Shown: positions 1 to 64,000 of the stretch, piece after piece
Numbering within the stretch: position 1 is the first letter of the stretch
Layout of the letters: every line of letters begins with the position of its first letter
Assembly (NCBI RefSeq): GCF_003340495.1
Contig: NZ_QASA01000001.1
Location: forward strand, 2,728,001 to 2,792,000
DNA length: 64,000 nt
DNA from: Adhaeribacter pallidiroseus
GTDB lineage: Bacteria > Bacteroidota > Bacteroidia > Cytophagales > Hymenobacteraceae
Reading direction: 5' to 3'
Made by a program: the position numbers and the translations under genes
The notes under the pieces: model-generated
Database searches by the model: none
Seen by the model: the letters and a program-made list of their open reading frames with translations, nothing else
Told to the model about the DNA's origin: nothing

Positions 1-1
1 A

Positions 2-1144
2 GGCGTAGACTTGTTCTTACTCGACGACGGCTGGTTCGCCAACAAATATCCCCGCAACGCCGATAACGCCGGCCTCGGTGACTGGCAGGAAAACGTAAAA
101 AAATTGCCGCACGGCATAGGTTATCTGGTAAAAGAAGCCCAGAACAACCAGGTAAAATTTGGTATTTGGGTAGAACCCGAAATGGTAAACCCCAAAAGTG
201 AGCTGTACGAAAAGCACCCGGAATGGGTCATTAAAGAACCGAAGCGGCCCGAGCATTTGTACCGCAACCAATTGGTGCTGGATTTAAGTAACCCGAAAGT
301 ACAAGATTTTGTGTTCGGCGTACTGGATAATATTATGACCAAAAACCCAAATGTCGCTTTTTTTAAATGGGATTGCAATGCAGTTATATACAACGCGCAC
401 TCCGCGTATTTAAAAGATAAACAGTCGCATTTGTACGTCGATTATGTGCGGGGTTTATACCGGGTGCTGGAACGATTCCGGGCTAAATACCCCAACTTGC
501 CCATGATGTTGTGTTCCGGTGGCGGTGGCCGCGTAGATTATGGGGCCTTAAAGTACTTTACCGAGTTCTGGGTAAGCGACAACACCGATCCGCTGGAGCG
601 CATTTTTATGCAGTACGAGTATTCTTACTTTTTCCCGGCCATTGCCCACGACAACCACGTAACCGACTGGGGCAAGCAACCCATTAAATTCCGGACCGAT
701 GTTGCTATGATGGGGAAATTGGGTTTTGACATTGTAGTAAGCAAACTGGAACCGAATGATCTAAAATTCTGCCAGGACGCCGTAAGCACTTATAAATCGC
801 TGAGTGACGTTATTTGGCACGGTGATTTATACCGTTTAGCCAGCCCGCGCGAAAACGATTTTGCCTCCGTGTTATACGTGAACGAGGCCCAAGACCGGGC
901 CGTGATGTTTAACTATTTGGTATCGAGCCGTTACCAAGCTGGCACTACCTCTCCGATAAAACTCAGCGGTTTAAACCCAACTAAAAAGTATCAGGTAAAA
1001 GAAATTAATTTATATCCTGGCACAAAATCTAACATTACCGGCGAAACCAGCTTATCCGGCAATTACCTCATGACCATTGGCTTTAACCCCAACGTTAATG
1101 CCCGCCGGGCCAGCGTTATCCTCGAAGTAACGGAAATAAAGTAA
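2..1144 (+). CDS. GH36 alpha-galactosidase, C-terminal part (5' end outside window)
   Basis: Glycoside hydrolase family 36 enzyme that releases terminal alpha-galactose from oligosaccharides. The frame is open to the left edge (GVDLFLLDDGW), so about half of the protein is missing upstream. The catalytic half of the (beta/alpha)8 barrel is visible: LDDGWF near the start, FGIWVEPEM, the nucleophile motif FFKWDCN (the Asp after KW), the glycine-rich CSGGGGR stretch, and SDNTDP, which carries the acid/base Asp in this family. The last ~90 residues form the C-terminal beta domain. Family assignment rests on these motifs. Substrate range cannot be judged without the N-terminal domain. The gene is GC-richer than the cassette genes that follow, so the change to accessory DNA lies just after its stop codon. 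Confidence 0.93.
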   Translation, partial: GVDLFLLDDGWFANKYPRNADNAGLGDWQENVKKLPHGIGYLVKEAQNNQVKFGIWVEPEMVNPKSELYEKHPEWVIKEPKRPEHLYRNQLVLDLSNPKVQDFVFGVLDNIMTKNPNVAFFKWDCNAVIYNAHSAYLKDKQSHLYVDYVRGLYRVLERFRAKYPNLPMMLCSGGGGRVDYGALKYFTEFWVSDNTDPLERIFMQYEYSYFFPAIAHDNHVTDWGKQPIKFRTDVAMMGKLGFDIVVSKLEPNDLKFCQDAVSTYKSLSDVIWHGDLYRLASPRENDFASVLYVNEAQDRAVMFNYLVSSRYQAGTTSPIKLSGLNPTKKYQVKEINLYPGTKSNITGETSLSGNYLMTIGFNPNVNARRASVILEVTEIK

Positions 1145-1211
1145 CGCCTAGAAGTTCCGGTTATCGGTTAATTTTGGGTGGATATATGGAATAGTTAAGG
1201 TAAATATAATG

Positions 1212-1250
1212 CAGATAACCGGAGTAACTCCGTTTATCTGATAGTTGTAC
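1212..1250 (+). repeat. attC-like site A (left boundary of cassette 1)
   Basis: Inverted repeat CAGATAACCGGAG / CTCCGTTTATCTG (1212-1224 and 1228-1240, 12 of 13 positions pair) followed by a GTT core at 1244-1246 (GTTGTACCAA, 1244-1253). These ten bases are exactly the reverse complement of TTGGTACAAC at 1615-1624, which starts the next site. That relation between cassette start and cassette end is the hallmark of an integron cassette. I could not find a convincing left-hand AAC core for this site. Confidence 0.5.
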
Positions 1251-1262
1251 CAAATTTAAAAA

Positions 1263-1610
1263 ATGGAATATCCAGAAGAGTATGAGTTAATGGCGGTATT
1301 TGAGTCCGAACCAATTATGCTTGATCCAGATGTTCCATTTTATTATAACAAATCGACATATAAATACACAAACTCTGAAAAAGAGGAATTTACATTTTCG
1401 ATTTTACCCTCATATAGTGAAATTTCCATTAATGTAACTATAGCTAATTTTGAAATTGCTAATTTGAGTTTGCAAAATATAAGAAACTTCAAAATACTAA
1501 GCGACAACAAATTAGAAAAAAGAATTATGTTATCTGGAGAAAACTACTTGCTGAAAATTCAATTGAAACCAAAATTCAGCATTCAGTTCAAAGAAGAAAT
1601 AGAAAAATAG
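1263..1610 (+). CDS. Hypothetical protein, single gene of cassette 1
   Basis: Protein of 115 residues with no family that I recognise. It is acidic at the N-terminus (MEYPEEYELM), has no signal peptide or membrane segment, and alternates short hydrophobic and charged stretches as in a small beta-rich soluble protein. The ATG lies 18 bases inside the cassette boundary at 1245 and the stop lies just before the next attC-like site, so the gene almost fills its cassette, as is normal for integron cassettes. Base composition is strongly AT-rich (one 60-base line, 1381-1440, has 16 G or C), unlike the upstream galactosidase. Function unknown. Confidence 0.65.
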   Translation: MEYPEEYELMAVFESEPIMLDPDVPFYYNKSTYKYTNSEKEEFTFSILPSYSEISINVTIANFEIANLSLQNIRNFKILSDNKLEKRIMLSGENYLLKIQLKPKFSIQFKEEIEK

Positions 1611-1614
1611 AAAC

Positions 1615-1683
1615 TTGGTACAACACAATGTATACAAAACCCTTGCTTCGCTACAGGCTTTGCATACACGCAGCCCGTTGTGT
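1615..1683 (+). repeat. attC-like site B between cassettes 1 and 2
   Basis: Left core TTGGTACAAC (1615-1624), then an imperfect stem with left arm TGTATACAAAACCCTTG (1629-1645) and right arm CAGGCTTTGCATACA (1653-1667), then right core GTTGTGT (1677-1683). The AAC...GTT arrangement and the bulged stem follow attC architecture. The left core is complementary to the start of cassette 1 (1244-1253, 10 of 10). The right core is complementary to ACACAAC at 2240-2246, which ends cassette 2. Confidence 0.65.
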
Positions 1684-1692
1684 TTAATTAAA

Positions 1693-2235
1693 ATGAAAGA
1701 AGGATACAAATTCATAATACAACCTGACGGGAGTGAACGAGAAATCGACTGGCCTGAATTGAATCATTTAAAGAAGGATATTCTTTGGATTTTTGATGAG
1801 AATTATGGTGACCTTGGGAATGCCTTTGTTCCATCCTATTCATTTTCACAGAGATATTGGGAGTATTTAACTTTGGATGGTGATAAATGGTTTTATGAAG
1901 AAGATAAAGCCTTTTATCATCGGGGCTTGCTTATCATACTATTGTGTTGCTGTTCCGAATATATAGATATCCCAACAGGTAGCCAGGAAGTTTTTCCTCG
2001 TCAAGATTTACCAATAATTGCTAAATATGTAGAGGAATATAACTCTAAAAGTAAGGAAGAAATTCTTTTAAAGGACAAAATTCTATTAGGCTTAAACATT
2101 GCCCAGTCAATACCTGAGGACGACCTTAAAAACAAGGAGTATGTACATCCTAAAGTTGGGGAATACCATAAAGACATAAATGAAATTGGAAATCCAATAA
2201 TAGAAAATTACTTTAAGTCTATTTTAGAAAAATAA
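1693..2235 (+). CDS. Hypothetical protein, single gene of cassette 2
   Basis: Protein of 180 residues of unknown function. I chose the ATG at 1693 (MKEGYKFIIQPDG). The upstream TTG at 1615 would place the attC-like hairpin inside the coding region. With this start the gene begins 15 bases after the cassette boundary and ends 5 bases before the next site. The sequence looks soluble, with a hydrophobic cysteine-containing stretch LLIILLCCC about residues 77-85 and many charged residues near the C-terminus. It resembles small immunity-like or hypothetical proteins common in cassettes, but I recognise no specific family. Confidence 0.65.
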   Translation: MKEGYKFIIQPDGSEREIDWPELNHLKKDILWIFDENYGDLGNAFVPSYSFSQRYWEYLTLDGDKWFYEEDKAFYHRGLLIILLCCCSEYIDIPTGSQEVFPRQDLPIIAKYVEEYNSKSKEEILLKDKILLGLNIAQSIPEDDLKNKEYVHPKVGEYHKDINEIGNPIIENYFKSILEK

Positions 2236-2239
2236 CTGA

Positions 2240-2294
2240 ACACAACAAAAGCTAAAAACCATTAAAACGTTTTTTAGCCGCGGCCCGTTGGCGG
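2240..2294 (+). repeat. attC-like site C between cassettes 2 and 3
   Basis: Left core ACACAAC (2240-2246), stem GCTAAAAAC (2251-2259) with GTTTTTTAGC (2269-2278, one bulged base), then right core CCCGTTGGCGG with GTT at 2287-2289. The left core is the exact reverse complement of GTTGTGT at 1677-1683, the start of cassette 2. Same AAC-stem-GTT plan as site B but shorter. Confidence 0.6.
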
Positions 2295-2341
2295 AAGTTT
2301 TAAAAACAAAAAGTATTTTCTAACTTTAAAAGAAACTACTT

Positions 2342-2647
2342 ATGCCAAAGCTTTACGAATATTTCGGGCTAATCATCTTGTTTTATTCCAATAAACATGA
2401 GCCTATACATGTCCACGGCAAGTATCAAGGACGGGAAAGCATAGCCGAGATAATATTCGAGAACGGTGAATTCAAAGAAGTAAGAGTTTCAGGTGTAAAA
2501 GGAAAAGAGTCCCTGCATAGTAAGAACGAGAGAAGATTAAGAAAATTGGTTGAGCATTTTAGAGAAGACATTGTGCAGAAATGGGTTGACTTTTTCATAT
2601 ACAACAAAGAAGTGAAATCAGAAGTAATTACTAAAAAGATTGATTAA
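2342..2647 (+). CDS. DUF4160 protein (toxin-antitoxin-like partner)
   Basis: Protein of 101 residues matching the DUF4160 pattern MPKxYEYFGLxxxFYSNxHEPxHVHGKYQG, with the conserved EPIHVHGKYQGRES stretch about residues 20-33 and a C-terminal IVQKWVDFFIYNKEV segment. DUF4160 genes usually sit directly upstream of a DUF2442 gene, as here (2 bases apart), and such pairs are often listed as putative toxin-antitoxin modules. The biochemical role is not established. It is the first gene of cassette 3, starting 54 bases after the GTT core at 2287. Cassette-borne two-gene modules of this kind may stabilise the array (inference). Confidence 0.85.
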   Translation: MPKLYEYFGLIILFYSNKHEPIHVHGKYQGRESIAEIIFENGEFKEVRVSGVKGKESLHSKNERRLRKLVEHFREDIVQKWVDFFIYNKEVKSEVITKKID

Positions 2648-2649
2648 TT

Positions 2650-2892
2650 ATGGTAGTTTCCATTGACAAGGCTGTTTATCTGGACGGTTATAAGATAAAA
2701 TTCGACTTTTCAGACGGGGTCAGCCAAAGCATCGACTTCGAGGTATTTTTAAAAAATGCCAAGAACCCAATGACAAAAAAATACATGGACAAGGACAAAT
2801 TTAAGAGCTTCAGCATTGAGTATGGTGACATTGTTTGGAATGATTATGAGATGTGCTTTCCTATTTGGAACTTGCATGAGGGAATAATATAA
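2650..2892 (+). CDS. DUF2442 protein
   Basis: Protein of 80 residues with the DUF2442 signature: an N-terminal DGYKIKFDFSDGV beta segment, then a C-terminal YGDIVWNDYEMCFPIWNLHEG motif (about residues 57-77). Family members are small single-domain proteins usually encoded next to DUF4160 and proposed as the antitoxin-like half of a pair. It is separated by 2 bases from the DUF4160 gene, so the two are almost certainly co-transcribed. The stop is followed within 10 bases by CCGCCAAC (2902-2909), the reverse complement of the cassette 3 start GTTGGCGG. Confidence 0.85.
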   Translation: MVVSIDKAVYLDGYKIKFDFSDGVSQSIDFEVFLKNAKNPMTKKYMDKDKFKSFSIEYGDIVWNDYEMCFPIWNLHEGII

Positions 2893-2898
2893 AAAAAA

Positions 2899-3445
2899 TG
2901 TCCGCCAACATTGCGTAAACATGACGCTTGACGGGATTTGCGATCATACAGCGGGTATCCCCGATGAAGATTTACATCAACATTATGCCGAACTTCTGGA
3001 CAAGGCAGGAGTTATACTATATAGACGGACAACTTACCAGCTTATGCAATTTTAGCAAACGTTGTTAAATAACCCTTTGGGTAAAAAATCAATGGACGAC
3101 TTCGCTTTAGCAATAGAAAAAGTACCAAAGTCGTTTTTTCACAGACCTTGAAAATACCCAATGGAACAGTGCGAAACTTGCAACTAAAGAAATTGAAAAA
3201 AAAGTTTTTGAACTCAATCAACTATCTGGATCAGGCAAAGATATTTTAGTTGGCAGTAGGAATTTATTTATTCAGCTCATAAACCTTAATCTGATTGATG
3301 AGTTTCAGATTTGTATTCACCCATTGATCGAAGGAAAAGGTTTGCCGTTGTTTGACAAAATAAAAGACAGAACAATTTTTAGACTTTTAAAGACAAAAAT
3401 CTTTATTTCAGGGGCTAATAACTCTCAACATTTCAAAAAATTTTA
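2899..3445 (+). pseudogene. Dihydrofolate reductase/RibD C-terminal-like gene, decayed
   Basis: Translating all three frames gives consecutive pieces of a DHFR-like (RibD_C superfamily) protein: MSANIA, then MTLDGICDHTAGIPDED, LHQHYAELLDKAGVILY and TTYQLMQF, then QTLLNNP and KSMDDFALAI, then LENTQWNSAKLATKEIE, KDILVGSRNLFIQL and HPLIEGKGLPLFDKI. Lesions: a five-base insertion (TAAAC) after GCG at about 2917, a TAG where the family has Trp (3055-3057, QF*QTLL), and at least two frame changes between about 3130 and 3155. The gene cannot make a full protein. The following ~270 bases to 3718 contain short coding-like scraps but nothing I can name. Confidence 0.85.
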
Positions 3446-3718
3446 ACACCAGACAAAGAACTTCTCAAGAAAATTGCTCGCATATTAATACCAAAAGGGA
3501 AGCGCAGTTGAACACGCTGGAAATCGCCTTATAAAACACACAGTAATAGATCCAACCGGACTAAGGGGAAATTTTTTCAGCAACGAATCGAATCCGGAAA
3601 CTGGCCAGATTCCTTATTATAAAATAAATAAAAAACAATTAGTATGTTATCTTATTCTGTTCTTGTTTTAATTTTCAACACAACAAAGGTTACCTAAATA
3701 ACGCTTTTCCCCAATAAA

Positions 3719-4096
3719 ATGAAAAAAGTAACAGGTATTGGCGGCATCTTTTTTAAATGCAAAGACCCCCATAGAATGAGTGAATGGTACAAAACACATT
3801 TAGGTTTTGATGCAAACCAATACGGAACCAGTTTTGAGTGGCGACAAGCCACCGATCCCTCGAAAAAAGGAACTACGCAATGGAGTCCCTTTGCCGAAAC
3901 AAGTAACTACTTTGAGCCTTCCACCAAAGACTTTATGATAAACTACCGGGTGGATAATTTAGCTGATCTGGTGGAGCAACTTAAAAAGGAAGGCGTAACC
4001 ATTGTGGATGAAATAGAGGTTTTTGAATACGGTAAATTTGTTCATATTATAGATTTGGAAGGCAACAAGGTAGAGCTCTGGGAGCCCAGTGAATAG
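3719..4096 (+). CDS. VOC family (glyoxalase/bleomycin-resistance fold) protein
   Basis: Protein of 125 residues with a vicinal-oxygen-chelate fold. It begins with IGGIFFKCKDPHRMSEWYKTHLGF, typical of the first beta-alpha-beta module with the W-Y helix, and ends with VHIIDLEGNKVELWEP, the closing strand that supplies a metal-ligand Glu in most members. Family members are small metal-dependent enzymes or resistance proteins acting on thiol adducts and other small molecules. This subgroup is mostly uncharacterised. The middle FMINYRVDNLADLVEQLKKEGV is the second module. It stands alone, so no substrate can be inferred. Confidence 0.9.
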   Translation: MKKVTGIGGIFFKCKDPHRMSEWYKTHLGFDANQYGTSFEWRQATDPSKKGTTQWSPFAETSNYFEPSTKDFMINYRVDNLADLVEQLKKEGVTIVDEIEVFEYGKFVHIIDLEGNKVELWEPSE

Positions 4097-4255
4097 CGTA
4101 AATAGCTGGTTGCAACCTAGCTATCAAGCCACTGTATTTGCCATTGCCACAATCTCTATGGTACCATTCCGAAAACGAGCAAAAAATTCTTGCTTTTACT
4201 AGCCATCTAAAAAGGTTTAGCAAATGCTGAACCTTTTATAAAACGGGCTATTTGC

Positions 4256-4891
4256 CTATTCTACCTTCCCGGTTACATGTTGCCGCAGAAATAACTTACT
4301 TATAGAAGCATAGGTAACGCTGGCCGGCAGCGTAATACACAGCCAAAGCAAAAAATCACCGGTTAAGACTTTTATATCTTTTACAAAACCAAAATAAGCG
4401 GCCATACCTGCCGCAATGCCCACCAAGGCGCCCCCTAATAAAGCCAGCATTATTTGCCAGGCCCATTTTTTTTCATCGGTAAAGTACTTTTTTAATCGCC
4501 AGGCATTAATGCCACCAATTGCCAGGTACATAAACAAAATATCGAAAGGAATATAAAAGGCATAATAGCCAATCCAAAAGGCACTCGGAATACACACTAA
4601 AAAATAGCCTAAATCGGTAAAATTGCCCCGTTTAAACTGGAGCTGCAAAGCTTTATTTTGCAAAAAATTTAAGATAAAGGAAAATAAAAGCAGCGAAATG
4701 GTGTGGGCTACCCACTGCGGCGGGGTTAAACGAACGCCGTGGGGGCCCGTAAGGGTGTGCGAAATAGCAGTGTGTAGCAAACCCATGCCCAGCACATTGG
4801 CCAGGATATGGTGCGTTAGCCAGGTTTTCAGAAAAGTCTGGTGGCGGTTTACTACTGTTTTAGCGGGTGTGTAGAATAAGCTGGTTTCCAT
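4256..4891 (-). CDS. Integral membrane protein of unknown function
   Basis: Protein of 211 residues with about five to six hydrophobic segments, for example WVAHTISLLLFSFILNFL, YFLVCIPSAFWIGYYAFY, IMLALLGGALVGIAAGMAAY and FLLWLCITLPASVTYAS. There is no recognisable catalytic motif. A HTxxxHxxLTGPHG-like stretch (HTAISHTLTGPHGV) near residue 40 is histidine-rich and could be functional. It lies downstream of the broken Crp/Fnr gene on the same strand, 160 bases away. Such regulators often control a neighbouring membrane protein in this phylum, so a former regulatory link is possible (inference). Nothing else identifies it. Confidence 0.75.
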   Translation of the reverse strand: METSLFYTPAKTVVNRHQTFLKTWLTHHILANVLGMGLLHTAISHTLTGPHGVRLTPPQWVAHTISLLLFSFILNFLQNKALQLQFKRGNFTDLGYFLVCIPSAFWIGYYAFYIPFDILFMYLAIGGINAWRLKKYFTDEKKWAWQIMLALLGGALVGIAAGMAAYFGFVKDIKVLTGDFLLWLCITLPASVTYASISKLFLRQHVTGKVE

Positions 4892-5051
4892 AATTTTTTA
4901 AATTTTAGGTAAGATTCAGTCGTGTACTGCTACCAGAACCGGCATAATAAACCAATCCATTTTTTATTGGCACCGCTGCTTGCCGGATACAGATAGCACT
5001 AATTACCTGACAAAATTAAGGTGCGCCAACCCGCTAAATTGTTGACTTAAG

Positions 5052-5636
5052 TTAAGATTTTACGGGAGTTAAAATTCTTTTCCGAATGCGGCTCAAGCTT
5101 TCGGGACTGATCCCCAGCATACTGGCAATGTATTTCTGCGGCACGCGCTGAAATAAAGTTGGGTTTTGTTCCAACAAAGTCAGGTAGCGTTCTTCAGGTT
5201 TGTTAGAAGCCAGCGAAGCAGCCCGGGCGGAGGCTGCCTGTACGGATCTCTCGGCCAGAATCCGGCCTAAAGATTCAAAAATCGGGCTTTCCCGGTAAAG
5301 TAAATCCAGCTGAGGCTTGGTAATTGTTAAAACCAACGAGTCTTATAAGGACTGCGCATTACTGATAGTGGGAAGATAGTTGTAAAAACTGTCATAATCG
5401 GTAAAGAATGCGTTTTCCAGCGAAATGCCGCAGGTTTTTTCTTCGCCTTCTTTACAGAAAAAGTGGTGGATAGCGCCTTTACTTACAAAGCCAATAAAAC
5501 GGCAAATATCACCTTCTTTCCACAAACAAGCTTTTTTCCGGAGCTTAACCGGGGTAAAATAAATATCAATTAAGGCCAGGTCTCTTGCGGGCATGTTAAC
5601 TGTTTTTTGGCAAAATTGCTTCAGAGCTTCGGTCAT
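5052..5636 (-). pseudogene. Crp/Fnr-family transcription regulator interrupted by an in-frame stop
   Basis: The two halves lie in the same frame, separated by one TAA codon at 5343-5345. The N-terminal half (97 residues) has the cyclic-nucleotide-binding jelly roll typical of Bacteroidota Crp/Fnr regulators: KKACLWKEGDICRFIGFVSKGAIHHFF and DYDSFYNYLP. The C-terminal half has the long dimer helix and the helix-turn-helix QKYIASMLGISPESLSRIRKRI. Joined, they give about 194 residues, the normal family length. The context SL*DSLVLTITK suggests GAA (Glu) became TAA by a single change. Without readthrough the DNA-binding half is lost, so I call it a pseudogene. Confidence 0.85.
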
Positions 5637-6185
5637 GGCGCGGGCGGTTAAAGATTAAAACTAACGGAATTGCGTATCTATAACAAAAAACAGATGCATA
5701 CTAATGCCCAATAAGTTATAAGAAAAACAATTTAAATACAAGCTGATTAAACCTGCCTATTAATCAGTCTTGTCCTGCTAAAATTTAAAAAAATTAGCTG
5801 GTTAATGATAGCAGGGGGCTAAATAAAGCGAATTTCGGATCACAACTTTTGCTTGCTAGCTACCACTTAAAATAGCACGACTTAAACATAACTCAATTAA
5901 TTCTGGCGGCGCAAAGGTGGCATCAGCTGCCATTTAAACAAGCATAAAAGTGTTTGATTTTGGTTGTAATTTTCGGGCAAAACATTGTTTTTGTTAGGTA
6001 ACTTTAGCCGCATGACTTTTTAAAATTTGTTAAATAAAAGAGTAATATTTTTTACAATACTACTGGTGCTGTTACCCGGTAAGCCTAATTTTTTAAAAAT
6101 TTGGGCGCGCGTGGCAGGTGCGTTTAACGATAAATTGGTAAATTAAAGCGAAGCAGATGCTGATGGTGGGAATGATCTTATTCTA
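5637..6185. other. Intergenic, no gene seen
   Basis: 549 bases between divergently transcribed genes, AT-rich with several TTTAAAA runs. No open frame of convincing coding character, tRNA or strong hairpin was found. A TAACTTTAG stretch near 6000 is one base off the Bacteroidota -7 element but has no well-spaced partner. Confidence 0.5.
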
Positions 6186-7052
6186 ATGAGAAAACGTTTA
6201 CAAGTATTCATGCTATTTTTTATTATTCAGTTGAGCGCTCAGGGGCAACTGGTAAGTTTGCTGCAACCGCACCTCGAACCTTTTCGGGCTAGTAAAAAAA
6301 TTAAAACCATCCGGCAGTTTGGTAGTGAGGGAATCCGGAAAAAAAACACAAAATTTAAATTATTAACAGAAGCAAACTTTAATGCGCAGGGTAAGTTGTT
6401 GCGTAATTGCCGGTACATCCCGGAGCTCGGCTCTTGGTACCACTACCATGGAAAAGAAACGCAGCTATACGAATACGATGATAAAGGTAGAGTAATCACG
6501 TACATTCAAAAAGTAGAATATCCTAATCCTAAAGTAAGTCGTACTCTTTATTATCTGCGTTATAAGTACCACGATCTGGAGAATACCACCACTATTTACT
6601 ACTGCGACCCGGACGGTTCTTTTTACAGAAAAGCCGATGATTCCGGCGATTCTACCGCTACGCTGCAATATGCCGAGCAAGCTTCTTCGGCACTTACCTC
6701 GAACCAGAATTCTCAGGTAATACAAGATACTCTCCAGAATCAATATGTAATAAAAGAATACAGCCACAAGCAAAAACTTACTTACGAAAAAATTATTCAG
6801 TTAAACAAAGAAAACCAAATTACCCAGATCAAACATATTTACTACCCCGGTAAAATCACCGAAATTACGCATATCCGCTATGACCCGAATGGTAATGAAA
6901 TAGAACGGATAGAATTAAATAGATCGGGTAAAATTCGGAACCGCTATTTTAATACTTTTAACCCAGAAGGTCTTCTCCTGCATACCACCTGGACGGGCCC
7001 GAAAGATGTTTTGATTCAAATTATTAAATATGAGTATGCGTTTTTTGAGTAA
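6186..7052 (+). CDS. Secreted protein with RHS/YD-like tyrosine-rich strands
   Basis: Protein of 288 residues with a signal peptide (MRKRLQVFMLFFIIQLSAQGQ, likely cut after about residue 20). The mature part contains short strand-turn repeats of the type LYEYDDKGRVITY, YDPNGNEIERIELN and FNPEGLLLHT, resembling the YD/RHS or MORN-like beta repeats of Bacteroidota surface and envelope proteins. The repeats are too few for a true RHS shell and no toxin domain follows. It is a single gene and its function is unknown. The signal peptide and repeat pattern are seen directly. The envelope location is inferred. Confidence 0.75.
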   Translation: MRKRLQVFMLFFIIQLSAQGQLVSLLQPHLEPFRASKKIKTIRQFGSEGIRKKNTKFKLLTEANFNAQGKLLRNCRYIPELGSWYHYHGKETQLYEYDDKGRVITYIQKVEYPNPKVSRTLYYLRYKYHDLENTTTIYYCDPDGSFYRKADDSGDSTATLQYAEQASSALTSNQNSQVIQDTLQNQYVIKEYSHKQKLTYEKIIQLNKENQITQIKHIYYPGKITEITHIRYDPNGNEIERIELNRSGKIRNRYFNTFNPEGLLLHTTWTGPKDVLIQIIKYEYAFFE

Positions 7053-7205
7053 TGCTCGGAAATAATAAACCCTAAATACTAACGAAGCTTAACTTAAACG
7101 CAGGGTTTCGCTTGCCCCGTACGAACTGCTTTTAAATTAATTTTTTTTAAATTTTACTCTCGGCCTGCCATAAGTATTGTTGCAGGCCAATTAATGTACG
7201 GGTAA

Positions 7206-7850
7206 TTATTTGTTTTCTGGCGGGTGTAATGGCTCCAGGTCGTTCAGAATTTGCTGTAGTTGTGTAAGGGGTTGCTGGAACCGTTTCTTGTTTTCCGCCA
7301 CAATGGCTGCTGCGCAAGAGGCCAGGGTAATCAGCATGCAAATAATAGCTCCTACCGGATGCGCCATAACTCCGCCTGGTAAATAAATCCGGAAGAAAAC
7401 CCAGATCAGGATAGCCGAGCTGAGCGGTATAAGAACCAACTCATACCTTTTTTTAAACGTGTAAAAGCTTGATAAAAGCGCATGTTGCCGGTGGACGTAT
7501 TCGTAAATGCTGAAGCCGGCGGTGTGCTTCTCGCCTAATTGTAATACGGCTAGCTGCTTAAACTTTCGCAGGAGCATAATGGTAAAGGGAACGTACAGCA
7601 GCGCACAACCAATCGCTACTCCCAGCAAGACCGTATCGGACCAATATTTTAGAGCAACGTGGGACAGCATCGCGTATACTATTATTTGTAAAACAAGCGA
7701 AGCCCAGAAGTATTGCATACTGTTGTATCGCTGCTTCCGGATGCGGGATACCATTATTTTTTGGAATGAAGCCGGATCATACGTTTCGGTTGCCGGCAGA
7801 GTCGTGTGGCTCTGGTTCCATTTATTTTTTAACTCTGTCATGTCTAACAT
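7206..7850 (-). CDS. Membrane protein partnered with the ECF sigma factor
   Basis: Protein of 214 residues with a soluble N-terminus of about 45 residues (MTELKNKWNQSHTTLP...) followed by about four membrane segments: YFWASLVLQIIVYAMLSHVA, VLLGVAIGCALLYVPFTIMLL, LVLIPLSSAILIWVFF and VGAIICMLITLASCAAAIVA. Its start overlaps the end of the sigma factor gene by up to 29 bases (20 if the second ATG at 7841 is used), so the two are translationally coupled. The arrangement sigma gene then membrane protein suggests an anti-sigma or signal-input role, but no zinc-binding anti-sigma motif is visible. The role is therefore inferred from position only. Confidence 0.8.
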   Translation of the reverse strand: MLDMTELKNKWNQSHTTLPATETYDPASFQKIMVSRIRKQRYNSMQYFWASLVLQIIVYAMLSHVALKYWSDTVLLGVAIGCALLYVPFTIMLLRKFKQLAVLQLGEKHTAGFSIYEYVHRQHALLSSFYTFKKRYELVLIPLSSAILIWVFFRIYLPGGVMAHPVGAIICMLITLASCAAAIVAENKKRFQQPLTQLQQILNDLEPLHPPENK

Positions 7851-8352
7851 TTTCTGTTTTGCTTAAATTATTAAGTTGTTTTTCCAATTCTTTTTTTGTT
7901 CTCACCAAACGTACACTCACATTCGAAACCGTTAATCCGGTAATCTGCGCCATTTCCTCATAACTCAAATCTTCCAGGTACAGGAGAATCAAAGCTTTAT
8001 TCACGGCCGTTAAATTTCCGATGGCCCGATACAGGATTTCCAGGTGATCTTCTGAGGGCGCATAAGTGTAATCGGGTATTTGCAAATGCTTGCCCGTTAA
8101 AGCTTTTGCTTTGTTTTTCTGGTTTTTCCGCAGGCAAGTAATGGCGGTGTTCAAACAAACCTGGTACATCCAGGTAGAAAACCGGGCTTGGTGCTGAAAC
8201 GAAGCGTAAGAGCGCCAAAGCTGATACATTATTTCCTGTAGTAAGTCTTCTTGCTCCTCTACAGCAGAAACATACATGCGGCAAACTTTATGGGCAATGC
8301 CTAAGTGTTGGTTAACCTCGGCCAGAAATAAAGCATCTAAGGGCGCAGTCAT
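7822..8352 (-). CDS. ECF-type RNA polymerase sigma factor
   Basis: Protein of 176 residues, normal for group 4 sigma factors. Region 2 covers about residues 15-85, with EEQEDLLQEIMYQLWRSYASF (2.1-2.2) and FSTWMYQVCLNTAI (2.3-2.4). Region 4 covers about residues 110-165, with the LSYEEMAQITGLTVSNVSVRL helix-turn-helix that binds the -35 element. No C-terminal extension is present. It directs RNA polymerase to a small regulon, probably including this operon. The next gene overlaps it and encodes a membrane protein. Signal and targets cannot be read from the sequence. Confidence 0.93.
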   Translation of the reverse strand: MTAPLDALFLAEVNQHLGIAHKVCRMYVSAVEEQEDLLQEIMYQLWRSYASFQHQARFSTWMYQVCLNTAITCLRKNQKNKAKALTGKHLQIPDYTYAPSEDHLEILYRAIGNLTAVNKALILLYLEDLSYEEMAQITGLTVSNVSVRLVRTKKELEKQLNNLSKTENVRHDRVKK

Positions 8353-8581
8353 TGTTTAAATTTTTCTGTTTATTTCATCTATAAGTCGCAGACAGCGCTA
8401 AAAAACTACACGTAGGTATATTTTTGTATCATTTACTTATGTAATAAAAAGCCAAGGCCCTGCTTAATTGCCGTTAGAAGTTTAACGAAAGGTACACCAA
8501 ATACACCGGGTGCAGGGCGTAGCGGTAGCTATGCATCTTACAGACAGAAAAGAAGCTATTTATTTAAAAAATTGTGCAGCC

Positions 8582-9079
8582 TTAGTCCGGGGTTGGCCGC
8601 CAACGATAGGCCTGGTCATTTACCGCACGCATGGTACATAAAATACCTTCCAGGTGATCATACTCGTGCTGAATAAGTTCCGCCAGCGCATCGGTGACAA
8701 ACCACTCCTGTGGCCGGAAATTTTCGTCGAGGTATTTAAGGGTTAAGCTTTGGTGCCTTTTTACTTTCACTAATAAATTAGCAAAGCACATGCAATCGTC
8801 CCACAGTTCAAACAATTGCGGGCTTGGATCTATTATTTCGGGATTCAGAATAATGCAGGGTTTATCCAGGTTCAGGTAAATTAATCTTTTCATAATACCC
8901 AGCTGGGGAGCCGCAATGCCCCGGCCAAAATGGTATTTCGCCCGGATGGCTTCCATTACCTGGTGCAAATCGGCTACCCAGGTTTTTACAAAGGGCCGTT
9001 CGCTTTCCAGTACCGGTTCACATATTTGGTATAAGCGCGGATCGCCTAATAAAAGCAAATCCTGTAATCCTTTAGCCAT
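8582..9079 (-). CDS. Peptide deformylase-like metalloprotein
   Basis: Protein of 165 residues of the polypeptide deformylase family, whose enzymes remove the N-formyl group from new proteins using Fe2+ or Zn2+. All three family motifs can be located: GRGIAAPQ (usual GxGLAAPQ) about residues 53-60, WDDCMCF (usual EGCLS) about residues 92-98 with the metal-ligand Cys kept, and HEYDHLEG (usual HExDHL) about residues 137-144 with both His ligands and the catalytic Glu. The altered second motif marks a divergent paralogue rather than the housekeeping Def. It might act on unusual peptides or be regulatory. It stands alone between unrelated genes. Confidence 0.88.
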   Translation of the reverse strand: MAKGLQDLLLLGDPRLYQICEPVLESERPFVKTWVADLHQVMEAIRAKYHFGRGIAAPQLGIMKRLIYLNLDKPCIILNPEIIDPSPQLFELWDDCMCFANLLVKVKRHQSLTLKYLDENFRPQEWFVTDALAELIQHEYDHLEGILCTMRAVNDQAYRWRPTPD

Positions 9080-9667
9080 ATTTATATTGTGTTACGTGGG
9101 GAGTAACGAACTTTTAGTTAATTCTACGCACCATTTAATTTTAAATAACAGAGATGGAATAAACAACCCGGCATAGAATTACCGCCAGTAAAAATGCTTA
9201 TTATAACCAGGATTTACACGAAAGGCTTTTAAAGCTGGTTGTAAAGACACAACCAGCGGCGCATGCCCGTTAGCAGTGTGCTCACGGATAACTTTTGCGT
9301 AAGTCTTGAAAAATGATTTTTTAAATTTATTCTATTGCCAGAAATCACCCCGGCAATTTTTATCTAATCCGGAATGGCAAAACCGGTAAACCAAACCAGA
9401 AGCTTTTTAAACAGGTTATTTACTTCAGACATTTTTAACGGGCTCTTTTCTAATTGCACCCTTTAACTTAATTTACTAATATATTTTTATAACTAGTTGT
9501 TAATTAAGTAGTTGTTCGTTAGTAGTTGTTGGTTGTTCGATTCATAAGACACTATTAGTCAATATTTTATTCTAAGTTATGCACTTAATTAATTTTGTCC
9601 GAGTACTTAATGCAATTCTGGCTCTTCTGTAAAAAACAAAGAAGTGCTTTCGTTATCTGGGATAAAA
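9080..9667. other. Intergenic, low-complexity GTTGTT stretch
   Basis: 588 bases with no convincing gene. A low-complexity run of GTTGTT-type units (about 9500-9541) resembles the stretch at 44637-44672 that forms one arm of an intergenic inverted repeat later in the window. No matching opposite arm was found here. Confidence 0.4.
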
Positions 9668-9853
9668 ATGATAAAACGGAACGCCGAGCAGTTGTTAAAA
9701 CGGGTGAACCAACTATTGAAATGGGTCAAAGCCGAAGTAGGTACGCTTACCCTGAGCTTAAAAAAGAACAATGTTATTGGATTCCCGCAGCACACAACCC
9801 ACGCTGGTAAAGCTTGTAATTCTGGTAAAGAATTCCCGAAACAGGCGGCATAG
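9668..9853 (+). CDS. Doubtful small ORF, 61 residues
   Basis: Open frame beginning MIKRNAEQLLKRVNQLLKW and ending KEFPKQAA. The first half is an amphipathic lysine/leucine-rich stretch that could be a helix. The second half looks unstructured. Overlapping open frames exist in two other frames over the same bases, so coding is uncertain. No family recognised. It may be a remnant or chance ORF in a ~960-base gap. Confidence 0.25.
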   Translation: MIKRNAEQLLKRVNQLLKWVKAEVGTLTLSLKKNNVIGFPQHTTHAGKACNSGKEFPKQAA

Positions 9854-10044
9854 GAACAGCCGCAACAGTAATTTATTTGGCTTTATGCAAATTATACTTT
9901 AGTCCAGTAGCGCGGCCATTCTTTCCCCAGGATCATAAAATTTTAAAAATTCAAAAAAAATCACTAGCATTAACTGAAAACCAGGAAGCTGCTGTTCCCG
10001 GATAAATGCCGATTTGTATATAAGCCTAGTAAGTTTTTATTAAA

Positions 10045-11187
10045 ATGAAAAAATTGTTTTACGCCAGTGTAGTAGGTTTAATGTTGTTCGAAATTGCGAA
10101 CGTATATTTTATAATGCCCATGCCGGGTAGTCAGCAAATAAACAGCATTGAACTGGCCTACCAACTTTATTCCGGGCGCTGGATCATCCGGGGCTTGTTT
10201 TTGTTAGGTATCCTGGTGAGTTTCCAAAAAGCTTGGTTCGCTTCCCGTGTTTTTACCGTACTGGCCTTGTTGGTAGTAGGCGGAATAGCCTACCTGGCTA
10301 ATTTTAAGATGGCCGCCGATGCCATGTTCTTACAACCCACCCAGGTAACGATGGCACCGGCAGCTGCCAACATTGTAAAACCGGAAAGATTAGTATTGGG
10401 GGTTACAGTCGGGAACCAGGCCCGCGCTTATCCTATTCAATACCTAGGGTACCATCATCAAGTGTTGGATGCTATTCATAATAAACCCATTATGGTTACT
10501 TATTGTACCGTTTGCCGCACCGGCCGGGTATTTGAACCAACTGTAAACGGTAAACCCGAACAATTCCGGCTGGTGGGCATGGACCATTTTAACGCCATGT
10601 TCGAGGACAAAACGACCCGAAGTTGGTGGCGCCAAGCCACCGGCGAAGCTATTGCGGGCAGATTAAAAGGTCAAACGCTCCCGGAAGTTAATAGCGCGCA
10701 AGTATCCTTATCGGAATGGTTAAAGCTATACCCGCAAAGTTTAATCATGCAACCCGATAAAGCGTTTGTGGCCGAGTACGACAGTTTAAGTAATTATGAA
10801 ACGGGGCGGCGCAAAGGCTCGCTTACCCGGCGCGATACGCTTTCCTGGCAACCAAAATCGTGGGTAGTGGGGGTAACTTTGGGGCCGGCAAGCAAAGCGT
10901 ACGACTGGAATACCTTAATGAAAGAACGGATCATATACGACGAATTGAACCAGCAGCCCATTGTGGTTATTCTGGCACAGGATAATCAGAGCTTTACCGC
11001 ACTGCAACGTACCGGCAAAAATCAAAAGTTTACTTTAACCCAAAATACGCTGACCGATGCTTTGAACCAATATAATTTACTCGGAACCGCCCTGAACCCC
11101 GTAGTACCCGCCTTGCCTAAACTTGCGGCCTACCAGGAATACTGGCACAGTTGGCAAACCTTTCACCCCAAAACTCAGAAGTATTAA
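10045..11187 (+). CDS. DUF3179 domain membrane protein
   Basis: Protein of 380 residues. The N-terminal ~95 residues contain about three hydrophobic segments (KLFYASVVGLMLFEIANVYFI, WIIRGLFLLGILVSF and VFTVLALLVVGGIAYLANF). The rest is a DUF3179 domain with its hallmarks: RLVLGVTVGNQARAYPIQYL, then IMVTYCTVCRTGRVFEP (the CxxC of the family, here CTVC) and the FNAMFEDKTTRSWWRQATGEAI segment. DUF3179 proteins are exported or membrane-anchored and uncharacterised; the CxxC pair could bind metal or be redox-active. The start ATG follows a short AT-rich leader. No operon partner is closer than 75 bases. Confidence 0.88.
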   Translation: MKKLFYASVVGLMLFEIANVYFIMPMPGSQQINSIELAYQLYSGRWIIRGLFLLGILVSFQKAWFASRVFTVLALLVVGGIAYLANFKMAADAMFLQPTQVTMAPAAANIVKPERLVLGVTVGNQARAYPIQYLGYHHQVLDAIHNKPIMVTYCTVCRTGRVFEPTVNGKPEQFRLVGMDHFNAMFEDKTTRSWWRQATGEAIAGRLKGQTLPEVNSAQVSLSEWLKLYPQSLIMQPDKAFVAEYDSLSNYETGRRKGSLTRRDTLSWQPKSWVVGVTLGPASKAYDWNTLMKERIIYDELNQQPIVVILAQDNQSFTALQRTGKNQKFTLTQNTLTDALNQYNLLGTALNPVVPALPKLAAYQEYWHSWQTFHPKTQKY

Positions 11188-11261
11188 AAGGCTTGACGCC
11201 CCGAGTCACATAACTTCCCGCAAGTTTTGCTTACCCGTTTTTTTTAAATTTTTATAATGCT

Positions 11262-11744
11262 ATGCATCTGCGATTGGAAATGCTCCCGGAAAAGTACCTG
11301 CTGGGGAAGTCTTTACAAATGACTTTTGAAGAAAATAAAACCCAGGAATTATGGCGCTCCTTCTTGCCGCTTAGGCCCGAAATTAAAAATAAAGCCAACG
11401 CGGATTTATACGCTGTAGAAGAATTCGAACCTGATTTTTTTTATCGGTTTAACCCGCATCAGTTATTTACCCGGTGGGCTGCCCAGGAAGTTACCAGCTG
11501 GGAAATAATTCCTGCCGGTTTAGAAACCCTAGTGATTCCTGCCGGGCTTTATGCCGTTTTTCTTCACCGCGGCCCGGCTAGTTCCGGCGCGGCTACTTAC
11601 GCGTATATATTTAACCAATGGCTCCCTCACGCTCCGTACAACCTCGATCAAAGGCCACATCTAGCTATAATGGGCGAAAAGTATAAGAACGAAGATTCTG
11701 ACTCTGAAGAAGAAATCTGGATTCCCGTTAAGCCAAAATTTTGA
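11262..11744 (+). CDS. GyrI-like/AraC effector-binding domain protein
   Basis: Protein of 160 residues consisting of a stand-alone GyrI-like (SHS2) small-molecule binding domain. Typical features are the opening PEKYLLGKSLQMTF strand, LWRSFLPLRPEI, AGLYAVFLHRGPASSGAATYAYIFNQWLPHAPYNLDQRPHLAIMGEKY, and the acidic C-terminus ending in EEEIWIPVKPKF, which matches the final strand of the fold. There is no DNA-binding domain. Such single-domain members either sequester ligands or hydrolyse cyclopropanoids. Ligand unknown. It follows the DUF3179 gene on the same strand by 74 bases and may be co-transcribed. Confidence 0.85.
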   Translation: MHLRLEMLPEKYLLGKSLQMTFEENKTQELWRSFLPLRPEIKNKANADLYAVEEFEPDFFYRFNPHQLFTRWAAQEVTSWEIIPAGLETLVIPAGLYAVFLHRGPASSGAATYAYIFNQWLPHAPYNLDQRPHLAIMGEKYKNEDSDSEEEIWIPVKPKF

Positions 11745-11874
11745 TTTAATTCCTTTTGAAAGAGTAAATCTAAAATTAAATAAATATTGGGTTTAACTTT
11801 TCTGGTTAAATAGAAAGAGAATTATAAATGCCAAACGTACCATTTAAAAATCTACCGATTAATTTGGTACGCTC

Positions 11875-13224
11875 CTACCCCACTGCTTTTTCTGTTACGG
11901 CTTCTACCGGAATGTTTTCTTTAGATTGGCCTACGATTAACCGGATACCCTTATCGTAGGTAAAATAACTACCCATCCAGTTTACCAGCACAAACAAGCG
12001 GTTCCGGAAACCCAGAATAGAAATCAAGTGAATAAAAGCCCAGATAAACCAAGCAATAAATCCTTGCGTTTTAAATTCTTTTTTAAAAATTTTTAAATCG
12101 GCTACGGCTTGGTTGCGGCCAATGGTAGCCATTGTGCCTTGATCGTGGTAATGGAACGGGCGCATTGCTTGGTTTTTCACCAGTTTTTTTAAATTTTGAC
12201 CCAATAGCTTGCCCTGCTGCATGGCCGGTTGGGCCAGCATCGGGTGGCCTTCGGGGTGCTCCGGAGTAACTACCGCGGCAATATCACCAATGGCAAAAAG
12301 GTTTTGGTAACCCGCCACGCGATTGTACTCGTCGGTTTGCAGGCGATTGCCCCGCAAAATGCTTTCTTTCCGGATACCGGCCACGGGTGCGCCGGTTACG
12401 CCGGCCGCCCAGATTAACGTGCGGGTAATTAGTTTTTCGCCGTTATCCAAGGTTACGGTATAGCCATCGTACGCTTTCACTTTACGGTTGAATAAAATTT
12501 TAACGCCAAACTTTTCCAGATAATCCCGGGCTTTCTGCGACGCTTCCGCCGACATGCCTTTCAGCAGTATATCACCACTTTGGATTAAATAAATATCCAT
12601 TTTTATAAAATCCAATTCTTTGTAATCGCGCGGAAAAACGTGTTTCCGCAATTCGCTTAAAGCCCCCGCCAGCTCTACTCCCGTAGGGCCTCCTCCTACG
12701 ATCACGTAATCCATTAAACTATTGAGCTGCTCCTCGTCGTCGATCTGCAAAGCTTTTTCAAAATTGCTCAAAATTGTATTGCGTAAAGCTAAAGCATCCT
12801 GGATGTTTTTGATAGAAATGGCGTTTTTTTGCATAACCTCATCGCCATAAAAATTAGTGGTAGCGCCCGTGGCAATTACCAGGTAGTCGTAGCGCAGCAA
12901 GCCAATAGACGTTTCCACCAGTTGGTTTACCGTATCCACGGATTGCACTTCGGCTAACCGAAAGTAAAAGTTTTGCTGCTCGTCAAAAATCTTCCGGAAC
13001 GGATAAATAATCGAATCGGCCTCTACCGCGGCGGTACCCACCTGGTACAGCAAAGGCTGAAAGGTATGGAAGTTTTGCTTATCGATTAAAATTACCTGTA
13101 AGTCGGCGCCCCGTAAGGCTTTCACTAACTCCATGCCGGCAAAGCCTCCCCCAATTATTATGACGCGGGCTTGACCCGTTTCTGCTATTTTGGCATTTTT
13201 AGTATTACTCGTGCTGGTAGCCAT
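11875..13224 (-). CDS. NDH-2-type NAD(P)/FAD-dependent NADH dehydrogenase
   Basis: About 449 residues from the chosen ATG at 13224 (MATSTSNTKN). An upstream ATG at 13452 would add 76 residues that look unlike the family. The first Rossmann motif is VIIIGGGFAGMELVKAL (FAD), the second is YVIVGGGPTGVELAGAL (NADH), and AIGDIAAV near the C-terminus contacts the flavin. The C-terminus contains an amphipathic/hydrophobic helix FIAWFIWAFIHLISILGF that anchors the enzyme to the inner membrane. Type II NADH dehydrogenases pass electrons from NADH to quinone without proton pumping. The gene is monocistronic, with a long AT-rich upstream region. Confidence 0.93.
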   Translation of the reverse strand: MATSTSNTKNAKIAETGQARVIIIGGGFAGMELVKALRGADLQVILIDKQNFHTFQPLLYQVGTAAVEADSIIYPFRKIFDEQQNFYFRLAEVQSVDTVNQLVETSIGLLRYDYLVIATGATTNFYGDEVMQKNAISIKNIQDALALRNTILSNFEKALQIDDEEQLNSLMDYVIVGGGPTGVELAGALSELRKHVFPRDYKELDFIKMDIYLIQSGDILLKGMSAEASQKARDYLEKFGVKILFNRKVKAYDGYTVTLDNGEKLITRTLIWAAGVTGAPVAGIRKESILRGNRLQTDEYNRVAGYQNLFAIGDIAAVVTPEHPEGHPMLAQPAMQQGKLLGQNLKKLVKNQAMRPFHYHDQGTMATIGRNQAVADLKIFKKEFKTQGFIAWFIWAFIHLISILGFRNRLFVLVNWMGSYFTYDKGIRLIVGQSKENIPVEAVTEKAVG

Positions 13225-13828
13225 GCCATTCCATTTGTTTAAGGTGTATGAGGCCCCTTTGTTAAGCAAGGGCAACTTCTTTATTTTATCAATCTCTTTA
13301 CTTCTTACGAAGAGCAAAAGTTTTAATGGCGGCAAAATCCCATATAAGCGTTTGCGGTAGTTGTTCGTTATAGGGTTAGTGCTTGCTCTGTAAAAAATTA
13401 AATGATACCAAAGTAGTAGTGGTTGTTCTTTAGAGCCAGTTCCCGGCTCCATGCTCTGGTGCTATCTGCCTAAATACGCTTATTTTGCTGCGGAATTTAG
13501 ACAGCAGCTAAGCACAAAAAACAGCCGTTTGACTCAGAAGCACCTGCCCAGGTTCCAATACTACGCGACCGTATTCGGCAAATGGCATTGAGGAAAGAAC
13601 GGCTAGCCAGAACGGAAGAATGAAACGAAGTTTGCTGGCTCTGGTGGTAAACATGAGGTAACCAATCCAAGAGGTAGCGCTGCTGCCCGGAAGCGGGAAC
13701 CCAATCTAAAAAACCAAACTGATACCACTATCTCTAGGTACTAAGTAAGACCAGGCGTTCTGGTAGCACTATATACTCTAAGGAGTCGTTTTTTAAAATT
13801 TAAATTTAAACTGCTCACCCAACTCATT
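13225..13828. other. Intergenic between NDH-2 and phosphatase genes
   Basis: 604 bases without a supported gene. The part next to the NDH-2 start remains open in its frame back to 13452 but lacks family similarity, so it is probably leader. The remainder shows no hairpin or repeat that I can define. Confidence 0.45.
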
Positions 13829-14506
13829 CTAAAAGTCATCGCGGTTATCCACCATTATTACCTCTAAGGTATCTAGATTTAAAGCTACGAGTTTGCCTAA
13901 GCCCGGGGGCCAGGAATACACACAACCGCCATCAATATTAATCACTGACTCGGCAGGTGGGCCAATACTGGCCATAATTTCGGAAGCCATGGTGGGCGTA
14001 TGCCCGTGCACAATCCGCCGGCCTTGTGTAAATTTTTCTTTCACCTCAAAGTGCCGGATCCAAATCATTGCCTCGAAATCGGTAAACGGATTCGCCGCTT
14101 TAAAATTAAAACCGGCGTGTACCAGTAGGTAATCGGGCAACTCGTGGTAATAATCCAACTTAGCTATAAAATTTAGGTACTTTGCCGAAATATCCGCTAC
14201 CTGCGGCGCATTAAAACTTTGCAAGGTGGTTTGTCCGCCGTTGCGCAGCCAGGTTGTTAAATACTGCGGGTTTTCCGGGGCTTGCAGCAATAAGTTTTCA
14301 TGGTTGCCCATTAACGCCGTTATTTTAAAATTTTTGGCTTGCAATTCCATCATAAAATCCAGCACTCCCTTTGAATCCGGGCCACGATCAATGTAATCGC
14401 CCAGCAGGTAAAGCTGATCGGTAAGTTGCAGTTGCAAACGTTCTTCTACCAGAAACCGAAAAGTTTTAGCACAACCATGAATATCGGAAATAGCGTATCG
14501 ATTCAA
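13829..14506 (-). CDS. Serine/threonine-type metallophosphatase (PPP family)
   Basis: Protein of 225 residues with the full set of PPP metallophosphoesterase motifs in order: DIHGC (about residues 8-12), GDYIDRGPDS (about 46-55), GNHE (about 80-83), a single His in LVHAGF, and GHTPT with the second metal-ligand His. The set binds two metals and hydrolyses phosphate esters. Bacterial members act on phosphoproteins or on diadenosine tetraphosphate (ApaH-like). The short length and symmetrical motifs resemble bacterial PrpA/PrpE-type phosphatases. The substrate is not determined. The gene is separated from the aldo/keto reductase on the same strand by a repeat-rich spacer. Confidence 0.92.
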   Translation of the reverse strand: MNRYAISDIHGCAKTFRFLVEERLQLQLTDQLYLLGDYIDRGPDSKGVLDFMMELQAKNFKITALMGNHENLLLQAPENPQYLTTWLRNGGQTTLQSFNAPQVADISAKYLNFIAKLDYYHELPDYLLVHAGFNFKAANPFTDFEAMIWIRHFEVKEKFTQGRRIVHGHTPTMASEIMASIGPPAESVINIDGGCVYSWPPGLGKLVALNLDTLEVIMVDNRDDF

Positions 14507-14514
14507 TTTTAAGT

Positions 14515-14740
14515 TTGGTTACAGGTTAAAGGTTGCAAGTTACAGGTTGGAAAGTTTTAAGGTTACGGGTTGCAGATTGGAAGTTTTAGATTTTTTAATT
14601 CTGACTGGCGATTACTACAGGAATGTTAGCTGATAGATATCCGTTTGAGATATTGAAGAATTTTGTTCTGGATAAATCTTCTGTAAAATCAAATTTTAAA
14701 CTTGCAACCTGCAACTTATAACCCCCACTCTGTAACCTAA
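14515..14740. repeat. Intergenic inverted repeat of GGTTACAGGTT / GGTTGCAAG units
   Basis: The left arm (about 14515-14580) is built of GGTTACAGGTTAAAGG, GGTTGCAAGTTACAGGTTGG and GGTTACGGGTTGCAG units. The right arm (about 14700-14738) reads CTTGCAACCTGCAACTTATAACC and TCTGTAACCT, their reverse complement with mismatches. The arms enclose about 120 bases of AT-rich DNA and fill the gap between two genes. Such elements could form a long hairpin. The right arm ends directly at the stop codon of the aldo/keto reductase. Confidence 0.6.
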
Positions 14741-15691
14741 TTAAATCAGTTTTTGAATAAATTGCTCCATCCGGGTACGGGTAAGGGTATCGGGCAAGCG
14801 ACCATAACCAGCTTGCATGTTATCAACCAGGTGTTTTATCTTAGAGGTAGCCGGAATAACACAGGTGATAGCGGGGTTACCTAATATATACTTCAGAAAA
14901 AACTGACCCCAACTAAAACAATCAAACTCCTGGGCCCACTCCGGTAAAGGTTTATCTTTAACTGCACTAAACAAACTGCCACTTTCAAAAGGCCGGTTTA
15001 CAATTACGGCGATGTTTTTTTCTTGGGCCAAAGGCAATAACCGGTTAGCGGCTTCGCGGGTGGTAATATTGTAATTAAGCTGCACAAAGTCGATGGGCTC
15101 CGAGCGCATGATTTTTTCCAGGTTATCGTGTGCGCTAACCAAGTAGTGCGTTAGGCCAATGTACCGGATACGTTTAGCCTCTTTCCAGCCGCGCAAGGTT
15201 TTTAAATGGGTTTGCCAGTCTACCAGGTTATGAATTTGCATTAAGTCTAAGGGCTTGCTGCGCATTTCGCGCATCGAGGTTTCCATCTGGGTAATTCCGG
15301 CTTGTTGCCCCTGGGTCCAGACTTTAGTAGCCATAAATAGTTTTTTGGTAACGTTAAGTTCCGCCGCCAAGTCGCCCACCACCACTTCCGACTCTCCGTA
15401 CATTGGTGACGAATCTATTAACTTGCCCCCTAAAGTTACAAACTGCTGCAATACTTCTTTTAACGGGGCCCGCATGGTTGCCGACGGGCTCACATCAAAA
15501 GTTTGCCAGGTACCTAATCCTACAGCAGGCAATAACTCACCGGTAGCGGGTATTTTGCGGAGCAGCATGGGAGCTGGTGTTGCTGCACTGTTAAGTGTTG
15601 GCGGTAAAAAGGCCGAAGCGCCCACCGCCGCGATCAGTTTAGTAGCTTCCCGGCGGGAGTATCCGGGTTTAGAGCGAGCATGGTTTTCCAT
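14741..15691 (-). CDS. Aldo/keto reductase with Tat-type signal
   Basis: Protein of 316 residues. The N-terminus YSRREATKLIAAVGASAFLPPT is a twin-arginine signal (RR then a hydrophobic stretch), so the folded enzyme is probably exported. The TIM-barrel aldo/keto reductase core follows: GLGTWQTFDV, LIDSSPMYGESEVVVG (catalytic Asp/Tyr region), LFMATKVWTQG (Lys), DLMQIHNLVDW (His), then YIGLTHY and VQLNYNI. NADPH-binding elements near the C-terminus include CVIPATSKIKHLVDNM. Substrate unknown. Periplasmic members of this family in Bacteroidota are often sugar-related. A repeat-rich spacer separates it from the phosphatase gene downstream on the same strand. Confidence 0.9.
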   Translation of the reverse strand: MENHARSKPGYSRREATKLIAAVGASAFLPPTLNSAATPAPMLLRKIPATGELLPAVGLGTWQTFDVSPSATMRAPLKEVLQQFVTLGGKLIDSSPMYGESEVVVGDLAAELNVTKKLFMATKVWTQGQQAGITQMETSMREMRSKPLDLMQIHNLVDWQTHLKTLRGWKEAKRIRYIGLTHYLVSAHDNLEKIMRSEPIDFVQLNYNITTREAANRLLPLAQEKNIAVIVNRPFESGSLFSAVKDKPLPEWAQEFDCFSWGQFFLKYILGNPAITCVIPATSKIKHLVDNMQAGYGRLPDTLTRTRMEQFIQKLI

Positions 15692-16029
15692 AAAGCATTC
15701 CTAAAATTATACACATACTGCTACCCCTGTACGTAGTTTTTAAATAGCAGATCAGGTTTGTTTAAACGGGGCCACTACAAAATCCCAGAAGAAAGCGGCG
15801 CTTGCTTCCGGCCAAAACATAAACGCCTAAATCCCGAATAAGTTAGCTTATGTGGGATTTAGGCAAATTGATTTTAAAATGTATCATTCTGATTCTTAAT
15901 ATGGCAAAGAAGCCTTATAATGCGCCTAAAATTTTACGGGTTCTGTTATCTTTTAGAGCTAAAATTTAAAAAAATAGCTTGTTTATTCGCGCAGACTTTA
16001 AATGATGAACAAGGAAAAAGTCCTTTTAT
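15692..16029. other. Intergenic, no gene seen
   Basis: 338 bases, AT-rich, between the aldo/keto reductase start and the promoter at 16030. It presumably holds the divergent promoter of the reductase. No element could be assigned with confidence. Confidence 0.4.
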
Positions 16030-16059
16030 TTTGAAATAAGAAAAATACGATTATATTTG
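16030..16059 (+). promoter_or_regulatory. Bacteroidota-type promoter before the mini-ORF
   Basis: TTTG at 16030-16033 and TATATTTG at 16052-16059, 18 bases apart, match the -33/-7 consensus of the primary sigma factor of Bacteroidota (TTTG, then TAnnTTTG). Transcription would start around 16066, about 20 bases before the ATG of the mini-ORF. Confidence 0.6.
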
Positions 16060-16084
16060 TTGCAAATAATTTAAATAAGCTTTT

Positions 16085-16159
16085 ATGTTTCACGTCGCGA
16101 CCCTGGCCATTATTAACCAAAATTGGAAGCTGAATCAGCTGGTCCGGGCCGTTTGTTGA
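16085..16159 (+). CDS. Mini-ORF, candidate leader peptide upstream of rtcB-like gene
   Basis: 24-codon frame beginning MFHVATLAIINQNWK and ending in AVC-stop. It lies 25 bases after a well-matched promoter and is followed 22 bases later by a strong terminator. A 13-base palindrome (AGCTGAATCAGCT) lies inside it. This promoter, short ORF, terminator, gene order is what transcription attenuation leaders look like. The peptide is not enriched in a single amino acid, so classic amino-acid attenuation is not supported. It could also be a small RNA that is not translated. Too short for homology-based judgement. Confidence 0.4.
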   Translation: MFHVATLAIINQNWKLNQLVRAVC

Positions 16160-16181
16160 TATTTTTTTTATAGCATCATCA

Positions 16182-16212
16182 AAAAACCCGAACCGCCTTT
16201 GTTCGGGTTTTT
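16182..16212 (+). terminator. Rho-independent terminator
   Basis: Stem AAAAACCCGAAC (16182-16193) with GTTCGGGTTTTT (16201-16212), seven-base loop, followed by more T. Twelve perfect pairs. It ends the transcript of the mini-ORF 27 bases before the rtcB-like start. Confidence 0.85.
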
Positions 16213-16239
16213 TGTTTTATAACCGTATATATTTGAGAA

Positions 16240-17685
16240 ATGAGTTCGCCAGTTTATGCCTCTAGTCGTGTGCCAAGCGCCTCAAACATGGTCAATAAAA
16301 AATTAACGGGACACGACCTGATGGAGTTAGGTTTTCCCGCCGGCAGATCTATTAATTTAGCTATCAGCCTCATGCAGAAACATTACGGTCACTTGTCTCC
16401 AGCGGCCCAGTTAGATGTACTCAGGCAAGCCTTACTGGCCCCAGATAAGTTTGTAACGCATACGGTACTGGGCGAAATTATTGCGGCTCTGGCCAAACAG
16501 CATCCAGAGCGGGGCGAAGTAACCTTGCACGTACAGCCAAAGCCTTACGCCGTATTTGGAGATAGCTTAATTGAAGCCGATGCTAAAGAACAAATGAATT
16601 TAGCGATGCGCTTGCCCGTAACGGTGCACGGCGCCTTAATGCCCGATACCCATAAAGGCCACGGTTTACCCATTGGCGGCGTTTTAGCTACCGCCGGTGT
16701 AGTTATTCCGTACGCCGTAGGCATGGACATTGCCTGCCGCATGCACTTTACGTTATATCCGGTGCCGGCAGCAGTGTTGGAGCAAAAAAAGCAACAATTC
16801 AAACAAATGCTGCAAGACCAAACCCGCTTTGGTGTAAATACCGGCTTTGAAAAACCCCGGGAGCACCGCGTTTTAGACCGGCCGGAGTTTAACCAAATTA
16901 AAATTTTACAGCAACTAAAAATGCGGGCCGCTCACCAACTGGGCAGCTCGGGTACCGGCAACCACTTTGTCGAGTTTGGGACTGTAACGCTAAACGCTAA
17001 CCAAAACAGCTTTAACTTACCCGCCGGAGAATATGTCGGCATTTTGTCGCATTCGGGCGCGCGTAGTTTAGGTAAAAACATTGCGGCTTATTATACGCAA
17101 ATTGCCATGGATACGTGCCGCTTACCCGTAGAAGCAAAATACCTGGCCTGGCTGGATTTGCAAACCCAGGCCGGTCAGGAATACTGGCTAGCCATGCAAA
17201 TTGCCAACGAATACGCCTTGGCTTGCCACGAGCAAATTCACGAGCGGTTAAGCGCCAGTTTCGGAGAAAAGCCGGTGGCCCGCGTAGATAGCCCGCATAA
17301 TTTTGCCTGGCAGGAACACTACCAAGGACAGGATGTAATTGTGCACCGGAAAGGGGCGGCTAAAGCCGCTGCCGGTATGGTTAACATCATACCGGGGTCC
17401 ATGACCCAGCCCGGTTACCTCGTTCAGGGACTTGGCAACAAAGCCGCCATGGATTCCTCGTCGCACGGGGCCGGACGGGCCTTGTCGGCTAAACAAGCGG
17501 CGCAGGTGCTGTATCAAACCGAGATGAACGGCCTGGTAAAAGCTTTTGGCGTGGAACTGATTGGCGGCAGCTTACAAGAATCGCCGATGGCTTATAAAAA
17601 TATGCATTACGTCATAGAAAGCCAGTTGCAGCAAGTAGAAGTATTAGGCACCTTTGCGCCCCGTATTGTGCGCATGGATCGTTAA
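16240..17685 (+). CDS. RtcB-family RNA ligase
   Basis: Protein of 481 residues. RtcB joins 2',3'-cyclic-phosphate (or 3'-phosphate) and 5'-OH RNA ends using GTP and Mn2+, in RNA repair. Seen motifs: PDTHKGHGLPIGG, then GMDIACRMH with the metal-ligand Cys (usual DIGCGM), GTGNHFVEF, LSHSGARSLG, SPHNFAWQE, IVHRKGAAKA, IIPGSM, and SSHGAGR, which holds the guanylylated His. All metal ligands appear present. The altered DIACRM and the ~70-residue N-terminal extension suggest a paralogous RtcB subgroup rather than the archetype. It has no archease neighbour. A leader unit with terminator lies immediately upstream. A TATATTTG lies only a few bases before the ATG and is probably not a functional promoter. 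Confidence 0.92.
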   Translation: MSSPVYASSRVPSASNMVNKKLTGHDLMELGFPAGRSINLAISLMQKHYGHLSPAAQLDVLRQALLAPDKFVTHTVLGEIIAALAKQHPERGEVTLHVQPKPYAVFGDSLIEADAKEQMNLAMRLPVTVHGALMPDTHKGHGLPIGGVLATAGVVIPYAVGMDIACRMHFTLYPVPAAVLEQKKQQFKQMLQDQTRFGVNTGFEKPREHRVLDRPEFNQIKILQQLKMRAAHQLGSSGTGNHFVEFGTVTLNANQNSFNLPAGEYVGILSHSGARSLGKNIAAYYTQIAMDTCRLPVEAKYLAWLDLQTQAGQEYWLAMQIANEYALACHEQIHERLSASFGEKPVARVDSPHNFAWQEHYQGQDVIVHRKGAAKAAAGMVNIIPGSMTQPGYLVQGLGNKAAMDSSSHGAGRALSAKQAAQVLYQTEMNGLVKAFGVELIGGSLQESPMAYKNMHYVIESQLQQVEVLGTFAPRIVRMDR

Positions 17686-17972
17686 AATAAATACGCGTTA
17701 TTTACATGTAGTTAACCCCCGGCCATATGAAACAGGCCGCAAAACAGGGGTTTACAAAATTGGCAATTTTACCAACTTACAACTGGGCTTAATTAAGAAA
17801 TTTTAAAATTTTAAGTATTTAGCTAAAATTTATTCGAACAAGTAGCAAAATAATTATTTTTTTGTCTAAAATTGAGTTTCCATGTATAACTCGGTGGTAA
17901 CCTATCCGTTTTATAATTATAGTATAATAGTAATTTTAACGGGCGGAGGCATTTAGCTGCTGTTTAAAGAAT

Positions 17973-18923
17973 ATGAAAATCGTTACCTTAACTATAAACC
18001 CGGCTTTAGACAAAAGCACGCACGTCGAAAAGTTTGAGCCGGAACATAAATTGCGTTGTGCCGCCCCTATTTTTGAACCCGGTGGCGGCGGAATTAACGT
18101 TACCCGGGCCATTCGCAATTTGGGGGGTGACTCCCTGGCTTACTACTTATCGGGGGGCGCCACCGGCCAGGTACTGCAACAATTACTCGATGACGAAGGC
18201 ATTACCCACATGCCTATTCCTTCGGTAAAATGGACCCGCGAAAATTTTTCGGTAACCGAAACCAGTACCGATAAACAATACCGCTTTGGGATGCCGGGCT
18301 CCGTTATTCCGGAATACGAGTGGCAATACAGCCTGATAAAATTAGAAAAAACGCTACCCAAACCCGAGTATATTGTGGCGAGCGGCTCGTTGCCCCGCGG
18401 CGTTCCCAACGATTTTTACGCCCGGGTAGCTACTATTGCCAAAAAAATCGGAGCGAAGTTAATACTAGATACCTCCGGCGAAGCTTTAATGCAGGCGGCT
18501 GGTATTGGCGTTTATTTACTAAAACCAAACCTGAACGAATTAGCCATGCTGGCCGGTAAAACCGATATCCAGGATGGTGAAATTGAACAATTTGGGAAAC
18601 AATTGCTGGCGAATGGCATGTGCGAAGTATTGGTGGTTTCTATGGGTGGGGAAGGCGCGATGTTGATTACCAAAGACCAGGTGGAACATATTCCGGCCCC
18701 GAAGGTAAAAACCCGCAGCACGGTAGGTGCCGGCGATAGCATGGTAGCCGGCTTAGTTTACAAATTGTCTTTAGGCTGGTCTTTAAGCGATTCGGTGAAA
18801 TACGGGGTGGCCGCCGGAGCCGCGGCGGTGATGTCGCCGGGTTCGGAGTTATGCCGCCGCGACGAAGTAGAAGAACTGTACAAATGGATTAAAGCGCAGA
18901 ATCTGGTAGTAACGAATGCGTAG
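17973..18923 (+). CDS. PfkB-family sugar kinase, 6-phosphofructokinase II / 1-phosphofructokinase type
   Basis: Protein of 316 residues of the ribokinase fold. The N-terminus MKIVTLTINPALDKS, then PGGGGINVTRAIRNLGG, is diagnostic of the PfkB/FruK branch. The ATP/anion-hole motif STVGAGDSMVAGLVY carries the catalytic Asp at about residue 255. A KPNLNEL segment precedes the nucleotide-binding region. Such enzymes phosphorylate fructose-6-phosphate or fructose-1-phosphate, or tagatose-6-phosphate. The sequence alone does not separate them, though the closeness to the E. coli Pfk-2 pattern favours fructose-6-phosphate. Monocistronic, ended by a strong terminator. Confidence 0.9.
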   Translation: MKIVTLTINPALDKSTHVEKFEPEHKLRCAAPIFEPGGGGINVTRAIRNLGGDSLAYYLSGGATGQVLQQLLDDEGITHMPIPSVKWTRENFSVTETSTDKQYRFGMPGSVIPEYEWQYSLIKLEKTLPKPEYIVASGSLPRGVPNDFYARVATIAKKIGAKLILDTSGEALMQAAGIGVYLLKPNLNELAMLAGKTDIQDGEIEQFGKQLLANGMCEVLVVSMGGEGAMLITKDQVEHIPAPKVKTRSTVGAGDSMVAGLVYKLSLGWSLSDSVKYGVAAGAAAVMSPGSELCRRDEVEELYKWIKAQNLVVTNA

Positions 18924-18940
18924 CTAACCGTAAAATTTAA

Positions 18941-18972
18941 AAAAAAGGCCGGAATCAAATCCGGCCTTTTTT
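18941..18972 (+). terminator. Rho-independent terminator after the PfkB-family gene
   Basis: Perfect stem AAAAAAGGCCGGA (18941-18953) with TCCGGCCTTTTTT (18960-18972), loop ATCAAA. Confidence 0.9.
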
Positions 18973-19156
18973 ATTGGCTACCCAGTCGGAAAAGGGCGTA
19001 CCGCATACGCCCTTCCCCCAAATCCAGCAAAGATCAAATAAAATTTAAAAAACTGGAAGGCAAAAGAGTGCCTGAAGAAGAATCAGGCTATAATCCACTT
19101 GGATATCCCTGATTTATCCGATAGATTACAAAACAATACGCTTACCCGATTTTAGC

Positions 19157-22100
19157 ATGACCGTAGAACAATACCTGCATATTATTACCCAACGCTACCA
19201 ACAAGGCAACGCCACCGAACATACTTTTCGGGGCGATTTACAACAACTGATCGAAAGTTTGGTACCGGAAATACGGGCCACCAACGAACCCAAACGGCAA
19301 ACCTGCGGCGCGCCCGATTACATTCTCACCCGAAAAGATATTCCGGTGGGTTTTATCGAAGCCAAAGACATCGGCGACAAAGATTTGAATGGCCAAAAGA
19401 AAACCGGCAACAAAGAACAGTTCGACCGCTACAAAGCTTCGCTGAACAACTTGCTGTTTACCGATTATTTAGATTTTCATTTGTACCGCGACGGGCAGTT
19501 TATTACCAAAATGGCCATTGCCGAAATCCAGCACGGCGTTATTGTGCCTTTACCCCAGAACTTTGCCGCTTTCATTAACTTACTCAAAGATTTTTGCACG
19601 CACATCGGGCAAACCATTAAAAGCTCCCGTAGGCTGGCCGAAATGATGGCCGGCAAAGCCCGTTTACTGGCCGAAGTAATTGAAAAAGCGTTGACCAGCG
19701 ACCAAAACTACGACCAGGACAGCACGCTGAAGGACCAGATGCAGGCGTTTAAGCAAATTTTGATTCATGATATTACCCCGCGGGGTTTTGCCGACGTGTA
19801 CGCCCAAACCATTGCGTACGGCATGTTTGCCGCCCGTTTGCACGATCCTACCTTGCCCACGTTCAGTCGCCAGGAAGCGGCCGAGTTGATACCGCGCTCG
19901 AACCCGTTTTTGCGCAAATTGTTTGGCTACATTGCCGGCCCCGACCTCGACGACCGCATTAAATGGATTGTGGATAGTTTGGTAGAAATATTTCTGGCCT
20001 GTAACGTCGAAGAATTGCTGCAAAACTACGGCAAAGCCACTAAAACCGAAGACCCGATAATTCATTTTTACGAGACGTTTCTGAGCGAGTACGACCCGGC
20101 TTTGCGCAAAGCGCGGGGCGTTTGGTACACGCCGCAGCCCGTGGTAAATTTTATTGTGCGGGCTGTAGACGATATTCTCAAAACCGAATTTAATTTACCG
20201 CAAGGCTTAGCCGACACCAGCAAGCTAAAAATAAAAAAAACCGTCGAAACCAAAGCCACCGCCGACCGCCGCTCGAAAGTAAAGCAGGAAACCATAGAGC
20301 AGGAAATACACCGGGTACAAATTCTGGACCCGGCCACCGGCACCGGCACTTTTCTGGCCGAAGTAGTAAAGCACATTCATAAAAAGTTTGCCGGGCAGCA
20401 AGGCATCTGGAGCAATTACGTGGAGAACCATTTGCTGCCCCGTTTGAACGGTTTTGAGTTGCTGATGGCCAGTTACGCCATGGCGCATTTAAAACTGGAT
20501 TTGTTGTTAACCGAAACCCATTACAAACCCACCCGCGACCAGCGTTTGCGGGTATACCTCACCAACAGCTTAGAAGAACACCACCCCGACACCGGCACCT
20601 TGTTCGCCAACTGGCTCAGCACCGAAGCCAACGAAGCCAACCACCTTAAACGCGATACGCCCGTCATGTGCGTCATCGGCAATCCGCCTTATAGCGGCGA
20701 AAGCGCGAACAAAGGCGATTGGATTATGAGTTTGATGGAAGATTATAAAAAAGAACCGGGCGGAAAAGAAAAATTAAAAGAGCAAAACTCAAAATTTATT
20801 AATGATGATTATGTTAAATTTTTGCGTTTTGGACAACATTTAATTGAAAAAAACGGTAGCGGAATTTTAGCATTTATTAACCCGCATGGTTTTTTAGATA
20901 ATCCAACTTTTAGAGGAATGCGCTGGAATTTGCTAAAAACTTATGATAAAATATATACCATTGATTTACATGGAAATGCAAAGAAAAAGAAAGTTGCACC
21001 CGATGGTACAGCGGACATAAACGTCTTTGATATTGAACAGGGTGTTTCAATTAATTTCTTTATTAAAACTGGAAAAAAAAAGGCAGATGAGCTAGGCCAA
21101 GTTTTTCATTTCGATTTGTTCGGAAGGCGCGAATTAAAATACAATTTCTTGTTAAACAATTCAATTAAATCAATTACGTTTAACAATTTCACACCTTTTC
21201 AAAACAATTACCTTTTCAAAAAAGTTGATAACACTTCTTTAAACAAATATAATGAAGGAATAAACCCAGTTACTTTATTTCAAATTAATGTTATGGGTTT
21301 TCAAACTCATAGAGACGACTTTGCAATTGATTTTAATAAAACTGAAATTCAAAAGAGAGCATCTGATCTACTAAACAAGAGTTTATCTAATGAAGAACTC
21401 TACAAAAAATACAAAATAAATGATAATAGAGATTGGAAACTATTTAAGGCACGAGCCGAAATTCAAAGTGATGTAAATTGGAATGAGAAAATTATTAATT
21501 GTGGCTACAGACCTTTTGATAACCGGCCTTGTTACTTTAGTTATGTTATGATGGATTATCCACGTAAAGAGTTAATTCAAAATGTTTTAAATAAAGACAA
21601 TTTATTACTTGGCATTGGAAGACAGGGTATGGCTGTAGGTGATATAGAATGGTGTCTTAGCATAGTATCAATATATCCAGTTGATGCAAATGTGTTTAGA
21701 AGAGGTGGTGTAAATCTTTTCCCTCTCTACCTCTATCCCAAATCCGACGGCCAGCAAAGCATCGAGCCATCCGCGGCCAGAAAGCCCAACTTAAACCCAA
21801 CCCTAGTGCAGCAAATTGCCGATAACTTAGGTTTAACCTTTACGCCCGAAAAAGAAACGGAAGGGGAAGTTTGTTTTGCCAACAGTTCCGACGTGCGGAC
21901 GGAGTTTAAAAACAGCTTCGCCCCGATTGATTTGCTGGATTATATTTACGCCGTCCTGCACAGCCCCACGTACCGCGAGAAATACAAAGAATTTTTAAAA
22001 ATTGACTTTCCGCGCGTCCCTTATCCCAAAAATCCAGACGTATTCTGGCAACTGGTAAAACTCGGCGGCGAGCTCCGGCAAATCCATTTACTCGAAAGTC

Positions 22101-22441
22101 CCGCGGTCGAAAATTATATCACCCAATACCCCGCCGATGGCAGCAACGTAGTCGATAAAGTCCGGTTTATACCTTACGCTTACGCCGAAACGCCTCCGGG
22201 CGAGGAACACCCGGATTATTTGGGCGATGTGTACATCAACGAAACCCAATACTTTGCCGGTGTGCCCACTTCGGCCTGGGAGTTTTACATTGGCGGCTAC
22301 CAGCCCGCTCAAAAATGGCTCAAAGACCGCAAAGGCCGCTCCTTAGATTTCGACGATATTCTGCATTATCAAAAAATAATCGTGGCCTTAGCTGAAACGA
22401 ACCGCCTGATGGCCGAAATCGAAAAAATAAGCTTTGAATAA
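19157..22441 (+). CDS. Single-chain restriction-modification enzyme (type ISP/IIG-like, no helicase)
   Basis: Protein of 1094 residues combining cleavage, methylation and recognition. The N-terminal PD-(D/E)xK nuclease is visible as GAPDYILTRK and VGFIEAKD (Asp54, Glu68, Lys70). A helical coupler follows to about residue 330. The gamma-class N6-adenine methylase has motif I LDPATGTGTFL (about 390-400) and motif IV NPPYSG (about 509-514). The C-terminal part from about 850 resembles the LlaBIII/ISP specificity domain and includes FIPYAYAETPPG. No superfamily 2 helicase motifs are present, so it is closer to type IIG than to true ISP. It forms a complete defence system alone. The segment 20750-21720 (residues ~531-855) is far more AT-rich than both ends, as if the target-recognition part had been exchanged. 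Confidence 0.88.
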   Translation: MTVEQYLHIITQRYQQGNATEHTFRGDLQQLIESLVPEIRATNEPKRQTCGAPDYILTRKDIPVGFIEAKDIGDKDLNGQKKTGNKEQFDRYKASLNNLLFTDYLDFHLYRDGQFITKMAIAEIQHGVIVPLPQNFAAFINLLKDFCTHIGQTIKSSRRLAEMMAGKARLLAEVIEKALTSDQNYDQDSTLKDQMQAFKQILIHDITPRGFADVYAQTIAYGMFAARLHDPTLPTFSRQEAAELIPRSNPFLRKLFGYIAGPDLDDRIKWIVDSLVEIFLACNVEELLQNYGKATKTEDPIIHFYETFLSEYDPALRKARGVWYTPQPVVNFIVRAVDDILKTEFNLPQGLADTSKLKIKKTVETKATADRRSKVKQETIEQEIHRVQILDPATGTGTFLAEVVKHIHKKFAGQQGIWSNYVENHLLPRLNGFELLMASYAMAHLKLDLLLTETHYKPTRDQRLRVYLTNSLEEHHPDTGTLFANWLSTEANEANHLKRDTPVMCVIGNPPYSGESANKGDWIMSLMEDYKKEPGGKEKLKEQNSKFINDDYVKFLRFGQHLIEKNGSGILAFINPHGFLDNPTFRGMRWNLLKTYDKIYTIDLHGNAKKKKVAPDGTADINVFDIEQGVSINFFIKTGKKKADELGQVFHFDLFGRRELKYNFLLNNSIKSITFNNFTPFQNNYLFKKVDNTSLNKYNEGINPVTLFQINVMGFQTHRDDFAIDFNKTEIQKRASDLLNKSLSNEELYKKYKINDNRDWKLFKARAEIQSDVNWNEKIINCGYRPFDNRPCYFSYVMMDYPRKELIQNVLNKDNLLLGIGRQGMAVGDIEWCLSIVSIYPVDANVFRRGGVNLFPLYLYPKSDGQQSIEPSAARKPNLNPTLVQQIADNLGLTFTPEKETEGEVCFANSSDVRTEFKNSFAPIDLLDYIYAVLHSPTYREKYKEFLKIDFPRVPYPKNPDVFWQLVKLGGELRQIHLLESPAVENYITQYPADGSNVVDKVRFIPYAYAETPPGEEHPDYLGDVYINETQYFAGVPTSAWEFYIGGYQPAQKWLKDRKGRSLDFDDILHYQKIIVALAETNRLMAEIEKISFE

Positions 22442-22485
22442 CTGTAAACATACTTTAATAAGTTATAAGTGCCGGATAATGTATA

Positions 22486-23214
22486 ATGCTAGAAATAAGA
22501 AGAATTTTATTTGTAAGTACGCTTTTATGTATTCTCTCCTGTAATTCAGAAAAGAAAGAGGTAAAAGAGTCTGATACAGAAATCCAATCAAATTCCAATG
22601 CTCAACAAAGTAATTACCAATTAGGCGTAAATACAACGGATAAAAAGGCATTAGAAAGAAAACAGCTATTTAACCTTTTTCTTAAAAAGTTTAACAGGGT
22701 TTCCCTTCCATATAAATATAAGTGGACGAGCGATACGGAAAGAATTAGCTTTTCGGAAAACGCAAAGCTGAACAAGAATTCAGCCGACACCTTGTTTGCA
22801 AGAACTGATTATTTTAGTGAAACGTATTGTTACGGTTTTCTTTCCGATACCTCTAAATTTTATGCACTCCTTTACTTCTTTCCAGCTGACGATTATTACC
22901 CTGTTTTAGCTACTTATACCAAATCAGGAGATTTCATAAACCAAGAGCCTCTTACTGTTAATGGGTGCGGTTCTGATTGCGGCCTTCGTTATTGTTCCCA
23001 AACGGTGGTACTCGATAAAAACCTGTTTATCAAAAGTACAGACTCTATAAGATATGATTTCCATTGCGATGATGAAGGGAATCCTATGAAAGACAGCGGT
23101 TTATCAATTGTCGAATTGAAATCCGGACAATTAAATAAAAATGGCAAGATTGATATGGGAAAAGAAATACGGTCAGAAAAAAGACTTCTTACAACACTAT
23201 CTAAAGATCAATAA
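22486..23214 (+). CDS. Lipoprotein of unknown function
   Basis: Protein of 242 residues with a lipoprotein signal (LFVSTLLCILSCNSEKK, lipobox Cys at about residue 20) followed by a Ser/Gln/Asn-rich linker. The mature domain has several Cys, including GCGSDCGLRYC, and aromatic beta-like strands (FYALLYFFPADDYYPVLATY). No family recognised. It starts 44 bases after the restriction-modification gene on the same strand but is not obviously functionally linked. Its AT-rich codon use matches the accessory genes. Confidence 0.75.
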   Translation: MLEIRRILFVSTLLCILSCNSEKKEVKESDTEIQSNSNAQQSNYQLGVNTTDKKALERKQLFNLFLKKFNRVSLPYKYKWTSDTERISFSENAKLNKNSADTLFARTDYFSETYCYGFLSDTSKFYALLYFFPADDYYPVLATYTKSGDFINQEPLTVNGCGSDCGLRYCSQTVVLDKNLFIKSTDSIRYDFHCDDEGNPMKDSGLSIVELKSGQLNKNGKIDMGKEIRSEKRLLTTLSKDQ

Positions 23215-23244
23215 ATTGTTTTTTAGATAGTATTTTTTGCGTAA

Positions 23245-23380
23245 GTCCGATACTTTTTATATCTAAATTCTGGGGTCTCTGGTATAGCACAAAGCCGGAG
23301 TTTGTGTTTTCACAAACGACTTTAAGCGTTTCTGGCCTAAGCCCCATACTTATTACGTCTAAATTCTGGAGTCTCCTGTA
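23245..23380. repeat. Imperfect 40-base direct repeat
   Basis: Copies at 23245-23284 and 23341-23380 match at 32 of 40 positions and share the core TCTAAATTCTGG. They lie in the gap between convergent genes, separated by 56 bases. Origin unknown. Confidence 0.6.
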
Positions 23381-23416
23381 GTGCTGCTAGTGTTTATTTA
23401 GTTATAACCCCGAGTA

Positions 23417-23460
23417 AAAATAAAACCCGGCAAGCCCAAAAGCCTACCGGGTTTTATTTT
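23417..23460. terminator. Bidirectional terminator between convergent genes
   Basis: Stem AAAATAAAACCCGG (23417-23430) with CCGGGTTTTATTTT (23447-23460), 14 perfect pairs, 16-base loop, T-rich on both strands. Confidence 0.85.
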
Positions 23461-23468
23461 TTAAATTT

Positions 23469-26400
23469 TTATTTTTTTATAAACCGCATTGTTTGTTGTT
23501 TGTCCTTACCGGTTACCCGCATTGCGTATAAACCCGGCAAAAGCTGGCCCACGGAAAATTCCAGTTTGCCCGGAGCTAATACCCGGTGGGAGTTGTGGCT
23601 TACCGGTCTGCCGTTGGCATCCACAATAGTAGTAGTTATCCCGGTTGCGGGTATTTTTAAAGCTACGGTAAATTTATCTGTTACCGGATTGGGGTATAAG
23701 CTGGTAATCACCTCCTGCTCTGCTTCGGCCGGCAAAGGGCTTAATTGCTGTTCAGTGCCGGCGGCTGGCAATACTTCTATGGCGGCCACATTGGCCTTAT
23801 CTACCACCGAAATAAAGTTTAAATTTAAAAATCCGTCGGTTACGGTTATGTTTTTAGAGGCAATCACGGCGGTTTGCGCTCCGCCGGCGACAGCGTAAAT
23901 ATCAAAATCAGTCAGCCAGATATTCTCTTCGACGGTTACGTTAAACTTTCTTTTTCCGGGGGCGGTGAAGAACAATTCCGCGAAATGCAGCTTTACCTGG
24001 TACGTACCGTTATTTACCGGAATCTGGTAGCTGAACTGGCCTCCGGTATTCGTGGCCCTACGGTTATTCTGGTACAGCAGATCGTCGGTAGTATTCGCCA
24101 CCGGCACCAAGGCGGTAGATACACTGGTAGCTCCCTTAAAATAAGCATCGGCGCTAAAGTTACCCGGCGTAGCCGCTACAGCTTCTCCCCCGGCGTTCAG
24201 GCGTACCGTACTGGCCACCGCCGGACCCACGGTAATCGCAACGGTTTGGGGCGCTGAGGTTTGACAGCCCCAGGTAACGGTAAAAGTAAAAGCATCGGTA
24301 CCGGTATAATTGGCTTCGGGCGTATACGTCCGCTGGGCGCCCGAACCGGTTACAGTACCGTGTTTGGGCAGGGTCACTAGTTGGTACGATAGAGGCGCAG
24401 CGCCCGAACCGGTTAAAGTTATTTGTTTGGCTGTATTCAGGGCCGTAGTTAAACTTTGACTATTGGCCACCGGGGTATTTTTTTGAAAAATTAAACTGCC
24501 CAGCGGCGTTCTACCCTCCGTAGGTCCGTTTAAATGGTGCAGAATAGTATGTTTTCCTTGCGGGGTAATTTTAAAAATCGTACCGTTAAAGTGTTGGCCT
24601 CCACCACTGGTTAAACCGTAAAAGTTGCCTTGCTTATCCATGATCAAGCTGCCGTGCGGATTAGCGCCATCGTTGTACTGGTCCGTCATATATTTAAGAA
24701 TGCTTATCTGGCCGGTAGGCGTAAACCGGAAAATAGTACCAAAGCCGTTTTTACCTCCGCGGGCGGTCATGCCGTAAAAATTACCATCCTTGCCTAATAC
24801 CAGGCTGCCGGTAGGTAAATCACCGTGGTCAAACTGGTAAAAAGAATGCAATTTTGTAAACTGGCCTTTTGATGTTACCCGAAAGAAAGTACCGGTATTG
24901 TAATCACCCCCTACGTTCGTCAGGCCATAAAAATTACCATCGCGGCCTTTTACCAAATTACCGCGCGGTGAAGAACCATCGGCGTAGTTATCCAGGCTGT
25001 GCACTACTTCGTACGAGCCCGCGGGCGTAACCCGGAAAATAACCCCGGCTAGGAGGTGGCCGCCGGCGTTGGTCATGCCGTAATAATAACCATCTTGGCC
25101 GTCTACTAAACTGCCCCAGGGCGAGTAACCCGTATCGTCGTTTTGGAAAGAATACAATACTGTAAAGTTTCCTTTAGGCGTCATCCGGAAATAAGTGCCG
25201 CTGCCATTTGCCCCGCCGTGGCGGGCCAGGCCGTAAAAGTTGCCGTCTTTTCCCAGCAATAAGTCGCCGACCGGATGCCCGCCATCGTTAACGTCATCTA
25301 AAGACCGTAAAATCTTATAAGAGCCATCCGCGCACAACCGGAAAATAGTACCGAAATTATAAGTGCCGCCCCATTCGGTCATGCCGTAAAAAAAGCCATC
25401 GGGGCCTTGCACCAAACTACCCTGGGGAGCTACGCCTCCAAAAGTACCCGGCAAGGCTACTAAAATTTTAAAATTTTTACCGTTGGGGAGTATTCGGTAA
25501 ATGGTACCATCATTTTGCGGGCCACCTATCTCGTTCATGCCGTACAGATAACCGTCGGCTCCTTGCACCAAACCACTCGCCCTGCCGCCCTCTTCCGCCG
25601 GCGAAAAAGCGTGCAAAGCCCGCACGGTGCCACGCGGCGTTACCTGATAAATCGTTCCGTTAAACCAATCGCCCCCGTTCATGGTGGTGCCGTACAAGTT
25701 CCCGTCTTTGCCCAGCATTAAACTTCTTTTGGGCGTATTGCCAACCGCATCGAAACCATAATGATGGATTACCTGATACTTGCCGGTGGATGTTATGCGG
25801 TAAATGGTACCGCTGTAATTATCGCCCCCGTACGATGTAACCCCGTAAAAATTGCCATCCGGGTGTTTTACCAGGCTACCAATTGGCGTGCCGCCGGTAG
25901 CCCTTTCGAAAGAATGTAAAAGCGTGAAGGTGCCAGATGGTGTTATTTTAAAAATGGTACCCAGTTCGTAGGCGCCGTAACTAGTAGTTACGCCGTAAAA
26001 GTTACCGTCATTACCCAGCACCAAATTGCCACTCGGCCAACCTCCCCGCGACGTACCGTTAAAATGGTGCAGCACCGTATAAGTGCCCGTTGGGGTAAGT
26101 TTAAATATTGTACCTTTATCAAAAGTACCGCCGTAGTGCGTCATCCCGTAAAAGTTGCCATCCGGCGCTTGCAGTAAATCACCATAAGGCCGGTAGCCAT
26201 CGTTCCGCGTAAAGTTGTAAATAACGGAATACTCGCCCGCCGGAGTCATTTTAAAAGCTACGCCGGGTACAGCCCCATTACTCATCAGTCCACCCGAAGA
26301 AGTCAGGCCGTAAAAACTACCATCAGCCGCTTGAATCAGATTGTTTCCATCGGCGGGGGTACCGTCGTAACCAGCAAAATCATGCAAGATAGTAATTTTA

Positions 26401-26801
26401 CCAGCTGGGGTCATTTTAAATATAGTACCGAAAGTAGCCGCACCTCCGCCGGAGGTCATTCCGTAAAAGTTGCCGTCTTTGGCTTGTATTAACTCTCCTT
26501 GGGGCTTTGAACCCAGTTTGGTAAAAGTTTTGTGCACACTGAAATGGCTACCGTTGGTTTTTAAAGAAAATGCCGTGCCGCCCCCCTGCGGACCGTAGTC
26601 GGAAGTTAAGCCCCAAAGCACCTCTACTTGCGCCTGGGCATTAAAAGTGGTCAATAAAAAGCTTAGTGCTACTAATAAGCTCCTACGCCGATTAAGTAGA
26701 GGAATTAACCAGCGGAAGCCGTTTAGAATGACGATTAGAATCAGCTTTATTTCCCGAAGCCAGCCTTTCCGGACGATTAATGGGAGGTATGATTGCATCA
26801 T
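23469..26801 (-). CDS. Giant secreted GloVer tandem-repeat protein with malectin and T9SS domains
   Basis: Protein of 1110 residues. The signal peptide is unusual: a basic, hydrophobic stretch precedes RRRSLLVALSFLLTTFNAQAQ, so the true start may be internal. About 14 repeats of roughly 50 residues follow, each with DGNFYGMTxxGGxxxxGTIFKxTPxG, the choice-of-anchor GloVer repeat (likely beta-propeller-like). Next come a cadherin-like/Ig-like domain (LTGSGAAPLSYQLV to QTVAITV), a malectin-type carbohydrate-binding domain (NAGGEAVAATPGNFSADAYF to FISVVDKANVAAIEVLP), and a C-terminal type IX sorting domain (SLYPNPVTDKFTV...QTMRFIKK). It is probably a cell-surface protein binding glycans. Monocistronic, ended by a strong terminator. 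Confidence 0.9.
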   Translation of the reverse strand: MMQSYLPLIVRKGWLREIKLILIVILNGFRWLIPLLNRRRSLLVALSFLLTTFNAQAQVEVLWGLTSDYGPQGGGTAFSLKTNGSHFSVHKTFTKLGSKPQGELIQAKDGNFYGMTSGGGAATFGTIFKMTPAGKITILHDFAGYDGTPADGNNLIQAADGSFYGLTSSGGLMSNGAVPGVAFKMTPAGEYSVIYNFTRNDGYRPYGDLLQAPDGNFYGMTHYGGTFDKGTIFKLTPTGTYTVLHHFNGTSRGGWPSGNLVLGNDGNFYGVTTSYGAYELGTIFKITPSGTFTLLHSFERATGGTPIGSLVKHPDGNFYGVTSYGGDNYSGTIYRITSTGKYQVIHHYGFDAVGNTPKRSLMLGKDGNLYGTTMNGGDWFNGTIYQVTPRGTVRALHAFSPAEEGGRASGLVQGADGYLYGMNEIGGPQNDGTIYRILPNGKNFKILVALPGTFGGVAPQGSLVQGPDGFFYGMTEWGGTYNFGTIFRLCADGSYKILRSLDDVNDGGHPVGDLLLGKDGNFYGLARHGGANGSGTYFRMTPKGNFTVLYSFQNDDTGYSPWGSLVDGQDGYYYGMTNAGGHLLAGVIFRVTPAGSYEVVHSLDNYADGSSPRGNLVKGRDGNFYGLTNVGGDYNTGTFFRVTSKGQFTKLHSFYQFDHGDLPTGSLVLGKDGNFYGMTARGGKNGFGTIFRFTPTGQISILKYMTDQYNDGANPHGSLIMDKQGNFYGLTSGGGQHFNGTIFKITPQGKHTILHHLNGPTEGRTPLGSLIFQKNTPVANSQSLTTALNTAKQITLTGSGAAPLSYQLVTLPKHGTVTGSGAQRTYTPEANYTGTDAFTFTVTWGCQTSAPQTVAITVGPAVASTVRLNAGGEAVAATPGNFSADAYFKGATSVSTALVPVANTTDDLLYQNNRRATNTGGQFSYQIPVNNGTYQVKLHFAELFFTAPGKRKFNVTVEENIWLTDFDIYAVAGGAQTAVIASKNITVTDGFLNLNFISVVDKANVAAIEVLPAAGTEQQLSPLPAEAEQEVITSLYPNPVTDKFTVALKIPATGITTTIVDANGRPVSHNSHRVLAPGKLEFSVGQLLPGLYAMRVTGKDKQQTMRFIKK

Positions 26802-27628
26802 ATTGGATTGAATTAGTTTAGAATTAAGGTTAAAGTTTTTTTAACTGGAATCTCAGATTAAGAATTTACGGCGCTGGTTGGCCTTCATTTTAAAAATTAA
26901 GTTTATTCCATTTTTGCTCAACTTTCGTAAAAAGGTACTCTTGGTTTTAAGTTTCCCTTGAGCAGGATGTACACTGCCCCTTTTAGTGCAAGTCCTAGTT
27001 CTGTAACAGATATCTTCTCAGAATTCAGGACCATTGTTTTCATACCCCTACAGCCCGGTCTATGGATGTCTTCTAATTATTTAGGCGATTAGCTTATTTT
27101 CTTAAAAATCAGCTAATCGCCTCTTCCGGAAAATGGCAGGACTAGTTTCTTGTTTCAAGCAACAATTTTAAAAGAAAAAACTTGGTTACGAAATACGTAG
27201 TTCCCGGTAATTTTCAAGAGTTTTCGTAGTAATAGCTCTTGTTTGTTATTAATTTCCAGCTGTTTACGCTTTTATTGATCGGCGGAGAACCGTTTTTTTA
27301 AATTTTCGGCCAGCTCGAAGAACCCAACGTAAAACTTACAGAAATACGGTTATAATTTAATCAGTACTTCTTTCGAGTTCTAAGAAATAAGCGTTTTTAT
27401 TACCCTTTAAGATTACGCGCAAGCAGGAGCATAAACGCTAGCTATACAGCCACAAGAGTTGCCTTTTTAAATCATTAATTGCATTATATTTTATTCTGAA
27501 CAGGACAAAACGGAGGCGTTGTTTTAGAAAATGGAAAGACTTCTAATTAGCTCAGATCAGGTATAGTATTTACTAATTAACCCTCGTATAAGCCTAAAAA
27601 ACATCAGGTTTAGAAACAAACAAAAGAA
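26802..27628. other. Long intergenic region, no gene
   Basis: 827 bases upstream of the GloVer gene. No coding frame of substance. It contains an 11-base-pair inverted repeat (GGCGATTAGCT at 27084-27094, AGCTAATCGCC at 27111-27121, 16-base loop) without a following T-run, so it is a possible hairpin but not a clear terminator. Confidence 0.45.
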
Positions 27629-27814
27629 ATGAAGCGCACCTGGGAGCCTGTAGAAGAATTAAATAAATATCAGATTGAAATGGCAATTAACTATCTGGAT
27701 AAACGCATTGACGAGGAGCCAGACAAAGCTAAAGTTATGGAATACTGCGTTATGAAAATTGATTTAATGAATGAATTAATGCTTCTGGATAATAATAGCC
27801 ACTGGATTATTTAA
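27629..27814 (+). CDS. Small hypothetical protein, 61 residues
   Basis: Small acidic protein (MKRTWEPVEELNKYQIEMAINYLDKRIDEEPDK...), predicted mostly alpha-helical, no signal peptide. It lies 146 bases before a CheY-like regulator on the same strand. No family recognised. Codon use looks normal and the frame is bounded by a plausible AT-rich leader, so I judge it probably real. Confidence 0.5.
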   Translation: MKRTWEPVEELNKYQIEMAINYLDKRIDEEPDKAKVMEYCVMKIDLMNELMLLDNNSHWII

Positions 27815-27960
27815 CCAGGAAGAAGCAAAACCTTGCTAATTTCTTCAAAAATTCGCAGCAACTATTTATTTCCTATCCAAATCTCGGAAAAGTATTATAT
27901 AATTGGGCATGGATCGCGTATAGTTGTACTTGGTATCTACCAAAATTTAAAAGCCCTATT

Positions 27961-28332
27961 ATGATATTAATCGTTGACGACGATGATACCACTCGTTTTT
28001 TAATTAAACGGGTAATTAGAAGTGTGGACTATAAAAACCAAATTTTAACGGCTAATAACGGGGAGGAAGCATTATCTGTATTAAACCAGGCTTGTTCAGC
28101 CAATAATTGCCCGGAGCTGGTATTACTCGATATTAATATGCCCGTTATGAATGGCTTTGAATTTTTGCAGGAATTACAAAACTCAACCATAGCAGCATGT
28201 TGCCTCAAAATAGCTATTCTAACTTCGTCTGATAATCCAATTGATTATTTAATGGCGCATGAGTACCCAGTAATAGCTTTTTTAGAAAAACCTTTAACCC
28301 AGGATAATTTTAAGCGTGTAATGGCGGCCTAA
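27961..28332 (+). CDS. Single-domain response regulator (CheY-like)
   Basis: Protein of 123 residues consisting of one receiver domain. Acidic pocket IVDDDD at residues 4-9, phosphoacceptor Asp in LLDINMP (about residue 59), signalling Thr/Ser in ILTSSDNP (the conserved T/S position) and Lys in LEKPL (about residue 110). There is no output domain, so it probably relays phosphate to another protein. This type is very common in Bacteroidota, where it sits away from its histidine kinase. No kinase is encoded in the window. Confidence 0.92.
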   Translation: MILIVDDDDTTRFLIKRVIRSVDYKNQILTANNGEEALSVLNQACSANNCPELVLLDINMPVMNGFEFLQELQNSTIAACCLKIAILTSSDNPIDYLMAHEYPVIAFLEKPLTQDNFKRVMAA

Positions 28333-28456
28333 CAGGAAACTGCCCGGAGGAAACTTCATTAAATTTAAATAAACAGTAATTAGTGAGTCTTGGTTTGTTT
28401 ACTTGAAGAAAGGTTTTAACCGTAATTAATAAAATTAACGGTGGAGTAACCCCCAA

Positions 28457-28482
28457 AAAGCCACCCTAAACAGAGTGGCTTT
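28457..28482 (+). terminator. Weak hairpin terminator after the response regulator
   Basis: Stem AAAGCCAC (28457-28464) with GTGGCTTT (28475-28482), 8 pairs, loop of 10; only a short T-run follows. Confidence 0.5.
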
Positions 28483-28532
28483 CACAAGTAATTGGTACAG
28501 GTAATGTATAGATTGATTAACGGATGAACTTT

Positions 28533-28934
28533 TTATTTATTTATTGTTAAATGTTTTGAAGCGGTCGACTTGCCGTTTACCACTAATGAGTAAATATAAG
28601 TACCCGCTTTTAAGTCTGAACGGTTCATTTCTACTTGTCCGCTGGTCGATGCCGACAATGTTTTTACATTTTTACCAGTATTGCTGTCAAACACCAAAAT
28701 CTGGACGGTGCTACCCGCCGGAATGCTATACCGGAAAGTGGTAGTGTGATTCACCGGATTTGGTTGATTTTGCTCCAGGCTTGCTGCCTGCCAAGGCAGG
28801 CTGTTAAGGTCCAAGTTACTGCCTGTTCTATTTTCAGTTTTTAGTTTATTTACTTCGGCGGATAACACATTAATTGTTTGCTGTTGCTCCTGCACGGCTT
28901 TCACCAGAATCGGAATCCGTTCGGTATAATAAAG
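28533..28934 (-). pseudogene. C-terminal fragment of a T9SS-sorted (tail-fibre-like) protein
   Basis: The frame runs from an in-frame stop at 28935-28937 down to 28533. It begins YYTERIPILVKAVQEQQQ and NVLSAEVNKLK, a coiled-coil tail typical of the intramolecular-chaperone region of Bacteroidota tail-fibre-domain proteins, and ends with a type IX sorting domain (LEQNQPNPVNHTTTFRYSIP...ASKHLTINK). No ATG or signal peptide is present; the first usable start is GTG inside the coiled coil. The front of the gene, normally several hundred residues, is gone. I call it a truncated remnant. Confidence 0.75.
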
Positions 28935-30133
28935 TTAAAGCAGCATATACAGTTAAGTGCGGTGGAATAAAAATCAGGAATTAACCCGTACAAGCACCCC
29001 AGTGGTTACAAGTGGCAGGAAAACGAGTACCAAAAACAGGTAAGTTTGTCATTAGATCGGGAATTGTTCAACGTCTGTTAACGGAGAAGTAAAATTGTTT
29101 TTGTCAGCTGTATTCTGTCGAAATTGTAGCTGTAAAACTTCAAAAAGAGGCATAAAAAAGCAATACTCATTTTTCAGTATTTTTTCTCAAATCCTTAGGA
29201 GAATTAATTTTCACTGGGTAAATGCTGCAAGAAGAGGCATGCAGGACATACTTTCCCCGTTTTATTTTTCTTTGAGGAACTCAAGTGGTGGTACCACCTG
29301 CAAAGCGCCTGCGGATGCTTCCTTAACAAGCTTTTTTTATAAATCATAAAACGAGTAGATCGCTTGCTTTTTAGAAAAAAGTTTAGGCTTATAATACCCA
29401 ACAAAATATTAAAGCTGGTGAGAAAGGTTAATCCAAAATAGAGAAGTTGTGTTTTGAGCATACCTGTTGTTTTTTAATACTATTTTGAAAGCTGTTGTAT
29501 TTACCAGTAAAGCGAGGATTAAAGCATTTTCGTACCAGTCCGGCTTAGCAGCAATAATCTACTAGCGGCATGTTGATAAATTGCGAATTCCGCATATAGG
29601 CCAGGAGTACTAAAAGTCTCTTTTTTAAAGTGCATACTGGTTCGATTTACATGCAATTGTAAAATGAAGAAATAAGATAATCTAAATTTATCCCAATTAT
29701 ATTAGCAATAACGGAAATTTAAAAATATTAGCTAATAAATTTAGAAATAAATTATCATTATCAGGTAATTACTATTAATTTTAGTAAACACATCATGTTT
29801 TATATTGCTGCATAAAGAGCTATTACCCTGACTATATTTCTTAGTTTGCCTGTAATTGGGGAAGGCTGCAACTAAAATGGGTCGTTAACCTGGGCTAGTA
29901 TCTCAATTGAAGCGCTTGGGAAGCACCCGAACAAACATCAAGATTGTTCTCTCGAATAAAGAAGATAGTCTGCAAAAGAATAACTCTTTTTTAGCAGGCA
30001 GCAGGGAATCTGCAAAAAGAGCGGCCCTAGAATACAGCAAATTTTTGATGATTTAGTTGCCCCATATGCAAAAAGGCAGGCAAACAAAAAAGCACTTACA
30101 AGATTTAACCTCCTAAGTGCCTAATTTTTTAAG
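28935..30133. other. Long non-coding gap before the tRNA cluster
   Basis: About 1.2 kb with only overlapping weak open frames of no coding character. It may hold the deleted 5' part of the broken T9SS gene, but no protein remnant could be read. Nothing else identified. Confidence 0.45.
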
Positions 30134-30207
30134 TGATCCCGTTTGGATTCGAACCAAAGACCTACTGCTTAGAAGGCAGTTGCTCTATCCAGCTGAGCTA
30201 CGAGACC
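30134..30207 (-). tRNA. tRNA-Arg (anticodon TCT)
   Basis: Cloverleaf on the minus strand: 5' acceptor GGTCTCG pairs with CGGGATC, D-loop AGCTCAGCTGGATAGAGC, anticodon stem CTGCC-TTCTAAG-CAG with TCT, and T-loop GGTTCGAATCC. The 3' CCA is not encoded. 74 bases. Confidence 0.92.
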
Positions 30208-30298
30208 GGTATAAAAAAATACGAATTATAAATTAGAATTAATAATCGCTCTCTCATAAAGCTTTATCATTCATAATTCATAATTCGTAAATTAAAAG

Positions 30299-30372
30299 TC
30301 GGGGTGGCAGGATTCGAACCTACGACCTCCACATCCCAAATGTGGCGCGATACCGGGCTACGCTACACCCCG
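30299..30372 (-). tRNA. tRNA-Pro (anticodon TGG)
   Basis: Cloverleaf on the minus strand: acceptor CGGGGTG pairs with CACCCCG, D-arm GCGTAGCCCGGTATCGC, anticodon stem CCACA-TTTGGGA-TGTGG with TGG, and T-loop GGTTCGAATCC. CCA not encoded. Confidence 0.93.
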
Positions 30373-30477
30373 AACAAATAGTTGCTTTTGCGAAAAGACA
30401 CAACATGCTTTTCCCAATTGCGGTGCAAACTTAATGCTTTTTTTGAAATAACTAACCTTATGTCAAAAAAAAATTTG

Positions 30478-30565
30478 CGGAGTAAGGGGGATTCGAACCC
30501 CCGGTACCCTTTAGAGGTACGGCAGTTTAGCAAACTGCTGGTTTCAGCCACTCACCCATCACTCC
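30478..30565 (-). tRNA. tRNA-Ser (anticodon GCT)
   Basis: Long variable arm (88 bases), as expected for Ser. Acceptor GGAGTGA pairs with TTACTCC, anticodon stem CAGTTTGCTAAACTG with GCT, T-loop GGTTCGAATCC. Minus strand. CCA not encoded. Confidence 0.93.
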
Positions 30566-30895
30566 GGCTCTTTCGTTTAAAGAGATTGCAAATATACCAG
30601 AATATTTTTTACAAATACCAAACTGATTTAAAAACTACTAAAAAATTTTAAAAGACCCAATAGAGTGCTACAGTAAAGCTTTTTAAAGTTATTCCATAAT
30701 TAAATTGCGTTATTAGCCGTTCAGTAAATGCCCCTACCGCAGAGGCTCCTGTTATCTGGATAGTAGCTTTTGAATACTTATCTTTGCTTTACATGGCAAC
30801 ACCGTTGTTTTTTTAATTTTAATATCAAAAGAGGCCCTATGAAGTGCTTACTTTACCCGAACGCTAGCTAGATAAACCGTTTCTGATTACACCGC
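30566..30895. other. Intergenic, no gene seen
   Basis: 330 bases between the tRNA cluster and the batB-like gene, AT-rich and without a supported gene. It presumably carries the promoters of both sides. Confidence 0.4.
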
Positions 30896-31867
30896 ATGAA
30901 TTGGTATCAATCTTTTACCTCCCTGGAAATTATAGTAAGCATCTTATTTTTAGTGCTATACGTTGGTTATATGTACAAAATACACCGTTTAGCGGCGCAT
31001 TTTAAGCAAAGTGCCGGTATATTATGGGTTAAATTTGGCTTTCGTTCTTTTTACTTTATATTAATCCTGATTGCTATTCTCGGGCCTTCGTTTGGGGCCA
31101 TGAAAAAAGAAATTAAAACGATCGGAAAAGATATGTTTATTCTCGTAGATGTAACTACTTCCATGAATGCCCGCGATGTTCCCCCTTCGCGCCTGGCAAA
31201 AGTGAAATACGAACTCCGGCAATTAATTCAAAAATTTAATTCCGATCGCATTGGTCTGATTGTATTCTCGTCGGAAGCAGTGGTTCAGTGTCCGCTTACA
31301 TACGACCAAAGCGCTTTACTTTTATTTACCGAAACCTTAAATACGAACTTACTGCCTCGGGCGGGCGCTAATTATGTGCCTGCTTTGCAGTTAGCTTTAG
31401 CCAAATTCAAAGCCAATAATCAACCAAATCTTCCCGAAAAACGAGCCGAAATTATTCTGCTTATTAGCGATGGGGAAGATTTTAGTGCCAATCTTAATCC
31501 GGTTTACCGGCAATTAAATCAGGAGAATATCCGGGTAATTAGTTTAGGAGTGGGATCAGAAAAAGGCGTACCTATTCCGCTAAACCAAGGATTTGTAGTG
31601 GATTCCAAAGGAAAGCGGGTAATTAGTAAATTAAATGCCGAGCGTTTAGCCGAAATTGCGGGCAATACCAATGGGCAGTACTTTGAAATTGGAGCTCGTA
31701 CTTCCGAAATTCCGCGTCTGATCAGCGCTATTAATGCCATCGAGGGCGAAAAGCAAGAAACCCGGACGGTAGATGTACGCGCTAACAAATACTATTATCC
31801 GTTATTTTTAGCATTTATATTTATCATACTCGATATAATAGTTACTTTAAACGTTGTCAGGATATGA
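30896..31867 (+). CDS. BatB-like VWA-domain membrane protein
   Basis: Protein of 323 residues with membrane segments near the N-terminus (LEIIVSILFLVLYVGYMY and FGFRSFYFILILIAIL) and at the C-terminus (YYPLFLAFIFIILDIIVTL), flanking a von Willebrand A domain. The metal-ion site motif begins DVTTSMNARD (family DxSxS; Thr replaces the first Ser) at about residue 82. This topology matches BatB of the Bacteroides aerotolerance operon. It overlaps the next gene by four bases (ATGA), typical of batB-batC. batA and batD, usually adjacent, are absent here. The role in envelope stress is inferred from the family. Confidence 0.85.
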   Translation: MNWYQSFTSLEIIVSILFLVLYVGYMYKIHRLAAHFKQSAGILWVKFGFRSFYFILILIAILGPSFGAMKKEIKTIGKDMFILVDVTTSMNARDVPPSRLAKVKYELRQLIQKFNSDRIGLIVFSSEAVVQCPLTYDQSALLLFTETLNTNLLPRAGANYVPALQLALAKFKANNQPNLPEKRAEIILLISDGEDFSANLNPVYRQLNQENIRVISLGVGSEKGVPIPLNQGFVVDSKGKRVISKLNAERLAEIAGNTNGQYFEIGARTSEIPRLISAINAIEGEKQETRTVDVRANKYYYPLFLAFIFIILDIIVTLNVVRI

Positions 31868-32829
31868 AATTAGTGGTTGCTTTTACCATTTTTTTAGCTT
31901 TTTTCAGTCAAACGTTAACGAAAGTAGCGCGGATTAATCACTATCTGGAAGAGGCTCAAGCGGCTTATACCCGGAAAGATTTTGCCACGGCCATTTACTT
32001 TTACCGGTATTTAAATGATTCTTTACAGGTGCGCGACCGGGAAGTAAAAGTAAATTTGGCGCACGCTTATTTTCAAAGGAAAAATACGCAGCAAGCGCTA
32101 AAGTATTACCAGCCTTTACTTACCCGAACGCCGCCCCGAATTTCTTCGTTAATAAATTTGCAGCTGGGGGTAATGATGGTTCCGAATGATAAAACCCGGG
32201 CCTTGGACTATTTTAAAAAAGCCTTAATCTTAAATTCGCAGAACGAAGAAGCCCGCTACAATTACGAATTATTAAAAAAATACTTGCTTCAGCACCCCGA
32301 AGAAAAACAATCCATCCCACCCCCATCGCGTCCAGAACAAGCAAAAGCCGAAAACTTAAAACCTAAAGAAAACTCTTCTTCGGGCCACAAAGAAGATACG
32401 CAGGGCAGCAACCAAGCCGAAATACCGGATTTAAATAACTCCGACCCATTAAACTTACCGCAACCAAACTTAAATGCGCGTAATTTAGAAAATGATGCAA
32501 ACAACCCAACAACAAAGAAAGAATGGAGGGAAGAATCAAAACGTAATTCCCAGCAAAAAGAGCTTACCGGCACCTTAGCCGGTAACACCCGCGGAATAAA
32601 TAATACCGGCCATGAAAATAATAATCGAGGCTCCGGTAATAACAGAACCGAAGAAAACACTGCTCCTGGTGGCAGCCAAACTACTTACAATGCATTAAAG
32701 GAAGCCAGTATAACGCCGGAAAAAGCCCGCATGCTGCTCGAAGCCATGCGTGAAGCCGAAGTCCAGTATTTACAACAAATTCCAAGGAAGGGCACAAAAA
32801 AAACTAATTCTGATAAACCTAATTGGTAA
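31864..32829 (+). CDS. BatC-like TPR protein
   Basis: Protein of 321 residues with a signal-like hydrophobic N-terminus (LVVAFTIFLAFFSQTLT), a TPR region (NHYLEEAQAAYTRKDFATAIYFYRYL, NLAHAYFQRKNTQQALKYYQPLL and LINLQLGVMMVPNDKTRALDYFKKALIL, then a fourth partial repeat), and a long Asn/Gln/Ser/Pro-rich linker ending in EASITPEKARMLLEAMREAEVQYLQQIP. This order matches BatC, which interacts with BatB in the Bat complex. Co-transcribed with batB by ATGA overlap. The low-complexity linker is typical and probably disordered. Confidence 0.85.
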   Translation: MKLVVAFTIFLAFFSQTLTKVARINHYLEEAQAAYTRKDFATAIYFYRYLNDSLQVRDREVKVNLAHAYFQRKNTQQALKYYQPLLTRTPPRISSLINLQLGVMMVPNDKTRALDYFKKALILNSQNEEARYNYELLKKYLLQHPEEKQSIPPPSRPEQAKAENLKPKENSSSGHKEDTQGSNQAEIPDLNNSDPLNLPQPNLNARNLENDANNPTTKKEWREESKRNSQQKELTGTLAGNTRGINNTGHENNNRGSGNNRTEENTAPGGSQTTYNALKEASITPEKARMLLEAMREAEVQYLQQIPRKGTKKTNSDKPNW

Positions 32830-32926
32830 AAACTTAATTTTGCCTGATACTCTAGGACTCTAGGACAATTTTTTTAAAAATTTCTTCGGAATAGAAATTT
32901 AGCCCTAAATAAAACAGCATATATAT

Positions 32927-34111
32927 ATGGCCTTAAAAGAAGTATACATTATTGCGGCGGTTCGCACTCCAATTGGTTCTTTTATGGGCAGCTTAGCTGC
33001 TTTATCCGCTACCCAGCTAGGGGCCGCAGCCATTAAAGGCGCTTTACAAAAAGCCGGCGTGGCCCCCTCCGAAGTGCAGGAAGTAATTATGGGTAATGTG
33101 TTATCGGCTAATTTGGGCCAGGCTCCGGCCCGGCAAGCGGCTTTGTACGCTGGTTTAGGGTACGAAGTAGAATGTACTACCGTTAATAAAGTGTGCGCCT
33201 CTGGTTCCAAAGCTATTATGTTTGCGGCGCAGGCCATTATGCTGGGCCACAAAGAGGTAATTGTAGCGGGCGGAATGGAAAGCATGAGCAACGTACCTTA
33301 TTACCTGGATAAAGTACGGTCGGGCACCAAATTAGGCCATGGGCAAATGATTGATGGTTTGTTGAAGGATGGCCTCTGGGACGTATACAACGATTTTCAT
33401 ATGGGTAACGCCGCCGAACATACGGCTCGGGAAATGGGCATTACCCGCCAGATGCAAGATGAATTCGCGATAGAATCGTACCGCCGCTCAGCCGCCGCCG
33501 CGCAAGCGGGCCAGTTACAAGACGAAATGGTACCTGTGGAAATCCCCCAACGCGGTAAAGAACCCATAATTGTAAACACCGACGAAGAATACACGAAAGT
33601 AAATTTTGATAAAATTGCCAGCCTCAAACCAGTTTTTGATAAAGAAGGTACCATTACTGCCGCCAACGCCTCTACTTTAAACGATGGAGCAGCGGCTGTG
33701 CTCCTGATGAGCAAAGAAAAAGCTGAAGCGTTAGGAGTTAAACCTATTGCCCGGATATTAGGCTTTGCCGACGCCGAACAGGAACCCAAATGGTTTACTA
33801 CATCCCCGGCATTAGCCATTCCCAAAGCCTTAAAAGTATCCGGAATTAAACCCGAAGAAGTTGATTTTTACGAGATCAACGAAGCTTTTGCGGTAGTATC
33901 TCTTGCCAATAACCAGAAGCTGAATTTAAAAAACAGTAACGTTAATGTTTTTGGCGGAGCCGTGTCACTGGGCCACCCTTTAGGAGCTTCGGGAGCGCGC
34001 ATTGTTACCACCTTAATCAACGTACTGAATAAGAAAAATGGCAAAATTGGGGTAACCGGCATTTGCAATGGCGGCGGTGGGGCCTCGGCCATTGTTCTGG
34101 AAAAATTGTAA
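32927..34111 (+). CDS. Acetyl-CoA C-acetyltransferase (thiolase)
   Basis: Protein of 394 residues, full length for a biosynthetic/degradative thiolase. It begins KEVYIIAAVRTPIGSFMGSL. The catalytic Cys is in NKVCASGSKA (Cys90); the His of GHPLGASGARIV and the second Cys of GICNGGGGASA complete the active site. It condenses two acetyl-CoA or cleaves 3-ketoacyl-CoA, in fatty-acid or ketone-body metabolism. It stands alone with a long AT-rich leader and gap downstream. Confidence 0.95.
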   Translation: MALKEVYIIAAVRTPIGSFMGSLAALSATQLGAAAIKGALQKAGVAPSEVQEVIMGNVLSANLGQAPARQAALYAGLGYEVECTTVNKVCASGSKAIMFAAQAIMLGHKEVIVAGGMESMSNVPYYLDKVRSGTKLGHGQMIDGLLKDGLWDVYNDFHMGNAAEHTAREMGITRQMQDEFAIESYRRSAAAAQAGQLQDEMVPVEIPQRGKEPIIVNTDEEYTKVNFDKIASLKPVFDKEGTITAANASTLNDGAAAVLLMSKEKAEALGVKPIARILGFADAEQEPKWFTTSPALAIPKALKVSGIKPEEVDFYEINEAFAVVSLANNQKLNLKNSNVNVFGGAVSLGHPLGASGARIVTTLINVLNKKNGKIGVTGICNGGGGASAIVLEKL

Positions 34112-34474
34112 AATCCTGGCAAACCAGTCCGCTAGATTTCAAATTTTTAAATTTTTAATTTCGTAAACCGCTCACAAACGCAGCAACCATTCTTTTTGGT
34201 AAACCGAAAGATGGGAAAGAAATAAGTATCACTTTCTGGCTTTTAGCAATCAACTGTTTTCGAGTAAAGTGCGAACTGGGCTTAATAAGTATTTGTTAAC
34301 TCCAGATTACTGCCATTAACAATGACATAAGGTAGTCGCATTCGTATCATTCTGGATAAAGGGTAGCCGGGCCGGAAGAACCTGATTCTGATTTTATTCC
34401 AACAAGTAAAACTATATTATTTGTGTGCGCCTTACGTTTATTAACCAGCAGGCCATAATACCCTACGTTTTCCC
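34112..34474. other. Intergenic, no gene seen
   Basis: 363 bases, AT-rich, with TTTTTAAATTTTT near 34144-34157. No supported gene, promoter match or hairpin. Confidence 0.4.
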
Positions 34475-35880
34475 ATGAACTATTCTTTGCGCTATATTTT
34501 ACTTATTTGGTTTATCTACCTGGCTACCGTTTCGGCTTTTGCTCAAAAGCGAAAAAGAGTGGTTAGTTACCACGATTCGTTACGAACTGCCATTAAACAA
34601 ATTTACTACATTGTACCGCCCGATACTGTACCGGAAGGCACGTACAAACGTTTTTACCGAAGCGGCAAACTAGAAGCTATTACTAGTTTTGTGAACGGCA
34701 AACAAGATAGTGCTTACCAGGAGTTTTATGAAAACGGCGCCAAACGGGTCACGGTAAATTATAAACACGGACTGCGGCAAGGTTTATTCGAATCGTATTA
34801 TCCCAACGGGAAGCCTTTGCAACAAGCTAACTATACCGACGACCAGCAAACCGGCCCGATCAAAACGTTTTTTGAAAACGGCCATCCAAAAATGGAGGCC
34901 ACCTTTGTCAACGGTGCGCCGGATGGGGAAGTAAAAGAATATTATCCGGAGGGCAGTTTGCAGTCGGTGATTACTTACGTGAAAAGCCAACAAAGCGGCC
35001 CAGCTAAAACCTATTACCCTAACGGAAAAGTTAAATCCGAAGCCAATTATAAAAACGGCGTGCTCGATGGCTTTTTCAAAACTTATTACGATAACGGCCA
35101 GCCCGAATCGGAAGCCACCAACGAAGGCGGCAAACGCAGTGGCGTGATGCGTACATTTTACCGATCCGGCAAGTTAAAGTCAGAGACCAACTATAAAACC
35201 AGCACCCTGGTAAAACCTAAAGTACTAACTCCCGATGGCCAGATCAATAAAGAACGCGTACTGACAAAATTTAAAAATACCACTAGTCAACCCGACGGCC
35301 CGGCCCGCACATTCTACGAAACCGGGCAAAAAATGAGTGAAATAAACTATGCGAACGGTAAGGCAACTGGTACGGCCCAGTATTTTTACCCGAGTGGCCA
35401 GTTAAAACAAGAAATCCGGTATTCGAACGATGAACAAGACCGGAAGATTACCTCCTATTTTGAATCCGGTAACGTACAGGAAGAGCAATTTTTTAAAATA
35501 AGGTAAAATCCGGCGATTGGAAAGCTTTTTACGATAGCAAACAAATCAGCCTGCAAGAAACTTATGCTAATGGCAAGTTAACTGGCGAACGTTTAGCTTA
35601 TTACCCAAACGGTCAGGTGAAGGAAAAAGCTACTTACGAAAACGGCAAAATTGTAAGTAAAGTCATTACTTACCACGAAAACGGCAAAGTGCAATCCGAA
35701 ACGGAATATAAAAACGGCTTGAAAAATGGCGCTTTCAAACAATTTTACACTTCCGGCCAACCCGAAATAACGGGTAATTACCGATATAACCGGCAAATTG
35801 GCACCTGGAAATATTTTGATGAATCGGGTAAAATAATAAAGAACACTGTATATAGAAACGGAATAGCAGTAGCGGAGTAG
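34475..35880 (+). pseudogene. YwqK/MORN-repeat secreted protein, broken by one-base frameshift
   Basis: Signal peptide (SLRYILLIWFIYLATVSAFAQ) followed by about 13 short MORN-like repeats of the type FYxNGKxxxExxYxNGxxxGxxxxYYPNG (YwqK family). The first frame stops at 35506, but the repeats continue in another frame with WKAFYDSKQISLQETYANGK and ERLAYYPNGQVKE to 35880. A single missing A in the run at about 35496-35499 (TTTTTTAAAATAAGG, where AAAAA restores KNKVKSGDW) would rejoin them into a 468-residue protein. It could be real decay or a long-read base-calling loss. Such proteins are envelope-associated or antitoxin-like; their function is mostly unknown. Confidence 0.85.
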
Positions 35881-35901
35881 TAATTATATTAAAAGATAAT
35901 G

Positions 35902-35929
35902 AAAAGGTGAAACTTTGGTTTCACCTTTT
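35902..35929 (+). terminator. Rho-independent terminator after the MORN gene
   Basis: Stem AAAAGGTGAAA (35902-35912) with TTTCACCTTTT (35919-35929), six-base loop, followed by further T. Confidence 0.85.
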
Positions 35930-36011
35930 TTTATGTTCAAATTTTAAAAAATGCATCAAAACTTATGCAGAAATATGAACAATGGCATCTTTGTAATATA
36001 CATCAGAAAAT

Positions 36012-36224
36012 ATGAAGCCGTATTTAATCCACCATCGGTCGTACCTAAAGCCCTGTTTTAACTTATTCTATACCATTGCGCACGGAGTAACGGTGTTGCT
36101 GATAGTAAGTGCCTTTTACCTCATTAATCTGCCTTCCGGTAAGTTGGCTCCTAAGCCTCTGGCATCGAAGAAAACTACCCTGGAAACTGCCAAATCACCT
36201 AATTCTAGAATCCCTCCTGGATAA
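36012..36224 (+). CDS. Small single-span membrane protein, 70 residues
   Basis: Short protein with one membrane segment (HGVTVLLIVSAFYLINL, about residues 24-40), a basic N-terminus with HHRSYLKP and a Lys/Ser/Thr/Pro-rich tail. No family recognised. It lies 75 bases before the DUF4349 lipoprotein on the same strand, so co-transcription is likely. Small membrane proteins of this kind can be accessory subunits, but nothing proves it here. Confidence 0.55.
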   Translation: MKPYLIHHRSYLKPCFNLFYTIAHGVTVLLIVSAFYLINLPSGKLAPKPLASKKTTLETAKSPNSRIPPG

Positions 36225-36298
36225 AATTTAAGAATTCACCCTACTCCTATTCTAAACCCAAAAATAGATATTGAATATTTAAACTTAATTATACCAAT

Positions 36299-37171
36299 AT
36301 GAAGAAGACTCTCCTTAGTGTAAAATATATTACGGTACTTTTAATTTGGGTCGTAACTATAAGCTGCGAAAGCCAAACCATCGGTAAAGTAGAACAATCG
36401 GAAGGGCCGGTAGTTTCGTCCCCAGCCATGGATACTTCTTACGGGAATGCTAAATTAGAGGCGGTTCAAGTGATGCAGGAACAAGCTGCACCTCCCACCA
36501 ACCTGGATCAAAAAATTATCCGGAAGGCTACGCTGCGCTTTCAGGTAGCAGATTTTAGGAAAAGCGCGGAGGTCATCAACCAGATAATTCCTCAGTTCCA
36601 GGGTCAACTTCTTAGTGCCAACGAAAACCGCACCGAAAACACCCTGGAGAGCAACTCGGTTATCAAAGTATTACCGCAACAGTTTGAGCCTTTAATCGCC
36701 AAATTAGCGGAACAAAGTATTTACCTGGATTCTAAGAATATTACTTCCGAAGATGTAACTACCGAATACATTGATATTGCTGCCCGTCTGAAAACAAAGA
36801 AAGCCGTAGAATTACGGTACCTGGATTTATTACAGCAGGCGCGAACGGTGAAAGATATTATTGCGGTAGAAAACCAACTGCGCCAAATACAAGAAGAAAT
36901 TGAAAGCACCGAAGCCCGTATTACTTACCTCAGCCGGCAAACGAGTTATAATACCATTGAGTTAACGTACTACCAAAAATTAGGGGCTACATCTTCGCCG
37001 GATACCAGCTTTGCTGTACGGGTGCGCAATGCGCTACAGGGTGGCTGGGATGTTTTACTTGGTCTCTTAATTGGTCTAATCCATCTGTGGCCATTGCTGC
37101 TTATCTTCCCGGTACTGTTCATTTATCTTCGCTGGTTCCTTCGCAAGTATTCTACAAGTCGGTCTGTATGA
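36299..37171 (+). CDS. DUF4349 lipoprotein
   Basis: Protein of 290 residues with a lipoprotein signal (VLLIWVVTISCES, Cys at about residue 24). The DUF4349 domain is clear: QKIIRKATLRFQVADFRKSAEVINQII, the central ERSIYLDSKNITSEDVTTEYIDIAARLK-like stretch, a long coiled coil (KKAVELRYLDLLQQARTVKDIIAVENQLRQIQEEIEST), and the conserved ARITYLSRQTSYNTIELTYY. A C-terminal hydrophobic hairpin (VLLGLLIGLIHLWPLLLIFPVLFIYLRWFL) anchors it. DUF4349 proteins are envelope-associated; the function is unproven. Possibly co-transcribed with the preceding small gene. Confidence 0.9.
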   Translation: MKKTLLSVKYITVLLIWVVTISCESQTIGKVEQSEGPVVSSPAMDTSYGNAKLEAVQVMQEQAAPPTNLDQKIIRKATLRFQVADFRKSAEVINQIIPQFQGQLLSANENRTENTLESNSVIKVLPQQFEPLIAKLAEQSIYLDSKNITSEDVTTEYIDIAARLKTKKAVELRYLDLLQQARTVKDIIAVENQLRQIQEEIESTEARITYLSRQTSYNTIELTYYQKLGATSSPDTSFAVRVRNALQGGWDVLLGLLIGLIHLWPLLLIFPVLFIYLRWFLRKYSTSRSV

Positions 37172-37271
37172 TAAAAATTTAAAAAAAAGGTAGTTGTTCA
37201 ATTCAACTAAGTATTACCTATTTTAAAAGATTAACCAGAACTTAATTGCAAGTTAATGGCAGAAAGTGGTA

Positions 37272-38471
37272 TTATATCACATCTAACTTTGGCTCTTCTT
37301 TTATCTTGCGCGTACCCCGGTATAACTCGTATTTTAGCAGGCGGCATTCTATGGGGCCGTTGTACAAAGGAATCCGGCGCGACGTTTTCAGGCCGATATG
37401 TTTGGCAGCTTCCAGGTTACCGGTAAAAACAAAGGCATCGTAACCCGAAAAATTAGTTTTAAAAGTATCTCCTATTGTTTTATACAATTGGTTTAGATTA
37501 TCCTGTATAATGCGCTCACCATAAGGTGGATTAACCAGTACAATTCCTTTTTCACCTATGCCTTGCACTTCTTTTATATCGCGCACGCGTATTCGAATAT
37601 AATCATCTAAATCGGCATTCGTGATATTACTCCGGGCAGCTTCGATGTAATCTTTATCAATGTCGGAGCCCATAATGGTAACTTCTTGTTCGGGCAAACG
37701 GGCGGCTTCCGCTTCGGCTACCAGGCGCCGGTAAAAGGGTTCGTCAAAATCCGGCCAGTTCATAAAACCAAATGAATGCCGCCGGTACAAGCCAGGCGCT
37801 ATGTTGTGCGCCAATAGAGCCGCTTCCGTTAAGAAAGTGCCGGAGCCGCACATGGGGTCAATAAACGGCGATTTCTTATCCCAAGCCGTTAGTAAAATAA
37901 TGCCGGCGGCCAGCACCTCACTCAAAGGAGCCACGTTGGTTTGCAAACGGTAACCGCGGCGGTGCAGCGAATCGCCGGAAGCATCCAGGGCCAAAGTCAC
38001 AAAATTTTCGTGCATGTGCAGGTTCAAGCGCACATCCGGTCGTTCTACGTCCACCGAAGGCCGTTGCCCCGTACGTTGCCGAAACTGGTCCACAATGGCA
38101 TCCTTAGTTAACTGCGACACGAACAACGAGTGTTCAAAGGAAGACTGGTTCACCACGCTCTGAATCGCAAAAGTCTGATCGGCTTGAAGGTAATCCGCCC
38201 AATTAATTTTACTTACCTGGCGGTATAAGTCGCGTTCGTCGCGGGCTTTAAAGGTGCGGAATGGTTTTAAAATTCGAATGGCCGTGCGGCACCAGAGATT
38301 AGCCCGGTACAATAAGCTTTTATCACCCGCAAATTCAACTGCCCGGTTGCCCAGGTATATGTTCTGCGCACCTAAATCTGCCAACTCCTGCGCCAATATT
38401 TCCTCTAAACCAAATAAAGTAGTAGCAATGTAATTAGAAAAGTCTGGTGGCGGAGTAGTTGAAGCAGTCAT
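37272..38471 (-). CDS. THUMP-domain RNA methyltransferase (RlmL/Trm14-like)
   Basis: Protein of 399 residues. The N-terminal THUMP RNA-binding region covers about residues 50-170 (NRAVEFAGDKSLLYRANLWCRTA and RQVSKINWADYL, then SSFEHSLFVSQLTKDAIVD). The SAM-dependent methylase follows with motif I IDPMCGSGTFLTEAALLA (about 210-227) and motif IV LVNPPYGERI (about 308-317). This order matches the methyltransferases that make m2G in 23S rRNA or tRNA; the N2-guanine target is inferred from the NPPY motif. Convergent with the DUF4349 gene and no operon partner. Confidence 0.9.
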   Translation of the reverse strand: MTASTTPPPDFSNYIATTLFGLEEILAQELADLGAQNIYLGNRAVEFAGDKSLLYRANLWCRTAIRILKPFRTFKARDERDLYRQVSKINWADYLQADQTFAIQSVVNQSSFEHSLFVSQLTKDAIVDQFRQRTGQRPSVDVERPDVRLNLHMHENFVTLALDASGDSLHRRGYRLQTNVAPLSEVLAAGIILLTAWDKKSPFIDPMCGSGTFLTEAALLAHNIAPGLYRRHSFGFMNWPDFDEPFYRRLVAEAEAARLPEQEVTIMGSDIDKDYIEAARSNITNADLDDYIRIRVRDIKEVQGIGEKGIVLVNPPYGERIIQDNLNQLYKTIGDTFKTNFSGYDAFVFTGNLEAAKHIGLKTSRRIPLYNGPIECRLLKYELYRGTRKIKEEPKLDVI

Positions 38472-38870
38472 TTAATTCCTTATAAAGTTTATCAAAAAGC
38501 AAATATACTTCTTTCTTGGGGGAACCGGAGCATTCATCCCGCCCATCAACTTATCGTTCCATTATTCTTATTTCTAAACAAACGAGCGTACGGCTCGAAC
38601 GAAAACGAAGTAAGAATGAAAAGAACAACTAAAAAGAGTTACCAGTTTACTGAGTAAAAATAAAATAATGAATGCGTAAGGCCATCACGAGTATTCAACT
38701 ACTAATTGCAGTGCAGTCAACTAATTATTTGATTTTTAAAATTTTAAATTATTCTGTTTAAAAATTCATTATGCCTTTTAACAGTTTGCTATTAAAATTA
38801 GCACCCAGTTTTATAAATCTTTGTCATACGCTTCTACGGCGAATACGTACTTTTGCGGTAAATTTATACT
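38472..38870. other. Intergenic between divergent genes
   Basis: 399 bases holding the divergent promoters of the RNA methyltransferase and murB. No gene, hairpin or repeat was defined. Confidence 0.4.
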
Positions 38871-39887
38871 ATGGAATTACAACGCGACATTTCGCTGCGG
38901 GCTTATAACACTTTTGGGATGGATGTAAAAGCCCGATTCTTTGCAACTTTCTCCAATGTAGGTGAACTGCAGGATTTGCTTCGGTTACCAGAACTGCAAA
39001 ATTTACCGCACCTAATATTAGGGGGAGGCAGCAATATTTTATTTACCCAAGATTTTGAAGGCGTAGTGCTGAAGAACAATATTCTGGGAATTGAGACCAC
39101 GGAACTAGATGCTGATTATTATTTGGTGAAAGCAAGTAGCGGTGTAGCCTGGCACGACCTAGTAGTGTATACTTTGGAGCAAGAACTTGGTGGATTAGAA
39201 AATTTATCTTTGATTCCGGGTACAGTAGGTGCCGCTCCTTTACAAAATATTGGCGCGTATGGCGTAGAATTAAAAGATGTCTTTGAAAGCCTAGAAGCCG
39301 TACACCTAGCATCGGGCGAATTACAAACCTTTAACGCTGAGCAATGTAAATTTGGTTACCGCGAAAGCATTTTTAAACATGAATTAAAAGGCCAGTACAT
39401 CGTGGTTTCGGTTACTTTACGATTACGTAAAAAGCCTGTTTTTAACACTTCTTACGGAGCCATAACGCAAACTTTGGTTAGTATGCAAGTAGTGGAAATA
39501 AATGCCCGGGCCATTAGCGAAGCAGTTTGCCAGATTCGTCGGAGCAAGCTCCCCGACCCTACGCAAATAGGCAATGCGGGTAGTTTTTTTAAAAATCCAG
39601 AAATTTCTATCACACAATTTCAGGCTTTACAGCAAGATTACCCTACCATACCGAGTTATCCCACCGCTACGGGTCAGGTGAAAGTTCCGGCGGGTTGGTT
39701 AATTGAACAAGCCGGCTGGAAAGGCCGCCGCTTTGAGGCTTATGGCGTACATAAAGACCAGGCATTGGTGTTAGTGAATTATGGCGGGGCGCAAGGCAAC
39801 CAGGTAAAAGATTTGGCTCACCAGATTATAGCTTCGGTGCAAGAAAAGTTTGGCATTCAACTTCAACCAGAAGTTAATATCATTTAA
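38871..39887 (+). CDS. murB: UDP-N-acetylenolpyruvoylglucosamine reductase MurB
   Basis: Protein of 338 residues, type I MurB length. It reduces UDP-GlcNAc-enolpyruvate to UDP-MurNAc with NADPH and FAD, an essential peptidoglycan step. FAD-domain motifs: LILGGGSNILF (about residues 48-58), LIPGTVGAAPLQNIGAYGVEL (about 120-140), FGYRESIFK, the catalytic-region GNAGSFFKNP with its Ser, and AGWLIEQAGWKG near the C-terminus with the catalytic Glu further on. Monocistronic and ended by a strong terminator shared with mutS2. The start ATG fits the family N-terminus. Confidence 0.96.
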   Translation: MELQRDISLRAYNTFGMDVKARFFATFSNVGELQDLLRLPELQNLPHLILGGGSNILFTQDFEGVVLKNNILGIETTELDADYYLVKASSGVAWHDLVVYTLEQELGGLENLSLIPGTVGAAPLQNIGAYGVELKDVFESLEAVHLASGELQTFNAEQCKFGYRESIFKHELKGQYIVVSVTLRLRKKPVFNTSYGAITQTLVSMQVVEINARAISEAVCQIRRSKLPDPTQIGNAGSFFKNPEISITQFQALQQDYPTIPSYPTATGQVKVPAGWLIEQAGWKGRRFEAYGVHKDQALVLVNYGGAQGNQVKDLAHQIIASVQEKFGIQLQPEVNII

Positions 39888-39967
39888 TTCATCTTACTGA
39901 TAAACAATATTTAAACATAAATATAGCAGCCTAAATTTTTAAAAATTCAACCAACATACTGGTATTA

Positions 39968-40001
39968 AAAAGCTTCTTCCAAATTACCGGAAGAAGCTTT
40001 T
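39968..40001. terminator. Bidirectional terminator between murB and mutS2
   Basis: Stem AAAAGCTTCTTCC (39968-39980) with GGAAGAAGCTTTT (39989-40001), 13 perfect pairs, 8-base loop; T-runs on both strands. Confidence 0.9.
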
Positions 40002-40026
40002 TTGTTCAATTTAAAAAAGGCGGTTC

Positions 40027-42423
40027 TTACTTCAACACCACTAAACTTACCCCATCGCCGCCACGCTCAATGTGCTCATCGCTGATGCTGGCTACTTCGC
40101 GCTGCGAACGCAGATAATCCCGGATGATTTGTTTTAATATGCCGTTACCCCGTCCGTGAATAATTCTAATCTCCGGAATTCCCAACATTACCGCATCATC
40201 CACAAAGCTCATGACCCGGGTTAAAGCGTCTTCGGCCCGTTCGCCGCGCACATCCAGCGACGTACTAAAGTCCGACATACGTTGGGTAAGATCCAGGCCG
40301 CGGGCAAAACCAGGAACCGCTACTTCTTTTTCTTTTTTCGTTTTTTTAACTGCTCCCTCTACCCGCTCCAGGTTGGCAACTTTTACAATGGTTTTTAAAT
40401 CACCGAACATTACTTCGGCGGTATTGCCTTTCACCGAAACAATTTCTCCCTCGGATTCCTGGCCCACTAAAGCTACCTTATCGCCGGGGTTTAAGGTTTT
40501 GGTGCCCGCCGCGGTCCGCAGTAAACTTCTGGATTCGAGTTTCAGTTCTTTTTCTACAAATTGTTCCAGTTCCTGCCGAGCTTGCTTCGTGGGCTCTTTG
40601 TCGGCGTTCGCATCCCGGATTTGCTTAATCGTGGATTCAATTTGCTTGTTGGTATCTTTTAATAAAACTTTAGCTTTTAATTTGGCTTCCCGCAGAATGT
40701 CATTTTTGTTTTCTTCGATAAGCTTTTTTAACTCGGTGTATTCTTTGGCCGCCGCCCGTAGTTTACGCTCTTGCGTTTCCATTTCCAGGTTGCGCTTCTC
40801 GAAGGTATTTTTCTCTACCTCTAATTCTTCGAGTAAACGGTCGTACCGGATCTTATCTTTACCGACCAGCTTGCTCGCTTTCTGCACGATCTCTTTGGGT
40901 AAACCAATTTTACGGGCAATCTCGATGGCAAACGACGAACCCGGTTTACCAATATCCAGTTGGTAGAGTGGTTGCAATTCTTTCGGATCGTAGCGCATAG
41001 CGCCGTTCACAATGCCTGCTGTGTGCTCGGCGTAGTTTTTTAAATTGGTGTAGTGGGTCGTAATTACCCCGTAAGCCTGGTTCTGGTTTAATTTTTCCAA
41101 CACCGCTTCGGCAATGGCACCGCCCAATTGGGGCTCGGTACCGGTACCAAATTCATCAATTAACACCAAGCTTTTTTTATCGGCAAACAACACAAATTGC
41201 TTCATGTTTTGCAGGTGCGAGCTATAGGTACTTAAATCATTCTCGATGGATTGCTCATCGCCAATGTCAATAAACAAATTTTCAAAAATACCGGCTTCCG
41301 ATCCTTCCGCAACCGGAATCAGCAAACCGCATTGCACCATGTACTGCAAAGTGCCCACGGTCTTTAAAGCCACCGATTTACCACCGGCGTTCGGACCCGA
41401 AATTACTAATATCCGCTGCTCGGGGTTTAACGAAATAGTAAGCGGCACTACCCGGCGTTGCTGCGCCGATAAAGATAAAAACAAAAGTGGGTGCCGAGCT
41501 TCTTTAAAACTTGCCCGGGGCTGTTTGTGTAAACCTGGTAAGGTAGATTCGGTACGATTGGCAAAAATCGCCTTCGCCCGGATAAAATCCAGTAAGCCTA
41601 AATACTGATAAGCCTTTCGTAAATCCGGAATATAACTGCGTAGCAAAGTAGTTAACTCGGTTAAAATCCGGATTAATTCGCGGTTATAAGCATTCTCCAG
41701 TTCCTTAATGTCGTTGTTTAAGCCAAACACTACATCTGGCTCAATATAAACCGTTTGTCCCGTGGTAGACTCATCGTGAATCAAGCCTTTTACTTTGCGT
41801 TTATACTCCGCTATAACCGGAATAACAATGCGCCCGCTACGAATCGTGGGTTCGGCGTCGCCGGGCGTCCAGCCTTCGTTTTTGGCGTGTCGCAAAATAC
41901 TTTGGATCTGCTTGCGTAAAATTCCTTGCTGGGCAATTAACTCGCCTTTTAAACGGCTTAAAGCGGGCGAAGCCGAATCTTTCACTGTCCCGTTATCGTC
42001 TACTACTTTATCCAGGCTGATCGTTAATTTTTTGTCTATTTCAATGTTAGCGCCCAAACTTTTCAGGTACGGGTACAACCCTTCTTCCGACTCGTAGAAA
42101 AAACCCAAAGCTTGCCGGACCGTGCGGAGCGACATTTTTATTTGAAAAAAAGCCGAAACATCTAAAAAGCTGCCTTCAATGGCGGCGCGGTTTAAGGCTT
42201 CTGTAACATCAAAGTAATACTGCGTCGGAAACTCAGCTCCCGCGGCCAGTAAACTTTTAAATTCATGGGTTTGCTCCAGCAATTTATGAATGAGGTCGTG
42301 CCGCGTTAAAAATTGCATCCGGGCCACAAACTGACGGCCTAAAGGGCTTAAGCAAGCCTCAGCCAATATTTCCCGGATCTGGGTGAAACCTATTTTCTGC
42401 TCAAAATTCTGAGGATAAATCAA
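40027..42423 (-). CDS. mutS2: MutS2 family DNA-binding ATPase/nuclease
   Basis: Protein of 798 residues. Domain order: MutS core/lever (about 1-310), ATPase with Walker A GPNAGGKSVALKT (about 345-357), Walker B LVLIDEFGTGT and the TTHYTNLKNYA switch, a long coiled coil (about 515-630, VEKNTFEKRNLEMETQERK and on), then a KOW-like segment and a C-terminal Smr domain (LDVRGERAEDALTR, IIHGRGNGILKQIIRDYL). MutS2 binds branched or stalled-ribosome substrates and has been linked to suppression of recombination and to ribosome rescue. The mismatch-recognition domain I of MutS is absent, as expected. Monocistronic. Confidence 0.95.
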   Translation of the reverse strand: MIYPQNFEQKIGFTQIREILAEACLSPLGRQFVARMQFLTRHDLIHKLLEQTHEFKSLLAAGAEFPTQYYFDVTEALNRAAIEGSFLDVSAFFQIKMSLRTVRQALGFFYESEEGLYPYLKSLGANIEIDKKLTISLDKVVDDNGTVKDSASPALSRLKGELIAQQGILRKQIQSILRHAKNEGWTPGDAEPTIRSGRIVIPVIAEYKRKVKGLIHDESTTGQTVYIEPDVVFGLNNDIKELENAYNRELIRILTELTTLLRSYIPDLRKAYQYLGLLDFIRAKAIFANRTESTLPGLHKQPRASFKEARHPLLFLSLSAQQRRVVPLTISLNPEQRILVISGPNAGGKSVALKTVGTLQYMVQCGLLIPVAEGSEAGIFENLFIDIGDEQSIENDLSTYSSHLQNMKQFVLFADKKSLVLIDEFGTGTEPQLGGAIAEAVLEKLNQNQAYGVITTHYTNLKNYAEHTAGIVNGAMRYDPKELQPLYQLDIGKPGSSFAIEIARKIGLPKEIVQKASKLVGKDKIRYDRLLEELEVEKNTFEKRNLEMETQERKLRAAAKEYTELKKLIEENKNDILREAKLKAKVLLKDTNKQIESTIKQIRDANADKEPTKQARQELEQFVEKELKLESRSLLRTAAGTKTLNPGDKVALVGQESEGEIVSVKGNTAEVMFGDLKTIVKVANLERVEGAVKKTKKEKEVAVPGFARGLDLTQRMSDFSTSLDVRGERAEDALTRVMSFVDDAVMLGIPEIRIIHGRGNGILKQIIRDYLRSQREVASISDEHIERGGDGVSLVVLK

Positions 42424-42582
42424 AGCTATTTTAAATTTTTGTTTAGTAACCTTATGTAACGTTTGTAGTTGGGTATTATGTTCCGGCTGAGGCTTGCTTT
42501 TCTGGTAAATTCCTGCAAATATGCCGAAACAATCCTGGTTCCGGTAACAATTTTTAAGGACCTTCTACTTTTTTAAATTTTT

Positions 42583-43038
42583 ATGATTTTCGACCATTTA
42601 GATAATGCGGCCCGTTACGCTGCTTTGCACCCCGACTTTGCGGTGGCATTTGATTTTTTAAAAGATAATCAAGTAGACCAACTACCCACGGGTAAACATA
42701 ATATTCGGGGTGAGAGTATTTTTGCGATTATCTCGGATGATTTTGGTTTTGGCGGCCAAGAACAAGCTAGGTTAGAGGCACACCAAAAATACCTGGACAT
42801 ACAGGTAGTGCTGGCGGGTACCGATGTCATGGGTTGGCAACAACTAGGCGCCTGCCCGCAAATTCAGGAACCTTATTCTCCGGAGCGTGACGTGGTTTTT
42901 TACAGCGATCAACCCTTGGTTTGGTTTAAAGTACCGGCTCAGCATTTTGTTATTTTCTATCCCGAAGATACCCACGCACCTTTAGCCACCGCCGAAAAGA
43001 TCCGGAAAATAGTCTTTAAGATTTTGCTTAAGCCGTAA
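42583..43038 (+). CDS. YhcH/YjgK/YiaL family protein
   Basis: Protein of 151 residues matching the YhcH/YjgK/YiaL family: GKHNIRGESIFAIISDDF, then ARLEAHQKYLDIQVVLAG with its metal-binding His, and FVIFYPEDTHAPLA with a second conserved His near the C-terminus. The fold is a single cupin-like barrel. Members are linked to sialic-acid or other sugar-acid catabolism and to biofilm genes, but this one stands alone, so the sugar is unknown. TTTTTAAATTTTT lies directly upstream of the ATG. Confidence 0.92.
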   Translation: MIFDHLDNAARYAALHPDFAVAFDFLKDNQVDQLPTGKHNIRGESIFAIISDDFGFGGQEQARLEAHQKYLDIQVVLAGTDVMGWQQLGACPQIQEPYSPERDVVFYSDQPLVWFKVPAQHFVIFYPEDTHAPLATAEKIRKIVFKILLKP

Positions 43039-43467
43039 AATTTTAAAAATATAAGGGATTCATCATCAGCAAAATGCTTCTGTTCATCTTTACTATTTAT
43101 TTATAAATAACGCAGGCGTTTTTATGGTTACCAACTATTGGTCAGCATTCCCGATTATAGTTTTTTTAAATTATTTAGGTTAATAATTTTCACCAACTCG
43201 TACTATCTTCAGTAAGTAAGTTCTATTTAAAGTTTATGAATTACTTAGGCAAAATAGAAAAAAAACCTTTTTAATTTTATGTAGCTGCTAACTGATTATT
43301 TGTAGGTCATCGAACAGCTACCTACATCAAACTGCTTTGTTTTTACTATTTACCGGAAGTAAATGATTTAAACCTGATAAAAATTAATAAATTTAAAAGG
43401 TTAAAACGTAAATCTGATTTTTGTTTCGGATGCGTTACTAAAAATTACATTCAAAGAATTCAACTAC
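43039..43467. other. Intergenic, no gene seen
   Basis: 429 bases upstream of the NtrC-like gene, strongly AT-rich. Many T- and A-runs but no promoter with good spacing and no hairpin. Confidence 0.4.
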
Positions 43468-44634
43468 ATGCCCAAAATACTCATAATTGATGACGAACGT
43501 AGTATTCGTAGTACCCTTAAAGAAATTCTGGAATATGAAAATTATACCGTTGACGAGGCTCCGGATGGCGAGGTAGGGCTGGATCAATTACGTAAAAACA
43601 AGTACGATGTAGTGCTTTGCGATATTAAGATGCCGAAAATGGACGGATTGGAAGTGTTGCAGCGCGCCCGTATTCTAGTGCCGGATGTACCGTTTATCAT
43701 GATTTCGGCCCATGGCACCATTGATACCGCGGTTGATGCTACTAAAAAAGGAGCCTACGACTTCTTGCAGAAGCCACCGGATTTAAATCGTTTATTAGTT
43801 ACCGTTCGTAATGCTCTCGACAAAGCAAATTTGGTAACGGAGACTAAAGTTTTAAAGAAAAAAATTTCCAAAAACTACGAAATGGTGGGCAGTTCGCCGG
43901 CTTTGGAAAAAGTACGCCGGGCCGTTGATAAAGTAGCCCAAACCGATGCCCGTGTTTTAATTACGGGCCCGAACGGAGCCGGTAAAGAAATGGTGGCCCG
44001 CCAACTGCACGAGAAAAGTAACCGTTCCGAAGGCCCGATGGTAGAAGTGAACTGCGCGGCTATTCCCAGCGAACTAATCGAAAGCGAATTGTTTGGCCAC
44101 GAAAAAGGCTCGTTTACCTCGGCGGTAAAGCAACGGATCGGTAAATTTGAACAAGCTAACGGTGGTACTTTATTTCTGGACGAAATCGGGGATATGAGTT
44201 TATCGGCGCAAGCCAAAGTACTGCGGGCTTTACAGGAAAATAAAATTACCCGGGTGGGCGGCGAAAAAGAAATTTCCGTGGACGTTCGGGTAGTAGCCGC
44301 TACCAACAAAGATTTGCTCCGGGAAATTGAGGAACGTAATTTCCGCGAAGACCTTTACCACCGCTTGGGTGTAATTCTGATTCATGTACCGCCTTTAAAC
44401 GAACGCCGCGAAGATATACCGGACCTGGTGCAAAAGTTTTTAGCTGATATTGCCCGCGATTACGGTTCTAAACCCAAGCGCATCACCCCCGCGGCCCTCG
44501 CTTTTTTACAACAACTCGACTGGCGCGGCAATATCCGGGAACTCCGCAATGTAGTAGAGCGGCTAATTATTATGAGCGACGAAGAAATATCAGAAGAAGA
44601 TGCCCGTTCTTTCGCCCGCCCGGCGGTTTCTTAA
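43468..44634 (+). CDS. NtrC-type response regulator without output helix-turn-helix
   Basis: Protein of 388 residues. Receiver domain (residues 1-120) with the acidic pair in IIDDE and phosphoacceptor Asp52 in LCDIKMP. AAA+ sigma-54 interaction domain with Walker A GPNGAGKE (residues 167-174) and Walker B GGTLFLDEIGDM. The sigma-54-contact loop, normally GAFTGA, reads GSFTSA (residues 214-219). The C-terminus ends shortly after the AAA+ lid (RELRNVVERLIIMSDEEI...), with no Fis-type DNA-binding domain. It therefore probably does not activate sigma-54 in the standard way and may act through protein contacts. This truncated form recurs in Bacteroidota. Followed by an intergenic repeat and two ISs. 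Confidence 0.9.
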   Translation: MPKILIIDDERSIRSTLKEILEYENYTVDEAPDGEVGLDQLRKNKYDVVLCDIKMPKMDGLEVLQRARILVPDVPFIMISAHGTIDTAVDATKKGAYDFLQKPPDLNRLLVTVRNALDKANLVTETKVLKKKISKNYEMVGSSPALEKVRRAVDKVAQTDARVLITGPNGAGKEMVARQLHEKSNRSEGPMVEVNCAAIPSELIESELFGHEKGSFTSAVKQRIGKFEQANGGTLFLDEIGDMSLSAQAKVLRALQENKITRVGGEKEISVDVRVVAATNKDLLREIEERNFREDLYHRLGVILIHVPPLNERREDIPDLVQKFLADIARDYGSKPKRITPAALAFLQQLDWRGNIRELRNVVERLIIMSDEEISEEDARSFARPAVS

Positions 44635-44636
44635 AT

Positions 44637-44672
44637 ATAGTTGTTCGTTGCTGGTTGTTAGTTGTTGTTCAT
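44637..44672. repeat. Left arm of intergenic GTTGTT inverted repeat
   Basis: ATAGTTGTTCGTTGCTGG followed by TTGTTAGTTGTTGTTC. The reverse-complement type sequence (CTACTAACAACTAACAAC at 45785-45802 continuing at 46907-46935) lies beyond the two ISs, so the pair once formed one intergenic inverted repeat now split by both insertions. Confidence 0.55.
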
Positions 44673-44782
44673 ACTAATTTTTTAAATTTTCAAACTTTAA
44701 GGAGGATTAATAAGCTTAAAAGCAAATTGATCCTCCATTTTTTTTGACAATTTTGTCTTACCTGAAGCTATGAAATACAATA

Positions 44783-45680
44783 GACTTCTTTCAAAAGTAA
44801 TTAGATATTAAGTAAATAGCAGAACTTTGCGGTATGGTGACAAAATACGAACAAATCCGCTTTTTAAGCGAAGCTCTTTTCCGGCGCTTAACAGGGGTGC
44901 ATAAAGCCACCTTTGAGCACATGAAAGCAGTTTTAAGCGAACAAATAGCCAAAAACAAGAAAGTTCTCGGTCGTCCTAGTCGCTTGTCGGAGGCCGATCA
45001 AGTATTGATGATGTTAGAATATAATCGGGAATACCGGACCTATTTTCACATCGCTCAGAGCTACCAAGTGAGTGAAGCCACGGCCTTCCGCTTGATTACA
45101 CGAGCGGAAAATCTTTTACTCCAATCCGGGGAATTTAGCTTACCTGGCAAAAAAGCCCTTCTCCAAAGTTCCATCAGTTACCAAGTAGTACTGGTAGATG
45201 CTACGGAGACAAGAATCGAACGTCCCCAAAAAAACAAAGACGCTACTACTCGGCTAAAAGAAACAACATCATCTGAAAACACAAATGATAGTGGATAAGA
45301 AGAGCGGAAAAATCATTTGTACGCATTTTGCCAAAGGAGCAGTGCATGATTTCCAACTTTTTAAATGCAGCCAGCTTAAACTCCCAACTCCTATCCTGCT
45401 ATTAGCGGATTCGGGTTATCAAGGAATCAAAAAGTTGATCCCGCAAGCCCATACCCCGAAGAAGGCCTCCAAACATTATCCTTTAACGCGGCAAGACCAG
45501 CAACAAAACCGAGCGTTGTCTTCCCAGCGAATCAAGATTGAAAACGTGTTTGGTTTTCTTAAACGATTCAAAATTTTTGCTACCAAGTATAGAAATCGTC
45601 GAAAGCGCTTTGGCTTACGCTTTAACCTCTTTGCTGCCATTGCTAATTACGACACTATCTAAGTACTTTTGAAAGAAGTC
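44783..45680. mobile_element. IS5-family-like insertion sequence, 898 bp
   Basis: Terminal inverted repeats of 25 bases: GACTTCTTTCAAAAGTAATT and on (44783-44807) and its reverse complement at 45656-45680, one mismatch. A TA dinucleotide lies directly outside both ends (44781-44782, 45681-45682), consistent with a 2-base target duplication. Contains one transposase gene, which is frame-disrupted; its stop codon lies inside the right repeat. Confidence 0.88.
44834..45662 (+). pseudogene. IS5-family transposase, broken by two frame changes
   Basis: The N-terminal part (44834 to about 45230) has a helix-turn-helix region (SYQVSEATAFRLITRAENLL) and the first catalytic Asp in LVDATETRIERP. The C-terminal part, in another frame to 45662, has the second Asp in LLLADSGYQGI and the Glu in RIKIENVFGFLKRF (DDE_Tnp_4 type). 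Between them the family sequence PQKKQRRYYSAKKKQHHLKTQ can be rebuilt if one A is added at the A-run near 45230 and one at the A-run near 45257. The first point is a canonical A AAA AAC slip site, so the first shift could be programmed. The second looks like plain loss. An intact enzyme is therefore not made from this copy without a second shift. Confidence 0.85.
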
Positions 45681-45802
45681 TAATAAATCAGTACAGCTTT
45701 AGTATACGATTGCCCGAATTTAAAAGTCACGGATGTAAATCTGCGCCATAGTTACAGTGCTTCCTAGTTTTTACAGTTATCCATCTACTAACAACTAACA
45801 AC

Positions 45803-46906
45803 GACTTTGTTGCAACGGGACTCTTTTCTACTAGCTCGCTTATAGCGAGCAGTAGCTAAGCTACTAGGTAGGCCAGAGGCATTCCCTGGTGGCGATAGAT
45901 GTTTAAGATTTTACATTTTAGTTCTACTTCTGTTTTCTGATTTTCTATTTTCCGGGTCCTCATCTGGGCGGAGAAAGTAGTTTTGTAGCGAAACATAGCT
46001 ACCTCATTTAAACTTCGGCGATGATAGCCAGCTTGGATTTTCCAGGCTTTTCGATCGTGCTCTTGCCTATATTCGACTGCCTCATTGCGCTGCCGTAGGT
46101 ATTCTGGTACCGGCTTCTTCTGGGTACCTTTATGTACCACTGCATCTTTGGACGGGGGTATAATTTGCTTAATGCCCCCTGCTAGGAGCTCTCGCAACTT
46201 AAAGTCATCATAAGCGCCATCCCCTATAAAACTACTCAGCTGAGCAGTCTTGCCTTGCAGCAACTTGCCCGCGACCACCGCATCATCTTCCCCATTCGTA
46301 GTCAACGCCACAAAAACGATCTCTTGGGTATCAACAGCAATACCGATGTGCAATTTGCGCCAAGTTCTATGCTTGGAAGCCCCGTGTTTTCTTACTTTCC
46401 ACTCGCCTTCCCCGTATACTTTTAAACCGGTAGAATCGAGCGCAATAGCTAGCTTTCGGTTGCGGGCTAATGCTTTACTTACTTCTACTGGCAGGCAGCT
46501 TTGTCGGCGGCAAAGAGTAGTATAATCTGGTACGGCATAATCTTTATAGCCTAACATCGCCAGCAAACTAGAAACAAAGCCGGTCGTCTGCCGCAGCGGC
46601 TGATGATACACCTGGCCTAACAACAAACAGCATTGGATTACACAATCAGCATATAAGCATTCCCCTACTACTTTCTGGCTCGGATCAATCTCGCGCCACG
46701 CTCTTAACACGGAATCTTCCAGCCATAAAGTCAAACTACCTCTTTGAACTAAACTGCTAGTATAGGCTTTCCAATTTTTAACTTTATACCTATCTTTAGC
46801 CGGGATTGTAGGCGATGGTAACATCTCTTCTTTATGGTTTCGTCACTACAAAGATAGACTGCAATCCCTTTTTTACCTATCCCATTCTCAACGTTGCAAC
46901 AAAGTC
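45803..46906. mobile_element. IS5-family (IS903-like) insertion sequence, 1104 bp
   Basis: Inverted repeats GACTTTGTTGCAACG (45803-45817) and CGTTGCAACAAAGTC (46892-46906), resembling the IS903 end GGCTTTGTTG. A 9-base direct repeat ACTAACAAC flanks both ends (45794-45802 and 46907-46915), which is the duplication size of the IS903 group. The repeat lies in low-complexity DNA, so chance similarity must be allowed for, but the size fits. Confidence 0.9.
45856..46824 (-). CDS. IS903-type transposase
   Basis: Protein of 322 residues, full length for an IS5-family DDE transposase of the IS903 group. The first Asp is in IALDSTGLKVYGEGEWKVRKHG, the second in FIGDGAYDDFKLRELL, and the Glu in GYHRRSLNEVAMFRYKTTF. 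All three are present and the frame is uninterrupted, so the element may be active. A single copy is visible in the window. It reads opposite to the upstream NtrC-like gene and fills most of the element between its inverted repeats. Confidence 0.95.
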   Translation of the reverse strand: MLPSPTIPAKDRYKVKNWKAYTSSLVQRGSLTLWLEDSVLRAWREIDPSQKVVGECLYADCVIQCCLLLGQVYHQPLRQTTGFVSSLLAMLGYKDYAVPDYTTLCRRQSCLPVEVSKALARNRKLAIALDSTGLKVYGEGEWKVRKHGASKHRTWRKLHIGIAVDTQEIVFVALTTNGEDDAVVAGKLLQGKTAQLSSFIGDGAYDDFKLRELLAGGIKQIIPPSKDAVVHKGTQKKPVPEYLRQRNEAVEYRQEHDRKAWKIQAGYHRRSLNEVAMFRYKTTFSAQMRTRKIENQKTEVELKCKILNIYRHQGMPLAYLVA

Positions 46907-46927
46907 ACTAACAACTAATAACCACTA

Positions 46928-47959
46928 CTAACCGACCAGCAAATTACAACCCCGGATATCCGAATTATCAAAACGGCCCAGCACTTCAAAAGAACCATCC
47001 GGATGTATTTTGCCAATATCTTTGGTTTCGATAAAAGCGCAGGAGTCTACATTGGCCAGATCAATAATATTAATGCCGCCGGTTTTTAAATCCGGATTTA
47101 GGTCAAAAGGATCATTCATATCGCGCAATAAAATGCGCATGATGCTTGGTTTTTTAAAAATTCCTTGCTCTTGCGAATAAGCCTGCGACAGCAACTCCGT
47201 CATCCCGTACTCCGAATGAATAGTGGTTACCCCAAAAGCTTCCTGCAATTGGGCATGAAGTTCCGGACGAATCATTTCCCGACGCCGGCCTTTCATGCCG
47301 CCGGTTTCCATGATTATGACGTTGCGGAATAAACCGGCTAAATTATGGGCACTAACGTAATCTGCCAGATCCAGCAAAGCATAAGTAACACCAAACAAAA
47401 AAATATTTTTGTTGCTCGTTTGGGGCCGTTCCAGGATTCGAACCAGATCTTGCAGGTTGTATAGGAAAAAGCCCGGCTCATCCTGACCGGATTTTTGCAT
47501 AAAATAACTGACCATTGCAACCAAAGACGAATTTCCTTGCTCTATATAGGAAGGAAGCAAAGCCAGAAAAGTATAATCCGCAAGAGGTCCGTATTGGCTC
47601 TCGAACAACAACTGGGTATTTTGCAGGTAAAATTGCAGATTGGGCAAAAAATGTTGGCTTCGTTCGGTTTGAGTAGTGCCGCTGCTTAAAAAAATGGTTT
47701 CTGCTGCATAATCATCCGTTTTAACCATTTGCGTTTTAAAAAACTCGATGGGTAAAAAAGGGATTTCGGACAATTGACTTACAGCGGCGGGCTTTACCTT
47801 TAATTGTTTTACATACGCCTGATACACCGTGTTATGGCGTACCTGGTAACGGAATAATTGCAATGCCCGCTGTTCAAAATCCTGATTGGTTTCAGGCACC
47901 TGACTATGAAGCTTTTGTTTAAATTCTTGTTTAAAATTCATCGGCGATGGACATAACAT
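46928..47959 (-). CDS. LuxE/PaaK-type acyl-protein synthetase
   Basis: Protein of 343 residues of the acyl-protein synthetase (LuxE-like) branch of the ANL adenylate-forming superfamily. Seen: IPFLPIEFFKTQMVK, the phosphate-binding loop FLSSGTTQTERSQH (about residues 90-103), FGVTYALLDLADYV, ETGGMKGRRREM, SEYGMTELLSQAYSQ, and the hinge/Asp region IIDLANVDSCAFIETKDIG. It activates an acyl group as adenylate. In Bacteroidota this gene usually stands alone and its natural acceptor is unknown. An AGAAAGGG ribosome site lies about 5 bases before the first ATG (47959), which supports that start over the internal ATG at 47941. Confidence 0.88.
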   Translation of the reverse strand: MLCPSPMNFKQEFKQKLHSQVPETNQDFEQRALQLFRYQVRHNTVYQAYVKQLKVKPAAVSQLSEIPFLPIEFFKTQMVKTDDYAAETIFLSSGTTQTERSQHFLPNLQFYLQNTQLLFESQYGPLADYTFLALLPSYIEQGNSSLVAMVSYFMQKSGQDEPGFFLYNLQDLVRILERPQTSNKNIFLFGVTYALLDLADYVSAHNLAGLFRNVIIMETGGMKGRRREMIRPELHAQLQEAFGVTTIHSEYGMTELLSQAYSQEQGIFKKPSIMRILLRDMNDPFDLNPDLKTGGINIIDLANVDSCAFIETKDIGKIHPDGSFEVLGRFDNSDIRGCNLLVG

Positions 47960-48110
47960 TTACCCTTTCTAATCGTTAAAATTTTAGTAAATTTAGATTT
48001 CCAGAAATAAAATCTTTGAATAAAGGTAAGCCTGTTTTTTCGGCTAAATTTAAAAAACAGATAATCTTAATAAACTTGCCAGCTATCCTATAAAACGTAT
48101 TACCTATAAA

Positions 48111-48671
48111 ATGAAAAACACCTATATCATTTTTTCTTTTCTACTCTTGCTTACTGGTTTGCTCGGGGCGTGCCATAATCCTCCTGAATTCCCCATCGAA
48201 CCTAAAATTAGTTATAAAAATGTGGTACCTTATCATTTAACCGGCAGCAGAGGGGTTAGAGATTCCTTAGTAGTTATTGTTCGGTTTGAAGATGGCGACG
48301 GCGATTTAGGCTTAACCGACGCCGACAAAGATCCCCCATTTAATCCCCCGGGGCCCCAAGTACCTAATGGACCTAGTCTGCCACAAGGCGAGTTTTTTTA
48401 TAATTACTTTATTAAAATGTTTGTAAAACGGAACGGGCAATTTGAAGAATATCAGTTCCCGAACGTAGGCGGTTTAAATGGGCGGTTTTTCCCGTTAGCG
48501 CCGGATGGCCGCACGGGCCCTTTGGAAGGTGATTTAAACTACAGTATTGTTATCCAGCCCCGGAGTGATTTCGCCCCTGGGGATGTGGTTAAATTTGAAG
48601 TGTACATTGTGGATAAAAAACTACACGTAAGTAACCGAATTACTACCGATGAAGTAACTCTTTTTAAGTAA
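48111..48671 (+). CDS. Lipoprotein of unknown function
   Basis: Protein of 186 residues with a lipoprotein signal (FSFLLLLTGLLGACHNPPEF, Cys at about residue 21). The mature part contains an acidic loop FEDGDGDLGLTDADKD (about residues 62-77), which looks like a calcium- or thrombospondin-3-like binding turn, and a beta-rich C-terminus (IVIQPRSDFAPGDVVKFEVYIVDKKL). This pattern recurs in Bacteroidota lipoproteins of unknown role. Monocistronic with its own terminator. Confidence 0.8.
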   Translation: MKNTYIIFSFLLLLTGLLGACHNPPEFPIEPKISYKNVVPYHLTGSRGVRDSLVVIVRFEDGDGDLGLTDADKDPPFNPPGPQVPNGPSLPQGEFFYNYFIKMFVKRNGQFEEYQFPNVGGLNGRFFPLAPDGRTGPLEGDLNYSIVIQPRSDFAPGDVVKFEVYIVDKKLHVSNRITTDEVTLFK

Positions 48672-48690
48672 ACAAATACTAGCTATTTTT

Positions 48691-48719
48691 AAAAAACCGC
48701 TTCTACCGAGCGGTTTTTT
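48691..48719 (+). terminator. Rho-independent terminator after the lipoprotein gene
   Basis: Stem AAAAAACCGCT (48691-48701) with AGCGGTTTTTT (48709-48719), 7-base loop, T-run. Confidence 0.9.
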
Positions 48720-49306
48720 TTTGACCGAGCTGCGACAATTTAAATTACGGCCGTGAAGTATGTAAAAATCAGGATTTTTAAAATTTTTTAATTTTCCGGC
48801 GAAAAGCAGTAGTTTCCAAAATCTGTAAAATACGGAAAAGTACTAGTTATAAAATACCGATTTTAGGAAATGAAGCAATGCTTTGTAGCCTGATAATAAA
48901 GTTTTTAGTTATTCCTAAAGATTTTGCCAGCCCGAGTAAACCTAAAAAAATCTTAAATTGATTTAGAAATTACTCTAAATAATTCGGCAGAGCTTCATCA
49001 TCTTCTACAAACCATTTAGTTTTTATTACGTTTTAGGCTAATAATTCGATATACTAGATTATCAATATAGGCGTACAATATTGATAATTTTTACATTATT
49101 TTCCCCAATTTTTAAATAAATGCTCGGTAAAGCTATTTGGTTACGTTGCTTTCTTAATTTTGCCGCTACAAAATATCTATAAATTCTTCATGCGGATTAA
49201 GGTGCCCGAAGGAAGTTGTACCCGGATTAAAATTCAATACCATGATTACTTAATTTTGCTCACACTCTTTTACTTTTAAGCTTATTATACTACCTACCAA
49301 AAAACT
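48720..49306. other. Upstream region of the glycan cluster
   Basis: 587 bases without a supported gene. It contains a perfect 11-base inverted repeat ATTATCAATAT / ATATTGATAAT (49058-49068 and 49078-49088) and a weak promoter candidate (49136-49162). A 29-codon frame at 49190-49279 is probably chance. Confidence 0.5.
49136..49162 (+). promoter_or_regulatory. Possible promoter of the glycan cluster
   Basis: TTTG at 49136-49139 and TAATTTTG at 49155-49162. The -7 element matches TAnnTTTG exactly, but the 15-base spacing is shorter than usual. The next gene starts 145 bases downstream. Confidence 0.3.
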
Positions 49307-50425
49307 ATGAAGAAGAAAGTATTAATTACGGGCGGTGCTGGTTTTATCGGGTCGCACCTGGCCGATGAATTACTAAATTACGGTTACGATGTACGCGCCC
49401 TGGATAACCTCTCGGAACAGGTTCACGGGAAAGAATGCCAGCGTCCGGATTATTTAAACCCGCACGTAGAACTTATCGTGGGCGACGTACGGGATAAAAA
49501 AGTAGTATTAGAAGCGTTAGAAGGAGTAAGTGCGGTGTTCCATTTTGCCGCCATGGTGGGCGTAGGCCAAAGCATGTACGAAATCCGGGAATATACCGAT
49601 GTTAATAATACTGGTACGGCGGTTTTATTGGAATGCCTGTCGCAAAAACCCGTGGAAAAGTTGGTGGTGGCCTCCAGCATGAGTATTTACGGCGAAGGCT
49701 TGTATAAAAATACGCAAGGCGAAGTAGTAATTGGCACCGAGCGGCCTTTAGAGCAACTAAAAGCGGGTAAATGGGAGGTATTGGATGAAAACGGCCAAGA
49801 GCTCACTCCTATTCCAACCTCTGAATCCAAAACACCTTGTTTATCATCGGTTTACGCTTTATCTAAGTTCGACCAGGAACGTATGAGTTTGCTGGTGGGC
49901 CGGGCATATAATATACCCACGGTAGCCATGCGCTTTTTTAACGTATACGGCACCCGGCAGGCTTTATCTAATCCGTATACCGGGGTATTAGCCATTTTTG
50001 CTTCTCGGTTCCTGAACGATAACCCCCCCATGATTTTTGAAGACGGTCAACAACAACGCGATTTCGTGCACGTACGCGATGTGGCCTTAGCATGCCGGTT
50101 AGCTTTAGAAGCTCCGGAAGCCAATGGCCAGGTATTTAACGTGGGCAGCGGAAATAATTATACTATTTCGGAGATAGCCGAACGGTTAGCGCAGGTACTA
50201 GGCAAAGATCAATTAAAAGCTCAGATTACGGGTAAATACCGGGTCGGTGATATTCGTCATTGTTATTCAGATATCTCTTTGGCACAGGAAGTACTAGGAT
50301 TCCATCCGCAGGTAGATTTTAACAGTGGCCTACTAGAATTAGCGGAGTGGCTGGAAGGTCAGATTGCCTACGATCGGGTAAATGAAGCCAGCGCAGAATT
50401 AGCTGCTCGCGGCTTAACGGTATAA
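49307..50425 (+). CDS. NAD-dependent sugar epimerase/dehydratase (extended SDR)
   Basis: Protein of 372 residues. Extended short-chain dehydrogenase with NAD motif LITGGAGFIGSHLADELL at the N-terminus, FHFAAMVGVGQSMYE, active-site SSVYALSKFDQE (Tyr183, Lys187) and NVGSGNNYTISEIAERL plus VGDIRHCYSDISLA typical of UDP- or dTDP-sugar epimerases. An insertion of about 50 residues between the SSMSIYGEG segment and the Tyr is unlike GalE and is seen in dTDP-rhamnose-4-epimerase-like and related enzymes. First gene of the 49.3-61.9 kb cluster, likely making or converting the sugar donor. The exact substrate is not determined. Confidence 0.9.
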   Translation: MKKKVLITGGAGFIGSHLADELLNYGYDVRALDNLSEQVHGKECQRPDYLNPHVELIVGDVRDKKVVLEALEGVSAVFHFAAMVGVGQSMYEIREYTDVNNTGTAVLLECLSQKPVEKLVVASSMSIYGEGLYKNTQGEVVIGTERPLEQLKAGKWEVLDENGQELTPIPTSESKTPCLSSVYALSKFDQERMSLLVGRAYNIPTVAMRFFNVYGTRQALSNPYTGVLAIFASRFLNDNPPMIFEDGQQQRDFVHVRDVALACRLALEAPEANGQVFNVGSGNNYTISEIAERLAQVLGKDQLKAQITGKYRVGDIRHCYSDISLAQEVLGFHPQVDFNSGLLELAEWLEGQIAYDRVNEASAELAARGLTV

Positions 50426-50467
50426 AACCGGTTACTTCTATCTCTGTTATTTAAATCTGAACAATTA

Positions 50468-52534
50468 ATGTTAATGGATATACAATCTAATAATAATTTG
50501 GGAAATAAGAACCAGTCAGTGGTGGGGATGGTAGAATGGTTTCGGCCAGGAGAACACGAACGGGTAGAACAGGCTATGACGGCCTTAAAAGAACTTAAAA
50601 TTACCGAATTGCGTACCGGAGTTTCCTGGGCCGAATACATTACGCCGGCCGGAAAAAACTGGTACAATTGGCTTATCCCGCGTTTAGCCGAGGAAGTAAA
50701 CGTATTACCTTGTTTTCAGCAAACCCCTCCGACCTTGGGAGTGGTGCCGCGTACTTCTTCCCCCCTTAACAATCCGCCGGATTTTGCTGATTTTATAAAA
50801 GTTATTCTCACCGATTTAGGTCAGCATTTCGAATGGGTTGAATTATGGAATGCGCCAAATAATAAATCAGGCTACGATTACACCCGCGATAACAACTGGC
50901 ACCGGTTTACCGAAATGATTACGGCCGGCGCAAAACAGGCCCACGAACAAGGTAAAAAAGTAGTTCTGGGAGGTATGAACCCCGTAGACCCAAACTGGCT
51001 GCAATTACTGTTCGACCGGGGAGTAATGACCTATATAGATGCCGTCGGCATTCAGGGCTTTCCGGAAGTATCTGATTCTGCCTGGGAAGGTTGGGAAGAA
51101 ACTATTGCTCCCATAAACATAATTTTAAAAAAACAGCATTCCCCGGCGCAAATCTGGATTACCGCCGCCGGTTTTTCTACGTGGCAGCACGACGAATACC
51201 AACAGCTCCAGGAATTCCGGAATGTTTTGCAAGCGGATGTTTCCAGGGTTTACTGGAATAGCTTGCTGGATCAAAACCCAGACGCCGAACAAAATAATAC
51301 GTACCTGGTAGATGAGCGGCAATTAAATTATGGTTTAATACGGCCGGATAATAGCCCCAAATTGTTATACCGGTTACTAGCCGAAAACGGGTTGGATGGC
51401 TTACAAAAACTAACCTGCATTAAAAGAGAAATCAATTTTAACTCCACCGATAAATACGCAGTAATTACCGGCGGAGCTGGTTTTGTGGGTACCAACTTAG
51501 CTAAACGTTTATTGCAGGAGGGTAAACACGTTTTAATTCTGGATAACCTGTCACGGCCCGGGGTGGAGCGTAACTTGCAATGGCTGCACGATAATTACGA
51601 CCAACGCTTGCACATTTACGTAGGCGATGTCCGAAATTTAGCCACGGTTAAAAAAGTAATGCAAGGTGCCGAACAGGTATTTCATTTTGCTGCCCAGGTA
51701 GCCGTTACCACTTCGCTCGATTTCCCGATTAACGATTTTGAAATTAATGCCCGCGGCATCATTAACGTTTTAGAAGCCATCCGGGCCCAGGATAATCCGC
51801 CCCCGTTGGTGTTTACTTCTACCAACAAAGTATATGGTGGCCTGGAAGATCTACTATTTATAGCCGATGGTTCGCGTTATAATCCTTCTGATAAAACGAT
51901 ATTAAAGCACGGCATTGGCGAAAACCGGTCTTTAGATTTCCATAGCCCGTACGGCTGCTCCAAAGGTGCCGCCGACCAGTACGTAATTGATTACGCCCGT
52001 ACCTATGGTATTCCGGCCGTTGTTTTTAGGATGAGCTGCATCTACGGCCCGCACCAGTACGGCAACGAAGACCAAGGCTGGGTAGCACATTTTGCCATCC
52101 GGGCCATCGAAAACAAAGCCATCAGTATTTACGGCGACGGCAAACAAGTACGCGACGTGTTGTTTGTTGAAGATTTAGTAGATGCTTTTCTTCTGGCTCA
52201 GGAACACATGACGGAAATTTCCGGACAAGCCTTTAACATTGGTGGCGGCCCCGAAAATACCACCAGCTTATTAGAACTGCTCGAATTAATCGGCGAATTT
52301 CAAGGTCAGAAAATTCCGTTGCAGTTTGGTAACTGGCGGCCCGGCGATCAGCATTATTACGTTTCGGATATCCGAAAATTTAAAAAAGCGACGGGTTGGT
52401 ATCCTAAAAACTCGGTACCGGAAGGTGTGGCCAAGTTGTACCGCTGGTTATGCGAAACCCGGGGTATTGCGGTACCCGCTGCGTTTGCTCAGCCGGAAAA
52501 AAATAAAGTTACAAAAGTTGCTGTTGCTTCATGA
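50468..52534 (+). CDS. Pseudo-glycosidase (GH-A fold) fused to sugar epimerase
   Basis: Protein of 688 residues with two parts. Residues ~1-320 resemble a clan GH-A beta-xylosidase-like barrel (GVSWAEYITPAG, WVELWNAPNN, VDAVGIQGFP-like and IWITAAGFSTWQHDE). Where family members have catalytic Glu (usual WNEP and WITE), this protein has Ala129 and Ala233, so the glycosidase is predicted inactive and perhaps sugar-binding. Residues ~330-670 are an extended SDR epimerase with AVITGGAGFVGTNLA, SPYGCSKGAADQY (Tyr ~495, Lys ~499) and FNIGGGPENTTSLLEL, similar to CDP-paratose or dTDP-sugar epimerases. No signal peptide. 42 bases after the preceding gene and ATGA-overlapping the next, so it is co-transcribed. 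Confidence 0.88.
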   Translation: MLMDIQSNNNLGNKNQSVVGMVEWFRPGEHERVEQAMTALKELKITELRTGVSWAEYITPAGKNWYNWLIPRLAEEVNVLPCFQQTPPTLGVVPRTSSPLNNPPDFADFIKVILTDLGQHFEWVELWNAPNNKSGYDYTRDNNWHRFTEMITAGAKQAHEQGKKVVLGGMNPVDPNWLQLLFDRGVMTYIDAVGIQGFPEVSDSAWEGWEETIAPINIILKKQHSPAQIWITAAGFSTWQHDEYQQLQEFRNVLQADVSRVYWNSLLDQNPDAEQNNTYLVDERQLNYGLIRPDNSPKLLYRLLAENGLDGLQKLTCIKREINFNSTDKYAVITGGAGFVGTNLAKRLLQEGKHVLILDNLSRPGVERNLQWLHDNYDQRLHIYVGDVRNLATVKKVMQGAEQVFHFAAQVAVTTSLDFPINDFEINARGIINVLEAIRAQDNPPPLVFTSTNKVYGGLEDLLFIADGSRYNPSDKTILKHGIGENRSLDFHSPYGCSKGAADQYVIDYARTYGIPAVVFRMSCIYGPHQYGNEDQGWVAHFAIRAIENKAISIYGDGKQVRDVLFVEDLVDAFLLAQEHMTEISGQAFNIGGGPENTTSLLELLELIGEFQGQKIPLQFGNWRPGDQHYYVSDIRKFKKATGWYPKNSVPEGVAKLYRWLCETRGIAVPAAFAQPEKNKVTKVAVAS

Positions 52535-53538
52535 ATCCAGAATTAATTGCCTTACCTGAATTACGAAAAGAAAAAATAACGATGATGCGGGCAGCCGTTA
52601 TCCAAAGCCCGCAAAATTTAAAAATAAAGCAAGTTGATCTGCCGGAACCTGGCCCTAACCAGGTTCGGATTAAGATGGAAGGCTGCGGGCTTTGCGCTTC
52701 TAATATTCCCGTTTGGCAAGGCCGGGAATGGTTTACCTATCCCATTGCGGCCGGCAATCCCGGCCACGAAGGCTGGGGCTTGGTTGATGCGGTGGGCGAA
52801 AATGTAACCCAGGTAAAGGTAGGCGACCGGGTGGCGGCTATCACCTACCATGCGTACGCCGAGTTTGATTTAGCCGAAGCGGATTCTTTGGTAAAATTAC
52901 CCGTTACCTTTAATAACCTTCCGTTTCCGGGGGAACCCTTAGGTTGTGCCATAAATATCTTTAAACGTGCCGATATTCAGCCTGGGCAAACGGTAGCCAT
53001 TTTGGGCATTGGTTTTTTAGGAGCTTTGTTAATTCAGTTAGTGAAACACGCCGGAGCCCGGGTAATTGCGCTTTCACAACGCGATTATTCTTTGAAAGTG
53101 GCCGAGGAATGCGGTGCCGATGCGGTTATTAAACTAGATGACCATTACCAAATAATCGAAAAAGTTAAAAATTTAACCAATAGTGCTTTTTGCCCGCGGG
53201 TAATTGAATGCACCGGCAAAGAATGGCCTTTGAACCTGGCGGGTGAACTTACGGCCGAAAGAGGAAAACTGATTATTGCGGGCTACCACCAAGATGGCAT
53301 GCGGTCGGTGAATGTGCAGTTGTGGAATTGGCGCGGTTTAGATGTAATTAATGCCCACGAACGCGATCCGAAGATTTACCTGCAAGGCATGCTGGAAGCC
53401 GTAGAAGCGGTACTAAGCGGCCGGATCAATCCGCAACCTTTGTACACGCACACGTATCCTTTTGAAGAAATAGCCGAAGCTTTTCAAGTTCTGGAGAGCC
53501 GCCCCGATGGATTTATGAAAGCACTTATTCAGTTCTAG
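52531..53538 (+). CDS. Zinc-dependent alcohol dehydrogenase (MDR)
   Basis: Protein of about 335 residues from the overlapping ATGA start; an internal ATG at 52582 (MMRAAVIQSP) gives the more usual N-terminus. Medium-chain dehydrogenase/reductase with catalytic Zn ligands Cys in EGCGLCASN and His in NPGHEGWG, and Rossmann motif VAILGIGFLGALLIQL. The four-Cys structural zinc loop is absent. It oxidises a secondary or sugar alcohol, or reduces a keto-sugar, with NAD(P). In this cluster it is probably a sugar-modifying step. Coupled to the fusion gene by a four-base overlap. Confidence 0.9.
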   Translation: MNPELIALPELRKEKITMMRAAVIQSPQNLKIKQVDLPEPGPNQVRIKMEGCGLCASNIPVWQGREWFTYPIAAGNPGHEGWGLVDAVGENVTQVKVGDRVAAITYHAYAEFDLAEADSLVKLPVTFNNLPFPGEPLGCAINIFKRADIQPGQTVAILGIGFLGALLIQLVKHAGARVIALSQRDYSLKVAEECGADAVIKLDDHYQIIEKVKNLTNSAFCPRVIECTGKEWPLNLAGELTAERGKLIIAGYHQDGMRSVNVQLWNWRGLDVINAHERDPKIYLQGMLEAVEAVLSGRINPQPLYTHTYPFEEIAEAFQVLESRPDGFMKALIQF

Positions 53539-53742
53539 ATTTTAGGCGCTAGATACGCGACGTTTAAGGAAAAAATTTAAATTTTTCAGCTTACAAATGC
53601 CTTTTTACCTGTAGTTTTTAGCGACCTGCTGTAGTGGAAATATTGGGGAGCCGTCATTTACTACTGCTAACTGTTTTCAGGACCGAAGTCTTTTTGCTCC
53701 GGTGTGATAAGGCGAAGCTTTTGTAAGGAATTATACGAAAAC

Positions 53743-54783
53743 ATGCAACCAGATTCTATTAGAGATAAAAGCTTAAAACCAGATGAACCGGTTACTAATC
53801 AACTTCCAAAATTAGGTTTTCTGGGAGTAGGTTGGATTGGCCGGAACCGCCTGGAAGCAATAGCGAAACACCAGGCGGGCGAAGTAGTTTACTTGTCTGA
53901 TCCGGCGGCTAATAATGTGGCCGATGCTTTAAAAATGGCTACCCAAGCCCAAACAGCAGCTTCTCTGCCCGAAATGTTAGCCTCCGGAGTAGACGGGATT
54001 GTAATTGCTACACCCAGCGCTTTACACGCAGAACAAGCTATAGCGGCTTTAAACGCCGGCAAAGCCGTTTTCTGCCAAAAACCACTCGGCCGGAATCAAA
54101 CCGAAACCAAAGCAGTAGTGGAAGCTGCCCGCTCGGCGGATAAACTACTGGGAGTCGATTTATCTTACCGGTATATTCTGGCCATGCAGGAAGTGTATCG
54201 GGTTATTCAATCCGGCGAGCTAGGTACTATTTACGGCGTAGAATTAATATTTCACAATGCCTACGGCCCGGATAAACCTTGGTTTTACGACCCTGCCTTA
54301 TCCGGCGGAGGTTGCGTGATTGATCTGGGCGTGCACCTCGTGGATTTAGCTTTATGGTGTTTACAATTTCCAGAAGTAGAAACGGTTACCAGTAGTTTGT
54401 TTAGTAAAGGCCAGCCCTTAACCGCTACCCCAAACCAGGTAGAAGACTACGCTACCGCCAGCATTCAATTACAAACCGGTACGCACCTACAGCTTACCTG
54501 TTCCTGGAATTTACCCGCTGGTCAGGAGGCCATTATCAGTGCTGTATTTTACGGAACCAACGGCGGTGTAGCCTTTAAAAATACGAGCGGTTCTTTTTAT
54601 AATTTTACAGCCGAACGGTATTACGGCACCCGTACCGAAACACTTTTTTCTTCTCCAGACGATTGGTCGGGCCGGGCGGGAGTAGTTTGGGCGAACCGGG
54701 TAGCTGCCGGCGAAAAATTTAATCCGGAAGCCGAGGAATATGTAAAAGTAGCGGCGGCGCTGGATAAAATTTACAAAAGATAA
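53743..54783 (+). CDS. Gfo/Idh/MocA family oxidoreductase
   Basis: About 346 residues from ATG 53743 (MQPDSIRDKS); a GTG at 53704 would add 13 residues. NAD(P)-binding motif LGFLGVGWIGRNRLEAIA, then IVIATPSALHAEQAIAALNAGKAVFCQKPLG with the EKP-type Lys (here QKP), and GGCVIDLGVHLVDLALWCL with the catalytic His. C-terminal beta-sheet domain. Enzymes of this family oxidise or epimerise sugars or inositols. The QKP for EKP change affects the conserved Glu next to the catalytic Lys and is notable. Next gene starts 3 bases after the stop. Confidence 0.9.
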   Translation: MQPDSIRDKSLKPDEPVTNQLPKLGFLGVGWIGRNRLEAIAKHQAGEVVYLSDPAANNVADALKMATQAQTAASLPEMLASGVDGIVIATPSALHAEQAIAALNAGKAVFCQKPLGRNQTETKAVVEAARSADKLLGVDLSYRYILAMQEVYRVIQSGELGTIYGVELIFHNAYGPDKPWFYDPALSGGGCVIDLGVHLVDLALWCLQFPEVETVTSSLFSKGQPLTATPNQVEDYATASIQLQTGTHLQLTCSWNLPAGQEAIISAVFYGTNGGVAFKNTSGSFYNFTAERYYGTRTETLFSSPDDWSGRAGVVWANRVAAGEKFNPEAEEYVKVAAALDKIYKR

Positions 54784-54786
54784 TTC

Positions 54787-55890
54787 ATGACGGAAGCCAG
54801 CAAACCGCTTAAAATTCTGCTAACTGCCGATACTTTGGGGGGAGTCTGGACGTACGCCATTGATCTCATTAAAGCACTGGCACCCTACGGCACACAAGTG
54901 GCACTGGCAACCATGGGGGCATTATTAACACCGCTGCAACACCAACAAGTAAAAGCCCTTCCTCACGTAAAGCTCTACGAAAGTAATTACAAACTCGAGT
55001 GGATGGAAAGTCCTTGGGAAGAAGTAGATGCGGCTGGCAATTGGCTGCTGCAAGTAAACCAAGATTTCGCCCCCGATCTAATTCATTTAAACAACCTGGT
55101 ACACGGGAACCTGGCCTGGGGAAAACCGGTAGTGCTGGTAGTGCATTCTTGTGTGCAATCGTGGTGGCAGGGCGTTAAAAAAGAAGCCGCCCCCAACAAT
55201 TGGCAAGAATACCGAAACCGGGTAACCCAAAGTTTAAGAGCCGCCCAGGTAGTAGTGGCTCCTACTCTGGCCATGCTGGAAGAAGCCGAAACCTTGTACG
55301 GTCCTTTTTACAATCACTTGGTTATTCATAATGGCCGCGATTTAAGTTCGTTCCATTATGCCTCGAAAGAACCCTTTATCTTTAGCATGGGCCGGTTATG
55401 GGACGAGGCCAAAAATGTACAACTACTCGCCGAAGTTGCCGCCGATTTAAGCTGGCCGGTATTAATTGCCGGTAATGCCCAGCACCCGGTTACCGCCGAA
55501 ATTTTAAATTTTAAAAATGTTCAGTTTCTGGGGCATCTTGATCCTTTAGAAATTTCAAATTATTTGAGCCGGGCTTCCATTTTTGCCCTACCGGTCAAGT
55601 ACGAGCCTTTTGGCTTGTCGGCTTTGGAAGCTGGTCTATCGGGTTGTGCTTTAGTCCTAGGCAGTATCCCCAGTCAAAAAGAAATCTGGCAACATACCGC
55701 CACTTACGTGAATCCAACGGATGCCGAACAATTAAAAACTACCCTAACGAAACTAATCAACGATGAGTTTATCCGAAATATCTTTAGCTACCGGGCATTA
55801 AACGTAGCGCAGCAATACAGCGCCGAACAAATGGCCTTGGAGTACGCGGACTTGTATCAGCAACTATTACCGGATTTTAATCTTATTTAG
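54787..55890 (+). CDS. GT4 glycosyltransferase
   Basis: Protein of 367 residues with GT-B fold. N-terminal acceptor domain begins LKILLTADTLGGVWTYAIDLIKAL with the glycine-rich GG motif. The donor domain contains FSMGRLWDEAKNVQLLAEVA and the retaining-GT E-x7-E motif EPFGLSALEAG. It transfers a sugar from a nucleotide sugar with retention of configuration. It is 3 bases after the oxidoreductase gene, so in the same operon. No membrane segment. Sugar and acceptor unknown. Confidence 0.92.
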   Translation: MTEASKPLKILLTADTLGGVWTYAIDLIKALAPYGTQVALATMGALLTPLQHQQVKALPHVKLYESNYKLEWMESPWEEVDAAGNWLLQVNQDFAPDLIHLNNLVHGNLAWGKPVVLVVHSCVQSWWQGVKKEAAPNNWQEYRNRVTQSLRAAQVVVAPTLAMLEEAETLYGPFYNHLVIHNGRDLSSFHYASKEPFIFSMGRLWDEAKNVQLLAEVAADLSWPVLIAGNAQHPVTAEILNFKNVQFLGHLDPLEISNYLSRASIFALPVKYEPFGLSALEAGLSGCALVLGSIPSQKEIWQHTATYVNPTDAEQLKTTLTKLINDEFIRNIFSYRALNVAQQYSAEQMALEYADLYQQLLPDFNLI

Positions 55891-55909
55891 CGCCTTAATT
55901 AACCTAATA

Positions 55910-57049
55910 ATGAAAATAGTTCTTTTTTATCATTCGCTTCTCTCCGACTGGAACCACGGCAATGCGCATTTTTTAAGGGGCATTGTGCAGGAACTGAAAG
56001 TAAGAAATCATGAAGTACATGTTTTTGAACCCGAAAACGCCTGGAGTTTACAAAACTTGATTAGTGAATACGGACCGGAAAAGGTAAAAGAGTTACAACA
56101 ATACTATCCAGGGCTGCAAACAAACTTTTATAACCTAAGCTCACTAAATCTGGATACTGTTCTGCAGGGCGCTGATCTGGTTTTAGTGCACGAATGGAAC
56201 GATCATGAATTAGTAAAACGCCTGGGCGAACATCGCTTACAAAATAACTACAAACTGCTTTTCCACGATACGCATCACCGCGCCGTAACCGAAAAAAGCA
56301 GCATGGCCACTTATGATTTAGCGCACTACGATGGCGTATTAGCCTTTGGGGAAGTGATTAAAAATATCTACCTGCAGGAAAAATGGACCCAAAAAGCCTG
56401 GACCTGGCACGAAGCCGCCGATGATTCGGTATTTTACCCGCGTACCAAAACCGAAATTGCCGGCGACTTGGTGTGGATCGGTAATTGGGGCGACGAGGAA
56501 CGGACCGCGGAACTGCACGAATTTTTAATAAATCCGGTAAAAGAACTAGGTTTAAAAGCTAAAATTTACGGCGTCCGATACCCGGAGCACGCTTTAAAAT
56601 CTTTGGCGGACGCTGGTATTGAATACGGCGGTTGGTTGCCCAATTACAAAGCCCCGGAAGAATTTGCTAAATACAAGGTTACCGTACACGTGCCGCGCCG
56701 GCCTTACGTGGTAGCCTTACCCGGTATACCTACCATTCGGCCTTTTGAAGCGCTCAGTTGCGGCATTCCTTTAATTACCGCCCCCTGGGAAGATGCCGAA
56801 AATTTATTTACGCCGGGTCAGGATTTTCTGGTTGCGAAAAACGGTGCCGAAATGAAGATGCATTTACAAACAGTACTTAGTAACCAAAGCAAAGTAGATG
56901 AATTAGCTGCCCATGGTTTAAAAACCATCAATCAACGGCATACCTGCGCCCACCGGGTTACGGAGTTAGAAAATATCTGCGGGGAGTTGGGCATTAATCC
57001 GGCAAAAATTTACAGGAACAAAAAAGAACAAAACTTACATGCAAAATAA
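55910..57049 (+). CDS. CgeB-like glycosyltransferase 1
   Basis: Protein of 379 residues, CgeB/Glyco_trans_1_2-like family (GT-B). Typical features: N-terminal KIVLFYHSLLSDWNHGNAHFLRGIVQEL, a central WTWHEAADDSVFYPR segment, and the C-terminal IPTIRPFEALSCGIPLITAPWEDAENLFTPGQDFLVAKN donor-binding region with HRVTELENIC at the end. First of three paralogues in a row. Overlaps the next gene by 11 bases. CgeB-type enzymes glycosylate spore-coat or other glycans; the target here is unknown. Confidence 0.88.
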   Translation: MKIVLFYHSLLSDWNHGNAHFLRGIVQELKVRNHEVHVFEPENAWSLQNLISEYGPEKVKELQQYYPGLQTNFYNLSSLNLDTVLQGADLVLVHEWNDHELVKRLGEHRLQNNYKLLFHDTHHRAVTEKSSMATYDLAHYDGVLAFGEVIKNIYLQEKWTQKAWTWHEAADDSVFYPRTKTEIAGDLVWIGNWGDEERTAELHEFLINPVKELGLKAKIYGVRYPEHALKSLADAGIEYGGWLPNYKAPEEFAKYKVTVHVPRRPYVVALPGIPTIRPFEALSCGIPLITAPWEDAENLFTPGQDFLVAKNGAEMKMHLQTVLSNQSKVDELAAHGLKTINQRHTCAHRVTELENICGELGINPAKIYRNKKEQNLHAK

Positions 57050-58148
57050 AAAAAATTTAAAAATAGCGTTTTTTGGATCGAGCTTAGTATCGGCTTATTG
57101 GAACGGAGCGGCCACGTATTACCGTGGTATTGTCCGGGCGTTACACCAGCGCGGCCACCAGGTTACTTTTTATGAGCCAGATGCTTACCAACGCCAGGAA
57201 AACCGCGACATGGCCGATCCCGACTGGGCCAAAGTAGTCGTTTACCCTGCTGCCGAAGAAGCCGTTCATCAAGTACTTTTGGATGCCACCCACGCGGATA
57301 TTGTGGTAAAAGCCAGTGGCGTTGGGGTTTTTGATGAACTATTGGAAGCCGAAGTTTTGAAACTGCAAACGCCCGACCGCACCATTATTTTCTGGGACGT
57401 AGATGCGCCCGCTACCCTGGATCGCGTCCAACACAATCCAGAAGATCCTTTCCGGGCGCACATTCCGCAGTACGATATGATTTTAACCTACGGCGGCGGC
57501 GAACCGGTGATCCAAGCTTACGCGGCATTGGGGGCAAAGCAGTGCGTACCCATTTATAATGCACTGGATACGGCCACGCATTTCCCGGTGGAGCCCAACC
57601 CCAAGTTTGCCTGCGATTTAGCTTTCCTGGGTAATCGTTTGCCCGACCGGGAAGCCCGGGTGGAACAATTCTTTTTAAACGTAGCCGCTAAATGTCCGGA
57701 ACAAAGCTTTATGATTGGCGGCAGTGGTTGGGGCGATAAACCGATGAGTTCGAATGTAAAATACATTGGCCACGTTTTTACCCAGGACCATAACGCTTTT
57801 AACTGCACGCCCAAAGCGGTTTTAAATATTAGCCGCGAAAGTATGGCTCGTTACGGCTTCTCTCCCGCTACCCGGGTTTTTGAAGCGGCCGGAGCCGCGG
57901 CTTGCATTATTACGGATTATTGGGAAGGCATTGATTTTTTCTTTGAACCAGATACCGAAATATTAGTAGCCCAGGATGGGGACGAAGTGGCGCAAATAAT
58001 GGCCGGCTTAACTCCCGAAAAAGCTCAAGTCATTGGCGAAGCTGCCTTTAAAAAAGTATTAGCGGCGCACACCTACGACCATCGGGCCGACCAGTTAGAA
58101 CAGTTGCTTTTCAGCAAAATTTTAAAAAACGCCGGGGAGTTGGTATGA
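57039..58148 (+). CDS. CgeB-like glycosyltransferase 2
   Basis: Protein of 369 residues of the same family as its neighbours: LKIAFFGSSLVSAYWNGAATYYRGIVRALHQRGH, then the SWGDKPMSSNVKYIGHVF-like middle (as GSGWGDKPMSSNVKYIG), and GFSPATRVFEAAGAAACIITDYWEGIDFFFEP near the C-terminus. It starts inside the end of the previous gene (11-base overlap) and its stop overlaps the next start by four bases, so all three are translated from one mRNA. Possibly adds a successive sugar. The DVDAPATLDRV segment is shared with the third copy. Confidence 0.88.
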   Translation: MQNKKNLKIAFFGSSLVSAYWNGAATYYRGIVRALHQRGHQVTFYEPDAYQRQENRDMADPDWAKVVVYPAAEEAVHQVLLDATHADIVVKASGVGVFDELLEAEVLKLQTPDRTIIFWDVDAPATLDRVQHNPEDPFRAHIPQYDMILTYGGGEPVIQAYAALGAKQCVPIYNALDTATHFPVEPNPKFACDLAFLGNRLPDREARVEQFFLNVAAKCPEQSFMIGGSGWGDKPMSSNVKYIGHVFTQDHNAFNCTPKAVLNISRESMARYGFSPATRVFEAAGAAACIITDYWEGIDFFFEPDTEILVAQDGDEVAQIMAGLTPEKAQVIGEAAFKKVLAAHTYDHRADQLEQLLFSKILKNAGELV

Positions 58149-59227
58149 AGCGGGAATCGTTGAACATCGTTATTCTGGGTTTATCTATTACGTCATCGTG
58201 GGGCAACGGTCACGCCACCACTTTTCGGGGATTGGTGCGAGAATTAGCTAACCGCGGACATCAGGTATTGTTTTTAGAACGGGATGTGCCGTGGTACGCC
58301 ACCAGTCGCGATTTACCTAATCCGGGCTACTGCGATACGCAATTGTATACTTCTTTATCGGATTTACAAACCCAATTTACGGAGCAGGTGCGCGAGGCTG
58401 ACTTTGTAATGGTGGGCTCTTACGTTCCGGAAGGCGTAGCGGTAGGACAATGGGTAATTAAAACCGCTCAGGGCATAAAAGCTTTTTACGACATTGATAC
58501 ACCCGTAACTTTGGCTAAACTGGAGCGGGAAGATTACGAATACCTGCATCCCAATCTGATTCCGCAATACGATTTATACCTGTCGTTTACGGGTGGACCA
58601 ACCTTAGACTTACTCGAACAAAAATACGGATCACCGAAAGCCCGGCCGTTGTATTGTTCTTTCGATCCGGAACTGTATTATCCGGAGCAACAAGAATTGA
58701 AATGGGATTTAGGCTATTTAGGAACTTACAGCGACGATCGCCAACCACCTCTCGAAAAACTCATGCTGGATGCGGCCCGCCAATGGCCGCAGGGTAAATT
58801 TGTAGTAGCCGGTCCGCAATATCCCGAATCTATTCAATGGCCCAACAACACACAGTATATTCATCATTTACCACCGGCCGAGCACCGGCAATTTTATAAC
58901 AGCCAGCGGTTTACACAAAATATCACCCGCTTGGATATGATCAAAGCAGGTTATTCGCCTAGCGTTCGCTTGTTCGAAGCCGCCGCTTGCGGTACGCCTA
59001 TTATCAGCGATTTTTGGGATGGTCTGGATTCTATTTTTACATTCGACTCGGAGATTTTAGTGGCTTACTCGGCTACCGATACGTTGCGGTTCTTGCAAGA
59101 AATTTCCGAAACAGAAAGACAAGCCATCAGCGAAAAAGCGCGGCAAAAAGTTTTGGTGCAACACACCGCCGCTCACCGGGCGTTGGAAGTAGAGCAATAC
59201 ATCCGCGAGTATAAAATTTTAGTTTAA
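58145..59227 (+). CDS. CgeB-like glycosyltransferase 3
   Basis: Protein of 360 residues, close to copy 2 (DIDTPVTLAKLERED, TGGPTLDLLEQKYG, GYSPSVRLFEAAACGTPIISDFWDGLDSIFTFDSEILVA). The N-terminus LNIVILGLSITSSWGNGHATTFRGLVREL is the family pattern. Overlaps the previous gene by four bases (ATGA). The tandem paralogues suggest sequential glycosylations or diversification by duplication. No membrane segment or signal. The acceptor is not identifiable. Confidence 0.88.
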   Translation: MKRESLNIVILGLSITSSWGNGHATTFRGLVRELANRGHQVLFLERDVPWYATSRDLPNPGYCDTQLYTSLSDLQTQFTEQVREADFVMVGSYVPEGVAVGQWVIKTAQGIKAFYDIDTPVTLAKLEREDYEYLHPNLIPQYDLYLSFTGGPTLDLLEQKYGSPKARPLYCSFDPELYYPEQQELKWDLGYLGTYSDDRQPPLEKLMLDAARQWPQGKFVVAGPQYPESIQWPNNTQYIHHLPPAEHRQFYNSQRFTQNITRLDMIKAGYSPSVRLFEAAACGTPIISDFWDGLDSIFTFDSEILVAYSATDTLRFLQEISETERQAISEKARQKVLVQHTAAHRALEVEQYIREYKILV

Positions 59228-59492
59228 GCAAGTAGGGGCCGGTTCGGTTTTTTTAAATTTTATTTACTTTGCCGGCTTTTAAAAATTACAATTTAGGATA
59301 ATGACTGGCAAATTGTCTTGTACATGCCCGCATGTTCCTGAAAAAGCTAAAATTTAAAATTAAGGCCGTTAAGCTATTTCTAAAGTGTCAATCCATAAAC
59401 TTGATTTTTACATCTTATAAATAGCGTTAGAGTCACAACATAATTTAGCGCCAGTTGGTATACCAAGGCAGAAAATTTACAATTTTATATTC

Positions 59493-60311
59493 ATGAGCAC
59501 CTTACAGCAGGAAATTGAACAACTAAGACCCTGGTTTCATAATATCCATTTACCCGATGGAACGCAAACGGCTCCCCATCATTCCCTAGGCGATTTTCCG
59601 GCTTTTAAGTGGCGCGATATAGCTCCGTCTATTCCCGAAGATTTGAGCGGTTGGAAGGTGCTGGATGTAGGTTGTAACGCTGGTTATTATACTATTGAAT
59701 TAGCAAAGCGCGGTGCCCAGGTATTGGCCATTGATATTGATCCGCATTATTTAAGACAAGCCGCTTGGGTGGCCCAACAATTTAATCTGAGTCAGCAAAT
59801 AGAATTCCGGCAAATGCAGGTGTATGATGTGGCTCAGTTAAATCAAAGTTTTGATTTAATCTGGTACATGGGCGTTTTGTACCATTTACGTTATCCTTTG
59901 CTTTCTCTGGATATTCTTTCCCAAAAATTAAAAAAGTTAATGATTTTTCAAACCTTAACCATGCCAGGCGAAGAAGTAGCCGAAGTACCTTTTGATTTAG
60001 ATTTTAACGACCGCGAAAAAATGCAGCAAGATGGCTGGCCCAAAATGGCTTTCATCGAAAACCGGCTGGCGGGCGATGTTACGAATTGGTGGGCGCCTAA
60101 CCACACCGGAATAGAAGCCATGCTGCGCTCTTGTGGTTTAAAAGTAACCCAACGACCAGCCCACGAAATTTACCTCTGCGAACCGGACACATCTAACCCT
60201 AAAAATGTTCATTCCTGGAACAGCTCCGAGTATTTATCCGCCACGGGGCAAAACTGGTCAGAAGCGGTAAAAGTAAAAATAACGCATAAAAACCGGACCC
60301 TGACCTCTTAA
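59493..60311 (+). CDS. Class I SAM methyltransferase (TIGR04290-like)
   Basis: Protein of 272 residues with a Rossmann methylase fold: motif I VLDVGCNAGYYTIELAKRGAQVLAIDID (about residues 52-79), then FDLIWYMGVLYHLRYPLLSL (motif IV-like). The N-terminus LRPWFHNIHLPDGTQTAPHHSLGDFPAFKW is the signature of the TIGR04290/Rta_06860 methyltransferases, which occur in glycosyltransferase clusters. Probably methylates a hydroxyl of the sugar or aglycone (inference). It is 265 bases after the last CgeB-like gene, so it may have its own promoter though on the same strand. Confidence 0.85.
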   Translation: MSTLQQEIEQLRPWFHNIHLPDGTQTAPHHSLGDFPAFKWRDIAPSIPEDLSGWKVLDVGCNAGYYTIELAKRGAQVLAIDIDPHYLRQAAWVAQQFNLSQQIEFRQMQVYDVAQLNQSFDLIWYMGVLYHLRYPLLSLDILSQKLKKLMIFQTLTMPGEEVAEVPFDLDFNDREKMQQDGWPKMAFIENRLAGDVTNWWAPNHTGIEAMLRSCGLKVTQRPAHEIYLCEPDTSNPKNVHSWNSSEYLSATGQNWSEAVKVKITHKNRTLTS

Positions 60312-60474
60312 AAGTAAAATCCCTTTTTTTAAATTTTCAACCACTTTCCGGTTACCGAAACGGCATTTTGCCTTTCTCCGACCAGTGTATAGCGCCATAA
60401 TATTTTCTAAAAAGATCAGGTAACCAGTTACCAGTTCCTGGCAATCAGATAAGCTGGTGGACTCTATTTTTACC

Positions 60475-61920
60475 ATGTTAGATTATCAAGTAAAACGTAG
60501 CACCACAGAAAATCTGGCGACGCTACCCTGGATTCAAGTGGCTTCCGAGGCACCCTATTTTATTACGGAAGAAGGCGAAAGCTGGACCCCGATCGGTCAG
60601 AACGATGCAGTTACCTGGCCGGAGTTTGCGGGTTTGTTCCGGCGGAAAGATTATACTGGGGTGGAAAAACATCTGGCTTACCTCGTAGAAAATGGAGTAA
60701 CCTGCCTCCGGTTTATGCTGGAATATGCGCAAACCGAAAACCGGTACATCGAAAAACCAGCCGGTAAATTTCAGCCCAACATGATTAAACTATGGGACGA
60801 TTTATTTGCGCTCTGCGAGCAGTATGGCCTTCGTATATTGCTAACTCCTTATGATACTTTCTGGATGTGGATCCGGTGGAAACATCATCCTTATAACCGG
60901 GTAAACGGCGGACCCTGTGCCAAACGTTCCCGGTGGCTGTTGTGCCCGGATACATTACAAGCTATTAAAAACCGCTTAACCTTTGCCACCGAAAGGTGGG
61001 GCCACAGCGGTGCCCTTTTCGCCTGGGATTTGTGGAACGAAATTCATCCGGCGCACGCCGAAAATAACCCCGAAGTTTTTCATCAGTTTGTGGGCGAAAT
61101 AAGCAGCCACTTGCGCGAGGTAGAAATGCGATTGTACGGCCGTACCCACCTGCAAACGGTATCTTTGTTTGGTCCGGTTTTATACGAGCACCCGGTGGTA
61201 GCCGATGTTATATTTCGCCACCCGGAACTCGATTTTGCTACTACGCATTTTTACGATGCCAAAACTATTAATCACCCGAAAGACACGGTAAATCCGGCCA
61301 TTTGCACGGGTACTTTAGTGCGGGAAGCCTTGGAACATTTGCAACCGCCCAAGCCTTTTTTCGATAGTGAGCACGGTCCTATTCACAGTTTTAAAGATTT
61401 GCGTAAAACCTTACCCGATGAATTTGACGATGAATACTTCCGGCATATTCAATGGGCGCACCTAGCCTCGGGAGCCGCGGGCGGTGGCATGCGTTGGCCC
61501 AACCGGCACCCCCATGTACTCACGCCCGGTATGCGATTGGCTCAAGCCAGTTTAGCTAATTTTGTTCAAATCTTAGATTGGTCTCAATTTCAACGCATAA
61601 ACCTGAACCAGGAATTAAAAATATCTTCCCCGGCTTTCGCGGGCTTTTGTTGTGCCGACGATAAACAAGCCATTGTTTGGTTATTGCGCCAGGATAAACG
61701 CGATAAAAAGAAGTTAGTAGACAAACTGGCTCCGGCTATAACCCCAACCATTATAATACCGGGCTTACAAGCGGGCCCATATCAGGTGTATTTCTGGAAA
61801 ACGCTGGCAGGAGAATTATTAACTCAAAAAACGTTGCAATCCTCTTGCAATAATCAACTGCAGATAGCAGTACCGCCTATCGTGACGGATATAGCTATAG
61901 CTATTAGGAAGATAACTTAA
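60475..61920 (+). CDS. Glycoside hydrolase, clan GH-A (cellulase/mannanase-like), cytoplasmic
   Basis: About 481 residues from ATG 60475 (MLDYQVKRST); a GTG at 60457 adds six residues. A TIM-barrel glycosidase with both catalytic Glu present: acid/base in FAWDLWNEIHP and nucleophile in FFDSEHGPIHS. Other barrel strands: TCLRFMLEY, LRILLTPYDTFW, TTHFYDA. The C-terminal ~85 residues form a beta domain. It lacks a signal peptide, so it acts inside the cell, unusual for a polysaccharide hydrolase and consistent with trimming or hydrolysing an intracellular product of the cluster. The GH family number is uncertain (GH5 or GH39-like). Confidence 0.85.
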   Translation: MLDYQVKRSTTENLATLPWIQVASEAPYFITEEGESWTPIGQNDAVTWPEFAGLFRRKDYTGVEKHLAYLVENGVTCLRFMLEYAQTENRYIEKPAGKFQPNMIKLWDDLFALCEQYGLRILLTPYDTFWMWIRWKHHPYNRVNGGPCAKRSRWLLCPDTLQAIKNRLTFATERWGHSGALFAWDLWNEIHPAHAENNPEVFHQFVGEISSHLREVEMRLYGRTHLQTVSLFGPVLYEHPVVADVIFRHPELDFATTHFYDAKTINHPKDTVNPAICTGTLVREALEHLQPPKPFFDSEHGPIHSFKDLRKTLPDEFDDEYFRHIQWAHLASGAAGGGMRWPNRHPHVLTPGMRLAQASLANFVQILDWSQFQRINLNQELKISSPAFAGFCCADDKQAIVWLLRQDKRDKKKLVDKLAPAITPTIIIPGLQAGPYQVYFWKTLAGELLTQKTLQSSCNNQLQIAVPPIVTDIAIAIRKIT

Positions 61921-61992
61921 ATATCTTCTTCATAGCTAGCAAATGCAAAAAATTAAAAAAATAGGAAAGGACGTAAAAGCTTGATTGCTTTT

Positions 61993-64000
61993 TTAATAAA
62001 TAGCCGGGTAAGTTTCCGGATCGGCTTCATGCATGATTTCGTACACGGCATCAAAAATATCTTCTACGTTGGGCTTAGAAAAATAATCCCCGTCCGAAGA
62101 GTAAGAAGGCCGGTGTTCCTGGGCCGAAATGGCCCTTGGTTGCGCATCCAGCCATTGGTAGGCGCCTTGCTCATCAATTACTTTTTGCATCATAAAAGCA
62201 GTACCTCCACCCGGAACATCTTCATCCGCAAAAATAATTTTATTGGTTTTTTTCACCGAATCCAGAATCATACTTGGAATATCGAAGGGCAGTAAAGTCT
62301 GCACATCAATCACTTCTACCGAAATATTAAACTCGGCTAACTGTTGCGCAGCTTCCATCACCAACCGGCACATAGAGCCATAAGTAACAACGGTAACGTG
62401 CTCCCCAGAACGTAAAATCTCCGGAACTCCTAAGGGAACGGTAATATCCCCAATATTAGTTGGCATTCGTTCTTTTAAACGGTAACCGTTTAAACTTTCA
62501 ATAATCAGGGCAGGGTCGTCGGATTTTAATAAGGTATTATAAAAACCAGCGGCTTGGGTCATGTTGCGCGGAACCAATACGTGCATACCACGCAAAGTAC
62601 TTAATACCATGCCGATGGGCGAGCCAGAATGCCATACCCCTTCCAGGCGATGACCGCGCGTCCGGATGATAACCGGGGCTTTCTGACCACCCTTGGTGCG
62701 GTAATGCAAACAAGCTAAATCGTCGGATAAAGTTTGAATGGCGTAAATCAGATAATCCAAATACTGAATTTCGGCAATTGGTCGTAGTCCCCGAAGAGCA
62801 GCTCCTATACCCTGCCCCACTATGGTACATTCCCGGATACCGGTATCGGTTACGCGCAGTTCCCCAAATTTATCTTGTAAACCCGCAAAGGCCTGATTAA
62901 CATCCCCAATTTTCCCGACATCTTCGCCAATAGCAAACAAACGGGGGTCGCGGGCTAAAGCGGCCGCAAAGCAAGCCCGTAATACCTCCCGGCCATCGAC
63001 TAAGGGGCTATTCTCATCAAAAATCGGCTTCACTTCTTCAACCAATAAGGGTGATTCTCTGGACTGGCTAATTAAATAAGTATTATAACGCTCCGCATTT
63101 TCGCCAATAACCCGTTCCAGCCAGCCTAATAGTTCCCGTTTACTTATAGATTTTTCGTTTCTAACGTAACGTAAAGCTCTTTTAACGCCTTTTATGGCAT
63201 CATACCGATTAGGTATAGTATTTTTGCGCAGTTCTTCCGCAATGCTAGAGATTTGATTAGCGTGATCATTACCTGTTTCCAAGGCTAACCGCTCTAGCAG
63301 TTGCTGCGCTTCATTGTGGTCGGCTTTTACGCCGCCAATGTAATCATTCCAAGCCGCTAAACGCGCTTGCCGCACGGTTTCCCGACCTTCCGCTTCTAAA
63401 TGGTCCAGCATTTCGGAAGTAGCGTATTCGTTCGCTAGAATCCACTCGCGCATGCATTTTAAGCAATCATGCTCTTCTTCCCAGGTTAAACGTTCTTTAG
63501 ATTTATACCGCTCATGGGAGCCAGAGGTAGAATGCCCCTGCGGCTGGGTCATTTCCTGCACGTGAATTAAAACGGGCACGTGTTGCTCCCGGCACAACTC
63601 TACCGCGTAAGCATACAGATTACATAAAGCTTCGTAGTCCCAACCGTTTACCGTAAATATTTCGTAACCCGGCTCATCCGGGCTTTCCCGTTGGAAACCC
63701 GCTAATACTTTAGATATATTCCCTTTGGTAGTTTGGTATTCGTTAGGTACCGAGATGCCGTAACCATCGTCCCACACCGAAATAAGCATGGGCACTTGCA
63801 AAACGCCGGCGGCATTAAAAGCTTCGAAGAACATGCCCTCCGACGTAGAGGCATTGCCAATGGTGCCAAAGGCTACTTCGTTGCCATTTACCGAGAAGTT
63901 AGTAAACTCCTGAAGATCAGGGTTGAGCCGGTACAATTTAGAAGCGTAAGCCAACCCTAGCAACCGGGGCATTTGCGCCGCCGTGGGCGAGATATCGGCA
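61993..64000 (-). CDS. Fused alpha/beta 2-oxoacid dehydrogenase E1 (5' end outside window)
   Basis: Partial, at least 669 residues; the frame continues off the right edge (ADISPTAAQMPRLL). The alpha part holds the thiamine-diphosphate region GTIGNASTSEGMFFEAF and LISVWDDGYGISVPNEY. The beta part (from about the middle) has VLRACFAAALARDPRLFAIGEDVGKIG, VTDTGIRECTIVGQGIGAALRGLRPIAEIQYLDY and the C-terminal transketolase domain (VTVVTYGSMCRLVMEAAQQL, VEVIDVQTLLPFDI, IIFADEDVPGGGTA). A single-chain E1 with alpha and beta fused occurs widely in Bacteroidota and decarboxylates branched-chain 2-oxoacids or pyruvate. Confidence 0.95.
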   Translation of the reverse strand, partial: ADISPTAAQMPRLLGLAYASKLYRLNPDLQEFTNFSVNGNEVAFGTIGNASTSEGMFFEAFNAAGVLQVPMLISVWDDGYGISVPNEYQTTKGNISKVLAGFQRESPDEPGYEIFTVNGWDYEALCNLYAYAVELCREQHVPVLIHVQEMTQPQGHSTSGSHERYKSKERLTWEEEHDCLKCMREWILANEYATSEMLDHLEAEGRETVRQARLAAWNDYIGGVKADHNEAQQLLERLALETGNDHANQISSIAEELRKNTIPNRYDAIKGVKRALRYVRNEKSISKRELLGWLERVIGENAERYNTYLISQSRESPLLVEEVKPIFDENSPLVDGREVLRACFAAALARDPRLFAIGEDVGKIGDVNQAFAGLQDKFGELRVTDTGIRECTIVGQGIGAALRGLRPIAEIQYLDYLIYAIQTLSDDLACLHYRTKGGQKAPVIIRTRGHRLEGVWHSGSPIGMVLSTLRGMHVLVPRNMTQAAGFYNTLLKSDDPALIIESLNGYRLKERMPTNIGDITVPLGVPEILRSGEHVTVVTYGSMCRLVMEAAQQLAEFNISVEVIDVQTLLPFDIPSMILDSVKKTNKIIFADEDVPGGGTAFMMQKVIDEQGAYQWLDAQPRAISAQEHRPSYSSDGDYFSKPNVEDIFDAVYEIMHEADPETYPAIY

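Follow-up and report, generated by a model that had tools for sequence, protein, structure and literature searches.

A glycosidase-like barrel without its catalytic glutamates, fused to a predicted epimerase, and its circularly permuted paralogue in Adhaeribacter pallidiroseus

The fusion gene and its cluster

The window analyzed here is a stretch of 64,000 nucleotides from Adhaeribacter pallidiroseus (contig NZ_QASA01000001.1, positions 2,728,001 to 2,792,000). It carries on its forward strand a cluster of genes for glycan or glycoside assembly, one of which encodes a two-domain protein. The features are as follows, in positions of the window.

49307-50425, + strand: SDR1, an NAD-dependent epimerase/dehydratase, conserved in the cluster
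50468-52534, + strand: fusion ORF of 688 amino acids, N-terminal GH-A-like barrel and C-terminal SDR domain resembling CDP-tyvelose 2-epimerase (translation, AlphaFold2 model, sequence matches)
50513-51403, + strand: (beta/alpha)8 barrel domain, amino acids 16-312, predicted from its sequence to be catalytically dead (eight strands in the AlphaFold2 model; family alignment)
50852-50854, + strand: Ala129, codon GCG, in place of the acid/base Glu (codon read directly; alignment)
51053-51055, + strand: Gln196, codon CAG, in place of a conserved His (codon and alignment)
51164-51166, + strand: Ala233, codon GCC, in place of the nucleophile Glu (codon read directly; alignment)
51449-52531, + strand: SDR domain, amino acids 328-688, CDP-tyvelose 2-epimerase-like, catalytic residues intact (sequence and fold match)
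52531-53538, + strand: zinc-type dehydrogenase
53704-54783, + strand: Gfo/Idh/MocA oxidoreductase
54787-59227, + strand: four glycosyltransferases (54787-55890, 55910-57049, 57039-58148, 58145-59227)
59493-60311, + strand: TIGR04290 family methyltransferase (NCBIfam 347.6 bits, cut-off 300)

The fusion ORF has no internal stop. Its SDR half matched CDP-tyvelose 2-epimerases by sequence (9rl0, 2e-86; 1orr, 6e-85), and in the predicted model its fold matched 1orr_A with a Z score of 46.4 (rmsd 1.5, 329 residues aligned, 43% identity). The residues T452-N453-K454, Y495, K499, Q536 and W538 are those of the known enzyme, Q536 and W538 corresponding to the Gln and Trp of its loop, and the Thr/Tyr/Lys triad and the TNK residues have been described for the 2-epimerase active site (PMC13098431, PMC7851689). 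The window protein differs from that enzyme in carrying the N-terminal barrel and in one further residue: Trp210, which contacts CDP in the T. atlanticus enzyme (PMC7851689), is replaced by His541 (52088-52090), and the nucleotide may therefore differ. His occupies this position in 85 rows of a 94-row family alignment. The SDR half is predicted to be an NDP-sugar C-2 epimerase and is still conserved.

The AlphaFold2 model of the whole protein, built on a 63-row alignment, reached a mean pLDDT of 89.0 and a pTM of 0.88. Its barrel, mostly above a pLDDT of 90, is predicted to have the eight strands of clan GH-A in order (residues 18-23, 47-53, 78-84, 123-126, 164-170, 192-197, 228-234 and 260-264), after which the SDR domain follows. 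In this model Ala129 directly follows strand 4 and Ala233 closes strand 7, places which we take to be the acid/base and nucleophile positions of the clan. Direct reading of the codons bore out the initial annotation, which had reported Ala at both positions (GCG within WNAPN, GCC within WITAAG). At a third site, the end of strand 6, the window has Gln196, where the other 91 of 92 rows have His. No acid appears to have been gained at the two catalytic sites, as judged from the alignment and the strand positions in the model; the only barrel acids peculiar to the window (found in fewer than 20% of Glu/Glu relatives) are E75, E160 and E274, none of which lies in a strand, and E274 sits in a low-confidence loop after strand 8. 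We infer that the window barrel probably has no hydrolase activity.

The barrel gave no Pfam match at E 0.1 and no NCBIfam match among the best 25 of 126 rows. When 16 barrels of the family were compared with Pfam, the best match was a weak one to GH1, seen in 2 of the 16 members at E 0.022 and short of the cut-off, and comparison of the barrel with solved structures by sequence gave only weak matches to beta-glucosidases (best E 0.54 and 0.004). In the fold searches with the 688-residue model the best 50 matches were in each case SDR structures only, so that the fold does not name a GH family for the barrel. What it shares with clan GH-A retaining glycosidases (GH1, GH39, GH51, GH53, GH128 and others) is thus, beyond those weak matches, the eight-stranded barrel, the location of its two catalytic columns where strands 4 and 7 end, and the Asn before the acid/base position; it differs in having Ala for both Glu and in falling below the cut-off of every Pfam family.

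Finding a glycosidase gene within a glycan cluster is unremarkable by itself. One exopolysaccharide cluster contains PslG, an intracellular glycosyl hydrolase, although PslG is active (PMC9075953). A search of one open-access library yielded no publication on TIGR04290, on a CDP-paratose 2-epimerase together with a glycosyl hydrolase, or on such a cluster. Adjoining the methyltransferase gene is a 487-amino-acid ORF (60457-61920, + strand) in which WNE and SEH stretches look GH-A-like by eye; it had no Pfam match at E 0.1. Upstream of the cluster, at 44834-46824, there are ORFs on opposite strands that look transposase-like by eye.

Catalytic residues and divergence across the family

Relatives were found in all 8 genomes of the genus (one, G034, without the fused gene), in 49 of 150 genomes of the family and in 9 of 241 genomes of the order. 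The 49 comprise 46 genomes with the fused form, two (G034 and G052) with only the permuted form described below, and one (G128) with a fragment. Contigs of GTDB species gave 346 relatives, and the best 80, which we retained, come from Bacteroidota, Geomonas/Citrifermentans, a cyanobacterium, a planctomycete, a gemmatimonad, proteobacteria, Ignavibacteria and others. The barrel-epimerase fusion is widespread, and its barrel was reached by no Pfam family here.

We aligned 94 sequences that are distinct in their last 250 residues (32 loci identical over that length were dropped, as were, at an earlier step, duplicates by the last 300 residues); in three of these the frame holds no SDR, and the sequence of the nearest relative, G003, was entered as its barrel half. 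Both catalytic Glu are present in 87 of these sequences, while five have Glu/Ala, one, from Rufibacter hautae, Gly/Ala, and the window alone Ala/Ala; the acid/base Glu is thus found in 92 of the 94 and the nucleophile Glu in 87. Ala is therefore not the rule at both sites among fusion homologues, a point that the initial annotation had left to be checked, and the double Ala is a lineage-specific trait rather than a property of the fusion family. Where the nucleophile was changed, the replacement was Ala in all seven cases (the window, G024, G009, Hymenobacter cavernae, Rufibacter hautae, and two Glu/Ala MAGs, L191 from Ignavibacteria and L194 from Bacteroidota), encoded by GCG, GCC or GCT.

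Three Adhaeribacter sequences (L011, L012 and L013), and no others of the 94, have Asp for the Asn before the acid/base Glu (WDEPN). The fusion gene of G003 lies in two overlapping frames (G003:C3, ~5557078; L045 and L096), with the break in a G-rich run where the SDR begins; this may be a genuine split or an error of sequencing. In G128 only a 99-residue barrel stretch with two stops was matched (G128:C157:27138-27434), possibly a pseudogene remnant.

The surrounding barrel strands had also been described as well conserved, and this did not hold: of the ten protein segments compared in the cluster, the barrel changes fastest, albeit still under purifying selection. Between the window and G003 the fused barrels are 68 to 69% identical, compared to 79 to 96% for the nine other segments (SDR1, 96%; fused SDR, 92 to 93%; dehydrogenase, 87%; Gfo-type oxidoreductase, 79%; the four glycosyltransferases, 83, 88, 93 and 92%; methyltransferase, 90%). 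Of the columns conserved to at least 95% across the Glu/Glu sequences of the 94-row alignment, the window differs at 11; every one of these falls in the barrel, the SDR showing no such change. With the topology fixed to that of the SDR, the root-to-tip path of its barrel was 0.75, the longest of 46 family members, against 0.277 for its SDR. The G003 barrel, which keeps both Glu, had nevertheless changed nearly as fast (0.736).

Barrel dN/dS was 0.10 to 0.18 in the five window pairs with estimable dS, a rough figure since dS (1.7 to 2.4) was near saturation, and SDR dN/dS in window pairs was 0.05 to 0.07. The barrel value exceeds that of the SDR and is still low, so the constraint on the barrel is apparently weaker, not absent. 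Of the earlier proposal that selection keeps the fold but not hydrolysis, the loss of both Glu thus stands, and retention of the fold is probable, given the open frame, the in-frame fusion and the low dN/dS, whereas the strand conservation offered in its support does not hold. In the two Glu/Ala MAGs, the end branches of the barrel were shorter than those of the SDR (0.152 versus 0.231 in L191, 0.189 versus 0.287 in L194), so that these barrels look constrained rather than decaying.

A circularly permuted paralogue

The genome of the window encodes a second, free-standing barrel of 294 amino acids (G000:C1:4137220-4138101; L009) with both Glu intact. Relative to the fused barrel its order is permuted, strands 4 to 8 coming first and strands 1 to 3 last. 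All 22 permuted proteins, which came from the family and order searches, matched a profile of 16 fused barrels at ~106-289 and then at 2-101; 0 of 22 shuffles matched the profile. Residues ~2-190 of these proteins correspond to model positions 106-289 (i-E 1e-33 to 1e-39) and residues 195-292 to positions 2-101 (i-E 2e-18 to 2e-22). In a later check all 20 loci examined had the permuted order, six of these being repeats of proteins already counted; the 20 include the copies from the L191 and L194 MAGs and nine plasmid loci. Both Glu are kept in all 22 proteins, in all 11 non-plasmid loci of the later check, both Glu/Ala MAGs among them, and in all 9 plasmid loci.

The permuted protein was modeled poorly by AlphaFold2 (pLDDT 51.3, 3-row alignment), and the permutation therefore rests on sequence with weak fold support: the first half of this low-confidence model matched GH51, GH53 and GH128 chains with middling Z scores of at most 7.0. 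Its best Pfam match was to Glyco_hydro_cc, at 15.6 bits against a cut-off of 21. The strand order of the fused barrel is the canonical one, and the permuted form would therefore be the derived one. Circular permutation in TIM-barrel glycoside hydrolases reportedly has a literature, including work on GH13; we found no publication on circularly permuted clan GH-A barrels in one open-access library. In a draw of 296 genomes from the phylum, only that of the window matched the permuted barrel over its whole length, and ten others matched it in part (best E 1.8e-11; frames of 482 to 807 amino acids), one of which, L201, reads as GH39/GH42 by Pfam. Ten pattern-matching stretches on viral contigs encoded no relative of the permuted barrel.

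On plasmids, the two barrel queries found 147 records with 149 places and 146 records with 147 places, so that a replicon with the barrel almost always has a single one, fused or permuted. Eleven plasmid stretches were examined; L244 and L250 among these lacked annotation. The permuted barrel was present in nine, all alphaproteobacterial, and in seven of these the epimerase was present but unfused (six species, with two stretches from Sinorhizobium meliloti); the stretches L240 and L250 showed no epimerase of this type. The remaining two plasmids, from Xanthomonas sacchari and Rhizobium bangladeshense, carry the fused form, with no permuted barrel within the stretch. As replicons are not whole genomes, this alternation is a pattern and not proof of exclusion. 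In the X. sacchari stretch (L241, ~12000-14120) the match to the fused relative is split in two, and its in-frame barrel part begins only at residue 87; the frame may change inside the barrel.

Where annotated on plasmids, the permuted protein is mostly called 'beta-xylosidase'. Free-standing proteins of that name beside TIGR04290 methyltransferases (in Azospirillum, Bradyrhizobium, Roseomonas and others) have the same barrel by profile and the same neighborhood as the fusion. They differ from the window barrel in being circularly permuted and unfused, in keeping both Glu in all loci checked, and in changing far more slowly in the pair compared, the permuted paralogues of the window genome and G003 being 98.6% identical.

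Loss of the nucleophile coincided with presence of the permuted copy. Among 92 genomes with the fused gene and known status, the nucleophile was lost in 7 of the 25 with the copy and in none of the 67 without it; conversely, the copy was present in all 7 genomes with the loss and in 18 of the 85 that retain the nucleophile (Fisher P = 5.5e-5, relatedness ignored). These counts leave out three loci with no fused frame (L184, L186 and L196), three duplicates (L155, L189 and L173), the G128 fragment, the permuted-only G034 and G052, G356 (matched only in part, by two frames of 225 and 236 amino acids), and 30 of the 80 best loci, namely L198 and 29 from Hymenobacteraceae, seemingly mostly genomes already in the family search. 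On the SDR tree the fewest changes were five for nucleophile loss and nine for the copy; since loss and regain were not told apart, we give the losses as four to five. Two of the five changes separate the window from G009 and G024, because G003 keeps its Glu. Sign tests on independent pairs, 4 and 5 of them on starred branches, did not reach significance, and no pairing ran in the opposite direction. The copy is not sufficient for the loss, given the 18 genomes that combine it with a Glu/Glu fused barrel.

The relative rate of the barrel differed as well. Across 46 family members the median barrel/SDR root-to-tip ratio was 2.23 with the copy (n = 19) and 1.39 without it (n = 27; Mann-Whitney P = 2e-4, relatedness ignored). 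The barrel path was only slightly longer with the copy (median of 0.529 versus 0.464, P = 0.046) and the SDR path shorter (0.230 versus 0.321, P = 0.005), so part of the contrast stems from the SDR. Counting against the link are genomes with low ratios despite the copy, namely the Pontibacter-like G104, G008 and G086 (1.29 to 1.51), G007 (1.14) and G065 (1.18), and also G006 (1.5). The L191 and L194 barrels, slower than their SDRs, and the fast G003 barrel with both Glu count against it too.

Possible routes to a barrel predicted to lack catalysis

We consider it fairly probable that the glycosidase domain encoded in the window has been naturally inactivated and persists, still folded, as part of the epimerase protein, with catalysis supplied in trans by the permuted paralogue. 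In most relatives the barrel is a Glu/Glu enzyme fused to the C-2 epimerase. In this Adhaeribacter lineage it would have been inactivated, losing both Glu and the conserved His while changing quickly, and have been retained mainly as a folded appendage of the conserved epimerase. The hydrolytic or transglycosylating step would come from the permuted Glu/Glu barrel at G000:C1:4137220-4138101, which may carry out the same reaction as the Glu/Glu fused barrel and whose presence may have permitted the loss of catalysis in the window barrel.

The initial annotation had instead proposed that the dead barrel has a kept job, binding a glycan or sugar nucleotide and presenting it to, or regulating, the fused epimerase. 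Pseudoglycosidases are already known: Klotho and heparanase-2 of animals reportedly have a GH fold without hydrolysis, as is predicted for the window barrel, and, unlike the latter, neither is known to be fused to a sugar-nucleotide enzyme. The open frame, the in-frame fusion and a pairwise barrel dN/dS well below 1 speak for such a role, and the Glu/Ala barrels of L191 and L194, evolving no faster than their SDR domains, indicate that a barrel can stay constrained without its nucleophile. Yet the window barrel has diverged further than any other of the ten cluster segments or of the 46 family barrels, and its loss of other conserved residues, His196 included, would be unexpected for a preserved sugar site; moreover, the epimerase occurs without a fused barrel in seven of nine plasmid loci, so the fusion is not needed for the epimerase in general. 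We regard a retained binding or regulatory role as possible but rather unlikely, and the permuted Glu/Glu paralogue would be a simpler account of a loss of hydrolysis. Plain decay, in which the barrel is on its way to loss and has only to leave the epimerase fold undisturbed, seems less likely still. It would fit the longest barrel branch, the several conserved positions lost and the fragment with two stops in G128, but an unconstrained domain should drift towards a dN/dS of 1 and gather stops or indels, whereas the frame here is intact and dN/dS, though rough, remains at a fraction of that value. That the catalytic codons reflect an error of assembly or sequencing was rejected as scarcely credible: three separate conserved sites are changed, with clean codons, the nucleophile Ala recurs in six other genomes, and the genome is assembled in 3 contigs at 99.97% completeness; nothing was found in its favor.

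Living relatives offer the states of inactivation side by side (Glu/Glu, Glu/Ala, Gly/Ala and Ala/Ala), while the permuted paralogue alongside them remains intact and has hardly changed in the closest pair. Together they provide a natural experiment on whether a fused enzyme can be replaced by its permuted relative and thereby freed to lose catalysis.

It is also conceivable, but very improbable in our judgment, that a Glu/Ala barrel fused to an enzyme making an alpha-linked NDP-sugar acts as a natural glycosynthase-like transferase, of which the window would be a later, dead stage. A nucleophile replaced by Ala with the acid/base Glu kept is the constellation of laboratory glycosynthases, and five of the seven variants have it. 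Bearing on this reading, all seven nucleophile losses, in four to five events, were to Ala, and the L191 and L194 barrels look constrained.
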